Shown one piece after another: positions 1-64,000 of a stretch of 64,000 nucleotides of DNA. Below the pieces are notes generated by a model, which saw only the letters and a list, made by a program, of their open reading frames with translations, ran no database searches and was not told where the DNA came from. The stretch covers positions 402,521,037 to 402,585,036 of the forward strand of contig NC_080672.1 of the NCBI RefSeq assembly GCF_030247195.1, given 5' to 3'. Position 1 is the first letter of the stretch. Each line of letters opens with the position of its first letter. Position numbers and translations under genes: made by a program. This DNA is from Topomyia yanbarensis. Lineage: Eukaryota; Arthropoda; Insecta; Diptera; Culicidae.

Positions 1-187
1 TGGTCCTAAGTGCAAATGACAGTTTCTCATTGTTTACTTTCACTTTCGCTAATAACACGCCAGTTTATACGTTTGTTACTCAACTCTTAGCTAGTCGAAA
101 TAAGGGTTTTTCGATATATTTCGAAAGTAAACAAAGAGAGGCTCTCATTTGCACTTAGGACCATTTGACATGTTTGTCGAGAATTGT
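1..187. mobile_element. Foldback MITE (TGGTCCTAAGTGC type), cut by the window edge
   Basis: The inverted ends run from TGGTCCTAAGTGCAAATGA at base 1 to its complement ending at 164. Homology continues outward as ACATGTTTG...GAATTGT. The inner arms carry TTGTTTACTTTC and GAAAGTAAACAA. The complete copy in the right arm (51380-51590) shows terminal arms of at least 40 bp. There is no coding potential. Confidence 0.75.
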
Positions 188-544
188 TTTGCTTACTGAC
201 ACAACACTAAACATGAGAATCGTTCGGTCAAAGGCAGGCTTCAAATTTAGCGGAAAGCGTTATAACCTAATACAACAACGGTTTGATGGCGAATACAGTG
301 ACTAAGTCAATCCCCGAGAGTTATTCGAGCGTAGTAAGAATCTTTCGATTTCAGAAACTGAGATAAAAAGTTCCAAAAAAGAAAGTTTGGGATACAGAAA
401 TGACCGCCAAAATGATTTTTTTTTACATCTGAACGGCCAGATTAAACAGAAGGAAACCCGAAATCGATTGTTCTGCTTACAAGTCAACGAAAAGTTGGAT
501 GTTGCGCGTTGAACAAAAATCGCCGGACTTTAAGAAGAAAATTT

Positions 545-1346
545 AGCCCATTCATGCCCGAGTTGTTTAAAAACCAACGTTTCTTAACAGCTATATCTTC
601 TGATTTCGGTAAGATTTGGCCACCAGTATTTTTTTTTATTTGAGCAGCGTTAAGGTTGGACAGAGAATGGGAAAAAATCGAAAACGAAAGAAGCAGTTTT
701 TTTCCACACCGTGAATTGGATCTTCATAAAAATCAATCAGCTTATTTATGTAGAATGTTGTTACAGAACTGCTGATTGATTTTTATAAAGATCTAACACG
801 GTATGAAAAAAAACTGCTTTTTTTGTTTTGGATTTTTGCGCTTTCTCTGATCAACCTTAAACTCACTAATTATAAAGAATTGCGACTGATTTCTTGTAAG
901 CTTTTGTTAGTCTCCTTTCAAGAAATTAGTTCGCTCGGCAGTGCATTGAAAGGCAGTAAAAATCATATCTAGCTCACTGTCAACTTCAATACCCAAACTC
1001 GCGAGCACCTTGAGGTCAAAAGAAGGTGAAACGCGATGTTTGATTCGACGATTAACTGCTTTTTTGGTATATCTTTGTGGCCTTGAAATATTTCTGAAAA
1101 CTGATCAAACTAATCAATTTAGACTGTCTTCGACCACCTTTTCCATGGAATTGAACTACTCTCAATATTTTAGGACAATTGTACTAGACATTAGAATGTA
1201 GAAATAGGGCAGCATCTAGCACTGCGCGAGAATAATCTACCACAATCAAAATAAGTTTTTCATGTTTCTTGACCCCAATAGCGGTAAGAAAAAATTGTTT
1301 CGCAATCCAGCATGCACTAGAAAAAGTTGGACATGGAAAGCGTAAA
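545..1346. mobile_element. MITE family A, copy 1 (ends CCCATTCATGCCC / GGACATGGAAAG)
   Basis: Diverged member of a non-autonomous family seen three times in each arm (also 6488-6942 and 11704-12227). The ends resemble CCCTTTCATGCCC in inverted orientation. Shared internal stretches include a block with GACTGTC...CCATGnAATTGnACTA and a tail with CACTAGAAAAAGTTGG. This copy is longer because the hairpin MITE at 650-860 is nested in it. No transposase is seen. Confidence 0.7.
650..860. mobile_element. Hairpin MITE with TTAA-flanked ends
   Basis: Nearly the whole element is one hairpin. The two arms, each about 90 nt, run from TTAAGGTTG at 650 to its complement CAACCTTAA ending at 860, passing through AAGCAGTTTTTTT and a loop near TCAATCAGC/GCTGATTGA. 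The TTAA at both ends could be a piggyBac-style target duplication, although these ends lack the usual C-rich start. The mirror copy is 50708-50917. Confidence 0.7.
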
Positions 1347-2580
1347 AAAACAAATCTTCAATCGACAGAAACGGCACAAATTCATTCGGAAATACAGACA
1401 ATGGAAAGGGGAACAGTGCAATGTTGGCGTTTCGGACAAAGAAAATGCATTTGGATGAACAGTGCTGCTACCACTGTTAGTGACTAGTACTATTGGAGCT
1501 AAGTGAATGTGGTTAGATTAAAGCATTATTTTGAAGTCGGAAAACATTTTGAGCGAGGTGAAGAATCATTTTCCGCAAAATAACACATCGATTCATTTTT
1601 CCATGCAATCCATGGTTGGGTTTATTGCGTAAAACACGTCCCTTGTTGAATAATTTACTTTCAACTGGAATTGGAATCAGCTAGCTGAAATAAACCTTAT
1701 CTTGGCTGAAATCATCCAGGGAAGCAGTTTGATACCAGTTTGAATTGAACTGAATTGTGTTTTGAATTGAAATCGATATGACAACGGCTCGATGGCGAGT
1801 TGAATTATTGAAAGTAATCAAAAAGAAGATGGCCAAAAGAAACACTTACCATGAATCTGCGTCGAAGTTTGCTGCCTAGATTCGATTTTATTCTGGAATT
1901 AAACGGTTTAGATATTTTGCCCTGGTCTGACGATTCAGAGAGCAAGGCGCTAGTCGCATTAAGTTCAATTTTTGTGTTTCGAACTCGTCTCGTCAGTAAC
2001 TGGTACCGACTTGGGGCGACGTTAGACAATGTATCTAATCATCTTTAGAGATGTGCGGCTTAAGACATTTTCTGATCCAGATTAGTATTGTGAGTTAATA
2101 TCTCAATCCTTTTTTCTGTTTTTAAGTCCGAAACTATTGATTTGTTTTACGACAATAACACATCCAAAACCATGCGACTTGCACGACTCTATAGGTTGTC
2201 TCATCAGATCTACAATAGTTTGCAGATGAAACTTGGGATTGCAAGCTGCTAGCGGATTGCAAAAGTACCAGATAATGCTGTGTGAGGTGCTGTCCCGGTT
2301 AACAATGAGGCGAACGAGATATTTGCAGATACGTCATTTAGTAGGACAACTGACAGTTTGTTGGCTGAATTTTATTTAATTACTTTTAATTTAAAAATCA
2401 GAAAAGAATAATTAAGGTTTAAAAATAATATAAGTGTACTCGTTAGGACACCCGCTATCAATACATATGAAAAACTGACACATTTTTTTTTTAAATTAAA
2501 GATCATTATTAGTCATATGTGCAAGCCCTAGCCAGGAAGGATTCTCAGTGATCAATAGAATCGTAGCACGAGCCGCGCAA
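1347..2580. other. Non-coding stretch, no feature recognised
   Basis: AT-rich sequence with stops in all frames. The short ORFs show no domain or transposon motif, and no tRNA or inverted repeat was recognised here. It is mirrored at about 49000-50220. Confidence 0.6.
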
Positions 2581-2590
2581 ATCTCCTGTA

Positions 2591-2614
2591 CATTGCGAAT
2601 CGACTGTGAAGTTT
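2591..2614. repeat. 24 bp repeat followed by GCATAA iterations
   Basis: A 24 bp word starting CATTGCGAATCGACTGTG occurs here and again at 4814-4837. At this copy it is followed by AGCATAAGCATAAGCATAAG, a short hexamer array of the sort found at the 3' ends of some LINEs and SINEs. This may be the tail of a retroposon lying on the minus strand at about 2615-2900; that element was not identified. Confidence 0.5.
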
Positions 2615-2929
2615 AGCATAAGCATAAGCATAAGAGATCGCCCGTAGTTGCTATTCCGTTATTGACCAGAACCAAATTAGGTTGCAAAATGTTCATTGGA
2701 ACAACATGCTTGGGAATAACATGATGAGCCACATTGTACAATCTATTCTGATCCCTGCATGCTGATCAATACCGACGCCGGCCACGTCCGAATGCAGATC
2801 TTCTGGGAAAGGAAGGAATGTTAGTCCGATACATGTTGCTACTAGAGACCGAGGAATCCTCTGCATCTCCACATGTATCACGGGAATGGGAGAGTTGTTA
2901 GTAAGTGTGCCAGTGGCGTTATCATGTAA

Positions 2930-3440
2930 TAATTGCTCTGGGCAGCCGGCTGCCGAGAATGTGGGAAATTTATCATTTGTTGTATTAATACGATTAGCAA
3001 AATAAGCAACTTGAACTCCGGAAAGCCGGCTATAAGGAGCACTGCTTATATTTCTTAATAATATTCAATCACGCGACGAATTTTTTGTGGTTTCTATCGT
3101 GTCGGTGCTGATTTTACCCGGTGATCGTTTGAATAAAATGAGTAATCTTATACAGAAGGTTCATCACACTCTTCCATAGGTGTCGCGAAGTTGGTGTTCT
3201 AGGATTCGCTCCATGCAAGCGATGCGACCTGTACATAGTTCATTAGGTAGTAGTTTAGTAAGTTTTCGAGAACACGATCGCTCGAAAAAGAAGATCTTGT
3301 TTAGTTTTTGGTTCTTTTTAAACACTGGGTAGCCGGCTACCGAGAGTATCCTATGTTTTCTAAACAAAAGCAATTTCAACTCCACACAGCCGATCGTGGG
3401 AGTATTGCCTAGAAAAGCTAATCTTATCTGCATAATAGGC
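2930..3440. repeat. Pair of diverged segments centred on GCAGCCGGCTGC
   Basis: Two related segments, about 2935-3045 and 3325-3430, each open with the short palindrome GCAGCCGGCTGCCGAGA or GTAGCCGGCTACCGAGAG and continue with similar sequence (AACTTGAACTCC versus ATTTCAACTCC, then AGCCGG or AGCCGA). The central palindrome differs by a compensating base pair. A minus-strand frame over 3164-3433 is open for 89 codons but matches nothing I recognise. Confidence 0.4.
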
Positions 3441-5118
3441 CGGATTACTATTTATTGCCACATTATTTAGACTAATTTTTTGCTATACCTTCTCCACAAT
3501 ATATTTTTTGGGTTGCAAACTACCGAGTGATAACACGTTATACACATAAAGAGTTATGATAGCTCGAGATGTTATAAATCAACGAAAGTATTTCCTATTT
3601 CTAATATCGGATTGTTTGCGAAATACACGTATACGAACGATTATATCGAACATTAAAGGGAAATACAGAGGCTCGTTAACCTGATGCACGGGCTTGCCAC
3701 CAATAACGGAACTTGAAATTAGATTCATTAAAACAGACGCGGCGAATTTTCAGTACGTATTGATCCGCGATCATCGATACTAGTCAAGTTAAAGTCTTAT
3801 TGGAGCTGATTTCCCAACAACTATTCGTTTGGACGGTATTGTTTTCTCCGCTAGATCTGTTCGCACCCTCTCATTCTGCTACTATTGGCAGAAGGCTGAT
3901 AGCACCCAGTCGTCGCCGGTCTAAGGACCAAATGCCATTAATAAACTTAGACTCGCGTGGAGGCATGAGATAGAATTGAAAGCTGAATGAACATGACAGC
4001 AAAACACTTATTCTTCGTGCTGACATAACTGAAGGTAATTGCCTACCGATCCCCGACTCCCCCCGCGAATTGTCAATTCTCAAACCCTATACATGATTGA
4101 AGTCATCATTCTACTCAAATAAGGCCATGTGTCTTCCCTAAGCACATTGAATGCTCTTTGGATCAGTTCCCCAGTTGGTAAAACAAACTCTAAAGAAACA
4201 TAGAAATTAGTTTGCTCAGTCCAAAGAAAAGTTTGCCGACCGGCAGATACGTGTTCCCGAATATTAAAGAATCAAAACCTCTCCTCATACGCAATAAAAT
4301 AAGAAAGTAAAAAAAAACAGTTGAATATCCAAGGCGGCTCATTTCCAAATATAGCACCGCCTATGAAACACCCAATAAAACATAGGTGACAAGGGACGCG
4401 GACGAAATTAGCTGAGCTGGAGTGGCTGGTTTGCCACCTATTTTTCGGGCGAAGAATTTTGGGGCGACACCTGGTAGTCGCTAGTCGCTGGTGAAACGCC
4501 AATTATTTGAATATGCTAATTTTTCTTATTGCCGTATCTTTTTTCACTTTTCGGATTGAATTTTTTTCCCTGAAAAACCATTTTTCACTATTTTTAGAAT
4601 ATACACTGTGTTTCTAGATGTTTTCTGTGAACTTTTATTGTCCTTGCATCGGGAATCGACGGCCCGTAATGCGAGGAAAAGATATTTTTTCATTTGCCGG
4701 AATTCGATTTTCACAAACTGTCACCACTCGCGTCACTCAAAAATATGCCGAAAATGCTTTTATAAGCCACTTAACTTTGTATAATCGTTAAATTGCACCC
4801 TTATTGACACTTCCATTGCGAATCGACTGTGAAGTTTGTCGAAATAGTAGGTCGCAACGGAACGCAGTACCAAGGTTTTGCTTTATACTAGCAAAAGCTT
4901 TGATTCGTTTTTTTCGTTGTTCCATCAAATTATGGTAATTAAAAAAAATATATCGCTTAAGACTAAAAAAAGGATTCGGTTTTATATTTGAACAGGAAAA
5001 ATATAGTGCGATCAAACGTAGATCTGTCATTGTAGAACTGACATTTTTCTCTACATATACGGCAATTTGAAATAGGCGACAATTGATCGGTTACACTCAA
5101 TTTAATTTCCTCGAATAC
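3441..5118. other. Non-coding stretch between repeat debris and the first glycoprotein gene
   Basis: No domain, transposase or RNA gene could be recognised. It contains the second copy of the 24 bp repeat (4814-4837). Short ORFs of 70-84 codons carry no motif. It is mirrored at about 46470-48110. Confidence 0.5.
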
Positions 5119-5124
5119 TTTATT
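5119..5124 (-). promoter_or_regulatory. Polyadenylation signal AATAAA
   Basis: AATAAA on the minus strand, 23 nt after the stop of the gene at 5148-5837. The mirror is at 46461-46466, and the signal is conserved in the third family member (AATAAAGTAT). It supports a compact, single-exon transcription unit. Confidence 0.6.
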
Positions 5125-5147
5125 TCCGTTTAAGCACTCGTTTAACT

Positions 5148-5837
5148 TCAAAACAGTAGAACAACTACCAGCAAAACTTCCATCAGTAGAACACCAAGTA
5201 TAAGCCATACGTACCATGTCGCCGATCTGCTCCCCATGAACCGGGAGATAATTTTCGACGTCTCAGGTGAGCATATGGCCGGAGAAAAATCTCGAGTGTG
5301 GTATGATTCGGTACGGAGACAACTGCAGTTAGCCGAATTTTCCCTCGGTTCGTGACACAGAACGCCTTCAGCGTAGTGCGTGAGCTTGAATGAAGCCGTA
5401 GAGCCGGATTGCTCAATGCTTAAAATATCTCTTGTAAAGGTAATATCATACTGGTCATCGGGATGGAAGTCTTTTTGCGTAGCACACCACGGAATTGAGC
5501 TACCGATCCAGCATTGCCTACCCTCCAAGTAGGTGATGTAAAATCCGACGACTTCCGTTAAATTGCACATGGTGTAAACTACCAAGGACAAGATGGTTCC
5601 GTAAGGATCTCTAACGGAATGAACCATTAGACAAGGATTGGTCTCCAACATCTGTATAATGTTGATAGTGACATTTTTGAAGCGGGATTCTTCTGCCTTC
5701 CGTTGAAGCATTTTTGTGGTGAAAAATAATTTCCTGTCCCATAATCCTGTTAGATTGGCGTTAATCGGTAGACAGAGAGACTCGAGAGGATCCAGTACAG
5801 CAAGTGATACAAGCTGCAGTAGCAACAGCAGCAACAT
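5148..5837 (-). CDS. Secreted, anchored cysteine-rich glycoprotein of unrecognised family (copy 1)
   Basis: The product is 229 aa from the ATG at 5837. Residues 1-14 are a leucine-rich signal peptide (MLLLLLLQLVSLAV). The ectodomain has eight cysteines shared with the other copies: one in CLP, one in NPCLMV, one in TMC, one in QCW, one in WCAT, two in NCSC and one in AIC. It also has N-glycosylation sites NLT, NVT, NLT and NCS, and a conserved core WCAT...FHPDD.Y.ITFTR. Residues 208-229 are purely hydrophobic and end the protein with no cytoplasmic tail. This suggests a GPI-anchor signal (small residues GSRSA precede it) or a terminal membrane anchor. The GLW near the N-terminus faintly recalls the lipocalin G-x-W motif, but nothing else supports that. 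There are no introns. The mirror copy (45748-46437) differs at five residues. Function unknown. Confidence 0.8.
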   Translation of the reverse strand: MLLLLLLQLVSLAVLDPLESLCLPINANLTGLWDRKLFFTTKMLQRKAEESRFKNVTINIIQMLETNPCLMVHSVRDPYGTILSLVVYTMCNLTEVVGFYITYLEGRQCWIGSSIPWCATQKDFHPDDQYDITFTRDILSIEQSGSTASFKLTHYAEGVLCHEPRENSANCSCLRTESYHTRDFSPAICSPETSKIISRFMGSRSATWYVWLILGVLLMEVLLVVVLLF

Positions 5838-6126
5838 GATTAACTTTCCGAAATCCGTCTATAACCTCTTGACTGGTTGAAGTAAGATTGAGAAACTATG
5901 ATAGCAAGTTTTGCTGGACAGTGGTCTCTGAAATGCGTGAGAATTTTGGGTAGCGCAGCATATGGTGACATCCATTAACCCTTCGTCATCCTTTCTACCA
6001 AATTATGGCGAGTAAGTACTCTCCAAATTCCTAATACCCCGATGACTATAGGCGATAAGAAGAATTGGTGTGGCCGGATTGTAGTTTGAGCAATGAAGGC
6101 ATATTGGTAGCACTTATTCCCCACAC

Positions 6127-6190
6127 TTCAGTGAAACGGGATTGTTAAGGGTTGATCGATGCCATCACATATTGCATCATATCTCTCAAT
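6127..6190 (+). repeat. Upstream module 'S' (about 60 bp), inverted relative to its gene
   Basis: A segment containing GATGCCATCAC and TATTGCATCAT recurs near every member of the glycoprotein family: here, at about 12840-12905 (minus), at 53368-53422 (plus), and in the mirror arm. At this copy and at copy 2 it points away from the gene; at copy 3 it points with the gene. It is probably a mobile-element fragment carried along with the duplications, or part of the ancestral duplicated unit. Confidence 0.5.
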
Positions 6191-6317
6191 GTATTTTCCA
6201 AGAAACCTCAAATGGCCTACTTTCTGCCGTCGTTTACAGGTAGCTGTTAAGTCACGTGTTTGCAGCCAAGATAAAATATCTCGCATACGGTCGATCCACA
6301 ATTGACAGCAAGAATTA

Positions 6318-6430
6318 GAGGTGGGCATATCGCAGTAGACATCGATTACCTTATACGCAGCTCACTTGGGTTGGATTCTCTAACCCGAAAAAGAGTTAAA
6401 CTGAAGCATAACGACATAAGATTCCTATAT
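6318..6430 (+). mobile_element. 5' fragment of a tRNA-related SINE
   Basis: The run GTGGGCATATCGCAGTAG, then TCGATTACCTTATACGCAGC and a box-B-like GGTTGGATTCTCTAACCC, matches the head of the SINEs at 57183-57340 and 58914-59068. The usual 3' block (AAGGTTAAAACCTCTAT) is missing, so this is a truncated copy. The mirror is at about 45155-45270. Confidence 0.5.
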
Positions 6431-6487
6431 GTGATGACTTATAAATCAACCCAATTTTTATTCCTTGGTTTAATATATGATACTAAC

Positions 6488-6942
6488 TCTTTCATGTCCA
6501 TCTTTCAAACTTATTTTGCATTGAAAACGGTGGGGCAAGGAACACGAAAAAGCTTTTTTCATAATTATAGGTGCTCGATATAATTCTCCTAGAATATTTA
6601 TAATAATCCAATTGGGTGGAAAACGTAGTCGAAGACTGTCTGAATTGGTAGGTTTAATCAATTTTCAATAACATTACAAAATAACGAAGATTTGTTAAAA
6701 TTTCATTTTTCGCCTTCAACGTAAATTGACACTGACAGCACTGCTCCATCGGAATCCTATCAGAATAATTGTAATAAGTTCAGTTCTAGAGTTGATATTT
6801 GTAACTGTTAGTGCTCAAATGAAAGGTTATAGTCACATTTATTTGCTTTACTTGTTTTTGTGAGTAAATCTTGCGTAAATCAAAAGTTATAGCCTTGAAA
6901 AACGTTGTTGTTTATAAACAACGTGGGCATGAAGGGGTTAAT
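6488..6942. mobile_element. MITE family A, copy 3 (unoccupied LINE target site inside)
   Basis: A 455 bp element with inverted ends CTCTTTCATGTCCATC and GTGGGCATGAAGGGGTT. It runs in the opposite orientation to copies 1 and 2. Bases 6500-6512 are the empty target (ATCTTTCAAACTT) of the LINE that interrupts the mirror copy in the right arm. Confidence 0.8.
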
Positions 6943-7051
6943 GAGTGCGCCTTATAAAATTGATGTGGTTGATTTGTGATTTTCATTGGCTATTTATTGG
7001 AAAAAATGTCAATTTTTCTTATCCAACCGATAATTTGATGTAGGAGCTGAG

Positions 7052-8123
7052 TAGGGGAACCCGGGGCTATTAAGACAGTGGGGGTAATTCGGACCCCCAC
7101 GATTTCTCAGAAAATATCATACATGTTCGTGGAACCGCTATTCTGAAACATTAATTTCGAGATCAGAAGTTGATTCTTTGGTCTTTGTAGAAAGGGGATA
7201 CAACGTGTTTCGTTGTTTTGCCATTCTCAAAACAAAAATCATTATAATGGAGAAACCGTGATAAAAGCAACAAATAAAAGTGAAAAAATAAAAGGTAAGT
7301 GTTTTGGAAAGCTTAAGGCTCTTATTTTATGGAATGATTTTTGTTTGGGTGAAAACAGAGATATTTTCGAGACGCTCACCACATTTCTAGACCTTTTATT
7401 CAAAACGACATATCTACAATGAGTGACTCTCTTTGTTTACTTTCTCTTCTGTTAATAATTCGGTCGCTTTAACATTTATCCCTCAGATCTTTGCATAATA
7501 TGCTAGTCAAAACCACCGTCTTTCGATCTGTACTGTAAAATAAGTGAAAAGTGCTATAGTGGCGCCGTAAAAATCGAAAGAGAAAGTAAACAAAGAGAAT
7601 CACTCATTGTAGATGTTTTTTTTTGAAAAAACGCTCAAGATTTATGCGATATGACCATACGGGGCTTTTCGGACCCCCTATTCCGTCAACCACCGTTCAG
7701 CGGCTTGCAGCTACGCACACCATTGCACACGGCACATCAAAGAAAATACATGGGCCGTCAATCGTCAGCTGTGACATACCAGTAAGTTTTTGTAAAGCAA
7801 TTAATCTTTTTGCTTCTTTAGGAGTGTCTCTTGTAACTACCTTCCTACAGTTCCCATGAATTCATAGGTAAACATAATTCCATTGTAAAAAAATAAGGAG
7901 GTCCGAATTACCCTTACGTTGTAAAAGGATGGAAAAACGTAGAGGTTTGTAAATCGTCGCCTAGCGCTGCCATTGAGTGGTGCAAATGAACCTTTTATGT
8001 CACCAAAACGTAGCTGAGATTTCAAACTAACTATTAGAACTTTTTACCGGTAACTTTTTTCACAGCTATCCTCCTAAAAGGGCGATTTGCATAAGTTGGT
8101 CCGAATAGCTCCGGGTTCCCCTA
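7052..8123. mobile_element. Non-autonomous DNA element with TAGGGGAACCCGG ends
   Basis: The terminal inverted repeats begin TAGGGGAACCCGGGGCTATT at 7052 and end AGCTCCGGGTTCCCCTA at 8123. The outer TA dinucleotides fit a Tc1/mariner-type TA target. Further in, runs such as GGGGGTAATTCGGACCCCC lie next to both ends. The 1.07 kb body has no transposase and contains a second MITE at 7411-7615. The mirror is 37337-38408. Confidence 0.7.
7411..7615. mobile_element. Nested foldback MITE with CTACAATGAGTGA ends
   Basis: Inverted ends ATCTACAATGAGTGA and TCACTCATTGTAGAT enclose arms with CTCTTTGTTTACTTTCTCTT and its complement. The inner arm resembles that of the MITE at 1-187 although the termini differ, suggesting related families. 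It is inserted in the larger element 7052-8123; mirror copy at about 37846-38050. Confidence 0.75.
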
Positions 8124-9569
8124 TAACATAGGCACTGTCAAATATGTGGATAACAAATGTAAGTGCTAGTTGAATTTTTATTTTTTATTGTTTCTTAGGT
8201 ATATATTTTATATATTTTGCAGGAGTTCTGAAATATTTTCACTGAGAATAATCCAAATTTTTCGAAACTACAGAGCCATATTTGGGAAATTAATAGTGTG
8301 TCTAGTCCAATCTCTAATTTATGATCACTTTGTCTTTAAGAAACTACGAGAAAGAGAAAGGTTTGTTCAGTTATGTGTACCTTTGTAAATAACGGAAAGC
8401 ATATTTTTCCGGAATATTTAACAAGCAAAGTCCTGTTTACTTCCCATTATTCGCTGTGTGCCGACGTTATTAGTTTGTGGTGTCATATCTGTTTTCGGGT
8501 AGATATTTGATCTTTATCTATAAAAGAACGTACACCGATTTGATACTTCATTATTTTGGGCTTCGTAGGCGAATAACGAGCATTGTGGTTTGTTGACGAG
8601 ATACTTCACGAAATTATTGCACTACGTAGAAATCGTGGCCAAAAAGTAATTCGTTATCCAAATTAAGATAAAAATTCGAAAACTAACTACTATTTAAAAA
8701 CATTTTTGAGTGGCCCTCTTAAACTTTTACACAGTAGTATTCTGTAACTTTCTTCTACTTTGATTACATTTTCATTACATTTTAGCAACATCTGAATTTA
8801 TTAGCTGCTACTTCGTCACTTTCATTCGATTTACTGAAGTTCCATGCAGTTTGGCGGCGAGCACAAAATTTATCTTGATGACTCTATGCAAGTCTAGAAC
8901 TAGTTTTAAATAACGATACGATCTGAAATCAGACCAAACCACAAGCTTGTCTGTAAGAAGTAGTGGACGTTGTTGAAGGCACTCTTTGTAATAAATCCTC
9001 TGCCCTGGTTCATAATCCCGATTGTGACATAAATCTGACTTCGCTTACCGCTACTGCAGATTGCTTGCCTGCCCAAAAATATTCTAGCCAATTTCGTTTT
9101 ACTATTTGTTTGTATTTGTCGTCAATATCAAATTAAATTAAAAATGGTGGTAAATATCAGGCATTTCTACTGGCAAGGGGAAACCGAAACACCAAAAATT
9201 CGACTTGACATTTATGTTATAAGAGTTATAATATAAAATTCATATTCACGTACAAAAGATAAATTATATAAATATTCTAAATACTGTTCCAAAATTACAT
9301 ATTTCCATGTGATATACTTGGGGTGTAAAGATTTTTAAGGTCCACATGTATTTTTGTATCTCATTCGTTGTTCGCTAGTCGAATGAGAAGCATGTAGATG
9401 CATTATCAGACGGTGAAATAAGAAATAGTCTGGATTTTAGTCGCTCCTAAATAGACTCGCATGTTGCGTTTATTGCCATCTGTGGGATGCACTATATTAT
9501 GATGACCAAATCCTAATATTCAGTGTTTCGTGGGGAATTTAACAACAACTTCGTTTTAACGGGTAGAAT
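8124..9569. other. Non-coding stretch, no feature recognised
   Basis: AT-rich, with frequent stops on both strands. No RNA gene, transposon protein or clear inverted repeat was seen. It is mirrored at about 35890-37336. Confidence 0.6.
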
Positions 9570-9705
9570 ACCAATCGGTTTTTTTGAGTCTACTTTCTAC
9601 TTCTGCCGCAGTCAAACGTACAATCGAGCCAAGTGAACAACGGGCCTCTCGATCTAGTGTGCATTGTCTCGAGAACAGAGGAAATATCGGATTATTCTTG
9701 TCATC

Positions 9706-10506
9706 ATGAGTAAAGTAGACGAAAAAGCTCTACTCCGACCCAACGCAGCGGTCGTTGATTTTAAATTTTGTTTAAAACGACCGAGTTTTAGTGAAGTGGA
9801 ATACCTTCTGAAGGTAAAAATGAAACTTAGGCTTACGGAAGTCTTGTACCTTCAGTATTATCATCTTCGCAATGTAGTGTTAATATCATTCAACACGTTA
9901 GCACAAGCCGAGCGTTTCGTTTTGAGGAACAACTTAAAACACGTGGTTGAAAGTGACAACGTTGGAATTAAGATTCCCGTATATATTGAGAATGATTATA
10001 TAGATGTAAGGTTATATGACCTATCACCTCGTACCCCTCCTGAGACAATTGCAAAATGCATGTCGCAATACGGAGAAGTAGAATCCGTTACACCTGATAC
10101 TTGGAGAAACTTCTTCCCGGGTACTCCTAACGGTGTTTTTGTAGTGAGGATGCGGGTTGAAAGGCCTATACCCTCCTACTTAACAATAAAACTCAAAACT
10201 CACGGAACTACAATTATGCAAACTACGCTATGCACCCATGAGGGGCAAACTCCTACGTGCAAGTATTGTAATCAGACAGCTCATCATGGACAACCATGCG
10301 CGGAAGATGCAGAGGAAGACGCATCTCAACCGACTGCCAACTCATCTACGGCAAACCAACCCAAAACAGAGTTTTCAATACCAATACCTGAACCACAAAC
10401 AGTGGCTAAATTTGTGGCAGCAGTTTCACAGACCATAATGACAACCACAAAAGAAGCATCCAGCGCCCCAAAAGCAACTGTAAGCAACATCGGCAAACGA
10501 ATATAG
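9706..10506 (+). CDS. ORF1 (Gag-like nucleic-acid-binding protein) of the half-LINE
   Basis: The product is 266 aa from ATG 9706; the frame is open upstream, but only to a TTG. A central RRM-like stretch (around YIDVRLYDLSPRTPPETIAK and GVFVVRMRV) is followed by one CCHC zinc knuckle, CKYCNQTAHHGQPC (C-x2-C-x4-H-x4-C). The C-terminus is a polar Thr/Ser/Gln-rich tail. This layout is typical of ORF1 proteins of LOA/Jockey-group LINEs of mosquitoes, which bind element RNA in cytoplasmic particles. The frame has no stop in either arm, unlike most transposon genes here. No ORF2 follows. Confidence 0.8.
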   Translation: MSKVDEKALLRPNAAVVDFKFCLKRPSFSEVEYLLKVKMKLRLTEVLYLQYYHLRNVVLISFNTLAQAERFVLRNNLKHVVESDNVGIKIPVYIENDYIDVRLYDLSPRTPPETIAKCMSQYGEVESVTPDTWRNFFPGTPNGVFVVRMRVERPIPSYLTIKLKTHGTTIMQTTLCTHEGQTPTCKYCNQTAHHGQPCAEDAEEDASQPTANSSTANQPKTEFSIPIPEPQTVAKFVAAVSQTIMTTTKEASSAPKATVSNIGKRI

Positions 10507-10763
10507 TAACAATGACGACGGATTTACACTGATCAACAATAAGTGCAAGAAGCTAGGGAGAACATCTGATCCTGGACACCAAGCCAGCTTCGGCCGGGAC
10601 GTGAAAAACAAGAGAGAATTAAATGACCCCCCTGACGCTGTTTGCCAACAGACCTCGCGAAAAAAGTCTCCGCTCGCAATAAAAAGTTGCGCGCACGAGA
10701 TCCAATTAATTAATTCTTGTTTGTATTTTCATTTTTACATATATTGTAAACGTATAAAAGATC

Positions 10764-10796
10764 CACGGCTCCGTTAAGCTACCGCTATGAGCCGTG
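10764..10796 (+). promoter_or_regulatory. 3'-UTR stem-loop of the half-LINE
   Basis: CACGGCTC and GAGCCGTG form a perfect 8 bp stem around a 17 nt loop (10772-10788) containing TTAAGCTA.CGC, followed by TCAAATAAACGA and poly(A). The LINE at 38961-45072 has the same loop length and core with a changed but still paired stem. It is likely the recognition hairpin for the reverse transcriptase. Confidence 0.7.
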
Positions 10797-11234
10797 TCAA
10801 ATAAACGAATTAAAAAAAAAACCAATCGGTTTGTTGTTCAAAACCGTAACAAGCGCACTATTTAAAATTGATGTTAAATGGAAATCGATTTTGTGTTCAT
10901 TACGCTATCAACAATCTCAAGTATTGACAATAGTATTGATCGCGTAAGAGCCGCTATAAGATTTCAATTACCAGCCTAAAGTGTAGTCACGACACACCTG
11001 TTATGTCCCACACATTACCCACCCATCGTTTTTTCTTCACTTATCTCTCCCTATGAGGATAACTATGTGCTACCTGCCTATAGGCCGGTATAGTAAAGGG
11101 TGTTACGATCAAAAATTGGTCAAAAAAGAATGCAAGTCGGTCAAACTTTTTATTAAAAAAATACATTACGTTTCATTTGTAAATTCAATTTATACAGGAT
11201 AAAGAAAACGTACACACCCAAGCTTCCTTTTTAG

Positions 11235-12541
11235 TGAATTGCCAGGCCTTTCGTTTGACACCTACTGTCAAGTTTTGCACAGCCTTTTTGGTCACTCTCC
11301 TCGCCGCAGAACACCAGTTTGCCGTGAACTGCATCTCTCTGACAACGCGTCTTCTTGAGATTCCGCTTGACGATTGTCCAATATTTTTCTATCGCGCGGA
11401 GCTCTGACATGTTGAGTTATTGTCTTAAACGTTGTTCGAGACATTCTACTCATAATGGCCTTTATTAAGTAATGGCATGATGCCAGATCCAATCAAAACA
11501 GAACCGCACATAATTGTGTTGCTTGAGGAAAGGTAATTGATGTTTTTATAGGCAATCCTGCACTTAAATTTGGTTGATGGTTCCGGTTGCAACGTAAATG
11601 TTGCTCTTTAAGCCACAGTGACAGATGGCCTGCCACACGAGATATTTCTTTGTAAACTTCGACTTCGTATTTAAAAAAACTCTAGCAACTTTCCTCCTGT
11701 TTCACCCATTCATGCCCATGTTGTTTGTGGACAGCAACGTTTTTAAATAGCTATAACTTTTGATTGAGGCAAGATTTGCTCACAAAAATAAAGAAGACTA
11801 ATGAATGTGACTATTGCCTTCCATTTGAGTAATAACAGTTACAAGGATCAGCTCTTGAACTGAAGTTATTGCAATTAGTCTGATTGGACTCCGATGGAGC
11901 AGTGCTGCCAGGAACAGTGTACGTTTACCACGGAAAATGATTTTTTTTCATATATCTTCGTTATGGTGCAATATTATTGAAAACTGATAAAACTCATCAA
12001 TTAAGACTGTCGTTGGCTACGGTTTCCATGCAATTGGACTATTGTAAATATTCTTGGAGAATTGTATTGAGCATTGGAAGGTAAAAATTTAACAGCTTCT
12101 AGCACTGCAAGGGAAGCACCTATCTTTATGAAAATAGACTTTTCGTGTTTCTTGAGCTCACCGCTTTTAAGGAAAAATAGTTTTGAAAGCCTACAAGCAC
12201 TAGAAAAAGTTGGGCATGAAAGGGTTAAAGTCCGCCTTGGCGTAGGTTTCGTCATCTTGTTCCACGCATCAAACTTCGTCAGCATCCTAATGTACAGCTT
12301 CCGCGATCATTCTCTGGCCGACTTGCACTGCCTATCGTCACGATTTGAAGACACCTACTTCTTGTAAGACGACAGTCCGGCTGATTTTTAGACGATACTC
12401 ACAGCTTGCTTGTGACATCTCGGCTGAAGAACTTGGGATTCCGCTTGAAACAGCTGACCATAGTCTTTTCAGCGGTTTTGCAGCCTCTCGATTTTTCCCC
12501 GCTTTAGTCTCCTTGGCTACCGACAAATGTTTTCCGAACAC
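11235..12541 (-). pseudogene. Tc1/mariner transposase remnant
   Basis: The C-terminal part reads MSELRAIEKYWTIVKRN followed by a basic tail (TKKAVQNLTVGVKRKAW), the place where Tc1-family transposases carry the last catalytic acid of the DDE/D triad (P-I-E-x-x-W). The N-terminal part, near 12338-12541, is lysine/arginine-rich and may be the DNA-binding region. Frameshifts, stops and an inserted MITE (11704-12227) remove most of the catalytic core. It is inactive in both arms. Confidence 0.65.
11704..12227. mobile_element. MITE family A, copy 2, nested in the Tc1-like element
   Basis: A 524 bp element with inverted ends CCCATTCATGCCCATG and TTGGGCATGAAAGGGTT. It is the best preserved family member and defines the ends. 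It was inserted into the transposase pseudogene, so it is younger than that element. The mirror is about 33233-33757. Confidence 0.8.
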
Positions 12542-12839
12542 TTTTATTACGTTGGTGACAGTTCATTTGGTCGCGACTGCGAGCAAAATTTTGCTTCTCT
12601 TGCTTCGATGGCTTTTTCACAACTGAAGAGTCAGTGTCAAAATCAAACAGTTTTAATTAGAATACACACATGCATCTTTAAAATGAGGAGTGTATTGTAT
12701 ATGTTTTTGTAATGCACGATGAAAAAATGCGTCAAGTTGAAGTTGACCAACTGTTGACCGTAACACCCTTTAGTATGATTAGGAAACAACGATAGACAGG
12801 TGGACTGGGTAGTGTCTGGGGCATCTTAAGATACATAAG

Positions 12840-12905
12840 AGTTATGATGCAATGCGTGATGGCATCGATTAACTTTCTGCAATCCTGTCTCGTCAAATGG
12901 TGGCT
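12840..12905 (-). repeat. Upstream module 'S' at copy 2
   Basis: Minus-strand copy of the module described at 6127-6190. The minus frame reads HHLTRQDCRKLIDAITHCIIT, close to HHLTKQDCKQLIDAITYCIIT at the third locus, so the segment may once have coded. Its continuation is split by the Tc1-like insertion and resumes at 11093-10980 (AGCACATAGTTATCCTCAT, GATGGGTGGGTAATGTGTG), matching 53505-53580. Confidence 0.5.
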
Positions 12906-13416
12906 AATGCTACCTACAGTCAACTCCAGAATTGAGCGTACTCTTGCGATGATAATTTTTTGTCTTTTATTTTAAGTGCAAACCGTTTACATATATTAAA
13001 ACTTTTGATATAGTGTTATGACTTATTCATTCGTCTATCTATGAGCTGTTTTCATAAAATCATTTTTTCGTTATTCATGGCTATCGTGTACATTTTAAAA
13101 TTTAGTACAAGAATCTTGTAACTATTATCACTCTCATAGTGAAAAATTAAAACATTTCGCGGAAGTTATTGGTGCTCAAAAACTGACAAGGCTGCCAGTG
13201 CCCATATTTTGAAACAAGACACCTATATTGAAAGCTTAAAATGCGACAACTCTGCGTCGAACAATGTTGAATGTCACCACATGCTGTGTACCAAAGATTC
13301 TCACGCTTGTCACAAGCCGTTGCCCAGTGAAACTCTCTATCATCATTTCTCAATCATACTTCAACCAGTCGACGGGTTTTACGCGGATTCCCAGAAGCAT
13401 ATCAGGATCAATCAGA

Positions 13417-14157
13417 ATGTTGTTGCTATTTCTACTGCAGCTGGTACCACTTGCTGCACTGGATCCTATCGAGCCTCTCTGTCTACCGTTTAAATTCAAT
13501 CTAACAGGATTATGGAACGGTAAACTCTTTTTCAACGCAAAAATGTTTCAACGGAAGGAAGAAAGATGCCACCATAAAAATGCCGAAGTCGACATTGCAG
13601 ACATTATAGCGTCCAATCCTTGCCTGATGGTTCAATATTTGAAGAATTCCGATGGGAGCTCCATGTCTTTTGTAGTTTACGCAACGTGCAGCTTCATGGA
13701 AGTGTTTGGATTTTACACCAGCTACTTGGAGTATATGCGATGCTGGGTCGTTACCCCGATTCCATGGTGTGCTACGTCAAATAACTTCCATCCAGATGAC
13801 CGATATGAGATTACCTTTACAAGAGAAACTTTAACCGTCCAGCATCACTCAATCAATTCGAATAGGACCAATTGCTGGGAAAATCAAACGACTTCGGCGG
13901 CTTCTTTTAAGCTTACGCACTACAGGGAAGGCGTTGTACGTCACAGTCCGTGGGAAAATTCCGCAAACTGTAGCTGTCTACGTTCCGAATCGTATAACAC
14001 ACTAGATTTTCTTAATGCCATCTGCTCATCGAAGACGTCGGAAATTATCTCCCAGTGGTCGTTGAAGAGCGGATCATCAACATGGTACGTATGGCTTATA
14101 CTTGGTGTTCTACTAATACTGGTTTTTCTGGTAGTTACTCTACTGTACCAATGTTAA
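13417..14157 (+). CDS. Secreted, anchored cysteine-rich glycoprotein of unrecognised family (copy 2)
   Basis: The product is 246 aa from the ATG at 13417. The frame is open from an earlier ATG at 13264, but the family aligns only from MLLLFLLQLVPLAALDP, a signal peptide, so the later start is chosen. The ectodomain keeps the eight family cysteines, plus an ERCHH and an NCWEN cysteine shared with copy 3 but not copy 1. It has N-glycosylation sites NLT, NRT, NQT and NCS, and the core WCAT..NFHPDDRYEITFTRE. A hydrophobic terminus (WYVWLILGVLL...) follows small residues SGSS, compatible with a GPI-anchor signal, though this copy ends YQC. Roughly half of the residues match copy 1. About 150 bp of 5' sequence from TGTCACCACATGCTG onward is also conserved. 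The mirror, 31302-32042, differs at one residue. Function unknown. Confidence 0.8.
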   Translation: MLLLFLLQLVPLAALDPIEPLCLPFKFNLTGLWNGKLFFNAKMFQRKEERCHHKNAEVDIADIIASNPCLMVQYLKNSDGSSMSFVVYATCSFMEVFGFYTSYLEYMRCWVVTPIPWCATSNNFHPDDRYEITFTRETLTVQHHSINSNRTNCWENQTTSAASFKLTHYREGVVRHSPWENSANCSCLRSESYNTLDFLNAICSSKTSEIISQWSLKSGSSTWYVWLILGVLLILVFLVVTLLYQC

Positions 14158-14220
14158 ACCTGTGCTTAAACGAAAATTGGCTTTTTGATTATAACCATCC
14201 AATTGGGTCATTAAATGAAG

Positions 14221-14226
14221 AATAAA
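14221..14226 (+). promoter_or_regulatory. Polyadenylation signal AATAAA
   Basis: AATAAA 64 nt after the stop of the gene at 13417-14157, the only consensus signal close to it. Confidence 0.45.
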
Positions 14227-14322
14227 ATTATGGTTTCATTACCTAAAGTGGTACAGCTTATCTTTCTAAATATCGCTACTATATCTTCAAACCTTAAAAC
14301 CTCAGAATAATTTTTATTTGAT

Positions 14323-14595
14323 TTGCTCGACGAGCAGGCATTTGCTAAAATTAACAGATTTAAACTCGACGGTAGTTTCTTGCAGTTGTTTCAATCCTAT
14401 CTTACAGATCGAGATATAATGATTGCCATTAGAGATCGTCAGGAACCCACATTTACTTCTACGTCAGGTGTACCACAGGGAAGCCACTTGAGACCGTTCA
14501 TGTTTCTGCATTACTTCAACAACGTCCATCTAGTGCTGAAGACGCCACGTCTGTCTTTCGCAGACGATCTCAAGTCTGCTCATTCGCTAGACTGA
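14323..14595 (+). pseudogene. LINE reverse transcriptase fragment
   Basis: The 90-codon frame carries fingers/palm motifs of a non-LTR reverse transcriptase: a TSGVPQGSHL block (Jockey/CR1 style) followed by LSFADDLK with the catalytic ADD. Both flanks are missing, so it is a short dead piece. It lies 166 bp downstream of glycoprotein copy 2; a related ADD-containing fragment lies upstream of copy 3. The mirror is 30864-31136. Confidence 0.8.
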
Positions 14596-15076
14596 AGATT
14601 GCAGATTACTCCAACAACAGCTTGAAACCTAATGTTGATTGGTGTAGCACGAACTGCAGACCCGATTTGAGTTAATTACCATGTACTGGATACAGAAATT
14701 GAGCGCGGAAGTCACGTCTAGGTATGAGTTAGATTCTCAACTTGCATGCCAGAAAAAGATGAGTACCTGGTAGTAGGTAAGTTTCTGTATGGACGAATGT
14801 ACAATACTAGCCCTCCGTCAAATGGGTAATGTTTATTTGCATTACTAAATTCTGATATTTTTGGCTTCAGGCTATTCGTCTCTCTTGCTATTTTCGCATT
14901 TGTGCCCAAAATAAAAGAAATATGTACTCTCCTAACCCGATGAAAGTCCATCTCCTCAATTTTGAGTTAAATCATCGTTTTTCATCATGTGTTCATCACC
15001 AGGAGCCACCATCAATAATCAGCATCAGGGAGAGAGGGACCTTTTCTTCAAGCTGTACTTTTCTCTTTCAGTAGTA
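14596..15076. other. Non-coding stretch
   Basis: No gene or element was recognised. It is mirrored at about 30383-30863. Confidence 0.5.
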
Positions 15077-15391
15077 CACACCTAGAAAAAACAATGTAAA
15101 TTTACGTCTCCTGACCCTGACATATACGAGCATCAAAAATGACTTAGTTTTACGTTTGACTTTAATTTTACATGACGTTTAATTTCGTAAATCATGTAAT
15201 TTTACTCCACATACAGCGTTTGTTCTGAATGGTAGGAAGTGTAATTTTATGTTATTGCGCATGTAAAGTATATGTTTCATGTAAAATTAAACGGAACACG
15301 GTAATGTTCCGTCATTTCGTAAATTACGATTTGTTGAATTGTGTCATGTTTGCAATTACGTCAATGATAAAATTCAGATTTTTTTGGTGTG
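15077..15391. mobile_element. MITE with CACACC ends, present only in the left arm
   Basis: A 315 bp insertion with inverted ends CACACCTAGAAAAAAC and TTTTTTTGGTGTG, with TA outside each end. The body repeats motifs such as TTTACGT and its complement. The right arm has CAGTAGTATAACTATTG at the matching site (about 30380-30390), that is TATA without the element. Confidence 0.8.
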
Positions 15392-15923
15392 TAACTATTG
15401 ATGAACTTGGAATATAAATTCTAGACCGATCCGTTTGAGAATGAGAGTCAAGCAACTAAATTAGAACTCCGATACACCGCTGATGTGAAATTAGAGCCTC
15501 AAGGCTACAGCTGCGGCTGTAGCGATTGATCGGGGTTCTTCTTCTTAAAAAATACGATGAAGCTCTAGTGTCTAAACTCTTCCAATCATTCATTGTGTTA
15601 CTGTTTAATTTCTCTATTCGGGTCTAAACATTGTCTGCCAATCGTCACAGAAAGATGCGATTTGTGCATATCCCCTTACTAGGGTAACTGTTCTTTCAGT
15701 TTCTTTATGATATAACGTGAGCTCACATAAACGAGGTTTGCTACACCGCGAATGTCAGTTCTTGGTGACGCCATTAGCTCTCTCAAACGTGAAACTTATC
15801 CGCTCGACGCGCCATCTAGATTTCATTATTTTAACCCGTACCCGATGACAAAGGTATTTTCATGCATTGATGATAGTTCCCCAATAAACATCTTATGATC
15901 CAAGAGCCTAACGACCTGTTCAG

Positions 15924-16167
15924 GGTATAACCGAAGACTGCATATCAAGAAGACTGGCAACTCTGTCCAAAATCTGGAGACAGTAACAGCAACGCCACTT
16001 GCGGGTAAAGGTGGTACTTCCCATTGTGATGCACACACACATATACACTTTTACATTAAGCTTCCTACCTTCCTCCAATAGAGGCGCTGTAACCTCTGTC
16101 GCTTCTCGTTTGTATGGGGGAAGGAAAGAGATATCAGTCTTCTTAATATGTAGTCTTCGGTATAACC
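15924..16167. mobile_element. MITE with 33 bp inverted ends (GGTATAACCGAAGACT...)
   Basis: The 244 bp segment begins GGTATAACCGAAGACTGC and ends with the complement, CGGTATAACC. The inverted match extends through AAGAAGACTG on both sides. It has no coding capacity. The mirror is 27968-28211. Confidence 0.75.
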
Positions 16168-18134
16168 AAACATTGTATATTAACAATATAGTTCACTCCT
16201 GTAAATCTCATACGAATCACAAAGGACATAAATGTAATGCCATCTGTGGACGAAAAAGGATTTTAATCGCAATAAATAATCATTCTGCGATTAGCGTGCG
16301 CCGTAGATTGGAATGTCAACCGCGTCCAAGAAGTATAGGACAGAAAGGTGGGCAAATTGTTCATTTCCCAATGTGTTGGAATTTGGTATCTGAAACCTTG
16401 AGTATGCTGTCAGACCTGCGCAACGTAAGAATCAATAGTTGGAGCTCAGTGTGGAATATTTCGTGGGTTTATCTGTGTAATTTGTTTTTGCATCAGCTGC
16501 ATTTTAGGGATACTGCTTTAAGCTACCAAAATCTTTTCCAGCTGCTTTAGAAAAAAATTATCCTAAACACATGTAAGCAGAGAATGAGCATTTTCGTCAG
16601 CGAAATATTTTTCTGTTTCCTGTTTCCTGTAAACTGTGCCTCTTAATGAACTGGTCAGACTATGCAATGATCGTTATCTCATGTGGGTATTAAAATATGA
16701 TCATTAGAACGAAATAATGTAGCTTTCTCCTGCTGGAGTGATAATAAATCCAAAAAAGTTTTCTTCCTAATCTAGGAGTGTCGCCACCTCTACTATAATA
16801 TATTGTATTGAACTGAGAACTGTCATTACGTACGGCAAAATTTACAGTGTACTAGTAACCTTTTGTGCCATGGTGGCGCCAGTGTGCCGTCTTTTAAGAA
16901 ATACAGAAGTGAACCATATTGTCATTTTATAATATTTGGTATAATCCAAACAATATGTGGAATCGTTGGATTATACGGGTTAAAGTTCGTGTATAATATT
17001 TTTTTTATTAGGGTGGATGGTTGTTCTATTTTAATTATTTTAGGATAAACATTGCAGAATTTTATAAATATTTGAATTACGAGTGATAAGAGGATATTGA
17101 GTTAATAAAACTAAAAATTTACCTTTCGATGCTTTCTGAGAGATATAAAGGAAAACACCATAATTGCACTCTAGTGCCATCTGACGGTCGACTTTCAACG
17201 TTAGATCGCGAATTGAAATCGTTAAGATATTGTTTATGACACAAAAAACTGGATTCTAAACGCATTGCGCACTTACTATTCTTCTATTAAATTCTTCTAA
17301 TAGATTGGTTAGTTCGACTGGTCTGTCTATAAAACAGCCCACTATGGGAAGGTTCCATACAAACAGGTGGCCAAAAATTTTTTGTGTCATATTCTTTCTT
17401 TGTTTGAGTTGTTAATAATGAACGAAACTCATAATGGACGTATCCAGGTTTAAAAACCTTAAGGGGGAGGAGGAGGGGGAGAGGTGGGGGGTTTGGTGTA
17501 AAGTATTCAAGGTAATTTTTTTTTTCAAAAAAATAAAAAAGAGGCACAGTTTTAGTCAATTCAATCACTTTCCATATAATGATGCAGTATTTGAACAATA
17601 TTTTATTAAATTTTCATTGGTCAAGTGACAGCGAATTTCCGAAGGCACCTCGAAAAAATGCGGTGTGCATCATAACTCAAAATCTACTGGGCCAATCAAT
17701 CCGAAATTTTTCACAGTTCTTCAAATGATTCTCCAGGTAACTACAAGACCTTTCGATAAAATTATTATTACAACTATTTTTACAAAAAATGTTAGTAGTT
17801 TTTTTTAGCGAAAATGGGACTTTGGCTTCAAAGTGTTACAAAAAACACAAAAAGCGAAAAAAAAGGAAAAACTCAGATAACATGTGCTTTCAAACCCTCA
17901 AACCAATAGTAACGGAGAGAGAATGCATGTCGCAAAAGAGACATAAATATTTCAATTTAGTTATTAAATAGAAGTAAATAGAAAGTAGTTTGAAGTGCAT
18001 AGGCTATTCAGTGATTATTTCAATGTTGAAATGACCAATGAGCTTTAAAAGAAATGTCGCTCTTTCAGTTGATTTCTATGCCAATATATCTTCTTCATAT
18101 TTATAGTTTGCGAATAATTGTTATTTCATTTGGA
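16168..18134. other. Non-coding stretch with a polypurine tract
   Basis: No gene was recognised. An open frame at 15999-16550 runs through the MITE and has no motif. A G-rich polypurine run (17461-17491; G5, G5 and G6 blocks) is the only compositional feature and is preserved at 26643-26673. Sequence around 17640-17780 and 17780-17970 resembles dispersed repeat material but could not be assigned. Confidence 0.45.
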
Positions 18135-19208
18135 ACTCTTGTTCCGGAGATATAGTATAATGAATCCTATATAAACCAATATCACGAAAACGAAATAGTT
18201 AAAACTATCAGAATAAGTATTGAAATACATTTTTTATATAACGAGTGGCCATAAAAAATTTCTTGGTCACAAAACCTGCTTTTGACGATTCCGGGGCATA
18301 TTATTATAAGCATGAACATTTTTGAATTTACAAATCATGCTATTTAAAAATTTCAAATATTTGGTTACATTGATCGTGTTAACGGTAAGTTGGAAATTCC
18401 AGTACAACTCAGTACCATTTATTGCTACACAGTAATGTTGAGTAGCAAAAATGTAGTCAGATGAATTATCTTTTCAATAAAAATTGTAGTACACGCTCAT
18501 TTCGTTGTGGAATATGAAGCACTCAACCGAAACATGTACTGAAGTATCCTTTTCTTGTCGACTAGATGAGACTGCCTTTAAAACTTCAAGTGATGCGTTG
18601 TCAGTTTAGGGCAAATTCGGGCAACTAAAATCTTCGTTATAAGTTAGAAGATGCATTATCCTTGCATCCTCCATCGACTTTCGGGGGACATTGGGGAACT
18701 TTTTTCCCCGGATCCAATTTGTGGATATTTTAGGACTTTGAATCGTTATATTTCATATAGCTCCATACCAATGCAATATATATGCATTTCCAATAATATA
18801 ATCACAAAGCTGACATTCTTAGCTTTAAAATTGCGTATTTGAACATATGTTTCATTCAAAATTCAGAAAAGATACGAACAGTTGAAAAAACGCACGTGAT
18901 ATTTCTATTTTTCAAAATTTTTATCTTTAGACATCCATATACACAGTCAAGTCAAATATATTTCCGAGATACTCTGGGAATTTCTTAGCTAGAGTATCTA
19001 TAAACATTCAGTGTAGAATTAGTTTGAATTGGAGTTGATGCAATTTTCGATTTTTGGCCACATGCCTCCCCATAGTGCAGCCCGGAGACAACTTGACAGC
19101 TCCCATATATTGAACTCATAAGCAAATTTTGTGGTGATTTGGTGATGTCATGGCGGCTCGAATGGAGCAAAATTTGAAAATGACGCATCCCAGTTACTAT
19201 TTTCCATA
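18135..19208. other. Start of the unpaired region; nothing recognised
   Basis: First sequence with no mirror copy in the window. AT-rich, with no ORF above about 80 codons and no motif. Confidence 0.5.
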
Positions 19209-19210
19209 TA

Positions 19211-20362
19211 CACTGATAAAATAAAGTACCCATTAATGCGTAGAAAACTACGCATTTTCAATAAAAGTGGAATAACCCATTAAATGGGTAAAGCGTTTGA
19301 ACCCATAAATGAGTACAGACCTTGTACGTCAACCTGGGTGTGTTTTACCCATTATTTTTCGCAGAACTGTCGTGAAAAATACCCATTCTTGAAAATCACG
19401 CCAGAATGAAAAATACTGCCAATAGAATTATTTCTGAATTTAAAAAAAACATAAAATAACATTCATTTAATAGTATTGTCTACTTACAAAAGTGTAGGAA
19501 TCTAGATAGATCCTATTCTAAACCCGGATAGAATTTTACAATAGCATTTACCCTACAAACAATCATAAAACAATAAATATTATAGTTATTACTGTTTCAA
19601 CATTGTTCGATGCCAAGTTCGCACAGTAGATTTACAATAAAATTTATGTAACAATAAATTTCACTGTTCAGCAAAAAACTGATATAGTGCATTCACATTA
19701 AATTGTACTGTTTTCGAGAAAAAAATGTATGGAGAAAAATTGATTTTTTTAATGTTAAGATACATAACCACCCCCCTTTTTCACTGTAAAAGTCTATTTT
19801 ACTTTTAAATTTACTGTAAAAACGTTAAAGTTTATTGTTTTTGTATTGTAGCATAACACTAAAACTTACTGTAAATTATTGTAAAATTACTGTACTGTCA
19901 CAGTGAAAATCATGCTTTGTTAGTGTACATTTCTATTCGGGAAACTACTTAACAAAATAAAACGCCAACTGGATATATTTTTGATGGCTGAATCTTTTGG
20001 TTGCTCTAAAAATGCCTAACTGGCCCATATTTGCAACATCCTCAGTAGTCCAAACAGTCGTTTTTTTCGGAGCATTGCCGAAATGTTCCGTTTCCGCTAC
20101 GGTCTCCGATGCTGGCCGATAATTTATAGGTTCCGATACGATCCTTAGTTTCCAGGTTAACTCGCTTGAAATAATTCCTAAGGATTTTTCACCCATTATT
20201 CAGATGAATATACCCATTGACATTACTTCATCGAGTAGTCGTCAAATGGATAAAAAGTACCCATTGTTCGAAACAAAAAAGTACCCATTTTTTTGACAGC
20301 TCGAATAACTTCCGAAAATGGGCAATTTGAATACATATAATGGGTAAAGTTTTTTTGCAGTG
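19211..20362. mobile_element. Non-autonomous element with CACTG ends
   Basis: The inverted ends CACTGATAAAATAAAGTACC (19211) and GGGTAAAGTTTTTTTGCAGTG (ending 20362) are flanked by TA (19209-19210, 20363-20364). The phrase ACCCATT or its complement AATGGGT recurs at least ten times inside, especially in the outer 200 bp at each side. A second MITE is nested at 19551-19925. No transposase is seen. Confidence 0.7.
19551..19925. mobile_element. Nested MITE with TACnCTAACAAA-like ends
   Basis: The left end CCCTACAAACAATCATAAAA and the right end complementary to TACACTAACAAAGCATGATT are imperfect inverted repeats flanked by TA. The interior is full of TTACTGTAAA and its complement. It sits in the middle of the CACTG element, so it was inserted later. 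Confidence 0.5.
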
Positions 20363-20610
20363 TAGTCGTTTTCTTCTGGCCACCTACATGTCAAAAGTCA
20401 AATGTGAACTCTGCACTGCGTGGTGAGCAAAAACCTCAATTAGTGAAATATCAAAAATGGGTCTCCAATTTTTCGCTGAAGTTGGGTTTTTCTTTTTGTT
20501 GATATCAGGTTTGTTCTAGTATATAGGAGCAAAAATACATACTTCTTTTTACTTCGGTTTGCTACCAGAAGAAAAAAGAGAATACATTTGAACAAGATCT
20601 GAAATTCGCA

Positions 20611-20630
20611 ATGTTGTTTTAAAACAACAT
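20611..20630. repeat. Perfect 20 bp palindrome
   Basis: ATGTTGTTTTAAAACAACAT is exactly self-complementary, extended by CGCA and its near match on the other side. No element boundary was recognised around it. Confidence 0.6.
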
Positions 20631-20639
20631 CGCGAAAAT

Positions 20640-21149
20640 CATTTCAAAATTATCGTAGTGGCGTATTGAGTCTGTGCCACTGTCTATTTGCTGACAATTT
20701 GAAGACCACTCAGCGCACCCGAGTAGGCAAACAGCCCTCCGTTAGCCAGGAAATTTCCCTGCTTGACTGGGATCGATTATGTGACAATCAATGGAAAAAT
20801 CGAAGCACAATTTGGTGCGTAGATGGCACTATGGTGAGTCATTTAATATTGACTTATTTGACGTCTAGGACACCAACACCGTTGCGATGTGTATAGACAA
20901 CATACATATTGGGACATTCACCGAAACGTACACGCCGCACCAACTTCTTACTAAACGCCGCTCTAAGGTTGCCAGCAAGTTTTTTGTATAACTTGTACTT
21001 GTATTTGCTATTTGCAGTAGTAATAAGCCTCCCAAGGGCAATTTTTAAAACAGAATATGATTGATAAGTACGGCTTATCAAATCAATTTTATTAATTCTG
21101 TAATCTAAAAAGAATTTTTGAATTTTGCTGAACGTGATGAATTTGGCAC
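20640..21149. other. Non-coding stretch before the BEL/Pao element
   Basis: No feature recognised; the two open frames of about 75 codons have no motif. Confidence 0.4.
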
Positions 21150-21695
21150 CTGGTGTTGGCGCTCCAACAAACAGTGGACCGAGAATTTTCCGTGTTCGTA
21201 TAACTTTATTGAAGAAATAAAAATCTCCTGAAATAGGACAGCTTTGAGTTCAGTGTTGTTCGTTAATGCTTAGACTTACGTTTAGTAATCCTCGGCCACC
21301 TTTCTCTTCCCGAGTTTCTTCCGCCTATATTTGCACTATCTACCAATATACGGATTCGGAGCAGATGGATCTGCGGTCTAGCTACCTAACCTAACCGTAG
21401 TTTAATTAGGTTTCAATTCAGTTAATAATTAATAATTTTAGTTACCTTTAAGGCTCAGTAGTGACAATAATTCAATAACTTAATTATTAATTTAATCCAA
21501 TTAATATCTTGAAGAATGTGGTAATTTTAGTATTAACTTACGATCAAGCCGTGCACATTGTTTAATCGCTTTGATGACAATTTTCCTCTGTCAACTATCA
21601 CGCCTGTCATACGATGTCGTCACAGGGTTGCAGCCTTTGGGTGTTACCCTTTCAATTTTTATCAGGGTGCGTGTTGCTCGAAATAGCGCAGGTAA
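21150..21695 (-). repeat. Probable 3' LTR of the BEL/Pao element
   Basis: Just after the end of pol (minus strand) comes a G-run, GGGGGGGAG, typical of the polypurine tract of this family. About 540 bp of non-coding sequence follows, containing AATAAA near 21220 on the minus strand and ending around GGAGCGCCAACA. The partner LTR would lie in or beyond the gap, so the borders cannot be confirmed. Confidence 0.4.
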
Positions 21696-24600
21696 TACTC
21701 CCCCCCGGAGTACGGCCTGGATCTACCTGGTCAGTACAAGCTTCAACGCCAATGTCGAGCACAGCTAGCTTCACTGCTGGTCGTTCGTATATTCCGGTTG
21801 CTGTTTGAATTGTGGCCCATCTAACCTGCCCATCTTTGGAGTGACTTACAGCAATCACCTTTCCTTTCGGCCAGCTATTCCTTGGAGAGTTTGGGTCCAC
21901 GATAATAACCAGGTCCCCAACTGCAATCGGTTTAACCTACTCAAACCACTTCGTCCTCCGAGTCAAAGTGGGAAGATAATCGGAGAGCCAACGGCGCCAG
22001 AATATGTTGGCTAACGTTTGAGACATTTTCCAGCTTCGTTTCAATACAATTGTACTATCGTCGAAGAGAGCAAGGGGCTTTAGGCCATCAGACGAGCCCA
22101 CTAGAAAGTGGTTTGGAGTGAGAACTGCTGCGTTTTCATCATCGAGAGGAATGTGCGTCAATGGCCTGGAGTTAATTGTGTTTTCTATTTCCACCAACGC
22201 GTTTCTCAAAACCTCCTCGTTTGGTAGTTTAGGCAGTTTCATTTGTTATAAATTCTTTTTCACTGTTTGAATCATCCTCTCCCACGCGCCACCCATATGC
22301 GGTGAGGCCGGAGGAATGAATTTCCACGCGGTATGTGGAGATACTATTGCAGAAATCAGTTTGTTTTGGTCCATCCTTTGCAATTCGCTGGCAAGTTCTT
22401 TGGAGGCACCTTGAAAATTTGTGCCCCTATCGCTGTGAATTTCTATGGGGACACCGCGTCTAGCCATAAAGCATCTTAGTGCCATGATGCAGGAATCGGT
22501 GCTCAGCGAGTGGGCGAGTTCGATATGAACCGCACGGACTGTTAGGCATGTTATTAGGACTCCCCATCTTTTCTCCGTGCGACGCCCAAGTGATACAGTC
22601 ATAGGACCGAAGTAGTCTATCCCAACATACGCGAAGGGTCTAGTGTATGCTGCTAGTCTAGCTATGGGAAGATTTCCCATCGCTGGAGGACGCGGGGTGG
22701 CTTGGTCCAGCTTACAGCGCTGGCAGTTGCCACGAAGTTTCCTGTATACTGTTCGTAATTTTGGTATGTGAAAACGAAGTCGAAGCTTATTAATAGCCGT
22801 CTCGTGGTTGCGATGGAGAAGATTCCGATGGTAGTGCTGGGCGATAAGCTGCGTGATGGGATGTGTTGGAGAGAGGATTATCGGGTTATGTGATTCCAAG
22901 TCGGTGTGCGGGCAGGAACTAATTCGACCCCTGTTGCGGATAACTTTGTTGGAGTCTAAGTAGGGAGATTCACGAAGCAGCTGACTCCGTGAAGGAAGTT
23001 TTAAGTGCGAGCTACCGACAGCCATTTCCAAAATTGCAGACTCCTCTGGATATGATTCAAGTTGTGCTTGTCGAAATAGAAGGTTTTCGGCTTGTAGCAA
23101 CTCTTCCTTTTTCAGGGGATCCGTTTTGCCATTTTGATGACACCTTCTGTTCATAGTTGTCCTGGTCGAGATGGCTTTGAATCTAGCGATCGCACGTAGT
23201 ACGAAGGCAGTTACTCTACGTAGTCGTACCCAACTGGAAAACTTTTCAACGTTGATTATGCGTTCGGTTGCTTTTGCGTGCAACAGCAAGTGAGGTCGGA
23301 TTTCTTCATTAGTGCTTCCCAATTTGCAAGGCATCGCGGGCCACTCGTTCGTTGATTTGTACAAAAAATCGGGACCTTTGAACCATCTACTATTCTCTGT
23401 TACATCAGGAACTCGTTGCCATTTCGTGCCGTCGTCTGCTACATTCTCTTTTGTTGGCACCCACCGCCACTCACTTATATCTGTGGTTTCCAGTATTTCG
23501 CTAACTCGAAATGCAACGAATTGACTATACCTCCGATGATCGTAGTGCAACCAGCACAGCAAGTCTCTGGAGTCCGTCCAGAAGAATCTTTTCGATATTT
23601 TGATTGTAAGGGATTTTTCAATGCTGTTTGCCAGGCGAGCACCAAGAACTCCGGCTTGCAATTCCGATTTTGGGATCGATAAAAACTTTAATGGAGCAAC
23701 GCGTGTCTTAGCGCTGGCAAGCGTGCACTCTACAATTCCATCGTGCTCAAAACGCAGATGCACTACTGCGGCGAAGCCGCTTTCGCTTGCATCAACAAAT
23801 GTATGCATTTCTACCGTGGTGTTCGTGGACATGGGTGTTGTTACTCGGAAACATCTAGGAATCTTTACCGTTTCCACGCTCGGTATGATCTTTAACCACA
23901 AGTACTATTTTCGCAGTAACTCACCTTCAATCTTCTCATCCCATCCGATTCCCGATCTCCAGATCTCCTGCAATAGTACCTTCAGATAGATTAGTACGTG
24001 CCCGATCAGGCCCAATGGATCGTACAGCATCATCAGCGTGCGCAAGACTTCTCGTTTCGTCGGCTTTCGTGAGGCTGTTAGCAATTCAGGATCGTGTTGA
24101 GAAGATAGACGAAATGTGAATGTGTCGGACGATGTGCACCAATACATTCCCAAAACCTTTTCATTTGATATTCCGGTTCCAACGTCCAGATTCTTCTCTC
24201 CTGTTTCCGCTTCTTGTAACGCTTCAAGCACTGAAGGTGAGTTTGAAACCCAGTTTCTCATCTCAAATCCTCCGAAACTGTGAATTTGTTTTACATCTCG
24301 AGCGAGTTGAATCGCTTCACTTTCCGTTTCAACACTCGTTAGCATGTCGTCGACATAGTGCCTTCGAACGATCGCGTCGACTGCAACGGGATGCTGCGTT
24401 TCGTACTTCATAGCATTCATATTTTTAATATACTGCGCACTGCTCGGCGAACAACAGGCGCCGAATGTCATGACACGCAACAGGAACACACTGGGCTCGG
24501 TTTTTGACTTGTCGTCTTTCCAGAAAAATCGCTGACATTGCTGATCCTCCTCCCGAATAAGGATCTGGTGGTACATCTCACGGATGTCCCCACTGATACC

Positions 24601-25500
24601 GACTCGGAATTCTCTAAACTTGTGCAAGACTGACAGAAGCGATGTTAGCTGGTCTGGACCAACCAGCAGCATAGAATTTAATGAGATACCGTAAGCAGTT
24701 GCTGCTGCATCCCAAACAATACGGATCTTACCCGGTTTGTTCTGATTAAATACGGGAAAGGTTGGTAAATACCAGATACGCGAATGTGGAATGGCAAGCT
24801 CTGCGGCGGATAGCTTCCGGATGTAGTTTTTGTCTATGTACTCTTGAATTTTGTTGTCTAATACCCTTGCTAAAGACTCATTTTTCGCTAATCTCTGCTC
24901 CAAACATTTCCATCTCCTCAATGCCATTGGTTTGCTATCTGGTAGTCTAACGTTCTCATACCTCCACAGGAGTCCTGTCTCGAAACGACCTTCATTCTCA
25001 CACGACAGGTTTTTTAGTAAGTCCAGAGCTCGTTGGTTTTCGCCAGATAGTAAAATCTTGGTAGACTCTCGCACACCCATGCTATCCAGTGAAAAGTAGT
25101 TTTTCATGGCCTTGTGAAGTTCATCGTCGGTTTCACAAGCGCACTTGTGCGCACGAATAGAATGGTGGTTCACGAAGGGGTTGGAAATGTGATTTTCGTT
25201 GAAATTTCCGTACACTGTCCATCCGAGTCGTGTTTTGACTGCTACCGGTTGATTATGTGTACCCTCTCGGCTCTTCATCACGTGACCGAGGCTGGTATGG
25301 TCCAGGCCAATGAGAATTCGAGGGATTGCATGACGGTACGTTGTTATCGGCAACCCTTGAAGATGCTCGTACTTCTGCTCTAGTTCCTCCATAACCATCG
25401 TTTGATGAGGCAGCTTCAGCTCCTTTACGGTGCGTACACCAGCAAGTCGGTACTTAGTGGTTGAGTTTGCAGCGGCTGAAATGCTTAGGTCAACTTTACG
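21652..25500 (-). pseudogene. BEL/Pao LTR retrotransposon pol, 5'-truncated by the gap
   Basis: One continuous minus-strand reading frame (same frame throughout) runs from the gap edge at 25500 to about 21652. In order it has the Pao aspartic-protease/A17 linker (DHTSLGHVMKSREG; KTRLGWTVYGNF), a reverse transcriptase with the catalytic YVDD near 24350, and an RNase H (HTFVDASESGFAAVVH). Then come the integrase zinc-binding region (YHRNLLHRNHE ... CQRC), an integrase core with D at IDYFGP and HSDRGTNF, and the C-terminal DUF5641-type domain (NSRPLTHIP; HFLVG). Three in-frame stop codons interrupt it, at 23905-23907, 22246-22248 and 21937-21939, with no frameshift seen. Gag and the protease start are missing, lost to the gap. 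Such an element encodes its own reverse transcription and integration enzymes; this copy is inactive. Confidence 0.9.
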
Positions 25501-26000
25501 NNNNNNNNNNNNNNNNNNNNNNNNNNNNNNNNNNNNNNNNNNNNNNNNNNNNNNNNNNNNNNNNNNNNNNNNNNNNNNNNNNNNNNNNNNNNNNNNNNNN
25601 NNNNNNNNNNNNNNNNNNNNNNNNNNNNNNNNNNNNNNNNNNNNNNNNNNNNNNNNNNNNNNNNNNNNNNNNNNNNNNNNNNNNNNNNNNNNNNNNNNNN
25701 NNNNNNNNNNNNNNNNNNNNNNNNNNNNNNNNNNNNNNNNNNNNNNNNNNNNNNNNNNNNNNNNNNNNNNNNNNNNNNNNNNNNNNNNNNNNNNNNNNNN
25801 NNNNNNNNNNNNNNNNNNNNNNNNNNNNNNNNNNNNNNNNNNNNNNNNNNNNNNNNNNNNNNNNNNNNNNNNNNNNNNNNNNNNNNNNNNNNNNNNNNNN
25901 NNNNNNNNNNNNNNNNNNNNNNNNNNNNNNNNNNNNNNNNNNNNNNNNNNNNNNNNNNNNNNNNNNNNNNNNNNNNNNNNNNNNNNNNNNNNNNNNNNNN
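25501..26000. other. Assembly gap (500 N)
   Basis: Exactly 500 undetermined bases, a placeholder size used by some Hi-C scaffolders. Left of it the sequence stops inside a BEL/Pao pol gene. Right of it the inverted arm begins at once. Gag, the protease part and the other LTR of the BEL element are not found on the far side, so the true distance is probably not 500 bp or the join is wrong. Confidence 0.98.
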
Positions 26001-27967
26001 TCCAAATGAAATAACAATTATTCGCAAACTATAAATATGAAGAAGATATATTGGCATAGAAATCAACTGAAAGAGCGACATTTCTTTTAAAGCTCATTGG
26101 TCATTTCAACATTGAAATAATCACTGAATAGCCTATGCACTTCAAACTACTTTCTATTTACTTCTATTTAATAACTAAATTGAAATATTTATGTCTCTTT
26201 TGCGACATGCATTCTCTCTCCGTTACTATTGGTTTGAGGGTTTGAAAGCACATGTTATCTGAGTTTTTCCTTTTTTTTCGCTTTTTGTGTTTTTTGTAAC
26301 ACTTTGAAGCCAAAGTCCCATTTTCGCTAAAAAAAACTACTAACATTTTTTGTAAAAATAGTTGTAATAATAATTTTATCGAAAGGTCTTGTAGTTACCT
26401 GGAGAATCATTTGAAGAACTGTGAAAAATTTCGGATTGATTGGCCCAGTAGATTTTGAGTTATGATGCACACCGCATTTTTTCGAGGTGCCTTCGGAAAT
26501 TCGCTGTCACTTGACCAATGAAAATTTAATAAAATATTGTTCAAATACTGCATCATTATATGGAAAGTGATTGAATTGACTAAAACTGTGCCTCTTTTTT
26601 ATTTTTTTGAAAAAAAAAATTACCTTGAATACTTTACACCAAACCCCCCACCTCTCCCCCTCCTCCTCCCCCTTAAGGTTTTTAAACCTGGATACGTCCA
26701 TTATGAGTTTCGTTCATTATTAACAACTCAAACAAAGAAAGAATATGACACAAAAAATTTTTGGCCACCTGTTTGTATGGAACCTTCCCATAGTGGGCTG
26801 TTTTATAGACAGACCAGTCGAACTAACCAATCTATTAGAAGAATTTAATAGAAGAATAGTAAGTGCGCAATGCGTTTAGAATCCAGTTTTTTGTGTCATA
26901 AACAATATCTTAACGATTTCAATTCGCGATCTAACGTTGAAAGTCGACCGTCAGATGGCACTAGAGTGCAATTATGGTGTTTTCCTTTATATCTCTCAGA
27001 AAGCATCGAAAGGTAAATTTTTAGTTTTATTAACTCAATATCCTCTTATCACTCGTAATTCAAATATTTATAAAATTCTGCAATGTTTATCCTAAAATAA
27101 TTAAAATAGAACAACCATCCACCCTAATAAAAAAAATATTATACACGAACTTTAACCCGTATAATCCAACGATTCCACATATTGTTTGGATTATACCAAA
27201 TATTATAAAATGACAATATGGTTCACTTCTGTATTTCTTAAAAGACGGCACACTGGCGCCACCATGGCACAAAAGGTTACTAGTACACTGTAAATTTTGC
27301 CGTACGTAATGACAGTTCTCAGTTCAATACAATATATTATAGTAGAGGTGGCGACACTCCTAGATTAGGAAGAAAACTTTTTTGGATTTATTATCACTCC
27401 AGCAGGAGAAAGCTACATTATTTCGTTCTAATGATCATATTTTAATACCCACATGAGATAACGATCATTGCATAGTCTGACCAGTTCATTAAGAAGCACA
27501 GTTTACAGGAAACAGGAAACAGAAAAATATTTCGCTGACGAAAATGCTCATTCTCTGCTTACATGTGTTTAGGATAATTTTTTTCTAAAGCAGCTGGAAA
27601 AGATTTTGGTAGCTTAAAGCAGTATCCCTAAAATGCAGCTGATGCAAAAACAAATCACACAGATAAACCCACGAAATATTCCACAATGAGCTCCAACTAT
27701 TGATTCTTACGTTGCGCAGGTCTGACAGCATACTCAAGGTTTCAGATACCAAATTCCAACACATTGGGAAATGAACAATTTGCCCACCTTTCTGTCCTAT
27801 ACTTCTTGGACGCGGTTGACATTCCAATCTACGGCGCACGCTAATCGCAGAATGATTATTTATTGCGATTAAAATCCTTTTTCGTCCACAGATGGCATTA
27901 CATTTATGTCCTTTGTGATTCGTATGAGATTTACAGGAGTGAACTATATTGTTAATATACAATGTTT

Positions 27968-28211
27968 GGTTATACCGAAGACTACATATTAAGAAGACTG
28001 ATATCTCTTTCCTTCCCCCATACAAACGAGAAGCGACAGAGGTTACAGCGCCTCTATTGGAGGAAGGTAGGAAGCTTAATGTAAAAGTGTATATGTGTGT
28101 GTGCATCACAATGGGAAGTACCACCTTTACCCGCAAGTGGCGTTGCTGTTACTGTCTCCAGATTTTGGACAGAGTTGCCAGTCTTCTTGATATGCAGTCT
28201 TCGGTTATACC
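27968..28211. mobile_element. MITE GGTATAACC (mirror of 15924-16167)
   Basis: Right-arm copy with the same inverted ends and length, so the insertion predates divergence of the two arms. Confidence 0.75.
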
Positions 28212-28363
28212 CTGAACAGGTCGTTAGGCTCTTGGATCATAAGATGTTTATTGGGGAACTATCATCAATGCATGAAAATACCTTTGTCATCGGGTACGGG
28301 TTAAAATAATGAAATCTAGATGGCGCGTCGAGCGGATAAGTTTCACGTTTGAGAGAGCTAATG

Positions 28364-29997
28364 CACAGTGGGACGAGCCCGGACTTAAGTCCATATATGA
28401 AGGTTATGCAATATTCTCACTAGTATTTTTCTCGTATCAGCTGAGCCATCAGAAACATTTTCGCAAGATTTTAGGTGATTTGAATGCAAAATGAATTTTT
28501 GACAGCTTTTTGAAGGGCATAACTCAAGTGTTTTTTGCATTATTTGACCATAAGAACTACATACGGTTATTCTCGTTTTTCAAAGAAACGGTTGATTTTA
28601 TGAATTGCATTACTTCACCAAAATTATCCGTGTGATAAAATTACATCGTAAAATCGCCAAAAATAAGTCACTAGTTGGTTTAGTTAGTGTTTAGATAACT
28701 GTTTGTCATGAATTTTTATTGAATTCGAACTTCTAAAGCGATAACAACAACGACGCCCGTGAATGCCCGCGATCACACTATGCTCATTCGAAAGCTTTTC
28801 ATTTTCTCTTTAAAATGAGCCTATGCTAGTTTTGCGAAAACTTGCGATAAGCAGTCAAAATTTGAAAAAACTGTGAGTGGAGACGCATGGTTATTACTGA
28901 TATTCAATTTGAATATTCACTTGATAACTAGAATAATGACACTAATTTATGCAAAACTTTCAAATAGCATTTAGAGCATGATCTACAAGGGTTTTACTAG
29001 TGATCAAGAGTAAGGAGCCGAGTGGGAAGTATGGTTTTTAAGTGGTAAAGGAATGAAGAATGTTTAAAATTCAGTAAATATTTTCAACCGTCTGAAATGT
29101 GTCATAAAATGTTTCATGAACTATTTTTGCTAACTTACGCAATAACTGTCAAATTGAGTGAACACAGTTGAGTTCTGGTCATTTGGTGAGACTATTTTAT
29201 CCGAGTTTGCATAGCACTGATATAGCTTAAGGGTATGCGATATTATCCAAATAAAATAAAACCATTTTTAAAAGAACCATATACGCGAAAAAAGGATTTA
29301 GGATTTATTTTTATTTAAGGTATGAAATAAGCAATCTAATTAACTTAAAACACACCTGCGAAAACAAAATCGTTAAACATCTTGTTGATTAGTGAATGTA
29401 AATCAATATTCCACTAAGACGCTCAAAATGTTTGTTTTGAAAATGAAAGAAAATGTAGTTTTCATACCAAGTAACCCACTAATGAATTAAACGTTCCTAA
29501 ATTAGTCGATCACATCTTATTTGATCCTTAAAAATAATATAGTCATTTCTGAAGCCCCATAATGAGATGTCAATCAATTCGTTTGAATACGGAAAATGAA
29601 TTCCAAAATTACAATTGAAAGAAATCATTATAAAAGACAAAATATTTACTTTTGAGCAACTCTACATCGGAATTCAGCGCACAAAAATGTCTTTAATTTT
29701 TTTTTAACCTGCGCATCAATTTTATTTTTGAGCCACCCTAATGTATAATAAAATTTGTTTTACAAATGTTAATATCAAAAACGATTTAGAACACGAAAAT
29801 TAATATACACAAATTTTAAGAACGATTTGGAAAAAAAAATTTGAGACACCCTAATGAATAGTAAATGTTCATTTTTGAAATGTTTTAATATCAAAAACGA
29901 ATTCAGCTTACTAAAATTACATAAAAACGTCCTATATGAACCGATACGGAAAAGTTTGGACTTTAGTCCACCTTTTGTTCTAAGTCGTGCCACTGTG
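28364..29997. mobile_element. Transib-like non-autonomous element with RSS-like ends
   Basis: A 1634 bp insertion absent from the left arm, where TAATG (15772-15776, as CATTA) is single. Here TAATG is duplicated at 28359-28363 and 29998-30002. Both ends carry the heptamer CACAGTG. After it the left end has 12 nt, then ACTTAAGTCC (28383-28392). The right end, read inward, has 23 nt, then ACTAAAGTCC. A 5 bp duplication and CACWRTG heptamers are hallmarks of Transib/ProtoRAG transposons and match the V(D)J signal heptamer. The interior is AT-rich, with no transposase and two imperfect copies of a segment with CACCCTAATG near 29735-29780 and 29845-29900. The assignment is by ends only. Confidence 0.6.
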
Positions 29998-30863
29998 TAA
30001 TGGCGTCACCAAGAACTGACATTCGCGGTGTAGCAAACCTCGTTTATGTGAGCTCACGTTATATCATAAAGAAACTGAAAGAACAGTTACCCTAGTAAGG
30101 GGATATGCACAAATCGCATCTTTCTGTGACGATTGGCAGACAATGTTTAGACCCGAATAGAGAAATTAAACAGTAACACAATGAATGATTGGAAGAGTTT
30201 AGACACTAGAGCTTCATCGTATTTTTTAAGAAGAAGAACCCCGATCAATCGCTACAGCCGCAGCTGTAGCCTTGAGGCTCTAATTTCACATCAGCGGTGT
30301 ATCGGAGTTCTAATTTAGTTGCTTGACTCTCATTCTCAAACGGATCGGTCTAGAATTTATATTCCAAGTTCATCAATAGTTATACTACTGAAAGAGAAAA
30401 GTACAGCTTGAAGAAAAGGTCCCTCTCTCCCTGATGCTGATTATTGATGGTGGCTCCTGGTGATGAACACATGATGAAAAACGATGATTTAACTCAAAAT
30501 TGAGGAGATGGACTTTCATCGGGTTAGGAGAGTACATATTTCTTTTATTTTGGGCACAAATGCGAAAATAGCAAGAGAGACGAATAGCCTGAAGCCAAAA
30601 ATATCAGAATTTAGTAATGCAAATAAACATTACCCATTTGACGGAGGGCTAGTATTGTACATTCGTCCATACAGAAACTTACCTACTACCAGGTACTCAT
30701 CTTTTTCTGGCATGCAAGTTGAGAATCTAACTCATACCTAGACGTGACTTCCGCGCTCAATTTCTGTATCCAGTACATGGTAATTAACTCAAATCGGGTC
30801 TGCAGTTCGTGCTACACCAATCAACATTAGGTTTCAAGCTGTTGTTGGAGTAATCTGCAATCT

Positions 30864-31136
30864 TCAGTCTAGCGAATGAGCAGACTTGAGATCGTCTGCG
30901 AAAGACAGACGTGGCGTCTTCAGCACTAGATGGACGTTGTTGAAGTAATGCAGAAACATGAACGGTCTCAAGTGGCTTCCCTGTGGTACACCTGACGTAG
31001 AAGTAAATGTGGGTTCCTGACGATCTCTAATGGCAATCATTATATCTCGATCTGTAAGATAGGATTGAAACAACTGCAAGAAACTACCGTCGAGTTTAAA
31101 TCTGTTAATTTTAGCAAATGCCTGCTCGTCGAGCAA
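30864..31136 (-). pseudogene. LINE reverse transcriptase fragment (mirror of 14323-14595)
   Basis: The translation is identical to the left-arm copy, with the TSGVPQGSHL block and FADD. Confidence 0.8.
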
Positions 31137-31301
31137 ATCAAATAAAAATTATTCTGAGGTTTTAAGGTTTGAAGATATAGTAGCGATATTTAGAAAGATA
31201 AGCTGTACCACTTTAGGTAATGAAACCATAATTTTATTCTTCATTTAATGACCCAATTGGATGGTTATAATCAAAAAGCCAATTTTCGTTTAAGCACAGG
31301 T

Positions 31302-32042
31302 TTAACATTGGTACAGTAGAGTAACTACCAGAAAAACCAGTATTAGTAGAACACCAAGTATAAGCCATACGTACCATGTTGATGATCCGCTCTTCAACGA
31401 CCACTGGGAGATAATTTCCGACGTCTTCGATGAGCAGATGGCATTAAGAAAATCTAGTGTGTTATACAATTCGGAACGTAGACAGCTACAGTTTGCGGAA
31501 TTTTCCCACGGACTGTGACGTACAACGCCTTCCCTGTAGTGCGTAAGCTTAAAAGAAGCCGCCGAAGTCGTTTGATTTTCCCAGCAATTGGTCCTATTCG
31601 AATTGATTGAGTGATGCTGGACGGTTAAAGTTTCTCTTGTAAAGGTAATCTCATATCGGTCATCTGGATGGAAGTTATTTGACGTAGCACACCATGGAAT
31701 CGGGGTAACGACCCAGCATCGCATATACTCCAAGTAGCTGGTGTAAAATCCAAACACTTCCATGAAGCTGCACGTTGCGTAAACTACAAAAGACATGGAG
31801 CTCCCATCGGAATTCTTCAAATATTGAACCATCAGGCAAGGATTGGACGCTATAATGTCTGCAATGTCGACTTCGGCATTTTTATGGTGGCATCTTTCTT
31901 CCTTCCGTTGAAACATTTTTGCGTTGAAAAAGAGTTTACCGTTCCATAATCCTGTTAGATTGAATTTAAACGGTAGACAGAGAGGCTCGATAGGATCCAG
32001 TGCAGCAAGTGGTACCAGCTGCAGTAGAAATAGCAGCAACAT
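31302..32042 (-). CDS. Secreted, anchored cysteine-rich glycoprotein (copy 2, right arm)
   Basis: Mirror of the gene at 13417-14157; 246 aa from the ATG ending at 32042. Signal peptide, eight family cysteines, glycosylation sites and hydrophobic C-terminus are all present. The protein differs from the left-arm version only by Ser to Leu in the NCSCLRSE segment; a second change (Phe/Tyr) lies upstream of the chosen start. If the right arm is a haplotig this is an allele, not an extra gene. Function unknown. Confidence 0.75.
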   Translation of the reverse strand: MLLLFLLQLVPLAALDPIEPLCLPFKFNLTGLWNGKLFFNAKMFQRKEERCHHKNAEVDIADIIASNPCLMVQYLKNSDGSSMSFVVYATCSFMEVFGFYTSYLEYMRCWVVTPIPWCATSNNFHPDDRYEITFTRETLTVQHHSINSNRTNCWENQTTSAASFKLTHYREGVVRHSPWENSANCSCLRSELYNTLDFLNAICSSKTSEIISQWSLKSGSSTWYVWLILGVLLILVFLVVTLLYQC

Positions 32043-32574
32043 TCTGATTGATCCTGATATGCTTCTGGGAATCCGCGTATAACCTGTCGACTGGTTGAAG
32101 TATGATTGAGAAATGATGATAGAGAGTTTAACTGGGCAACGGCTTGTGACAAGCGTGAGAATCTTTGGTACGCAGCATGTGGTGACATTCAACATTGTTC
32201 GACGCAGAGTTGTCGCATTTTAAGCTTTCAATATAGGTGTCTTGTTTCAAAATACGGGCTCTGGTAGCCGCGTCAGTTTTTGAGCACCAATAACTTCCGC
32301 GAAATGTTTTAATTTTTCACTATGAGGCTGATAATAGTTACAAGATTCTTGTATTAAATTTTAAAATGTACACGATAGCCATGAACAACGAAAAAATGAT
32401 TTTATGGACACAGCTCAAAGATAGACGAATGAATAAGTCATAACACTATATCAATAATTTTAATATATGTAAACGATTTGCACTTAAAATAAAAGACAAG
32501 AAATTCTCATCACAAGTGTACGCTTAATTCTGGAGTTGACTGTAGGTAGCATTAGCCACCATATTTGACGAGAC

Positions 32575-32640
32575 AGGATTGCAGAAAGTTAATCGATGCC
32601 ATCACGCATTGCATAATAACTTTTATGTATCTTAAGACGC
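32575..32640 (+). repeat. Upstream module 'S' (mirror of 12840-12905)
   Basis: Right-arm copy with a few substitutions. It points away from the gene at 31302-32042, as in the left arm. Confidence 0.45.
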
Positions 32641-32689
32641 CCAGACACTACCCAATCCACCTGTCTATCGTTGTTACCTAATCATACTA

Positions 32690-34364
32690 AAGGGTGTTAC
32701 GCTAAACAATTGATCAACTTCAACTTGACGCATTTTTTCATCGTGCATTACAAAAACATATACAATACACTCCTCATTTTAAAGATGCATGTGTGTATTC
32801 TAATTAAAACTGTTTGATTTGGACACTGACTCTTCAGTTGTGAAAAAGCCATCGAAGCAAGAGAAGCAAAATTTTGCTCGCAGTCGCGACCAAATGAACT
32901 GTCACCAACGTAATAAAAGTGTTCGGAAAACATTTGTCGGTAGCCAAGGAGACTAAAGCGGGGAAAAATCGAGAGGCTGCAAAATCGCTGAAAAGACTAT
33001 GGTCAGCTGTTTCAAGCGGAATCCCAAGTTCTTCAGCCGAGATGTCACAAGCAAGCTGTGAGTATCGTCTAAAAATCAGCCGGACTGTCGTCTTCCAAGA
33101 AGTAGGTGTCTTCAAATCGTGACGATAGGCAGTGCAAGTCGGCCAGAGAATGATCGCGGAAGCTGTACATTAGGATGCTGACGAAGTTTGATGCGTGGAA
33201 CAAGATGACGAAACCTACGCCAAGGCGGACTTTAACCCTTTCATGCCCAACTTTTTCTAGTGCTTGTAGGCTTTCAAAACTATTTTTCCTTAAAAGCGGT
33301 GAGCTCAAGAAACACGAAAAGTCTATTTTCATAAAGATAGGTGCTTCCCTTGCAGTGCTAGAAGCTGTTAAATTTTTACCTTCCAATGCTCAATACAATT
33401 CTCCAAGAATATTTACAATAGTCCAATTGCATGGAAACCGTAGCCAACGACAGTCTTAATTGATGAGTTTTATCAGTTTTCAATAATATTGCACCATAAC
33501 GAAGATATATGAAAAAAAATCATTTTCCGTGGTAAACGTACACTGTCCCTGGCAGCACTGCTCCATCGGAGTCCAATCAGACTAATTGCAATAACTTCAG
33601 TTCAAGAGCTGATCCTTGTAACTGTTATTACTCAAATGGAAGGCAATAGTCACATTCATTAGTCTTCTTTATTTTTGTGAGCAAATCTTGCCTCAATCAA
33701 AAGTTATAGCTATTTAAAAACGTTGCTGTCCACAAACAACATGGGCATGAATGGGTGAAACAGGAGGAAAGTTGCTAGAGTTTTTTTAAATACGAAGTCG
33801 AAGTTTACAAAGAAATATCTCGTGTGGCAGGCCATCTGTCACTGTGGCTTAAAGAGCAACATTTACGTTGCAACCGGAACCATCAACCAAATTTAAGTGC
33901 AGGATTGCCTATAAAAACATCAATTACCTTTCCTCAAGCAACACAATTATGTGCGGTTCTGTTTTGATTGGATCTGGCATCATGCCATTACTTAATAAAG
34001 GCCATTATGAGTAGAATGTCTCGAACAACGTTTAAGACAATAACTCAACATGTCAGAGCTCCGCGCGATAGAAAAATATTGGACAATCGTCAAGCGGAAT
34101 CTCAAGAAGACGCGTTGTCAGAGAGATGCAGTTCACGGCAAACTGGTGTTCTGCGGCGAGGAGAGTGACCAAAAAGGCTGTGCAAAACTTGACAGTAGGT
34201 GTCAAACGAAAGGCCTGGCAATTCACTAAAAAGGAAGCTTGGGTGTGTACGTTTTCTTTATCCTGTATAAATTGAATTTACAAATGAAACGTAATGTATT
34301 TTTTTAATAAAAAGTTTGACCGACTTGCATTCTTTTTTGACCAATTTTTGATCGTAACACCCTT
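32690..34364 (+). mobile_element. Decayed Tc1/mariner-type transposon (mirror of 11096-12770)
   Basis: TA-flanked inverted ends AAGGGTGTTACG and CGTAACACCCTT, the nested MITE family A (33233-33757), and the same transposase remnant, here on the plus strand with MSELRAIEKYW at 34050-34082. One end has accumulated extra changes (GCTAAACAATTGATCAA). Confidence 0.8.
33233..33757. mobile_element. MITE family A, copy 2 (mirror)
   Basis: Same inverted ends AACCCTTTCATGCCC and GGGCATGAATGGG, nested in the Tc1-like element as in the left arm. Confidence 0.75.
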
Positions 34365-34639
34365 TACTATACCGGCCTATAGGCAGGTAGCACATAGTTA
34401 TCCTCATAGGGAGAGATAAGTGAAGAAAAAACGATGGGTGGGTAATGTGTGGGACATAACAGGTGTGTCGTGACTACACTTTAGGCTGGTAATTGAAATC
34501 TTATAGCGGCTCTTACGCGATCAATACTATTGTCAATACTTGAGATTGTTGATAGCGTAATGAACACAAAATCGATTTCCATTTAACATCAATTTTAAAT
34601 AGTGCGCTTGTTACGGTTTTGAACAACAAACCGATTGGT

Positions 34640-35878
34640 TTTTTTTTTAATTCGTTTATTTGACACGGCTCATAGCGGTAGCTTAACGGAGCCGTGGATC
34701 TTTTATACGTTTACAATATATGTAAAAATGAAAATACAAACAAGAATTAATTAATTGGATCTCGTGCGCGCAACTTTTTATTGCGAGCGGAGACTTTTTT
34801 CGCGAGGTCTGTTGGCAAACAGCGTCAGGGGGGTCATTTAATTCTCTCTTGTTTTTCACGTCCCGGCCGAAGCTGGCTTGGTGTCCAGGATCAGATGTTC
34901 TCCCTAGCTTCTTGCACTTATTGTTGATCAGTGTAAATCCGTCGTCATTGTTACTATATTCGTTTGCCGATGTTGCTTACAGTTGCTTTTGGGGCGCTGG
35001 ATGCTTCTTTTGTGGTTGTCATTATGGTCTGTGAAACTGCTGCCACAAATTTAGCCACTGTTTGTGGTTCAGGTATTGGTATTGAAAACTCTGTTTTGGG
35101 TTGGTTTGCCGTAGATGAGTTGGCAGTCGGTTGAGATGCGTCTTCCTCTGCATCTTCCGCGCATGGTTGTCCATGATGAGCTGTCTGATTACAATACTTG
35201 CACGTAGGAGTTTGCCCCTCATGGGTGCATAGCGTAGTTTGCATAATTGTAGTTCCGTGAGTTTTGAGTTTTATTGTTAAGTAGGAGGGTATAGGCCTTT
35301 CAACCCGCATCCTCACTACAAAAACACCGTTAGGAGTACCCGGGAAGAAGTTTCTCCAAGTATCAGGTGTAACGGATTCTACTTCTCCGTATTGCGACAT
35401 GCATTTTGCAATTGTCTCAGGAGGGGTACGAGGTGATAGGTCATATAACCTTACATCTATATAATCATTCTCAATATATACGGGAATCTTAATTCCAACG
35501 TTGTCACTTTCAACCACGTGTTTTAAGTTGTTCCTCAAAACGAAACGCTCGGCTTGTGCTAACGTGTTGAATGATATTAACACTACATTGCGAAGATGAT
35601 AATACTGAAGGTACAAGACTTCCGTAAGCCTAAGTTTCATTTTTACCTTCAGAAGGTATTCCACTTCACTAAAACTCGGTCGTTTTAAACAAAATTTAAA
35701 ATCAACGACCGCTGCGTTGGGTCGGAGTAGAGCTTTTTCGTCTACTTTACTCATGATGACAAGAATAATCCGATATTTCCTCTGTTCTCGAGACAATGCA
35801 CACTAGATCGAGAGGCCCGTTGTTCACTTGGCTCGATTGTACGTTTGACTGCGGCAGAAGTAGAAAGTAGACTCAAAA
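34640..35878 (-). mobile_element. Gag-only half-LINE (mirror of 9582-10820)
   Basis: Same element on the minus strand between 12 bp duplications AAACCGATTGGT at 34628-34639 and 35879-35890. The 3' stem-loop and poly(A) are intact. Confidence 0.85.
34954..35754 (-). CDS. ORF1 (Gag-like) of the half-LINE, right arm
   Basis: 266 aa, with the translation identical to 9706-10506, including the CKYCNQTAHHGQPC zinc knuckle. Full preservation of the frame in both arms suggests either recent insertion or recent separation of the arms. Confidence 0.8.
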   Translation of the reverse strand: MSKVDEKALLRPNAAVVDFKFCLKRPSFSEVEYLLKVKMKLRLTEVLYLQYYHLRNVVLISFNTLAQAERFVLRNNLKHVVESDNVGIKIPVYIENDYIDVRLYDLSPRTPPETIAKCMSQYGEVESVTPDTWRNFFPGTPNGVFVVRMRVERPIPSYLTIKLKTHGTTIMQTTLCTHEGQTPTCKYCNQTAHHGQPCAEDAEEDASQPTANSSTANQPKTEFSIPIPEPQTVAKFVAAVSQTIMTTTKEASSAPKATVSNIGKRI

Positions 35879-35890
35879 AAACCGATTGGT

Positions 35891-37336
35891 ATTCTACCCG
35901 TTAAAACGAAGTTGTTGTTAAATTCCCCACGAAACACTGAATATTAGGATTTGGTCATCATAATATAGTGCATCCCACAGATGGCAATAAACGCAACATG
36001 CGAGTCTATTTAGGAGCGACTAAAATCCAGACTATTTCTTATTTCACCGTCTGATAATGCATCTACATGCTTCTCATTCGACTAGCGAACAACGAATGAG
36101 ATACAAAAATACATGTGGACCTTAAAAATCTTTACACCCCAAGTATATCACATGGAAATGTGTAATTTTGGAACAGTATTTAGAATATTTATATAATTTA
36201 TCTTTTGTACGTGAATATGAATTTTATATTATAACTCTTATAACATAAATGTCAAGTCGAATTTTTGGTGTTTCGGTTTCCCCTTGCCAGTAGAAATGCC
36301 TGATATTTACCACCATTTTTAATTTAATTTGATATTGACGAAAAATACAAACAAATAGTAAAACGAAATTGGCTAGAATATTTTTGGGCAGGCAAGCAAT
36401 CTGCAGTAGCGGTAAGCGAAGTCAGATTTATGTCACAATCGGGATTATGAACCAGGGCAGAGGATTTATTACAAAGAGTGCCTTCAACAACGTCCACTAC
36501 TTCTTACAGACAAGCTTGTGGTTTGGTCTGATTTCAGATCGTATCGTTATTTAAAACTAGTTCTAGACTTGCATAGAGTCATCAAGATAAATTTTGTGCT
36601 CGCCGCCAAACTGCATGGAACTTCAGTAAATCGAATGAAAGTGACGAAGTAGCAGCTAATAAATTCAGATGTTGCTAAAATGTAATGAAAATGTAATCAA
36701 AGTAGAAGAAAGTTACAGAATACTACTGTGTAAAAGTTTAAGAGGGCCACTCAAAAATGTTTTTAAATAGTAGTTAGTTTTCGAATTTTTATCTTAATTT
36801 GGATAACGAATTACTTTTTGGCCACGATTTCTACGTAGTGCAATAATTTCGTGAAGTATCTCGTCAACAAACCACAATGCTCGTTATTCGCCTACGAAGC
36901 CCAAAATAATGAAGTATCAAATCGGTGTACGTTCTTTTATAGATAAAGATCAAATATCTACCCGAAAACAGATATGACACCACAAACTAATAACGTCGGC
37001 ACACAGCGAATAATGGGAAGTAAACAGGACTTTGCTTGTTAAATATTCCGGAAAAATATGCTTTCCGTTATTTACAAAGGTACACATAACTGAACAAACC
37101 TTTCTCTTTCTCGTAGTTTCTTAAAGACAAAGTGATCATAAATTAGAGATTGGACTAGACACACTATTAATTTCCCAAATATGGCTCTGTAGTTTCGAAA
37201 AATTTGGATTATTCTCAGTGAAAATATTTCAGAACTCCTGCAAAATATATAAAATATATACCTAAGAAACAATAAAAAATAAAAATTCAACTAGCACTTA
37301 CATTTGTTATCCACATATTTGACAGTGCCTATGTTA
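35891..37336. other. Non-coding stretch (mirror of 8124-9569)
   Basis: No feature recognised. Confidence 0.5.
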
Positions 37337-38408
37337 TAGGGGAACCCGGAGCTATTCGGACCAACTTATGCAAATCGCCCTTTTAGGAGGATAGCTGTGA
37401 AAAAAGTTACCGGTAAAAAGTTCTAATAGTTAGTTTGAAATCTCAGCTACGTTTTGGTGACATAAAAGGTTCATTTGCACCACTCAATGGCAGCGCTAGG
37501 CGACGATTTACAAACCTCTACGTTTTTCCATCCTTTTACAACGTAAGGGTAATTCGGACCTCCTTATTTTTTTACAATGGAATTATGTTTACCTATGAAT
37601 TCATGGGAACTGTAGGAAGGTAGTTACAAGAGACACTCCTAAAGAAGCAAAAAGATTAATTGCTTTACAAAAACTTACTGGTATGTCACAGCTGACGATT
37701 GACGGCCCATGTATTTTCTTTGATGTGCCGTGTGCAATGGTGTGCGTAGCTGCAAGCCGCTGAACGGTGGTTGACGGAATAGGGGGTCCGAAAAGCCCCG
37801 TATGGTCATATCGCATAAATCTTGAGCGTTTTTTCAAAAAAAAACATCTACAATGAGTGATTCTCTTTGTTTACTTTCTCTTTCGATTTTTACGGCGCCA
37901 CTATAGCACTTTTCACTTATTTTACAGTACAGATCGAAAGACGGTGGTTTTGACTAGCATATTATGCAAAGATCTGAGGGATAAATGTTAAAGCGACCGA
38001 ATTATTAACAGAAGAGAAAGTAAACAAAGAGAGTCACTCATTGTAGATATGTCGTTTTGAATAAAAGGTCTAGAAATGTGGTGAGCGTCTCGAAAATATC
38101 TCTGTTTTCACCCAAACAAAAATCATTCCATAAAATAAGAGCCTTAAGCTTTCCAAAACACTTACCTTTTATTTTTTCACTTTTATTTGTTGCTTTTATC
38201 ACGGTTTCTCCATTATAATGATTTTTGTTTTGAGAATGGCAAAACAACGAAACACGTTGTATCCCCTTTCTACAAAGACCAAAGAATCAACTTCTGATCT
38301 CGAAATTAATGTTTCAGAATAGCGGTTCCACGAACATGTATGATATTTTCTGAGAAATCGTGGGGGTCCGAATTACCCCCACTGTCTTAATAGCCCCGGG
38401 TTCCCCTA
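37337..38408. mobile_element. TAGGGGAACCCGG element with nested CTACAATGAG MITE (mirror)
   Basis: Right-arm copy of 7052-8123. Both termini and the nested foldback element (about 37846-38050) are preserved. Confidence 0.7.
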
Positions 38409-39247
38409 CTCAGCTCCTACATCAAATTATCGGTTGGATAAGAAAAATTGACATTTTTTCCAATAAATAGCCAATGAAAATCACAAATCAACCACATCAA
38501 TTTTATAAGGCGCACTCATTAACCCCTTCATGCCCACGTTGTTTATAAACAACAACGTTTTTCAAGGCTATAACTTTTGATTTACGCAAGATTTACTCAC
38601 AAAAACAAGTAAAGCAAATAAATGTGACTATAACCTTTCATTTGAGCACTAACAGTTACAAATATCAACTCTAGAACTGAACTTATTACAATTATTCTGA
38701 TAGGATTCCGATGGAGCAGTGCTGTCAGTGTCAATTTACGTTGAAGGCGAAAAATGAAATTTTAACAAATCTTCGTTATTTTGTAATGTTATTGAAAATT
38801 GATTAAACCTACCAATTCAGACAGTCTTCGACTACGTTTTCCACCCAATTGGATTATTATAAATATTCTAGGAGAATTATATCGAGCACCTATAATTATG
38901 AAAAAAGCTTTTTCGTGTTCCTTGCCCCACCGTTTTCAATGCAAAATAAGTTTGAAAGATCATTCGTTTTCGAGCTCTCCATCGAGACAGAGGTTGTTTT
39001 TTCTAGTCCGTAGTGCTGTGTGAGGCGATAAAGAATAGTTTTAATCCGCATTCAAGGTTATTTTGCCAGTTCGGTTCGGTCCTCAGTCTTTTGTTCGCGT
39101 GTGAGGATTAAACAATAGCCAGCTGTATAAGCTGGATCGGTTCGTCGTTGGACACCAGTTTAAAGCTAAGTGGTTTTTGTCTTTTGTAACACATTTATTG
39201 CTTTCTTCCGTCTGCGCGGGCGCTGACCCCGTGCGTTGACGTTTTCT

Positions 39248-40567
39248 ATGGTTCCCTCTCCGGATGGTCAAATGGAAGTTGAATCGGGTTCAACTTCTAA
39301 GGCTCCCCCCCGGCCCAAATGCTATCCAGAACTCTCAACTGGTCCATTTGTGGTCTTCTTTCGGCCCAAGACTAAATCACTGAATCTTCTTCAGATTTCT
39401 AGAGACCTGACGGAACGGTTCTCGGCTGTGACCGAAATTTCAAAGGTCCGCTCGGACAAGATAAGGGTGTTGCTAGCCAACTCAAAGCAGGCAAACGATA
39501 TTGCTTGCTGTGAGCACTTTACGCGGGATTATAACGTGTATATTCCGGCTGTAAGAGTACAATCCGAAGGCGTCGTAACCGATGAGAGTTTGACGTGCGA
39601 GGATCTGCTGAAGTACGGGGTTGGCCGATTCAGAGACCGCTTACTTCAGCCAGTTAAAATACTTGAGTGCAAACGTTTGCACTCAGTAGTAGTTGCGGGG
39701 GATGGTTCAAAAACGTACCCCCAATCAAACTCTTATCGGGTGACCTTCGCTGGTACCGCTTTGCCAAATTTCGTCCTCTTGCACAAGGTTCGTCTGCCTG
39801 TGCGTCTGTTTGTGCCGCGGGTCATGAATTGCACAAAGTGTAAACAACTGGGTCACACAGCCACCCATTGTAGCAATAAGGCCCGCTGTGGAAAATGCGG
39901 GGAGAATCATCTAGATGATTCGTGCAGTAGGCAAGCCGAAAAGTGTCCTTACTGTGCGGAGAGTCTGCATGATATCTCGGCATGTCCCGCGTACAAACTA
40001 CGCGGGGATAAACTGAAACGTTCCCTTGCGGGACGATCCAAACATTCTTTCGCAGAAATGTTAAAGAATGCTACGCCACCATCCTCAGCAAACATCTATA
40101 CTCACTTGCCTCCTGACGAGGGCGAGGCTGGTAACCCACAAGAGGGAACATCTACTAGGGTGCCTAGAATTTATAGGAAGAGGAGGAACACTTCCTCTCG
40201 TAAAGTTCCTTGTAAAGGCCAGAAGGTGTCCCTTGAGGGGGCTCCGAAAGTCACATCTATTGGAAGTGTTGCAACCAAACCGAAGCAATTAGCTCCTGGT
40301 CTCGGAGGATTAAGCTCAGAGAAGGAGTTCCCAGCACTTCCAGGAACATCAAAAATCCCAAGTGTTCCTTTGTTTCAGTTCGAGAGTAATCACAGCACTG
40401 GAATTATAAAACTCTCGGACATAGTGGACTGGATAATAAAAACTTTCAATATTACTGATCCTATTAAAAGTCTTATGTTAGCTTTTCTCCCTACAGTGAG
40501 AACATTTTTGAAGCAGTTGACTGCTAAATGGCCCCTCCTCTCAGCGATTGTATCCTTCGATGGCTAA
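39248..40567 (+). CDS. ORF1 (Gag-like RNA-binding protein) of the LINE
   Basis: 439 aa from ATG 39248; upstream in-frame codons start only with TTG. The N-terminal half has the pattern typical of I/Jockey ORF1 proteins. The middle carries three zinc knuckles: CTKCKQLGHTATHC, CGKCGENHLDDSC and CPYCAESLHDISAC. A Ser/Thr/Pro-rich linker and a hydrophobic C-terminal segment follow. Such proteins coat the element RNA and chaperone reverse transcription. The stop overlaps the ORF2 start (ATGGCTAA), which suggests coupled reinitiation. Intact. Confidence 0.88.
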   Translation: MVPSPDGQMEVESGSTSKAPPRPKCYPELSTGPFVVFFRPKTKSLNLLQISRDLTERFSAVTEISKVRSDKIRVLLANSKQANDIACCEHFTRDYNVYIPAVRVQSEGVVTDESLTCEDLLKYGVGRFRDRLLQPVKILECKRLHSVVVAGDGSKTYPQSNSYRVTFAGTALPNFVLLHKVRLPVRLFVPRVMNCTKCKQLGHTATHCSNKARCGKCGENHLDDSCSRQAEKCPYCAESLHDISACPAYKLRGDKLKRSLAGRSKHSFAEMLKNATPPSSANIYTHLPPDEGEAGNPQEGTSTRVPRIYRKRRNTSSRKVPCKGQKVSLEGAPKVTSIGSVATKPKQLAPGLGGLSSEKEFPALPGTSKIPSVPLFQFESNHSTGIIKLSDIVDWIIKTFNITDPIKSLMLAFLPTVRTFLKQLTAKWPLLSAIVSFDG

Positions 40568-43500
40568 CTCATCGAACGAGGTCACGGATTTGATCACTGT
40601 TCTACAGTGGAATTGCAGAAGTATCATCCCGAAAATCGATTCCTTCAAAATTTTAATAAATAATTTGAGTTGCGATGCATTTGCATTATGTGAAACTTGG
40701 TTAACTTCCGACATAGAACTCAACTTCCACGACTTTAATATTATTCGCCTGGATCGAGACACCCCCTATGGAGGAGTGCTTTTGGGGATCAAAAAGTGCT
40801 ATTCCTTCTACAGAATTAACCTTCCTTCGATAACAGGTATTGAAGTTGTTGCTTGTCAAGTAACAACCAAAGGCAAAAGCCTTTGCATAGCTTCCATATA
40901 TATTCCCCCCAACACCGCGGTTGGGCACCGACGGCTACAAGACATCTTAGAATCCCTGCCAGCACCGCGACTAGTTTTAGGAGACTTTAACTCTCACGGT
41001 ACAGCATGGGGTTGCCTCTATGATGATAACCGGTCTTCCTTAATTCAGGATCTTTGCGATAACTTCAATTTGACAATTTTAAACACGGGTGAAATGACAC
41101 GGATTCCTGCTCCTCCAGCGCGCCCGAGCGCCTTAGACTTGTCCCTTTGCTCAACATCGCTGCGGTTAAATTGCACGTGGAAGGTAATTCCTGATCCCCA
41201 CGGCAGCGACCATCTGCCGATTGTAGTCTCAATCAATAACGGTTCAAGGCCATTGAAATCAATCAATATTTCGTATGACCTCACACGAAATATCGATTGG
41301 AAGAGCTATGCTGCCGCGATATCCGACAACATCGAATCTACCCAAGAACTTCCTCCGGAGGAAGAGTACAGCTTTTTGGCTGGCTTGATTCTCGACAGCG
41401 CGAATCAAGCTCAGACTAGGCCAGTACCCGGCGCGAACATACAAAAACGTTCTCCCAATCCCTGGTGGGATAAAGAGTGCTCAGACGTGTACGCAGAGAA
41501 GGCCGCCGCGTTTAAGACCTTCCGGAACGACGGGTTACCCGCTAGTTTTCGACAGTACGCGACGTTAGACAAGCGAATGAAGAGTTTGATGAAAGCCAAA
41601 AAACGCGGTTATTGGCGCCGGTTCGTCGACGGATTAACGAGAGAAACATCGATGAGCACTCTTTGGGGAACAGCCCGACGTATGCGAAATCGAAACAGTA
41701 CTAATGAGAGCGTGGAATATTCAAACCGTTGGATATTCGATTTCGCCAAGAAGGTTTGTCCGGATTCCGCCCCGGCACAGAAGATTTACCGCGCCGCGTC
41801 TCCTCACGATAGCGCGAACGAAACACCTTTTTCGATGGTGGAGTTCTCACTTGCTCTCTTGTCGTGTAACAATAAAGCTCCGGGGCCAGACAGAATCAAA
41901 TTCAACTTGTTGAAGAATCTGCCTGACTCTGCCAAGAGACGCTTGTTGAACTTATTTAATAAGTTTCTCGAGGCTAACATTGTCCCACTCGATTGGAGAC
42001 AAGTGAAGGTCATCGCCATCCAAAAACCAGGAAAACCAGCCTCCGACCACAATTCGTACCGTCCGATCGCAATGCTATCCTGTATCCGGAAGTTGTTCGA
42101 GAAAATGATCCTATCCCGCCTCGACAATTGGGTCGAAGCAAATGGCTTACTGTCAGATACACAATTTGGCTTTCGCAAAGGCAAAGGGACGAACGATTGT
42201 CTTGCGTTGCTCTCAACTGAAATTCAAATGGCCTATGCTAGCAAAGAGCAGATGGCATCAGTGTTCCTAGATATTAAGGGGGCTTTTGATTCAGTTTCGA
42301 TCAACATTCTTTCAGAGAAGCTGCACCAGCATGGTCTTTCAGCGACTTTAAACAACTTTTTACTAAACTTGTTGTCGGAAAAGCACATGCATTTTTCGCA
42401 TGGTGACTTATCGACATCACGATTTAGCTACATGGGCCTTCCCCAGGGCTCATGTCTAAGCCCCCTTTTATACAATTTCTATGTCAACGACATTGATGAA
42501 TGTCTTGACAATTCCTGCACGTTAAGGCAACTTGCAGACGATGGCGTGGTGTCTGTTACGGGACCCAAAGCTGTCGATCTACAAGGACCATTACAGAATA
42601 CCCTAGACAATTTGTCTGCTTGGGCTATTAAGCTGGGTATCGAATTCTCCACGGAGAAAACTGAGCTAGTTGTATTTTCAAGGAAGCGTGAACCAGCACA
42701 ACTACAGCTTCTATTAATGGGTCAAACTATCGCTCAGGTCTTCACAGTAAAATATCTAGGGGTCTGGTTCGACTCGAAAGGTACTTGGGGATGCCATATT
42801 CGGTATCTGAAACAGAAATGCCAACAAAGGATCAACTTTCTTCGTACAATAACCGGAACATGGTGGGGTGCCCACCCAGGAGACCTAATTAGGTTGTATC
42901 AAACAACGATACTGTCGGTAATGGAATACGGATGCTTCTGCTTTCGCTCCGCCGCGAACATACATTTCATCAAACTCGAAAGAATTCAGTATCGTTGTTT
43001 GCGTATCGCCTTAGGGTGCATGCAGTCGACCCATACGATGAGTCTCGAAGTGCTGTCGGGCGTTCTCCCGTTGAAAAATCGATTTTGGGAACTCATATCG
43101 ATTGCTCATTCGATGCGATATCTTGAACCCGGTCGTGATTGAAAATTTCGAAAGGCTTGTTGAGCTCAATTCTCAGACCCGTTTCATGTCCCTGTACTTT
43201 GACTACATGGCGCAGAATATTAACCCTTCTTCTTACAATCCCAACCGTGTGCATTTCATAAATACTTCTGAATCTACTGTTTTCTTCGACACATCCATGA
43301 AAGACGAGATTGGTGGAATTCCGGACCACATACGCCCACAAGTGGTTCCAAACATTTTTTATAATAAATTCCGAGAAGTCGACTGTTCTAAGATGTTTTA
43401 TACTGACGGATCAAACCTCGAAGGATCCACTGGCTTCGGTATTTTCAATCAAAAGTTCACCGCCTCCTACAAACTCAGTGACCCTGCTTCAGTTTACGCC

Positions 43501-44244
43501 GCAGAACTAGCTGCCATTCAGTATACCCTTGGAGTCATTGAAACATTACCCGCAGACCATTACTTCATCGTTTCGGATAGCCTCAGTTCCATTGACGCTA
43601 TTCGCTCGATGAAACAAGGCAAGTACTCCTCGTATTTTTTGGGGAAAATACGGGAGCTACTGAGTGCTTTATCTGACAACTCTTTCCAGATTACCTTGGT
43701 ATGGGTCCCTTCTCATTGCTCCATTCCGGGCAATGAGAAGGCAGACTCCTTAGCTAAGGTGGGTGCCTTAGAAGGAGACGTTTACGAAAGACCAATTTGC
43801 TTCAGCGAATTTTTCAGTATTACTCATCAGAGAACCCTCGAAAGTTGGCAAACTTCGTGGAGCAGTGGAGAGCTGGGAAGGTGGCTACATTCGATAATCC
43901 CTAAGGTATCGACGAAACCTTGGTTCAAGGGGATGGATGTGGGTCGTGACTTCATTCGTGTGATGTCCCGACTCATGGCAAACCATTACACGCTGGATGC
44001 ACATCTCCGGCGTATTGGGCTCGTGGATAGTGGTATCTGCGCTTGTGGCGACGGCTATCACGACATCGATCACATTGTCTGGGCGTGCACCGAGTACAGT
44101 TCCGCTAGGTCTCGGCTAATAGATACCCTGCGGGCCCGAGGAAGACCAACCAACGTCCCGGTTCGAGATGTGCTGGCAAGCCGCGATGTTCTCTATATGT
44201 CCCTTATATACACCTTTGTGAAAACCATCAATATACAAGTCTAA
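40560..44244 (+). pseudogene. ORF2 polyprotein (endonuclease, reverse transcriptase, RNase H) with one frameshift
   Basis: Starts at ATG 40560, overlapping ORF1 by 8 nt. The N-terminal 230 residues are an apurinic-type endonuclease (LQWNCRSI, ETWLTS, GDFNSHG, SDHLPI). The reverse transcriptase spans about residues 450-720, with LDIKGAFDSV, GLPQGSCLSP and the catalytic LADD (instead of the usual YADD or FADD). The first frame stops at 43140-43142. A second frame, already open at 43102, continues with an RNase H (FYTDGSN, AAELAAIQ, SDSLSS, GNEKADSLAK) and a C-terminal cysteine/histidine cluster (CACGDGYHDIDHIVWAC). The change of frame near 43100-43140 is the only lesion seen. It would separate RNase H from the reverse transcriptase unless it is a sequencing error. 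Confidence 0.88.
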
Positions 44245-45011
44245 CTGCCCCTTGTTATCTCCTTATCATTCTCAGAACGCTCTTCCACCTGTATCAAACC
44301 ATCTGTATCGAATGAGCCAACAAACACGGGACCTACGGCACGAACATAACACGCTTAACTCGAAATGTAGCCGATCCACATCTGAGCCGTTCTACGAAAT
44401 CGTCTGGAAAAACCCCTGCCATCTTGAGGAGGACCACCCGGCGTCCCAGTACATGATTCCCCTGATGAAGGCCACCCGAGTTTGTAATCCATCCGTTGAT
44501 CTCACGATGCCTGAAACTGAAATAATTTTCTCTCCCTGCCATCTTTGTCTACCCTCCCTCCCCTGACTCTTATACCCAGAAGTAACACCCCTAACCCCCC
44601 CCCCTCCCCCAATATCATCACGAAGCATTTAGCTCTTCTTGTTTCTTCTAGTTTTAACTATTATATTATATAATCTCGTTGAAATTGCCCAACTCTACTA
44701 CCCACAAAAATAACTATAATTACGAATCTTTACAAAATTCAATCATGCCCTCTAGTTATGCCTAGTTTTAAGTTAGTCGTAAAAAATTGTCCCCCTTAAT
44801 TAAACATTATTTGCTCCGATAATCTCACTGATAAAAATGTCAAACCATATTGCCACAAAAACTAAATGACCCCCCTAATCTTACGAAAACAATATTATCC
44901 CCTTGTGTAGATATATAAGATAGCTATAAAATCGCATTAGTTTCATTTTAAAAAAATCAATATGTAATCCCCTAGTTTTAAGCAATTTAAAATGTAAAAC
45001 AAAACAAAATT

Positions 45012-45038
45012 GGCACCTTTAAGCTAACGCAACGTGCC
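45012..45038 (+). promoter_or_regulatory. 3'-UTR stem-loop of the LINE
   Basis: GGCAC (45012-45016) pairs with GTGCC (45034-45038) around a 17 nt loop containing TTTAAGCTAACGC, followed by TCAAATAAACGA and the tail. It has the same architecture as the half-LINE hairpin at 10764-10796. Confidence 0.65.
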
Positions 45039-45394
45039 TTATCAAATAAACGATTTGAATAAAAAAAAAAAAAAGTTTGAAAGATGGACATGAAAGAGTT
45101 AGTATCATATATTAAACCAAGGAATAAAAATTGGGTTGATTTATAAGTCGTCACATATAGGAATCTTATGTCGTTATGCTTCAGTTTAACTCTTTTTCGG
45201 GTTAGAGAATCCAACCCAAGTGAGCTGCGTATAAGGTAATCGATGTCTACTGCGATATGCCCACCTCTAATTCTTGCTGTCAATTGTGGATCGACCGTAT
45301 GCGAGATATTTTATCTTGGCTGCAAACACGTGACTTAACAGCTACCTGTAAACGACGGCAGAAAGTAGGCCATTTGAGGTTTCTTGGAAAATAC

Positions 45395-45459
45395 ATTGAG
45401 AGATATGATGCAATATGTGATGGCATCGATCAACCCTTAACAATCCCGTTTCACTGAAG
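45395..45459 (-). repeat. Upstream module 'S' (mirror of 6127-6190)
   Basis: Right-arm copy, pointing away from the gene at 45748. Confidence 0.45.
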
Positions 45460-45747
45460 TGTGGGGAATAAGTGCTACCAATATGCCTTCATTGCTCAAA
45501 CTACAATCCGGCCACACCAATTCTTCTTATCGCCTATAGTCATCGGGGTATTAGGAATTTGGAGAGTACTTACTCGCCATAATTTGGTAGAAAGGATGAC
45601 GAAGGGTTAATGGATGTCACCATATGCTGCGCTACCCAAAATTCTCACGCATTTCAGAGACCACTGTCCAGCAAAACTTGCTATCATAGTTTCTCAATCT
45701 TACTTCAACCAGTCAAGAGGTTATAGACGGATTTCGGAAAGTTAATC

Positions 45748-46437
45748 ATGTTGCTGCTGTTGCTACTGCAGCTTGTATCACTTGCTGTACTGGATCCTCT
45801 CGAGTCTCTCTGTCTACCGATTAACGCCAATCTAACAGGATTATGGGACAGGAATTTATTTTTCACCACAAAAATGCTTCAACGGAAGGCAGAAGAATCC
45901 CGCTTCAAAAATGTCACTAGCAACATTATACAGATGTTGGAGACCAATCCTTGTCTAATGGTTCATTCCGTTAGAGATCCTTACGGAACCATCTTGTCCT
46001 TGGTAGTTTACACCATGTGCAATTTAACGGAAGTCGTCGGATTTTACATCACCTACTTGGAGGGTAGGCAATGCTGGATCGGTAGCTCAATTCCGTGGTG
46101 TGCTACGCAAAAAGACTTCCATCCCGATGACCAGTATGATATTACCTTTACAAGAGATATTTTAAGCATTGAGCAATCCGGCTCTACGGCTTCATTCAAG
46201 CCCACGCACTACGCTGAAGGCGTTCTGTGTCACGAACTGAGGGAAAATTCGGCTAACTGCAGTTGTCTCCGTACCGAATCATACCACACTCGAGATTTTT
46301 CTCCGGCCATATGCTCACCTGAGACGTCGAAAATTATCTCCCGGTTCATGGGGAGCAGATCGGCGACATGGTACGTATGGCTTATACTCGGTGTTCTACT
46401 GATGGAAGTTTTGCTGGTAGTTCTTCTACTGTTTTGA
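45748..46437 (+). CDS. Secreted, anchored cysteine-rich glycoprotein (copy 1, right arm)
   Basis: 229 aa, the mirror of 5148-5837. It has the same signal peptide, eight shared cysteines, FHPDD..YDITFTR core and hydrophobic end without cytoplasmic tail. Five residues differ from the left-arm version: Lys/Asn after WDR, Ile/Ser at the second glycosylation site, Leu/Pro before THY, Pro/Leu in CHE.REN and Val/Leu near the end. The NVT site is retained in both. Divergence between arms is thus higher here than at copy 2. Allele or paralogue depending on whether the inverted duplication is real. Function unknown. Confidence 0.78.
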   Translation: MLLLLLLQLVSLAVLDPLESLCLPINANLTGLWDRNLFFTTKMLQRKAEESRFKNVTSNIIQMLETNPCLMVHSVRDPYGTILSLVVYTMCNLTEVVGFYITYLEGRQCWIGSSIPWCATQKDFHPDDQYDITFTRDILSIEQSGSTASFKPTHYAEGVLCHELRENSANCSCLRTESYHTRDFSPAICSPETSKIISRFMGSRSATWYVWLILGVLLMEVLLVVLLLF

Positions 46438-46460
46438 AGTTAAACGAGTGCTTAAACGGA

Positions 46461-46466
46461 AATAAA
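46461..46466 (+). promoter_or_regulatory. Polyadenylation signal AATAAA
   Basis: AATAAA 23 nt after the stop codon of the gene at 45748-46437; the mirror of 5119-5124. Confidence 0.6.
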
Positions 46467-46469
46467 GTA

Positions 46470-49400
46470 TTCGAGGAAATTAAATTGAGTGTAACCGATC
46501 AATTGTCGCCTATTTCAAATTGCCGTATATGTAGAGAAAAATGTCAATTCTACAATGACAGATCTACGTTTGATCGCACTATATTTTTCCTGTTCAAATA
46601 TAAAACCGAATCCTTTTTTTAGTCTTAAGCGATATATTTTTTTTAATTACCATAATTTGATGGAACAACGAAAAAAACGAATCAAAGCTTTTGCTAGTAT
46701 AAAGCAAAACCTTGGTACTGCGTTCCGTTGCGACCTACTATTTCGACAAACTTCACAGTCGATTCGCAATGGAAGTGTCAATAAGGGTGCAATTTAACGA
46801 TTATACAAAGTTAAGTGGCTTATAAAAGCATTTTCGGCATATTTTTGAGTGACGCGAGTGGTGAGTTTGTGAAAATCGAATTCCGGCAAATGAAAAAATA
46901 TCTTTTCCTCGCATTACGGGCCGTCGATTCCCGATGCAAGGACAATAAAAGTTCACAGAAAACATCTAGAAACACAGTGTATATTCTAAAAATAGTGAAA
47001 AATGGTTTTTCAGGGAAAAAAATTCAATCCGAAAAGTGAAAAAAGATACGGCAATAAGAAAAATTAGCATATTCAAATAATTGGCGTTTCACCAGCGACT
47101 AGCGACTACCAGGTGTCGCCCCAAAATTCTTCGCCCGAAAAATAGGTGGCAAACCAGCCACTCCAGCTCAGCTAATTTCGTCCGCGTCCCTTGTCACCTA
47201 TGTTTTATTGGGTGTTTCATAGGCGGTGCTATATTTGGAAATGAGCCGCCTTGGATATTCAACTGTTTTTTTTTTACTTTCTTATTTTATTGCGTATGAG
47301 GAGAGGTTTTGATTCTTTAATATTCGGGAACACGTATCTGCCGGTCGGCAAACTTTTCTTTGGACTGAGCAAACTAATTTCTATGTTTCTTTAGAGTTTG
47401 TTTTACCAACTGGGGAACTGATCCAAAGAGCATTCAATGTGCTTAGGGAAGACACATGGCCTTATTTGAGTAGAATGATGACTTCAATCATGTATAGGGT
47501 TTGAGAATTGACAATTCGCGGGGGGAGTCGGGGATCGGTAGGCAATTACCTTCAGTTATGTCAGCACGAAGAATAAGTGTTTTGCTGTCATGTTCATTCA
47601 GCTTTCAATTCTATCTCATGCCTCCACGCGAGTCTAAGTTTATTAATGGCATTTGGTCCTTAGACCGGCGACGACTGGGTGCTATCAGCCTTCTGCCAAT
47701 AGTAGCAGAATGAGAGGGTGCGAACAGATCTAGCGGAGAAAACAATACCGTCCAAACGAATAGTTGTTGGGAAATCAGCTCCAATAAGACTTTAACTTGA
47801 CTAGTATCGATGATCGCGGGTCAATACGTACTGAAAATTCGCCGCGTCTGTTTTAATGAATCTAATTTCAAGTTCCGTTATTGGTGGCAAGCCCGTGCAT
47901 CAGGTTAACGAGCCTCTGTATTTCCCTTTAATGTTCGATATAATCGTTCGTATACGTGTATTTCGCAAACAATCCGATATTAGAAATAGGAAATACTTTC
48001 GTTGATTTATAACATCTCGAGCTATCATAACTCTTTATGTGTATAACGTGTTATCACTCGGTAGTTTGCAACCCAAAAAATATATTGTGGAGAAGGTATA
48101 GCAAAAAATTAGTCTAAATAATGTGGCAATAAATAGTAATCCGGCCTATTATGCAGATAAGATTAGCTTTTCTAGGCAATACTCCCACGATCGGCTGTGT
48201 GGAGTTGAAATTGCTTTTGTTTAGAAAACATAGGATACTCTCGGTAGCCGGCTACCCAGTGTTTAAAAAGAACCAAAAACTAAACAAGATCTTCTTTTTC
48301 GAGCGATCGTGTTCTCGAAAACTTACTAAACTACTACCTAATGAACTATGTACAGGTCGCATCGCTTGCATGGAGCGAATCCTAGAACACCAACTTCGCG
48401 ACACCTATGGAAGAGTGTGATGAACCTTCTGTATAAGATTACTCATTTTATTCAAACGATCACCGGGTAAAATCAGCACCGACACGATAGAAACCACAAA
48501 AAAATCGTCGCGTGATTGAATATTATTAAGAAATATAAGCAGTGCTCCTTATAGCCGGCTTTCCGGAGTTCAAGTTGCTTATTTTGCTAATCGTATTAAT
48601 ACAGCAAATGATAAATTTCCCACATTCTCGGCAGCCGGCTGCCCAGAGCAATTATTACATGATAACGCCACTGGCACACTTACTAACAACTCTCCCATTC
48701 CCGTGATACATGTGGAGATGCAGAGGATTCCTCGGTCTCTAGTAGCAACATGTATCGGACTAACATTCCTTCCTTTCCCAGAAGATCTGCATTCGGACGT
48801 GGCCGGCGTCGGTATTGATCAGCATGCAGGGATCAGAATAGATTGTACAATGTGGCTCATCATGTTATTCCCAAGCATGTTGTTCCAATGAACATTTTGC
48901 AACCTAATTTGGTTCTGGTCAATAACGGAATAGCAACTACGGGCGATCTCTTATGCTTATGCTTATGCTAAACTTCACAGTCGATTCGCAATGTACAGGA
49001 GATTTGCGCGGCTCGTGCTACGATTCTAATGATCACTGAGAATCCTTCCTGGCTAGGGCTTGCACATATGACTAATAATGATCTTTAATTTAAAAAAAAA
49101 ATGTGTCAGTTTTTCATATGTATTGATAGCGGGTGTCCTAACGAGTACACTTATATTATTTTTAAACCTTAATTATTCTTTTCTGATTTTTAAATTAAAA
49201 GTAATTAAATAAAATTCAGCCAACAAACTGTCAGTTGTCCTACTAAATGACGTATCTGCAAATATCTCGTTCGCCTCATTGTTAACCGGGACAGCACCTC
49301 ACACAGCATTATCTGGTACTTTTGCAATCCGCTAGCAGCTTGCAATCCCAAGTTTCATCTGCAAACTATTGTAGATCTGATGAGACAACCTATAGAGTCG

Positions 49401-50218
49401 TGCAAGTCGCATGGTTTTGGATGTGTTATTGTCGTAAAACAAATCAATAGTTTCGGACTTAAAAACAGAAAAAAGGATTGAGATATTAACTCACAGAAAA
49501 TGTCTTAAGCCGCACATCTCTAAAGATGATTAGATACATTGTCTAACGTCGCCCCAAGTCGGTACCAGTTACTGACGAGACGAGTTCGAAACACAAAAAT
49601 TGAACTTAATGCGACTAGCGCCTTGCTCTCTGAATCGTCAGACCAGGGCAAAATATCTAAACCGTTTAATTCCAGAATAAAATCGAATCTAGGCAGCAAA
49701 CTTCGACGCAGATTCATGGTAAGTGTTTCTTTTGGCCATCTTCTTTTTGATTACTTTCAATAATTCAACTCGCCATCGAGCCGTTGTCATATCGATTTCA
49801 ATTCAAAACACAATTCAGTTCAATTCAAACTGGTATCAAACTGCTTCCCTGGATGATTTCAGCCAAGATAAGGTTTATTTCAGCTAGCTGATTCCAATTC
49901 CAGTTGAAAGTAAATTATTCAACAAGGGACGTGTTTTTCGCAATAAACCCAACCATGGATTGCATGGAAAAATGAATCGATGTGTTATTTTGCGGAAAAT
50001 GATTCTTCACCTCGCTCAAAATGTTTTCCGACTTCAAAATAATGCTTTAATCTAACCACATTCACTTAGCTCCAATAGTACTAGTCACTAGCAGTAGTAG
50101 CAGCACTGTTCATCCAAATGCATTTTCTTTGTCCGAAACGCCAACATTGCACTGTTCCCCTTTCCATTGTCTGTATTTCCGAATGAATTTGTGCCGTTTC
50201 TGTCGATTGAAGATTTGT
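46470..50218. other. Non-coding stretch (mirror of 1347-5118)
   Basis: Contains the mirrored 24 bp repeats, the GCATAA array (about 48950-48968) and the AGCCGGCT segments. No gene recognised. Confidence 0.5.
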
Positions 50219-51022
50219 TTTTTTACGCTTTCCATGTCCAACTTTTTCTAGTGCATGCTGGATTGCGAAACAATTTTTTCTTACCGCTATTGGGGTCAAG
50301 AAACATGAAAAACTTATTTTGATTGTGGTAGATGATTCTCGCGCAGTGCTAGATGCTGCCCTATTTCTACATTCTAATGTCTAGTACAATTGTCCTAAAA
50401 TATTGAGAGTAGTTCAATTCCATGGAAAAGGTGGTCGAAGACAGTCTAAATTGATTAGTTTGATCAGTTTTCAGAAATATTTCAAGGCCACAAAGATATA
50501 CCAAAAAAGCAGTTAATCGTCGAATCAAACATCGCGTTTCACCTTCTTTTGACCTCAAGGTGCTCGCGAGTTTGGGTATTGAAGTTGATAGTGAGCTAGG
50601 TATGATTTTTACTGCCTTTCAATGCACTGCCGAGCGAACTAATTTCTTGAAAGGAGACTAACAAAAGCTTACAAGAAATCAGTCGCAATTCTTTATAATT
50701 GGTGAGTTTAAGGTTGAACAGAGAAAGCGCAAAAATCCAAAACAAAAAAAGCAGTTTTTTTCATACCGTGTTAGATCTTTATAAAAATCAATCAGCAGTT
50801 CTGTAACAACATTCTACATAAATAAGCTGATTGATTTTTATGAAGATCCAATTCACGGTGTGGAAAAAAACTGCTTTTTTCGTTTTCGATTTTTTCCCAT
50901 TCTCTGTCCAACCTTAACGCTGCTCAAATAAAAAAAAATACTGGTGGCCAAATCTTACCGAAATCAGAAGATATAGCTGTTAAGAAACGTTGGTTTTTAA
51001 ACAACTCGGGCATGAATGGGCT
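50219..51022. mobile_element. MITE family A, copy 1 (mirror)
   Basis: Right-arm copy of 545-1346, with the nested TTAA hairpin MITE at 50708-50917. Confidence 0.7.
50708..50917. mobile_element. Hairpin MITE with TTAA ends (mirror of 650-860)
   Basis: Same two long arms around a short loop, from TTAAGGTTG to CAACCTTAA. Confidence 0.7.
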
Positions 51023-51379
51023 AAATTTTCTTCTTAAAGTCCGGCGATTTTTGTTCAACGCGCAACATCCAACTTTTCGTTGACTTGTAAGCAGAACAAT
51101 CGGTTTCGGGTTTCCTTCTGTTTAATCTGGCCGTTCAGATGTAAAAAAAAAACATTTTGGCGGTCATTTCTGTATCCCAAACTTTCTTTTTTGGAACTTT
51201 TTATCTCAGTTTCTGAAATCGAAAGATTCTTACTACGCTCGAATAACTCTCGGGGATTGACTTAGTCACTGTATTCGCCATCAAACCGTTGTTGTATTAG
51301 GTTATAACGCTTTCCGCTAAATTTGAAGCCTGCCTTTGACCGAACGATTCTCGTGTTTAGTGTTGTGTCAGTAAGCAAA

Positions 51380-51590
51380 ACAATTCTCGACAAACATGTC
51401 AAATGGTCCTAAGTGCAAATGAGAGCCTCTCTTTGTTTACTTTCGAAATATATCGAAAAACCCTTATTTCGACTAGCTAAGAGTTGAGTAACAAACGTAT
51501 AAACTGGCGTGTTATTAGCGAAAGTGAAAGTAAACAATGAGAAACTGTCATTTGCACTTAGGACCATTGGACATGTTTGGCAAGAATTGT
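51380..51590. mobile_element. Foldback MITE (TGGTCCTAAGTGC type), complete copy
   Basis: The ends ACAATTCTCGACAAACATGTC (as complement) and GACATGTTTGGCAAGAATTGT-like sequence show arms of at least 40 bp around TGGTCCTAAGTGCAAATGA. This is where the visible inverted duplication ends, only because its partner lies at the left edge of the window. Confidence 0.75.
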
Positions 51591-51699
51591 GTAAAAACTG
51601 AAAAAATTTGTTAAATTGTTCCCAAATGCGATATTATTGTTTACAGCACTGTGTGAATAAACCAACGAACAGATCTACCGTACATTCCACTTACTGCTT

Positions 51700-53290
51700 G
51701 CAGTGCCATCTGAATCTCACTCACTGAAACCTCTGAAGTGCATATTAGACGATGTGTCCGTTCCGATATCTGCGATGCCAGTAGATAAATTCTGGCTTGA
51801 CTCGTTCTGTATAAGACCAGAAGACGAAGTTATCCCAACGGTACGGGACAAAAATGATAATCAGCTCCCTGAAAACCTTTCAATTCATAGCATGCCGTCG
51901 TATATAGCACATGAATTCCTGTCTGTGTTTTACCAGAAAGTTCGTGTAAACAAAAACGCAGGCCTTCTTGCTTATCCTCACTTCCTGCGATCGTTCTCAC
52001 CGAAACCTGGCTACGTGATGATATATTAAACACCGAACTATCGACGAACTACACAATTGGGATGGGATCGCAACTTTTCTACCAGTCATCTGAGCCGTGT
52101 AGGTGGTGTTCTTATAGCGATAAAAAAAACTGTACTAAAGATGTCCGGTTGTGATCATTCGGAACAGTTTGTGATACGTGTTTCACTGCCAGGTCGATCT
52201 TTATATGTTGGCTTAATTTACCTGAGGTCGAACAGTGATCTTGACATGACCAACTTTCACTCCTCTGCGGTCCAAAACATTCTTGAGAAAGTCAACCGAC
52301 AAGACCTGTATTTTTATTTGTTGTAGGCGATTACAATCAATCCTATCTTCGGTGAATTTTCGAAGACGATTTCAAGGGCTATCTTCCTGAAAATGAAACA
52401 TCGGAACAGGAGATGGCCATTACACAAACGCTGGTCGCTGGTAGTTTGTATCATGAATGGATAAATTCATCCAACATGTGCGAACTGATTGAGCCTCCGA
52501 CATCTATACTGAAGATAGACCCTCACCATAAATTCTTCGTTTTAAGATTTGATACGCGTTCTGATGGTAGTCACTTTGACTGTGCTCTACGTAACGTCGA
52601 CGAAGTCTCAATGGACATTGGTGCGGAGTCAGTTGGCGTGATATGTTGGATGGAAACAATTTAGATCAAACAGTTGCGGCATTCTACGAGGCCATGTAAG
52701 AGATTCTCCAACGCAATGTTCCCGAAATACGTGTAAGCAGAAAAGTAAATTATAAGTTTCCGTGCTGGAATGCCGAGCTTGATCGCCTACGCAACGTACT
52801 CCGGAACCAACGAAAGCGATACTTACGTCATAGAACCGACGACAACAAAGCTATTCTTCGTCAAATAGAACTACAATGTGAAACAGCTCGGCACAGCGCA
52901 TTCGGTGAATATCTACAATGAATTGTTCGCTGCATCTTCCAACTTAATTGATGAACGTCAGCACGGATTCACAAAAAAACGTCTTCCATCTTGATGACGT
53001 ACACAAATTTTCTAGTTCCAGCTGTCGAGAAGCGTCAGCAGGGGGACGCAATATAGTTTGGTATCGCGAAAGCTTTAAAATTGGTACCACAGCGCGTTTG
53101 AAACGCCGATCAATGGGCCTCAAGGAAGTCAGCTAGGGTCGCTTATTTTTCTCTTATTCATAAACGATCACTGTCCCCGCATCAGGTCTGAAAAATTACT
53201 CTATGCTGATGATCTGAAAATCTTTCGTTCAATTGCCTCAGAACTCGACCCTGTTGTGCGTTAAGATGACATAGCAAATATAGAGGAATG
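51700..53290 (+). pseudogene. Decayed LINE (endonuclease plus reverse transcriptase)
   Basis: The remnants run in order on the plus strand across several frames. An endonuclease part has a TETWL-like motif near 51995-52010 and GGVLIAIKK near 52095. The linker region is basic (CWNAELDRLRNVLRNQRKRY) near 52760-52830. A collapsed reverse transcriptase has DERQHGFTKKR near 52950 and YADDLKIF near 53195-53220. Many stops, frameshifts and deletions are present. Of the Jockey/CR1-like type, judging by the YADDLKI block. Confidence 0.65.
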
Positions 53291-53367
53291 GTGCTAGCTG
53301 AATGGAATGCAGATAATAAATCAATTGTGCGTCCGATTTGTACCACAAGCCATGACTCGCCACCACT

Positions 53368-53590
53368 TGACGAAACAGGATTGCAAACAGTTAATCGATG
53401 CCATCACTTATTGCATCATAACTGTCTCGTGTATTTTAAGACGCCAGCCAAACCAACTGTCTACCGTCATTTCCCAATCATACCACCGATCTACCGACAG
53501 GTTACACATAGTTATCCTCGTAGGGAGGGATATGCGGAAGAAAAAAAAGATGGGTGTGTAATGTATGGTACATATGGATAGTATGGTAAA
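53368..53590 (+). repeat. Upstream module 'S' at the third glycoprotein locus
   Basis: Here the module is uninterrupted: GATGCCATCACTTATTGCAT, then the uninserted counterpart of the Tc1 target, then CACATAGTTATCCTCGTAGG and GATGGGTGTGTAATG. It points in the same direction as the gene, opposite to copies 1 and 2. Confidence 0.5.
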
Positions 53591-54467
53591 GGGTTAATGG
53601 ATCTCACCACATGCTATGCATCCAGAAATTCTCACGGTTTTCAGAAACCGCCGTCCAGCTAAACTCTCCATCATTGTTTCTCAATCCCATTTCAACCAAT
53701 CGAGAGGTTCAACGCGGATTTCGGAAAGCTGATAGTATAATCAGGATGTTACTGCTACTTATACTGCAACTGGTACCACTTGCTACACTGGACCCTATCA
53801 AGCCTTTCTGCCTACCGATTAAATTCAATCTAACTGGATTATGGGACAGGAAACTATTTTTAACCACAAAAATGCTGCAACGGAAGGATGAAAAATGCCA
53901 CCGTAAAAATGTCGATATTGACATTACAGACATGATGGCGTCTAATCCTTGTCTGATGGTTCGATATTTGTGGTCTACCGATGGAACCATCCAAGATTTG
54001 GAAGTTTACGCCACGTGTAACTTCACGGAAGTGGTCGGATTTTACGCCAGCTACGGGGATGCTAAGCGATGTTGGATGGTTAGCCCGATGGCGTGGTGTG
54101 CTACGTCAAATTACTTCCATCCAGATGACCGATATGAGATTACCTTTACAAGAGAGACTTTAACAGTCCAACACCATTCAATCAATTCGGATAGGATCGA
54201 TTGCTGGGAAAAGCAATCGACTTCAACGGCTTTTTTAAGGTCACACAATACGGTGAAGGCGTTGAACGTGATAATCTATGGGAAAATTCAGCGAACTGCA
54301 GCTGTCTACGTTCCGAATCCTATAACACACTAGATTTTATTGGTGCCGTATGTCCTTCTAATGCGTCGGAATTTTTCCCCCTGCGTTCGTTGCCGAGCGG
54401 ATCATCAGCATCGTACGTATGGCTTATACTTGGTGTTCTACTGATGGAAGTGTTGCTAGTAGTTACT

Positions 54468-56352
54468 GGGAAAATGTACTTTTGCATATAAAATATTTAA
54501 AATAATCCATAAAGAATTGTAAAACGATCCATAAAAAAGTTGTCCATGTTCCATAAAACAAAACTGAAAATCCATAAAACAATGTGAATGATCCATAAAA
54601 AGGGGTGATTTGATCCATAGATTATGTAAAATTGAACCATAAAATGGTCGCAAAAGAGCACTAAAATAGTAATAAAAGAGCAATTAAAATCAACCAATGC
54701 CCCATAAAAATATTGGAAATGTTCCATAAAATGATACATTTTGCGCCATAAATTAACTTACATTTATCCATAGAATATTAACAATGTACATTAAAACACG
54801 TCGATATGTCCCATAATATCGACAAAAATTTTCAACGGTATTACAAAATGGAGCAATAAAATGTCAGAAAAAGTTCCATAAATTTGATGAAAATGTTTGC
54901 TAAATAATTTTTCTTGGTCCATAGAAGATGTAAAAATGAAGTTTCATAATGATTCATATATCGAACGTTAAATTATGGTTCATGGACATTTACAAAACGA
55001 TCCATAAGAAAATGTAAAACGATCCATTAATATGTGCTTATGCACTAGAAAAAATAAATTTAATGAATTCATGCGAAATTTTATGGTAAACTGAAAAAAT
55101 AAGTTGTGCTTAATAATTCTCATAACAGTGACAGTGTTTTAACAAGTGAGCTTATACTGGGAGCTAGTGTGATGCGGCTTGGCCGCATATCCGAGGCCAA
55201 GGATCCGAAGTGGCGCAAAGCCGCTGAGGATCCGTTGGACGAGGCATTGATTAACCCGTAGCTGGAATTGCAAGCAAACCTGTGGTCCTCTCGTTTGCCC
55301 GGTTTACTTAAACATAGGGGCTATAGCTAGTTAAAAGCCGACTGAGCGGCAGCGAAGTCGGACAGTGCACTAGAAAGCGATGTGGCGTAGCCACATTAGT
55401 CATAGTGTTCGTGTATACAGTGTCCGTTTTCGCTTCAGATAGTTATTCAGATAGTATTTGCGACTCATGCTAGCCTGTATCAGTGGTCTAATAACTCTTA
55501 GCGCTCTAATATCATAAATACCCTGACGTTTAAAGAGTTTCCATAATGATTTCAGGTTAGCTAAGGTCAGTTACCTGACTAGTGGGATACGGAAGCTTAA
55601 GTTTAACTATAATGTATGCATTGTTTGTTGTAGTTATATGCAGTGCATGTATGCATGGTTTGTTGTAGTTTGACATTACAACCAAATGTAATAAACTTTA
55701 TTATTAGTTTGAATAGCAAAAATTTCGCATGAATTCATTAAATTTAATTTATCTGGTGCATAAGCACATATTAATGGATCGTTTTACATTTTCTTTTCCT
55801 ATGGATCGTTTTGTAAATATCCATGAACCATAATTTAACGTTCGATATATGAATCATTTCTAATGTTCATTTTTGCATTACATTGGCTCATCTTCTATGG
55901 ACCAAGAAAAATTATTTAGCAAACATTTTCATCAAATTTATGGAACTTTTACTGACATTTTATTGCTCCATTTTGTAATACCGTGGAACATTTTTGTCGA
56001 TATTATGGAACATATCGACGTGTTTTATTGTACATTGTTAATATTCTATGGATCAATGTCAGTTAATTTATGGCGCAAAATGTATCATTTTATGGAACAT
56101 TTCCAATATTTTTATGGGGCATTGGTTGATTTTAATTGCTCTTTTATTACTATTTTAGTGCTCTTTTGCGACCATTTTATGGTTCAATTTTACATAATCT
56201 ATGGATCAAATCACCCCTTTTTATGGATCATTCACATTGTTTTATGGATTTTCAGTTTTGTTTTATGGAACATGGACAACTTTTTTATGGATCGTTTTTC
56301 AATTTTTTATGGATCATTTTTGTTGTTTTAGCGGCGCAAACTTAGGGCTGCC
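54468..56352. mobile_element. Foldback transposon (Mutator-like by target duplication)
   Basis: A 1885 bp element between 9 bp duplications GTAGTTACT (54459-54467 and 56353-56361). Copy 2 of the gene has the single uninserted site. Two arms of about 600 bp (54468-55085, 55715-56352) are inverted copies. Each consists of irregular iterations of CCATAAAA (or TTTTATGG) spaced 20-40 bp apart. The unique loop (55086-55714) is less AT-rich and carries three short hairpins. Outermost bases match only loosely (GG...TTTGC). The 9 bp duplication and long inverted repeats fit non-autonomous Mutator-like elements. Open frames in the arms are repeat artefacts. Confidence 0.8.
55172..55396. repeat. Hairpins in the loop of the foldback element
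   Basis: ATGCGGC-TTG-GCCGCAT (55172-55188) and ATGTGGC-GTA-GCCACAT (55380-55396) are 7 bp stems with 3 nt loops that differ by a compensating C-G/T-A pair. AGTGGC-GCAAA-GCCGCT (55209-55225) is a third related hairpin with one wobble pair. Confidence 0.6.
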
Positions 56353-56373
56353 GTAGTTACTCTACTGTGTTAA

Positions 56374-57180
56374 AGGTTCACAAGTGGTTAAACAAAAATA
56401 AAGTATTTGTGGAAATTGACAGTATGATTATGACAAACCAATTGTTGCCTACTTCACAATATAGTATAGAGAAAACATAGCAGTCTTATGGTGATAGACA
56501 TTCGTTTGGTCGCATTTTTTGTATCGCGCGTAAATGTAAAAAGGTAATTGTCCTTGTTTTTGTTTTCAAAGATATATTTAATGCATTGTCAATAAATTGA
56601 CCGGTAGAGTAAAAGGTTAGCTCCGATCAGAACTCGCGATCGTGCACGCATTCGTTTCTAGTACATTTTTCAGTCGAAAGTACCTGCCCGACAGACCCTA
56701 GATGGCAGGGCGCCATATACCGTGGTTAGAAACATTCTGCTTGTTTTCTTCGCCTAACAAACTCGTATGAACCAGCTGTCATCGTACAGCATAGTTAGCA
56801 CACTTATTTTTATACAGATGTTCGACAAAAATTGTAGATGTATGTATGTAGATCGATAAATACGTCCACAAACGAGAAAAAAAACAAAAATTACAGCTAA
56901 TTGTAAACGATACAAAAAAGCGGAGTGTAACAATGCACTCTACGGAGTGTATACTAGAAACCAAGCTATTGTTCCCAGTGCTAAATCGTAACTCAACCGG
57001 CTTACAATTTTTACCCCCATTCAATCTGAGCATATGATCAATTTTCTTCAGTCAAAAAAATCATTATTTTGGATACGCTCATGATACAATTTAAATGGCT
57101 GTCCACAAATTAACAATTAGTTTTATCTTTCATCTAATTTGTGTTTTCTAGAATATTTTTTTCTAATTTTATACCGAAAT
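56374..57180. other. 3' flank of the third family member, then nothing recognised
   Basis: AATAAAGTAT at about 56399-56408 and the following 100 bp match the 3' flank of copy 1, so the duplicated unit extends past the gene. After that no gene is seen; a 34 bp repeat lies at 56620-56653. Confidence 0.5.
56620..56653 (+). repeat. 34 bp direct repeat, first copy
   Basis: Starts GCTCCGATCAGAACTCGCGA and ends TGCACGCATTC. It is repeated exactly at 63345-63378, 6.7 kb downstream in the same orientation, with no homology immediately outside. Origin unknown; possibly ends of two copies of a dispersed element. Confidence 0.7.
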
Positions 57181-57182
57181 TG

Positions 57183-57340
57183 AGGTATACGTCGAAGCCA
57201 CTGTCTTGTATGCAGCTCACCTGAGTTCGATTCCCAACCTCTCACATAGGATTAGAGATTTTTCTTAAGAGATTTTTGTAGTCCATAAAAAGAGACGAAT
57301 GAACCTAAGGTTAAAACCTCTATGACTGAATTAAAAAAAT
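57183..57340 (+). mobile_element. tRNA-related SINE (Feilai-like)
   Basis: The head resembles a tRNA, with an A-box-like start and a box-B-like GAGTTCGATTCCCAACC near 57223-57239. The body contains AAGAGACGAATGAACCTAAG, and the 3' end GGTTAAAACCTCTATGACTG is followed by an A-rich tail. The name is from memory of the mosquito Feilai family; the tRNA-like organisation is what the sequence shows. No coding. Confidence 0.65.
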
Positions 57341-57699
57341 GAATGTTTATAGTTGCCATGATGCAATTCCATTATTTAAAGCAATTCCTTTCTCTTCGAA
57401 TATTCGCTAAAAAAAACAAAATAAAAAGTGGGATTTGCATTTAGAATAAATATTTTATTTTTTGAATCATATTTTACTGTACAAATTACGGTGCTCGAAC
57501 AATAATTTTTTGAAAGATTTATTATGGCAAAAGATTTATTATGGCCTGAAGCGCAACAAATCATTTTGAAATGCAAAATGGTGACTTCAACATTGTCTAT
57601 AGTGTAATGAATATGGGTTTCGGAGTGATCGAGTAAATGCCAGAATTCGATGTTTTATGCTATTTTGAAATCCAAAGGGGCGATTTCGGTTAATTTTTC

Positions 57700-58640
57700 A
57701 TAATCCATTCAAGATTTTAAGGTATATTTTTGCGTTACGGATTCTCCTCGCCAGTAGCTAACAGCTGACTGTGGCTGCTAGCTACACAAAAAAAACAGAA
57801 ATGACAGCACAAACACAAACAGTTGAACTCACGAGTAGCTCGAATAGTTTGCACGAAAGCCGAAAACTCTTTACCGCGCTGGATTAAAAACTTCAGTATG
57901 TTACTAAGTTACCCAAACACAGTTTCGTCTATGTAAGGACAGCCGAAAGCTCGAAATCGCAATAACGTTGCTGCTGGGCAGTAGCATATCAGATGATATG
58001 AGGTTTCGTAGTCGGATTCACAAAGATCACATGAAAATGTCTCAGCGCGCTGAATAGTACGCCTTGTGATAATTGAGTTTGCATTGACCGGTTAAAGCCC
58101 TAATCAGCTTGTCACAGTGTCATTTCGAAACATGTGAGAGCTTCTTCGAAATCACTGGGCCTCAAATTTATAAATTGCACCAATAGTTGCAGTGCTCGGT
58201 TGAAGTCCAAGAAAAAAATCCGTTTTTCCTTGTTGAAATTGGCAAAGCAAAAAGAAAGTCAATCTCTGCGCCTGCTCTTGTCAAAACATTACCTGTAATA
58301 CCAGAATGTCGAGGCAGCCAAGTTGCCAGGTTGATAGTATTGTTAATGCTAAGCTTCTTCTAGTTGATTTCGGCATGCAATTATAAGTTTGGATCGTAAT
58401 TTGTCCTTGCTAAGAGCCTTGATTGCAGCCTGACTAGCAGAGCAGAAATTTATAACAATGCCGGACACGCTCTTCAAGGGTCGATTGTGCCCCACACAAA
58501 AACGCGAAGATTTCCGCATGGAATACAGTATAGTATCTAACTGGCGAATGAGACTGTTCCAATCTCATTTCGCGATAGTAGATACCAGCACCAGCACGTC
58601 CCTCCATCAGAGAGCCATCAGTGTAAAAATTATTCATAAA
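57700..58640 (-). pseudogene. 3' part of a LINE: RNase H and C-terminal zinc cluster
   Basis: On the minus strand an RNase H start is evident (NNFYTDGSLMEGRAGAGIYY, then FHAEIFAFLCGAQS), with D and E of the catalytic set. Further on comes a cysteine/histidine cluster (CDLCESDYETSYHLICYC) typical of the C-terminus of LOA-group ORF2 proteins. Stops and frameshifts throughout; the reverse transcriptase and everything upstream are missing. Confidence 0.65.
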
Positions 58641-58913
58641 CTAATTAATATGAGTATTTTCGGTATGGTATTGACGAATAATTATCAGAGGTCGAGCGAA
58701 ATCTCAAAATATTTTAAATTTTTTTTATGATTCAGGATCGTTTTCTGGTTATATAAAGGTTAAGTAGAGTTTTTTTTCTAGAATATTAGTTTCTGTAGAA
58801 AAAAATTGTTTTTGTCCTAGTTTCATCTCTACTGCAACTAGAGGCGCTATGAATCCGCAACGGAGTGGGGCTTTGACGAGCTTCATCCCAGTGGTTATAA
58901 CATTTAATTCATC

Positions 58914-59068
58914 GTTTTTTATTTCGATGATAGAGGTTTTAATCTTAGGGTCATTCGTCTCTTTTCCTCGTGATAGAAAAGTCTCTACCCCTTTATGCGG
59001 GGTTGGGACTCGAAGCCATGTGAGCTGCGTACAAGGCAATCGATTTACAAACTACGTTATACCCACCC
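58914..59068 (-). mobile_element. tRNA-related SINE (Feilai-like)
   Basis: Minus-strand copy of the SINE at 57183-57340. It has a GTATAACGTAGTTTG head, box-B-like GGCTTCGAGTCCCAACC, AAGAGACGAATGACCCTAAG, and TTAAAACCTCTATCATCG followed by an A run. Confidence 0.7.
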
Positions 59069-59079
59069 CTTTTTATTCA

Positions 59080-59780
59080 TCGATATTTCGAAGAAAGTCT
59101 TGCACTTTTCCATTGATGGCACTCATCAGCCGGTGCACACCTTCTTCAGTCAAGGTTATGGTTAGTTGATTCTACCAACTTTTCATCCGGTTAATGGCGT
59201 TGGTGGCTGTACTCTCCATTTCCGCTTCATTATCGCCCAATGCTCTTTTATTGGACAGAACTGGGGAAAATTTGCTGGAGTAGGCTCCTGTAGAATGAAC
59301 TAGGCGCCGTTGTTGTTGTTCCACCATTGTATCACGTCCTTACTGCACTGTAAGTTAGTTAGATTTGGCCAATGCGTAAGTTTACCCTAATGGGACTTGA
59401 TGAACGTTAAAATCCGTTTTTGAGGGACTCACTTAATTTTTTGCCAACTTATCCACAAGACATCTACAAGATAAACTAATAGAAACTTTCGCGTAATCAA
59501 GAGCGCCGGAATTCGTTTGAAATTGGCTTTTGAATAGGTTTCAACGTCCATCAAGACATATCTGCCGAGTTTCGTCAGCACCTGGTCGTAGAGTTCACGT
59601 GACCGTATTCTGGCCACTATTTGTTTTTGAGACTTCGATAAGGCTTTTTTTGAACAGAAGGTTCGTATTCTTAACCCCAAATCATAAACCGAGCTGTTGG
59701 GATCAGCCTTGATTTTTCGAATGACCCGCTAAAAGATTTAGCGCCGGAGTGGAATCACAGACAATTTGATCAAGAGTTAT
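59080..59780 (-). pseudogene. ITm-type (Tc1/mariner superfamily) transposase remnant
   Basis: The minus strand reads an upstream basic stretch with SQKQIVARIRSRELYDQ, then VLMDVETYSKANFKRIP, corresponding to the first catalytic aspartate region (MDxETY) of mosquito ITmD37E-like transposases. After frame changes it reads PANFPQFCPIKEHWAIMK, the third catalytic region (PIE-type motif, here with Lys in place of Glu). Stops and shifts throughout. Terminal repeats were not identified. Confidence 0.65.
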
Positions 59781-59889
59781 CGTGTTTGCCGCCCTCCTCG
59801 ACGTGGAAATAATTGAATTAATATATTGTCTTCGAATTAATAAATTTTCGTACAGACTGAAATACTATACTAACTTAAACCTATTTTCA

Positions 59890-61080
59890 CTTTGAACATT
59901 TCTCTACTTAAGTTAAAGTCGAAATGATAAAAAACGCTATTGAAGAGCTGACAGCAAACATCCACCGGGTTATTCTGGCCGTACTACATGCGGTGAGTAG
60001 AGCGCTGAAAGAAGTCCATTCTCCGCAGAGACCTACCAGGAACGTTGAAGTCCAGCTTAGCGAGAAGCAGAGGGCAGTCAATGTTGTCAGCGAGAAGATC
60101 GAACACAAAAAGTCGCTGCAGAAAAACTCTCCTGTTTCGTAGCGTAGGCAGGCTGATAAGAGCGCAACGATGCTCATACGGTGGTAGTTCAAATCGATTT
60201 CGCCAGGGAAGCCGTCGAAGGGCATACCGGACGAAGCTCTTTTGCACCCGTTCTATGCGATTAATGTGTACGGTGTGATACGGGGCCCGAACGATAACTC
60301 CATACTTTGGAATGCTGCGTACCAGACTGATGTACAGTGCCTTCAGGCAGTAGACGTCGTTGAAATCTTGGGTGTTTCGTTTGATGAGTCCTAGTACTGC
60401 ATAGGCTTTAGCAGTTACTGCATTGAAGTGTTCGATGAAACGTAGGTCCTTGATTGATGAAACTCGTTCTACTGGGGCAGCGCTCACTGCATACTCAAAC
60501 GTAATTGGCGAGAGTATTCGTGTGAATGTTTATAGTCATTCCGTTTGTATCACACCAACTCATGATCCTATCTATGTCCAATCTACCAGAGTTGTTATGA
60601 TGCGATAAATTTTCCGATCATCTGCGTACATCACCTTACACGATGTCAATTCGCTGCAAATGTCATTCACAAAGAGTACGAAGAGAAGAGGTCCAAGGTG
60701 ACTCCCTTGAGGTACACCCGATGTGATGTCGAATGGGTCTGATAGTACAGTTCCAAGTCGCACAGATGCACTGCGGTTAATAAGGTACGAGAAGATCCAA
60801 TTGGTCAGCCAGTCCGGAAATCCGATTCGCCTCACCTTTTCAACAGCTAGCTGATGAGGAAGGCGATCGAAGGCTTTGGAGAAATCTACATACACTGCAT
60901 CAATTTGTTGTCGTTTATCTTATTTATCAATCAACGTTGACACATAGCTCATTAGGTTCGTCGTTGTTGAACGCTTTCTAACAAACCCACGCTGATCTGT
61001 AGTGATGATGTGTTTTACTGCAGGGTAGAAAATATCTAACAGCATACTTTCAAAAACTTTTTAAATTAAAATCTGAGAGG
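59890..61080 (-). pseudogene. LINE ORF2 fragment (reverse transcriptase and C-terminus)
   Basis: Minus strand, starting with an in-frame stop inside the finger region (TTDQRGFVRKRSTTTNL, near 60940-61000). Next come DFSKAFDRLPH, the TSGVPQGSHLGPLLF block and MYADDRKIY (catalytic ADD) down to 60572. A frameshift then leads into 59984-60487, which holds the thumb/C-terminal part (LGLIKRNTQDF, LVRSIPKYG, RIERVQKSFVRYAL). This is a Jockey/CR1-like dead copy of roughly 370 codons, lacking endonuclease and both ends. Confidence 0.8.
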
Positions 61081-61890
61081 GTGCTGCCAACATTTGGTCG
61101 AGTTGGCGCGAAATTCGTCATGTAATAAATAAATGAAATAGCTCACGTCATATACGTAGTTCTCTGAATAATGTACCAAAATCTATGGATAAAATACTGA
61201 ATACTGCAGGGGAATTAAACATAATTATAGAACACATTATTTTTGTTCATGGTCCTGTTTTCGTAAAGGTGATTGTTCCAGAATTCGTGGTACTTTATTT
61301 ATGATTTTGGAAACAATTCGTTTTTCTGTGGGACCAAATGATTTTTGATTGTTCTGAAATTGTCACAGTAGATTCCGAATTTCCCCAACGACATACGTAG
61401 GATTTTATTTTTTGATTGCATTACTTTTAAGAAGCAATTAGGCGTCATTCGATTAAAAAAGTGCGCCATTTCGCGTAACATAAAAAATCGATAAAGAATC
61501 CTACGTACATCGTTTGCTACCGTTCTAAGAAATCGAAAAAAACTTATCTAGGTCAACAAATACAGGAGATAGATTTCTGGCCGCGGACCCTTTCCAAAAA
61601 AAAAAAAACACCTACCGAAAAATGTTGCGCTGTCGCCATTTTGTGACAAAATTACCTAAATAAACTATTTTTTCTGCTTCACAACTAGTATTATAAATCT
61701 CATTTTACAAGATCTCGAATCACCCCTGGGTTGCACCAAGACAAATTGCCGCAATATTCCTATTTTTCCTGTTCTACAGTGGTGTAACCTCTTAACTGTA
61801 TTGCACTGTTAACCTTAAATTACGCACAGTGGAATTGGACGTCTGCATTGCGCAGTTCTTTGTAAACAAAATGTGCTATCAGTTGTTTGG
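61081..61890. other. Non-coding stretch
   Basis: AT-rich, with no gene, RNA or repeat recognised. Confidence 0.5.
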
Positions 61891-62700
61891 ACTCGACTCG
61901 ATACAAAAGAAATTCTTCAAGTGTTCAAATCCATGCCACTCTCGCATGAAACCATTTCCAATGTTTTAAAGGATTGTCATGATGACAAAAAGCCCGGAAA
62001 ATAAAAAGGAATGCGGTCGCCCAACAAAATTAATTGCCAGAACAAGAAAAAATGTTCTGTCAAGTGCCAAAAACTTTATTATACACCTAAGCGAGCACCA
62101 AAATATGCACCGAAACAACTCTAAAAAATACCAATTTGTTGCCGTACACTTCACTGTAAACACATTGCGAATGAAAAATTGTTCATTTTGGATGAGAAAT
62201 CATTTACATTTTCGCACCAAAAAGTAAATGAAGACGATGACTATTACACTGACAAAACGGAAGCAACACTTGAAGATGTCAAATACACCGGCAAATCAAA
62301 ATTCGGTGACGATGTGGGCAACCATCACTTAAAAGGGTGCTTCAGTGCGTCTGATTCTTCCAATCAAAGCTAAATCGGTCGGTACAGATGGTAATATCAG
62401 TAAATGCTTGCCGAAATTATTACGTTCGTCAAAAAATCAAGTTTTGGTCAAGTCTTTCAAGTCATTCGGCCAAAAAACGACGAGTTGGCTGAATATAGAA
62501 AATATACTATTTGTTCGGAAAAGGAACAATCCTCCAAACATGCCACAAACGAAAATGTTACTTCCATTCCAACAGACACGAGCCCTTCAATTTACCTGCA
62601 AATTCGACCAATTGAAAAATTTTGGGCATTGACATTGAAATATTTTGGGCATCTTAGGTAAAATGTCTCCACATCAGACACCATTGAACAGCTTGAAAAA
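61890..62700 (+). pseudogene. ITm-type (Tc1/mariner superfamily) transposase remnant
   Basis: Plus-strand fragments in order: an N-terminal piece ending SHETISNVLK, then LFILDEKSFTFSHQKVNEDD (first catalytic Asp region), YYTDKTEATLEDVKYTGKSK, a poorly kept middle, and LQIRPIEKFWALTLKYF (third catalytic region) near 62600-62650. Several stops and frameshifts. It is related to, but not the same copy as, the minus-strand remnant at 59080-59780. Terminal repeats not identified. Confidence 0.7.
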
Positions 62701-64000
62701 GATTGAAGAAAGTGTCCAAATTTGAAGTGTGTGCTGACTCTAATAAACATTCTCCGGTCAGAATACGCCATTTTTGTGCACGCACCATTTATATTATGAA
62801 TGACGTTCCAAGCGCGACAGCAATCAAAGCTTAAAACAGTGAACCAATCGCTAAAAATACGTATGGAATCCATCCTGTAATGGGTTGGCGATCACACGCA
62901 TGCTCATTTTGCAATTTATTAGGTTCGAAGGGTGCCAACCATTCCGGTTAAGTTCAGTCAGAAATGGACGATATCTCGTTTGCCCGTTCTAACCGGAGCT
63001 TATGGAATACGACCGAGGAAGGATAAAATGTGAGTCGCTCGGAACAAGCGAGATGAATGTAGAACACGTGAACGGCAAAATCGGGAACATTAGAGCTCTT
63101 CCAAAAGGATGGTATGTACCACAGCGCCAAGAAACGACTTTGTTCCATCTAATACATCAAAACTTCGCTAAAAGTTTAATATCACCCTAGGTCGACCAAT
63201 CGAAAGATCGTTCTACTTGCAGTTGCACCAGTTGATCGCCACTGCATATTCCGAGTCAATTTTGCTCAATGTCAAAAGCCATTCTAAAGAATAAATTATC
63301 CCCTTTGACATGAGGCGACTTCATGCGCACGAGATTGCGTTTTTGCTCCGATCAGAACTCGCGATCGTGCACGCATTCCTTTCCAGTAGGTACCTATGGG
63401 CTTGTTTTCCACAATCTCCTATATAGCAAATGAGCTGACCGCCGACCTGCAAGTGTCAGCCGATGTGAAAATTTTAATTGACCAAGTGAAAAATTTGCCC
63501 CAATCACCACAACGCAGCATGGGCTTACACCACTTGACCTGGTCACAAGCGGCGGCAATCGGCGATGATGGGGGGGCGGAGCCGGCGGTGCTAAGGTGGA
63601 CCCTCTAATCGACCCCTTTGAAGCCTAAGTAAACCACCTAATTTACACCCCCGGAGTAGGATATATTATATATTTACGATCAGTACGCTGACACTAGTGT
63701 AGCGGAAAATTAACTCGCACCGTCCTACACGATATCACGCAAAGCTGGCAAACGCGTTTTCAAGTATTGTCCAGTTATTAATAATTGTCACGAAAACGAT
63801 CAGCTTGCGTCAAATTACAACTCGTTTACCAAGCTTTGGATTAGGATTGGAGAAATTGGAAAGACGACCAGATTTAAAGTAAGACTTACGTAAACTTCTA
63901 TAGAAGCATACAATCTTACAATAATCAGAGAAATAGAATTTACCAAACTTTTTCATATATTCTCATACACACATACAAATCGTATATTCTTGCGCTTGGT
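62701..64000. other. Non-coding tail of the window
   Basis: No gene recognised. It contains the second copy of the 34 bp repeat (63345-63378). A 70-codon frame at 63396-63608 starts just after it (MGLFSTISYIANELTADLQ...) and could be the coding start of an unidentified element, but has no motif I can name. Confidence 0.4.
63345..63378 (+). repeat. 34 bp direct repeat, second copy
   Basis: Exact repeat of 56620-56653. Confidence 0.7.

Follow-up and report, generated by a model that had tools for sequence, protein, structure and literature searches.

The window, a 64,000-nucleotide stretch of Topomyia yanbarensis DNA, contains two transposons, E1 and E2, which we read as non-autonomous Transib elements with two-part ends, the inner block of one end being set about one helical turn further in than that of its partner. 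We put the probability of this explanation, taken whole, at roughly 0.9. The Transib features seen in E1 were a 5-bp target-site duplication, G+C-rich targets and CAC termini resembling the heptamer of V(D)J recombination signal sequences (RSS), and the feature typical of asymmetric Transibs was a shared inner block at unequal distances from the two heptamers (10/21 nt in E1, 11/22 nt in E2). The coordinates of the features are given in Table 1.

Table 1. Features of the two asymmetric elements and of the transposase-bearing element T1. Positions are those of the window unless a locus is named; spacings are counted from the heptamer or the element end as stated.
Feature	Position	Strand	Remarks
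E1, non-autonomous Transib-type transposon	28364..29997	+	1634 bp, no coding capacity found; 40 copies examined
E1 left target-site duplication TAATG	28359..28363		
E1 right target-site duplication TAATG	29998..30002		
E1 empty target site, single TAATG	15772..15776		opposite arm of inverted duplication
E1 short end, 13-bp terminal inverted repeat (TIR) CACAGTGGGACGA	28364..28376	+	heptamer at 28364-28370
E1 short-end inner block GGACTTAAGTCCA	28381..28393	+	12-nt palindrome plus A; 10 nt after heptamer
E1 long end, 13-bp TIR CACAGTGGCACGA	29985..29997	-	heptamer at 29991-29997
E1 long-end nonamer-like ACAAAAGGT	29970..29978	-	12 nt after heptamer; resembles ACAAACAGG, same place in E2
E1 long-end inner block GGACTAAAGTCCA	29957..29969	-	21 nt after heptamer
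E2, non-autonomous Transib-type transposon	17340..19077	+	1738 bp, interior unrelated to E1; 20 further copies
E2 left duplication CAGCC	17335..17339		
E2 right duplication CAGCC	19078..19082		
E2 long-end block GTGGCCAAAAAT	17367..17378	+	27 nt from end
E2 long-end nonamer-like ACAAACAGG	17359..17367	+	12 nt after heptamer
E2 short-end block GTGGCCAAAAAT	19050..19061	-	16 nt from end, 11 nt nearer than long end
E2 long-end half, second gap-truncated copy in right arm	26001..26795	-	
T1, Transib with transposase	L051 2921-7109, G000:C3 ~294.62 Mb		4189 bp, duplication CAATG

The window is an inverted duplication (1-18134 against 26001-51566 reversed, in four blocks of 99.3-99.9% identity) with a gap of 500 N at 25501-26000 between the arms, each of which carries insertions of its own; the arrangement suggests a tail-to-tail join of two haplotypes more than a natural palindrome. 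An insertion present in the right arm only (~38961-45067) is a T-rich-ended non-LTR element that we take to be jockey-type; it encodes endonuclease, RT and RNase H domains and is flanked by a target duplication of some 13-18 nt. The left arm alone carries an insertion of ~310 bp (~15077-15388) with CACACC...GGTGTG ends beside TA dinucleotides, a probable TA-target MITE. Close to the gap, two adjoining open frames (22246-25398) encode a BEL/Pao-type pol, and proteins of a small family (229-297 aa, predicted to be secreted or to lie in membranes) were observed at 13264-14157, 5148-5837 and 53611-54333, together with the arm copies. The protein at 13264-14157, the one member searched, matched nothing in Pfam, and the protein collection yielded no homolog of it at E ≤ 0.001.

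The first-pass annotation had described E1 as flanked by the duplication TAATG, as opening with CACAGTG at both ends and as having a clean empty site in the left arm, and reading of the sequence at these places bore out all three statements. The joined flanks of E1 were recovered in the other arm (15672-15871, reversed) with one TAATG only, and this perfect empty site argues for insertion of E1. No stop-to-stop frame longer than 76 aa was present among the frames listed for the E1 span, and no credible Pfam match was obtained for E1 in six frames or for E2. A hidden transposase remnant in E1 or E2 was considered and rejected, as the three weak Pfam matches (E 0.08-0.4) fell below the cut-off.

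The outermost 13 bases of the two E1 ends agreed at 12 of 13 positions, with CACAGTGG at the start of each. It had been claimed that a shared block follows the heptamer after exactly 12 nt at the left end and 23 nt at the right. This was right for a sub-block, since ACTTAAGTCC begins 12 nt past the left heptamer and ACTAAAGTCC 23 nt past the right; the full block does not sit there, because the GG preceding the sub-block is also common to both ends and the block proper (GGACTWAAGTCCA) therefore starts at 10 and 21 nt. The invariant of the E1 ends is the 11-nt difference, whatever the block cut, and not 12 and 23 as such. The left block holds the palindrome GGACTWAAGTCC, the sole perfect 12-nt palindrome within E1. 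For E1, an inner block as good was found within the inner 47 nt in 1 of 1500 shuffles, and an offset of exactly 11 arose by chance in 65 of 1500 shuffles for E1 and 48 of 1500 for E2.

Likeness to a nonamer was scored against the RSS nonamer ACAAAAACC, the consensus being that given in PMC8289069. The best register was 12 at the short end of E1 (5/9) and 23 at its long end, where it was tied with register 12 (both 6/9); matches of at least 6/9 occurred at about 2.5% of positions inside E1. The layout of E1 is 12/23 in the nonamer register, yet the block is a poor nonamer, in agreement with the earlier remark that the block is not the usual A-rich nonamer. Register 13 was best at the short end of E2 (CCAAAAATC, 7/9) and register 24 at its long end (CCAAAAATT, 6/9, tied with 12 and 10).

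E2 came from a structural scan of the window for CAC ends, an exact 5-bp duplication, at least 10/13 end matches and a length of 60-6000 bases. Only two places were returned, E1 and E2, each with 12/13 end matches and an 11-nt offset. E2 was found by structure alone and showed the 11-nt offset again, which counts in favour of the explanation given above. Raising the length limit to 8000 added two places at 10/13, which are ~6057 bp long and mirror each other in the arms, as well as two at 9/13; none of these added places had a good inner block (best 7/10). No 12/13 places with duplications of 2, 3, 4, 6, 7, 8 or 9 bp were present in the window. When the window was shuffled 60 times, a place at 10/13 or better turned up in 27 of the shuffles and one at 12/13 in a single shuffle.

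The E2 ends (CACTATGGGAAGG and CACTATGGGGAGG) both carry CACTATG, and 0 of 1500 shuffles matched the quality of the shared E2 block. Alignment of the interiors of E1 and E2 gave nothing better than E = 0.03. The long ends of the two families have ACAAA(C)AGGTGG in common, beginning 12 nt past the heptamer (as good in 9 of 5000 shuffles), and their short ends showed no likeness past the terminus (as good in 4714 of 5000 shuffles). The same structural scan, run at 11/13 or better over 254 kb comprising copies of E1, T1 and T2 with their flanks (L010-L081), recovered E1 copies, T1 and T2 but no further asymmetric family.

Copies of E1 were sought in the 1.17-Gb assembly, in which the window lies at G000:C3:402521037-402585036; 40 of 2164 first-look candidates were scored and all 40, the window copy included, were read. 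Both ends were reached in 37 copies, and the other three (L047-L049) were truncated at the long end. A perfect 5-bp duplication was present in 34 of these 37 (exceptions L026, L033 and L043), with a G+C content of 66% as against 32-47% along the window, C as the first base in 25 of 34 and G as the last in 24 of 34. Both blocks were intact at 10/21 nt in 34 of the 37; L036, L043 and L045 had point changes in one block with its position unchanged, and none of the 37 had an altered block spacing. In the copies read, block and spacing were kept, and two of the outcomes that the first-pass annotation had named as contrary, another duplication length and a shifting spacing, did not occur.

One copy (L011) was identical to the E1 of the window over 1634 bp but had a different duplication (CAACT), which argues that E1 moved recently. 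The other 38 copies were 91-93% identical to the window E1, and mean divergence from the majority inside E1 copies was 2.4%. Conservation of the E1 geometry is not by itself proof of function, because copies this young largely reflect common descent.

The search for E2 gave 49 match rows from 40 scored of 3590 candidates, and the ends of 20 near-full-length copies were read, leaving out the window copy. The block positions (11/22) were kept in 20 of 20. The blocks at the two ends matched exactly over GGCCA in 16 of 20 copies; in the other four, judged by eye, one block was changed internally, by substitution in L102, L106 and L108 and by substitution or loss of one base in L104. A perfect 5-bp duplication was seen in 13 of 20 rows (57% G+C in those 13), three further rows from two loci had a 5-bp duplication plus one extra C, and the remaining four rows lacked a perfect one. 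The extra C (L088, L092 and L095) followed the duplication at the short end only, and possibly reflects imprecise processing or an end variant one base longer; the row pairs L092/93 and L094/95 show the same flanks and hence were counted as one locus. The remainder of the gap-cut E2 copy of the window was observed on another contig (C37) at 100% identity.

The same genome holds Transib transposases, enzymes related to the recombinase that rearranges antibody genes. When it was scanned with the Pfam RAG1 model (68 of 308 candidates scored, cut-off E ≤ 0.01), a single match was obtained, within the element T1. The TIRs of T1 are 760 bp long, symmetric and 98.4% identical to each other, with CACAGTGG at the ends, and both ends read CACAGTG-23-ACAAAAACA, an 8/9 match to the nonamer. 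Its transposase lies in separate open pieces, split by introns or by damage. Against the Pfam RAG1 cut-off of 25 bits the middle piece passed (26.3) and the C-terminal piece failed (22.6); the C-terminal piece matched the structure of the HzTransib transposase (6pqn) at E = 2.8e-42, and RAG1 chains only weakly. With a T1 piece as query, 150 of 1307 candidate places were scored, of which 148 had 59-62% identity, most with open 389-aa frames.

A second family, T2, comprises L055-L081, in which 26 loci were 99.0-99.8% identical to L058 over an aligned 2.1-2.3 kb. L058, the only locus showing both ends, has the duplication CACTG, TIRs of ~920 bp and symmetric ends (CACAGTGGTCCAGATCGC) that start with CACAGTGG; no nonamer likeness was found at the T2 ends (best 3/9). 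T2 is a very young, abundant Transib family, mostly with open 389-aa frames, and a likely current source of transposase.

Both T1 and T2 have CACAGTGG and a 5-bp duplication in common with E1, but not the inner part of the ends or the asymmetry. A Transib-type reading of E1 was supported by the maintained block, spacing and duplications and by the presence of CACAGTG-ended Transib transposases in the genome. The autonomous partner with matching ends was not found: T1 and T2, drawn from the 68 of 308 RAG1-model and 150 of 1307 T1-piece candidates scored, are symmetric where both ends are in view, and among the T1 and T2 loci found none carried the ends of E1 or E2 on a transposase-bearing element.

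Transib and RAG transposases pair the two ends of an element, nick at the 5' edge of the CAC, form hairpins on the flanks and insert with a 5-bp stagger. The clean empty site of E1 and its G+C-rich duplications of 5 bp fit cutting and insertion of this type. The mechanism that we infer, covering the transposase that moved E1, the chemistry of its cut, what the inner block does and whether the ends have to differ, would run as follows. A Transib transposase supplied by another element would bind the two ends of E1 and cut at the 5' edge of the terminal CAC, a reaction that in HzTransib proceeds with hairpin formation, as described in PMC6941560. E1 would then be inserted at G+C-rich targets with a 5-bp stagger, giving the 5-bp duplication. 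Each end of E1 and E2 would be bipartite, with a 13-bp outer element that includes the heptamer and an inner block specific to the family. As the depth of that block differs between the ends by about one helical turn (11 bp), it could lie on the same helical face at both and be gripped at either by a single additional DNA-binding surface of the transposase.

The idea that the inner block may be a second contact of this sort, displaced by one helical turn between the ends, is supported by its appearance in both families and by the bipartite ends of AanRAGL and ProtoRAG. The symmetric ends of T1 and T2 weigh against this function, as does the view put forward in PMC7204232 that invertebrate RAG-like complexes should depend for the most part on the terminal 15-17 bp and should be rather insensitive to asymmetry.

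It is possible, if not the account we favour, that E1 and E2 are Transibs whose blocks and 11-nt offset are leftovers of the origin of each element rather than a recognition signal, and that the likeness to 12/23 is a coincidence. Elements with transposases of their own (T1 and T2) have symmetric ends, so at least some Transibs in this genome do without asymmetry, and symmetric TIRs are the rule in most Transib families according to PMC8289069. The E1 copies are young, which makes their conservation weak evidence, and the nonamer scores are low, both in E1, where 6/9 is reached at ~2.5% of positions, and in T2. However, E1 and E2 have unrelated interiors and still show the same 11-nt offset with different blocks, and the ACAAA-AGGTGG motif lies at nearly the same place in both long ends. 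Other Transibs, and RAG-like elements too, are described with asymmetric bipartite ends in PMC8355894 and PMC9435367.

The reading of E1 and E2 as Transibs with bipartite ends is to be kept apart from the stronger idea of a Transib lineage here whose transposase, working without RAG2, reads those ends and needs a short end paired with a long one. We consider this idea doubtful. The likeness to the 12/23 rule drawn in the first-pass annotation was real in that the ends are unequal and offset by 11 nt; a rule proper would further demand that unlike ends be paired. If the idea were true, an ordinary insect transposon would obey a functioning 12/23-like rule set by the 11-bp offset of an interchangeable inner block, and it would do so beside a relative in the same genome, T1, with CACAGTG-23-ACAAAAACA at both ends.

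Two other origins of E1 were weighed, and each appears very improbable. One is mobilization by an element encoding RAG1L and RAG2L, rather than by a plain Transib; RAG-like elements are described with bipartite asymmetric ends and 5-bp duplications (AanRAGL in PMC9435367, ProtoRAG in PMC8289069). Against it, the single RAG1-family match at E ≤ 0.01 (68 of 308 scored) lay in T1, whose best structural match was HzTransib. E1 and E2 gave no coding match in six frames, as would also be expected of a non-autonomous relative of a RAG-like element. On its termini alone E1 could have come from a different superfamily whose ends are of the CAC or CA type (CACTA/Chapaev or hAT, for example), CAC termini being found in CACTA-type elements too. 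Duplications of 2-4 or 8 bp are the usual lengths there; these superfamilies were rejected on the 5-bp duplications of E1 (34 of 37 copies) and E2 (13 of 20 rows), and Transibs of the same genome have the first 8 bases of E1 as well as its 5-bp duplication.

Matches outside the mosquito were set aside. Eight viral contigs matched a looser pattern (18 fixed bases, 21 allowed spacings), for which about as many matches or more were estimated by chance, and the stricter E1 and E2 patterns had 0 matches in viral contigs. A bacterial contig with the long-end geometry (L009) was also put down to chance; it has 56% G+C, reads by eye as the end of a coding frame and bears no other likeness to the window.

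Kapitonov and Jurka (2005) is reportedly the primary paper on asymmetric Transibs. The legend to Fig. 2 of PMC8355894 lists 12/23 (±1) asymmetric ends for Transib5 of Drosophila melanogaster and for Transib2, TransibN1, N2 and N3 of Anopheles gambiae, and PMC9435367 describes all Subgroup I Transibs as having asymmetric ends and Subgroup II as including both kinds. Because these two sources report asymmetric Transibs, such ends are of an already known kind and the asymmetry of E1 is not new as such. Like E1, the Anopheles and Drosophila elements have heptamer ends with 12/23 asymmetry, and PMC8355894 gives 5-bp duplications for Transibs generally. Compared by the description in PMC8355894, the E1 block differs from theirs in being a palindrome and not an A-rich nonamer. 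A close relationship of E1 or E2 to these named families is possible, the comparison being by description rather than by letters.

These elements bear on the question whether antigen-receptor recombination owes its 12/23 asymmetry to a time before RAG2. One genome holds E1 and E2, which are asymmetric and unrelated, T1, which is symmetric with a near-canonical 23-type signal, and T2, which is young and abundant, and the ends of the four form a natural paired set for testing whether a Transib transposase senses asymmetry.

Among elements from more distant hosts, HzTransib of Helicoverpa zea resembles T1 in its transposase and has heptamer-type ends, but its TIRs, as described in PMC8289069, are symmetric with little or no nonamer likeness. 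AanRAGL of Aureococcus, as presented in PMC9435367, is like E1 in having a 13-bp outer and a ~10-bp inner element, unequal spacing and 5-bp duplications; its spacing is 4/13 (a difference of 9) compared with 4/15 (a difference of 11) in E1, and, unlike E1, it carries genes for RAG1L and RAG2L. ProtoRAG of amphioxus shares with E1 a heptamer-like terminus, an inner block, unequal spacing and 5-bp G+C-biased duplications, and differs in its spacers (27/31), its block (GCCATCTTG) and its RAG1L plus RAG2L, on the account given in PMC8289069. The 12/23 signals of vertebrate V(D)J recombination have the exact CACAGTG heptamer and the 11-bp spacer difference of E1; their nonamer is matched poorly in E1 (5/9 and 6/9) and at 8/9 by both ends of T1.
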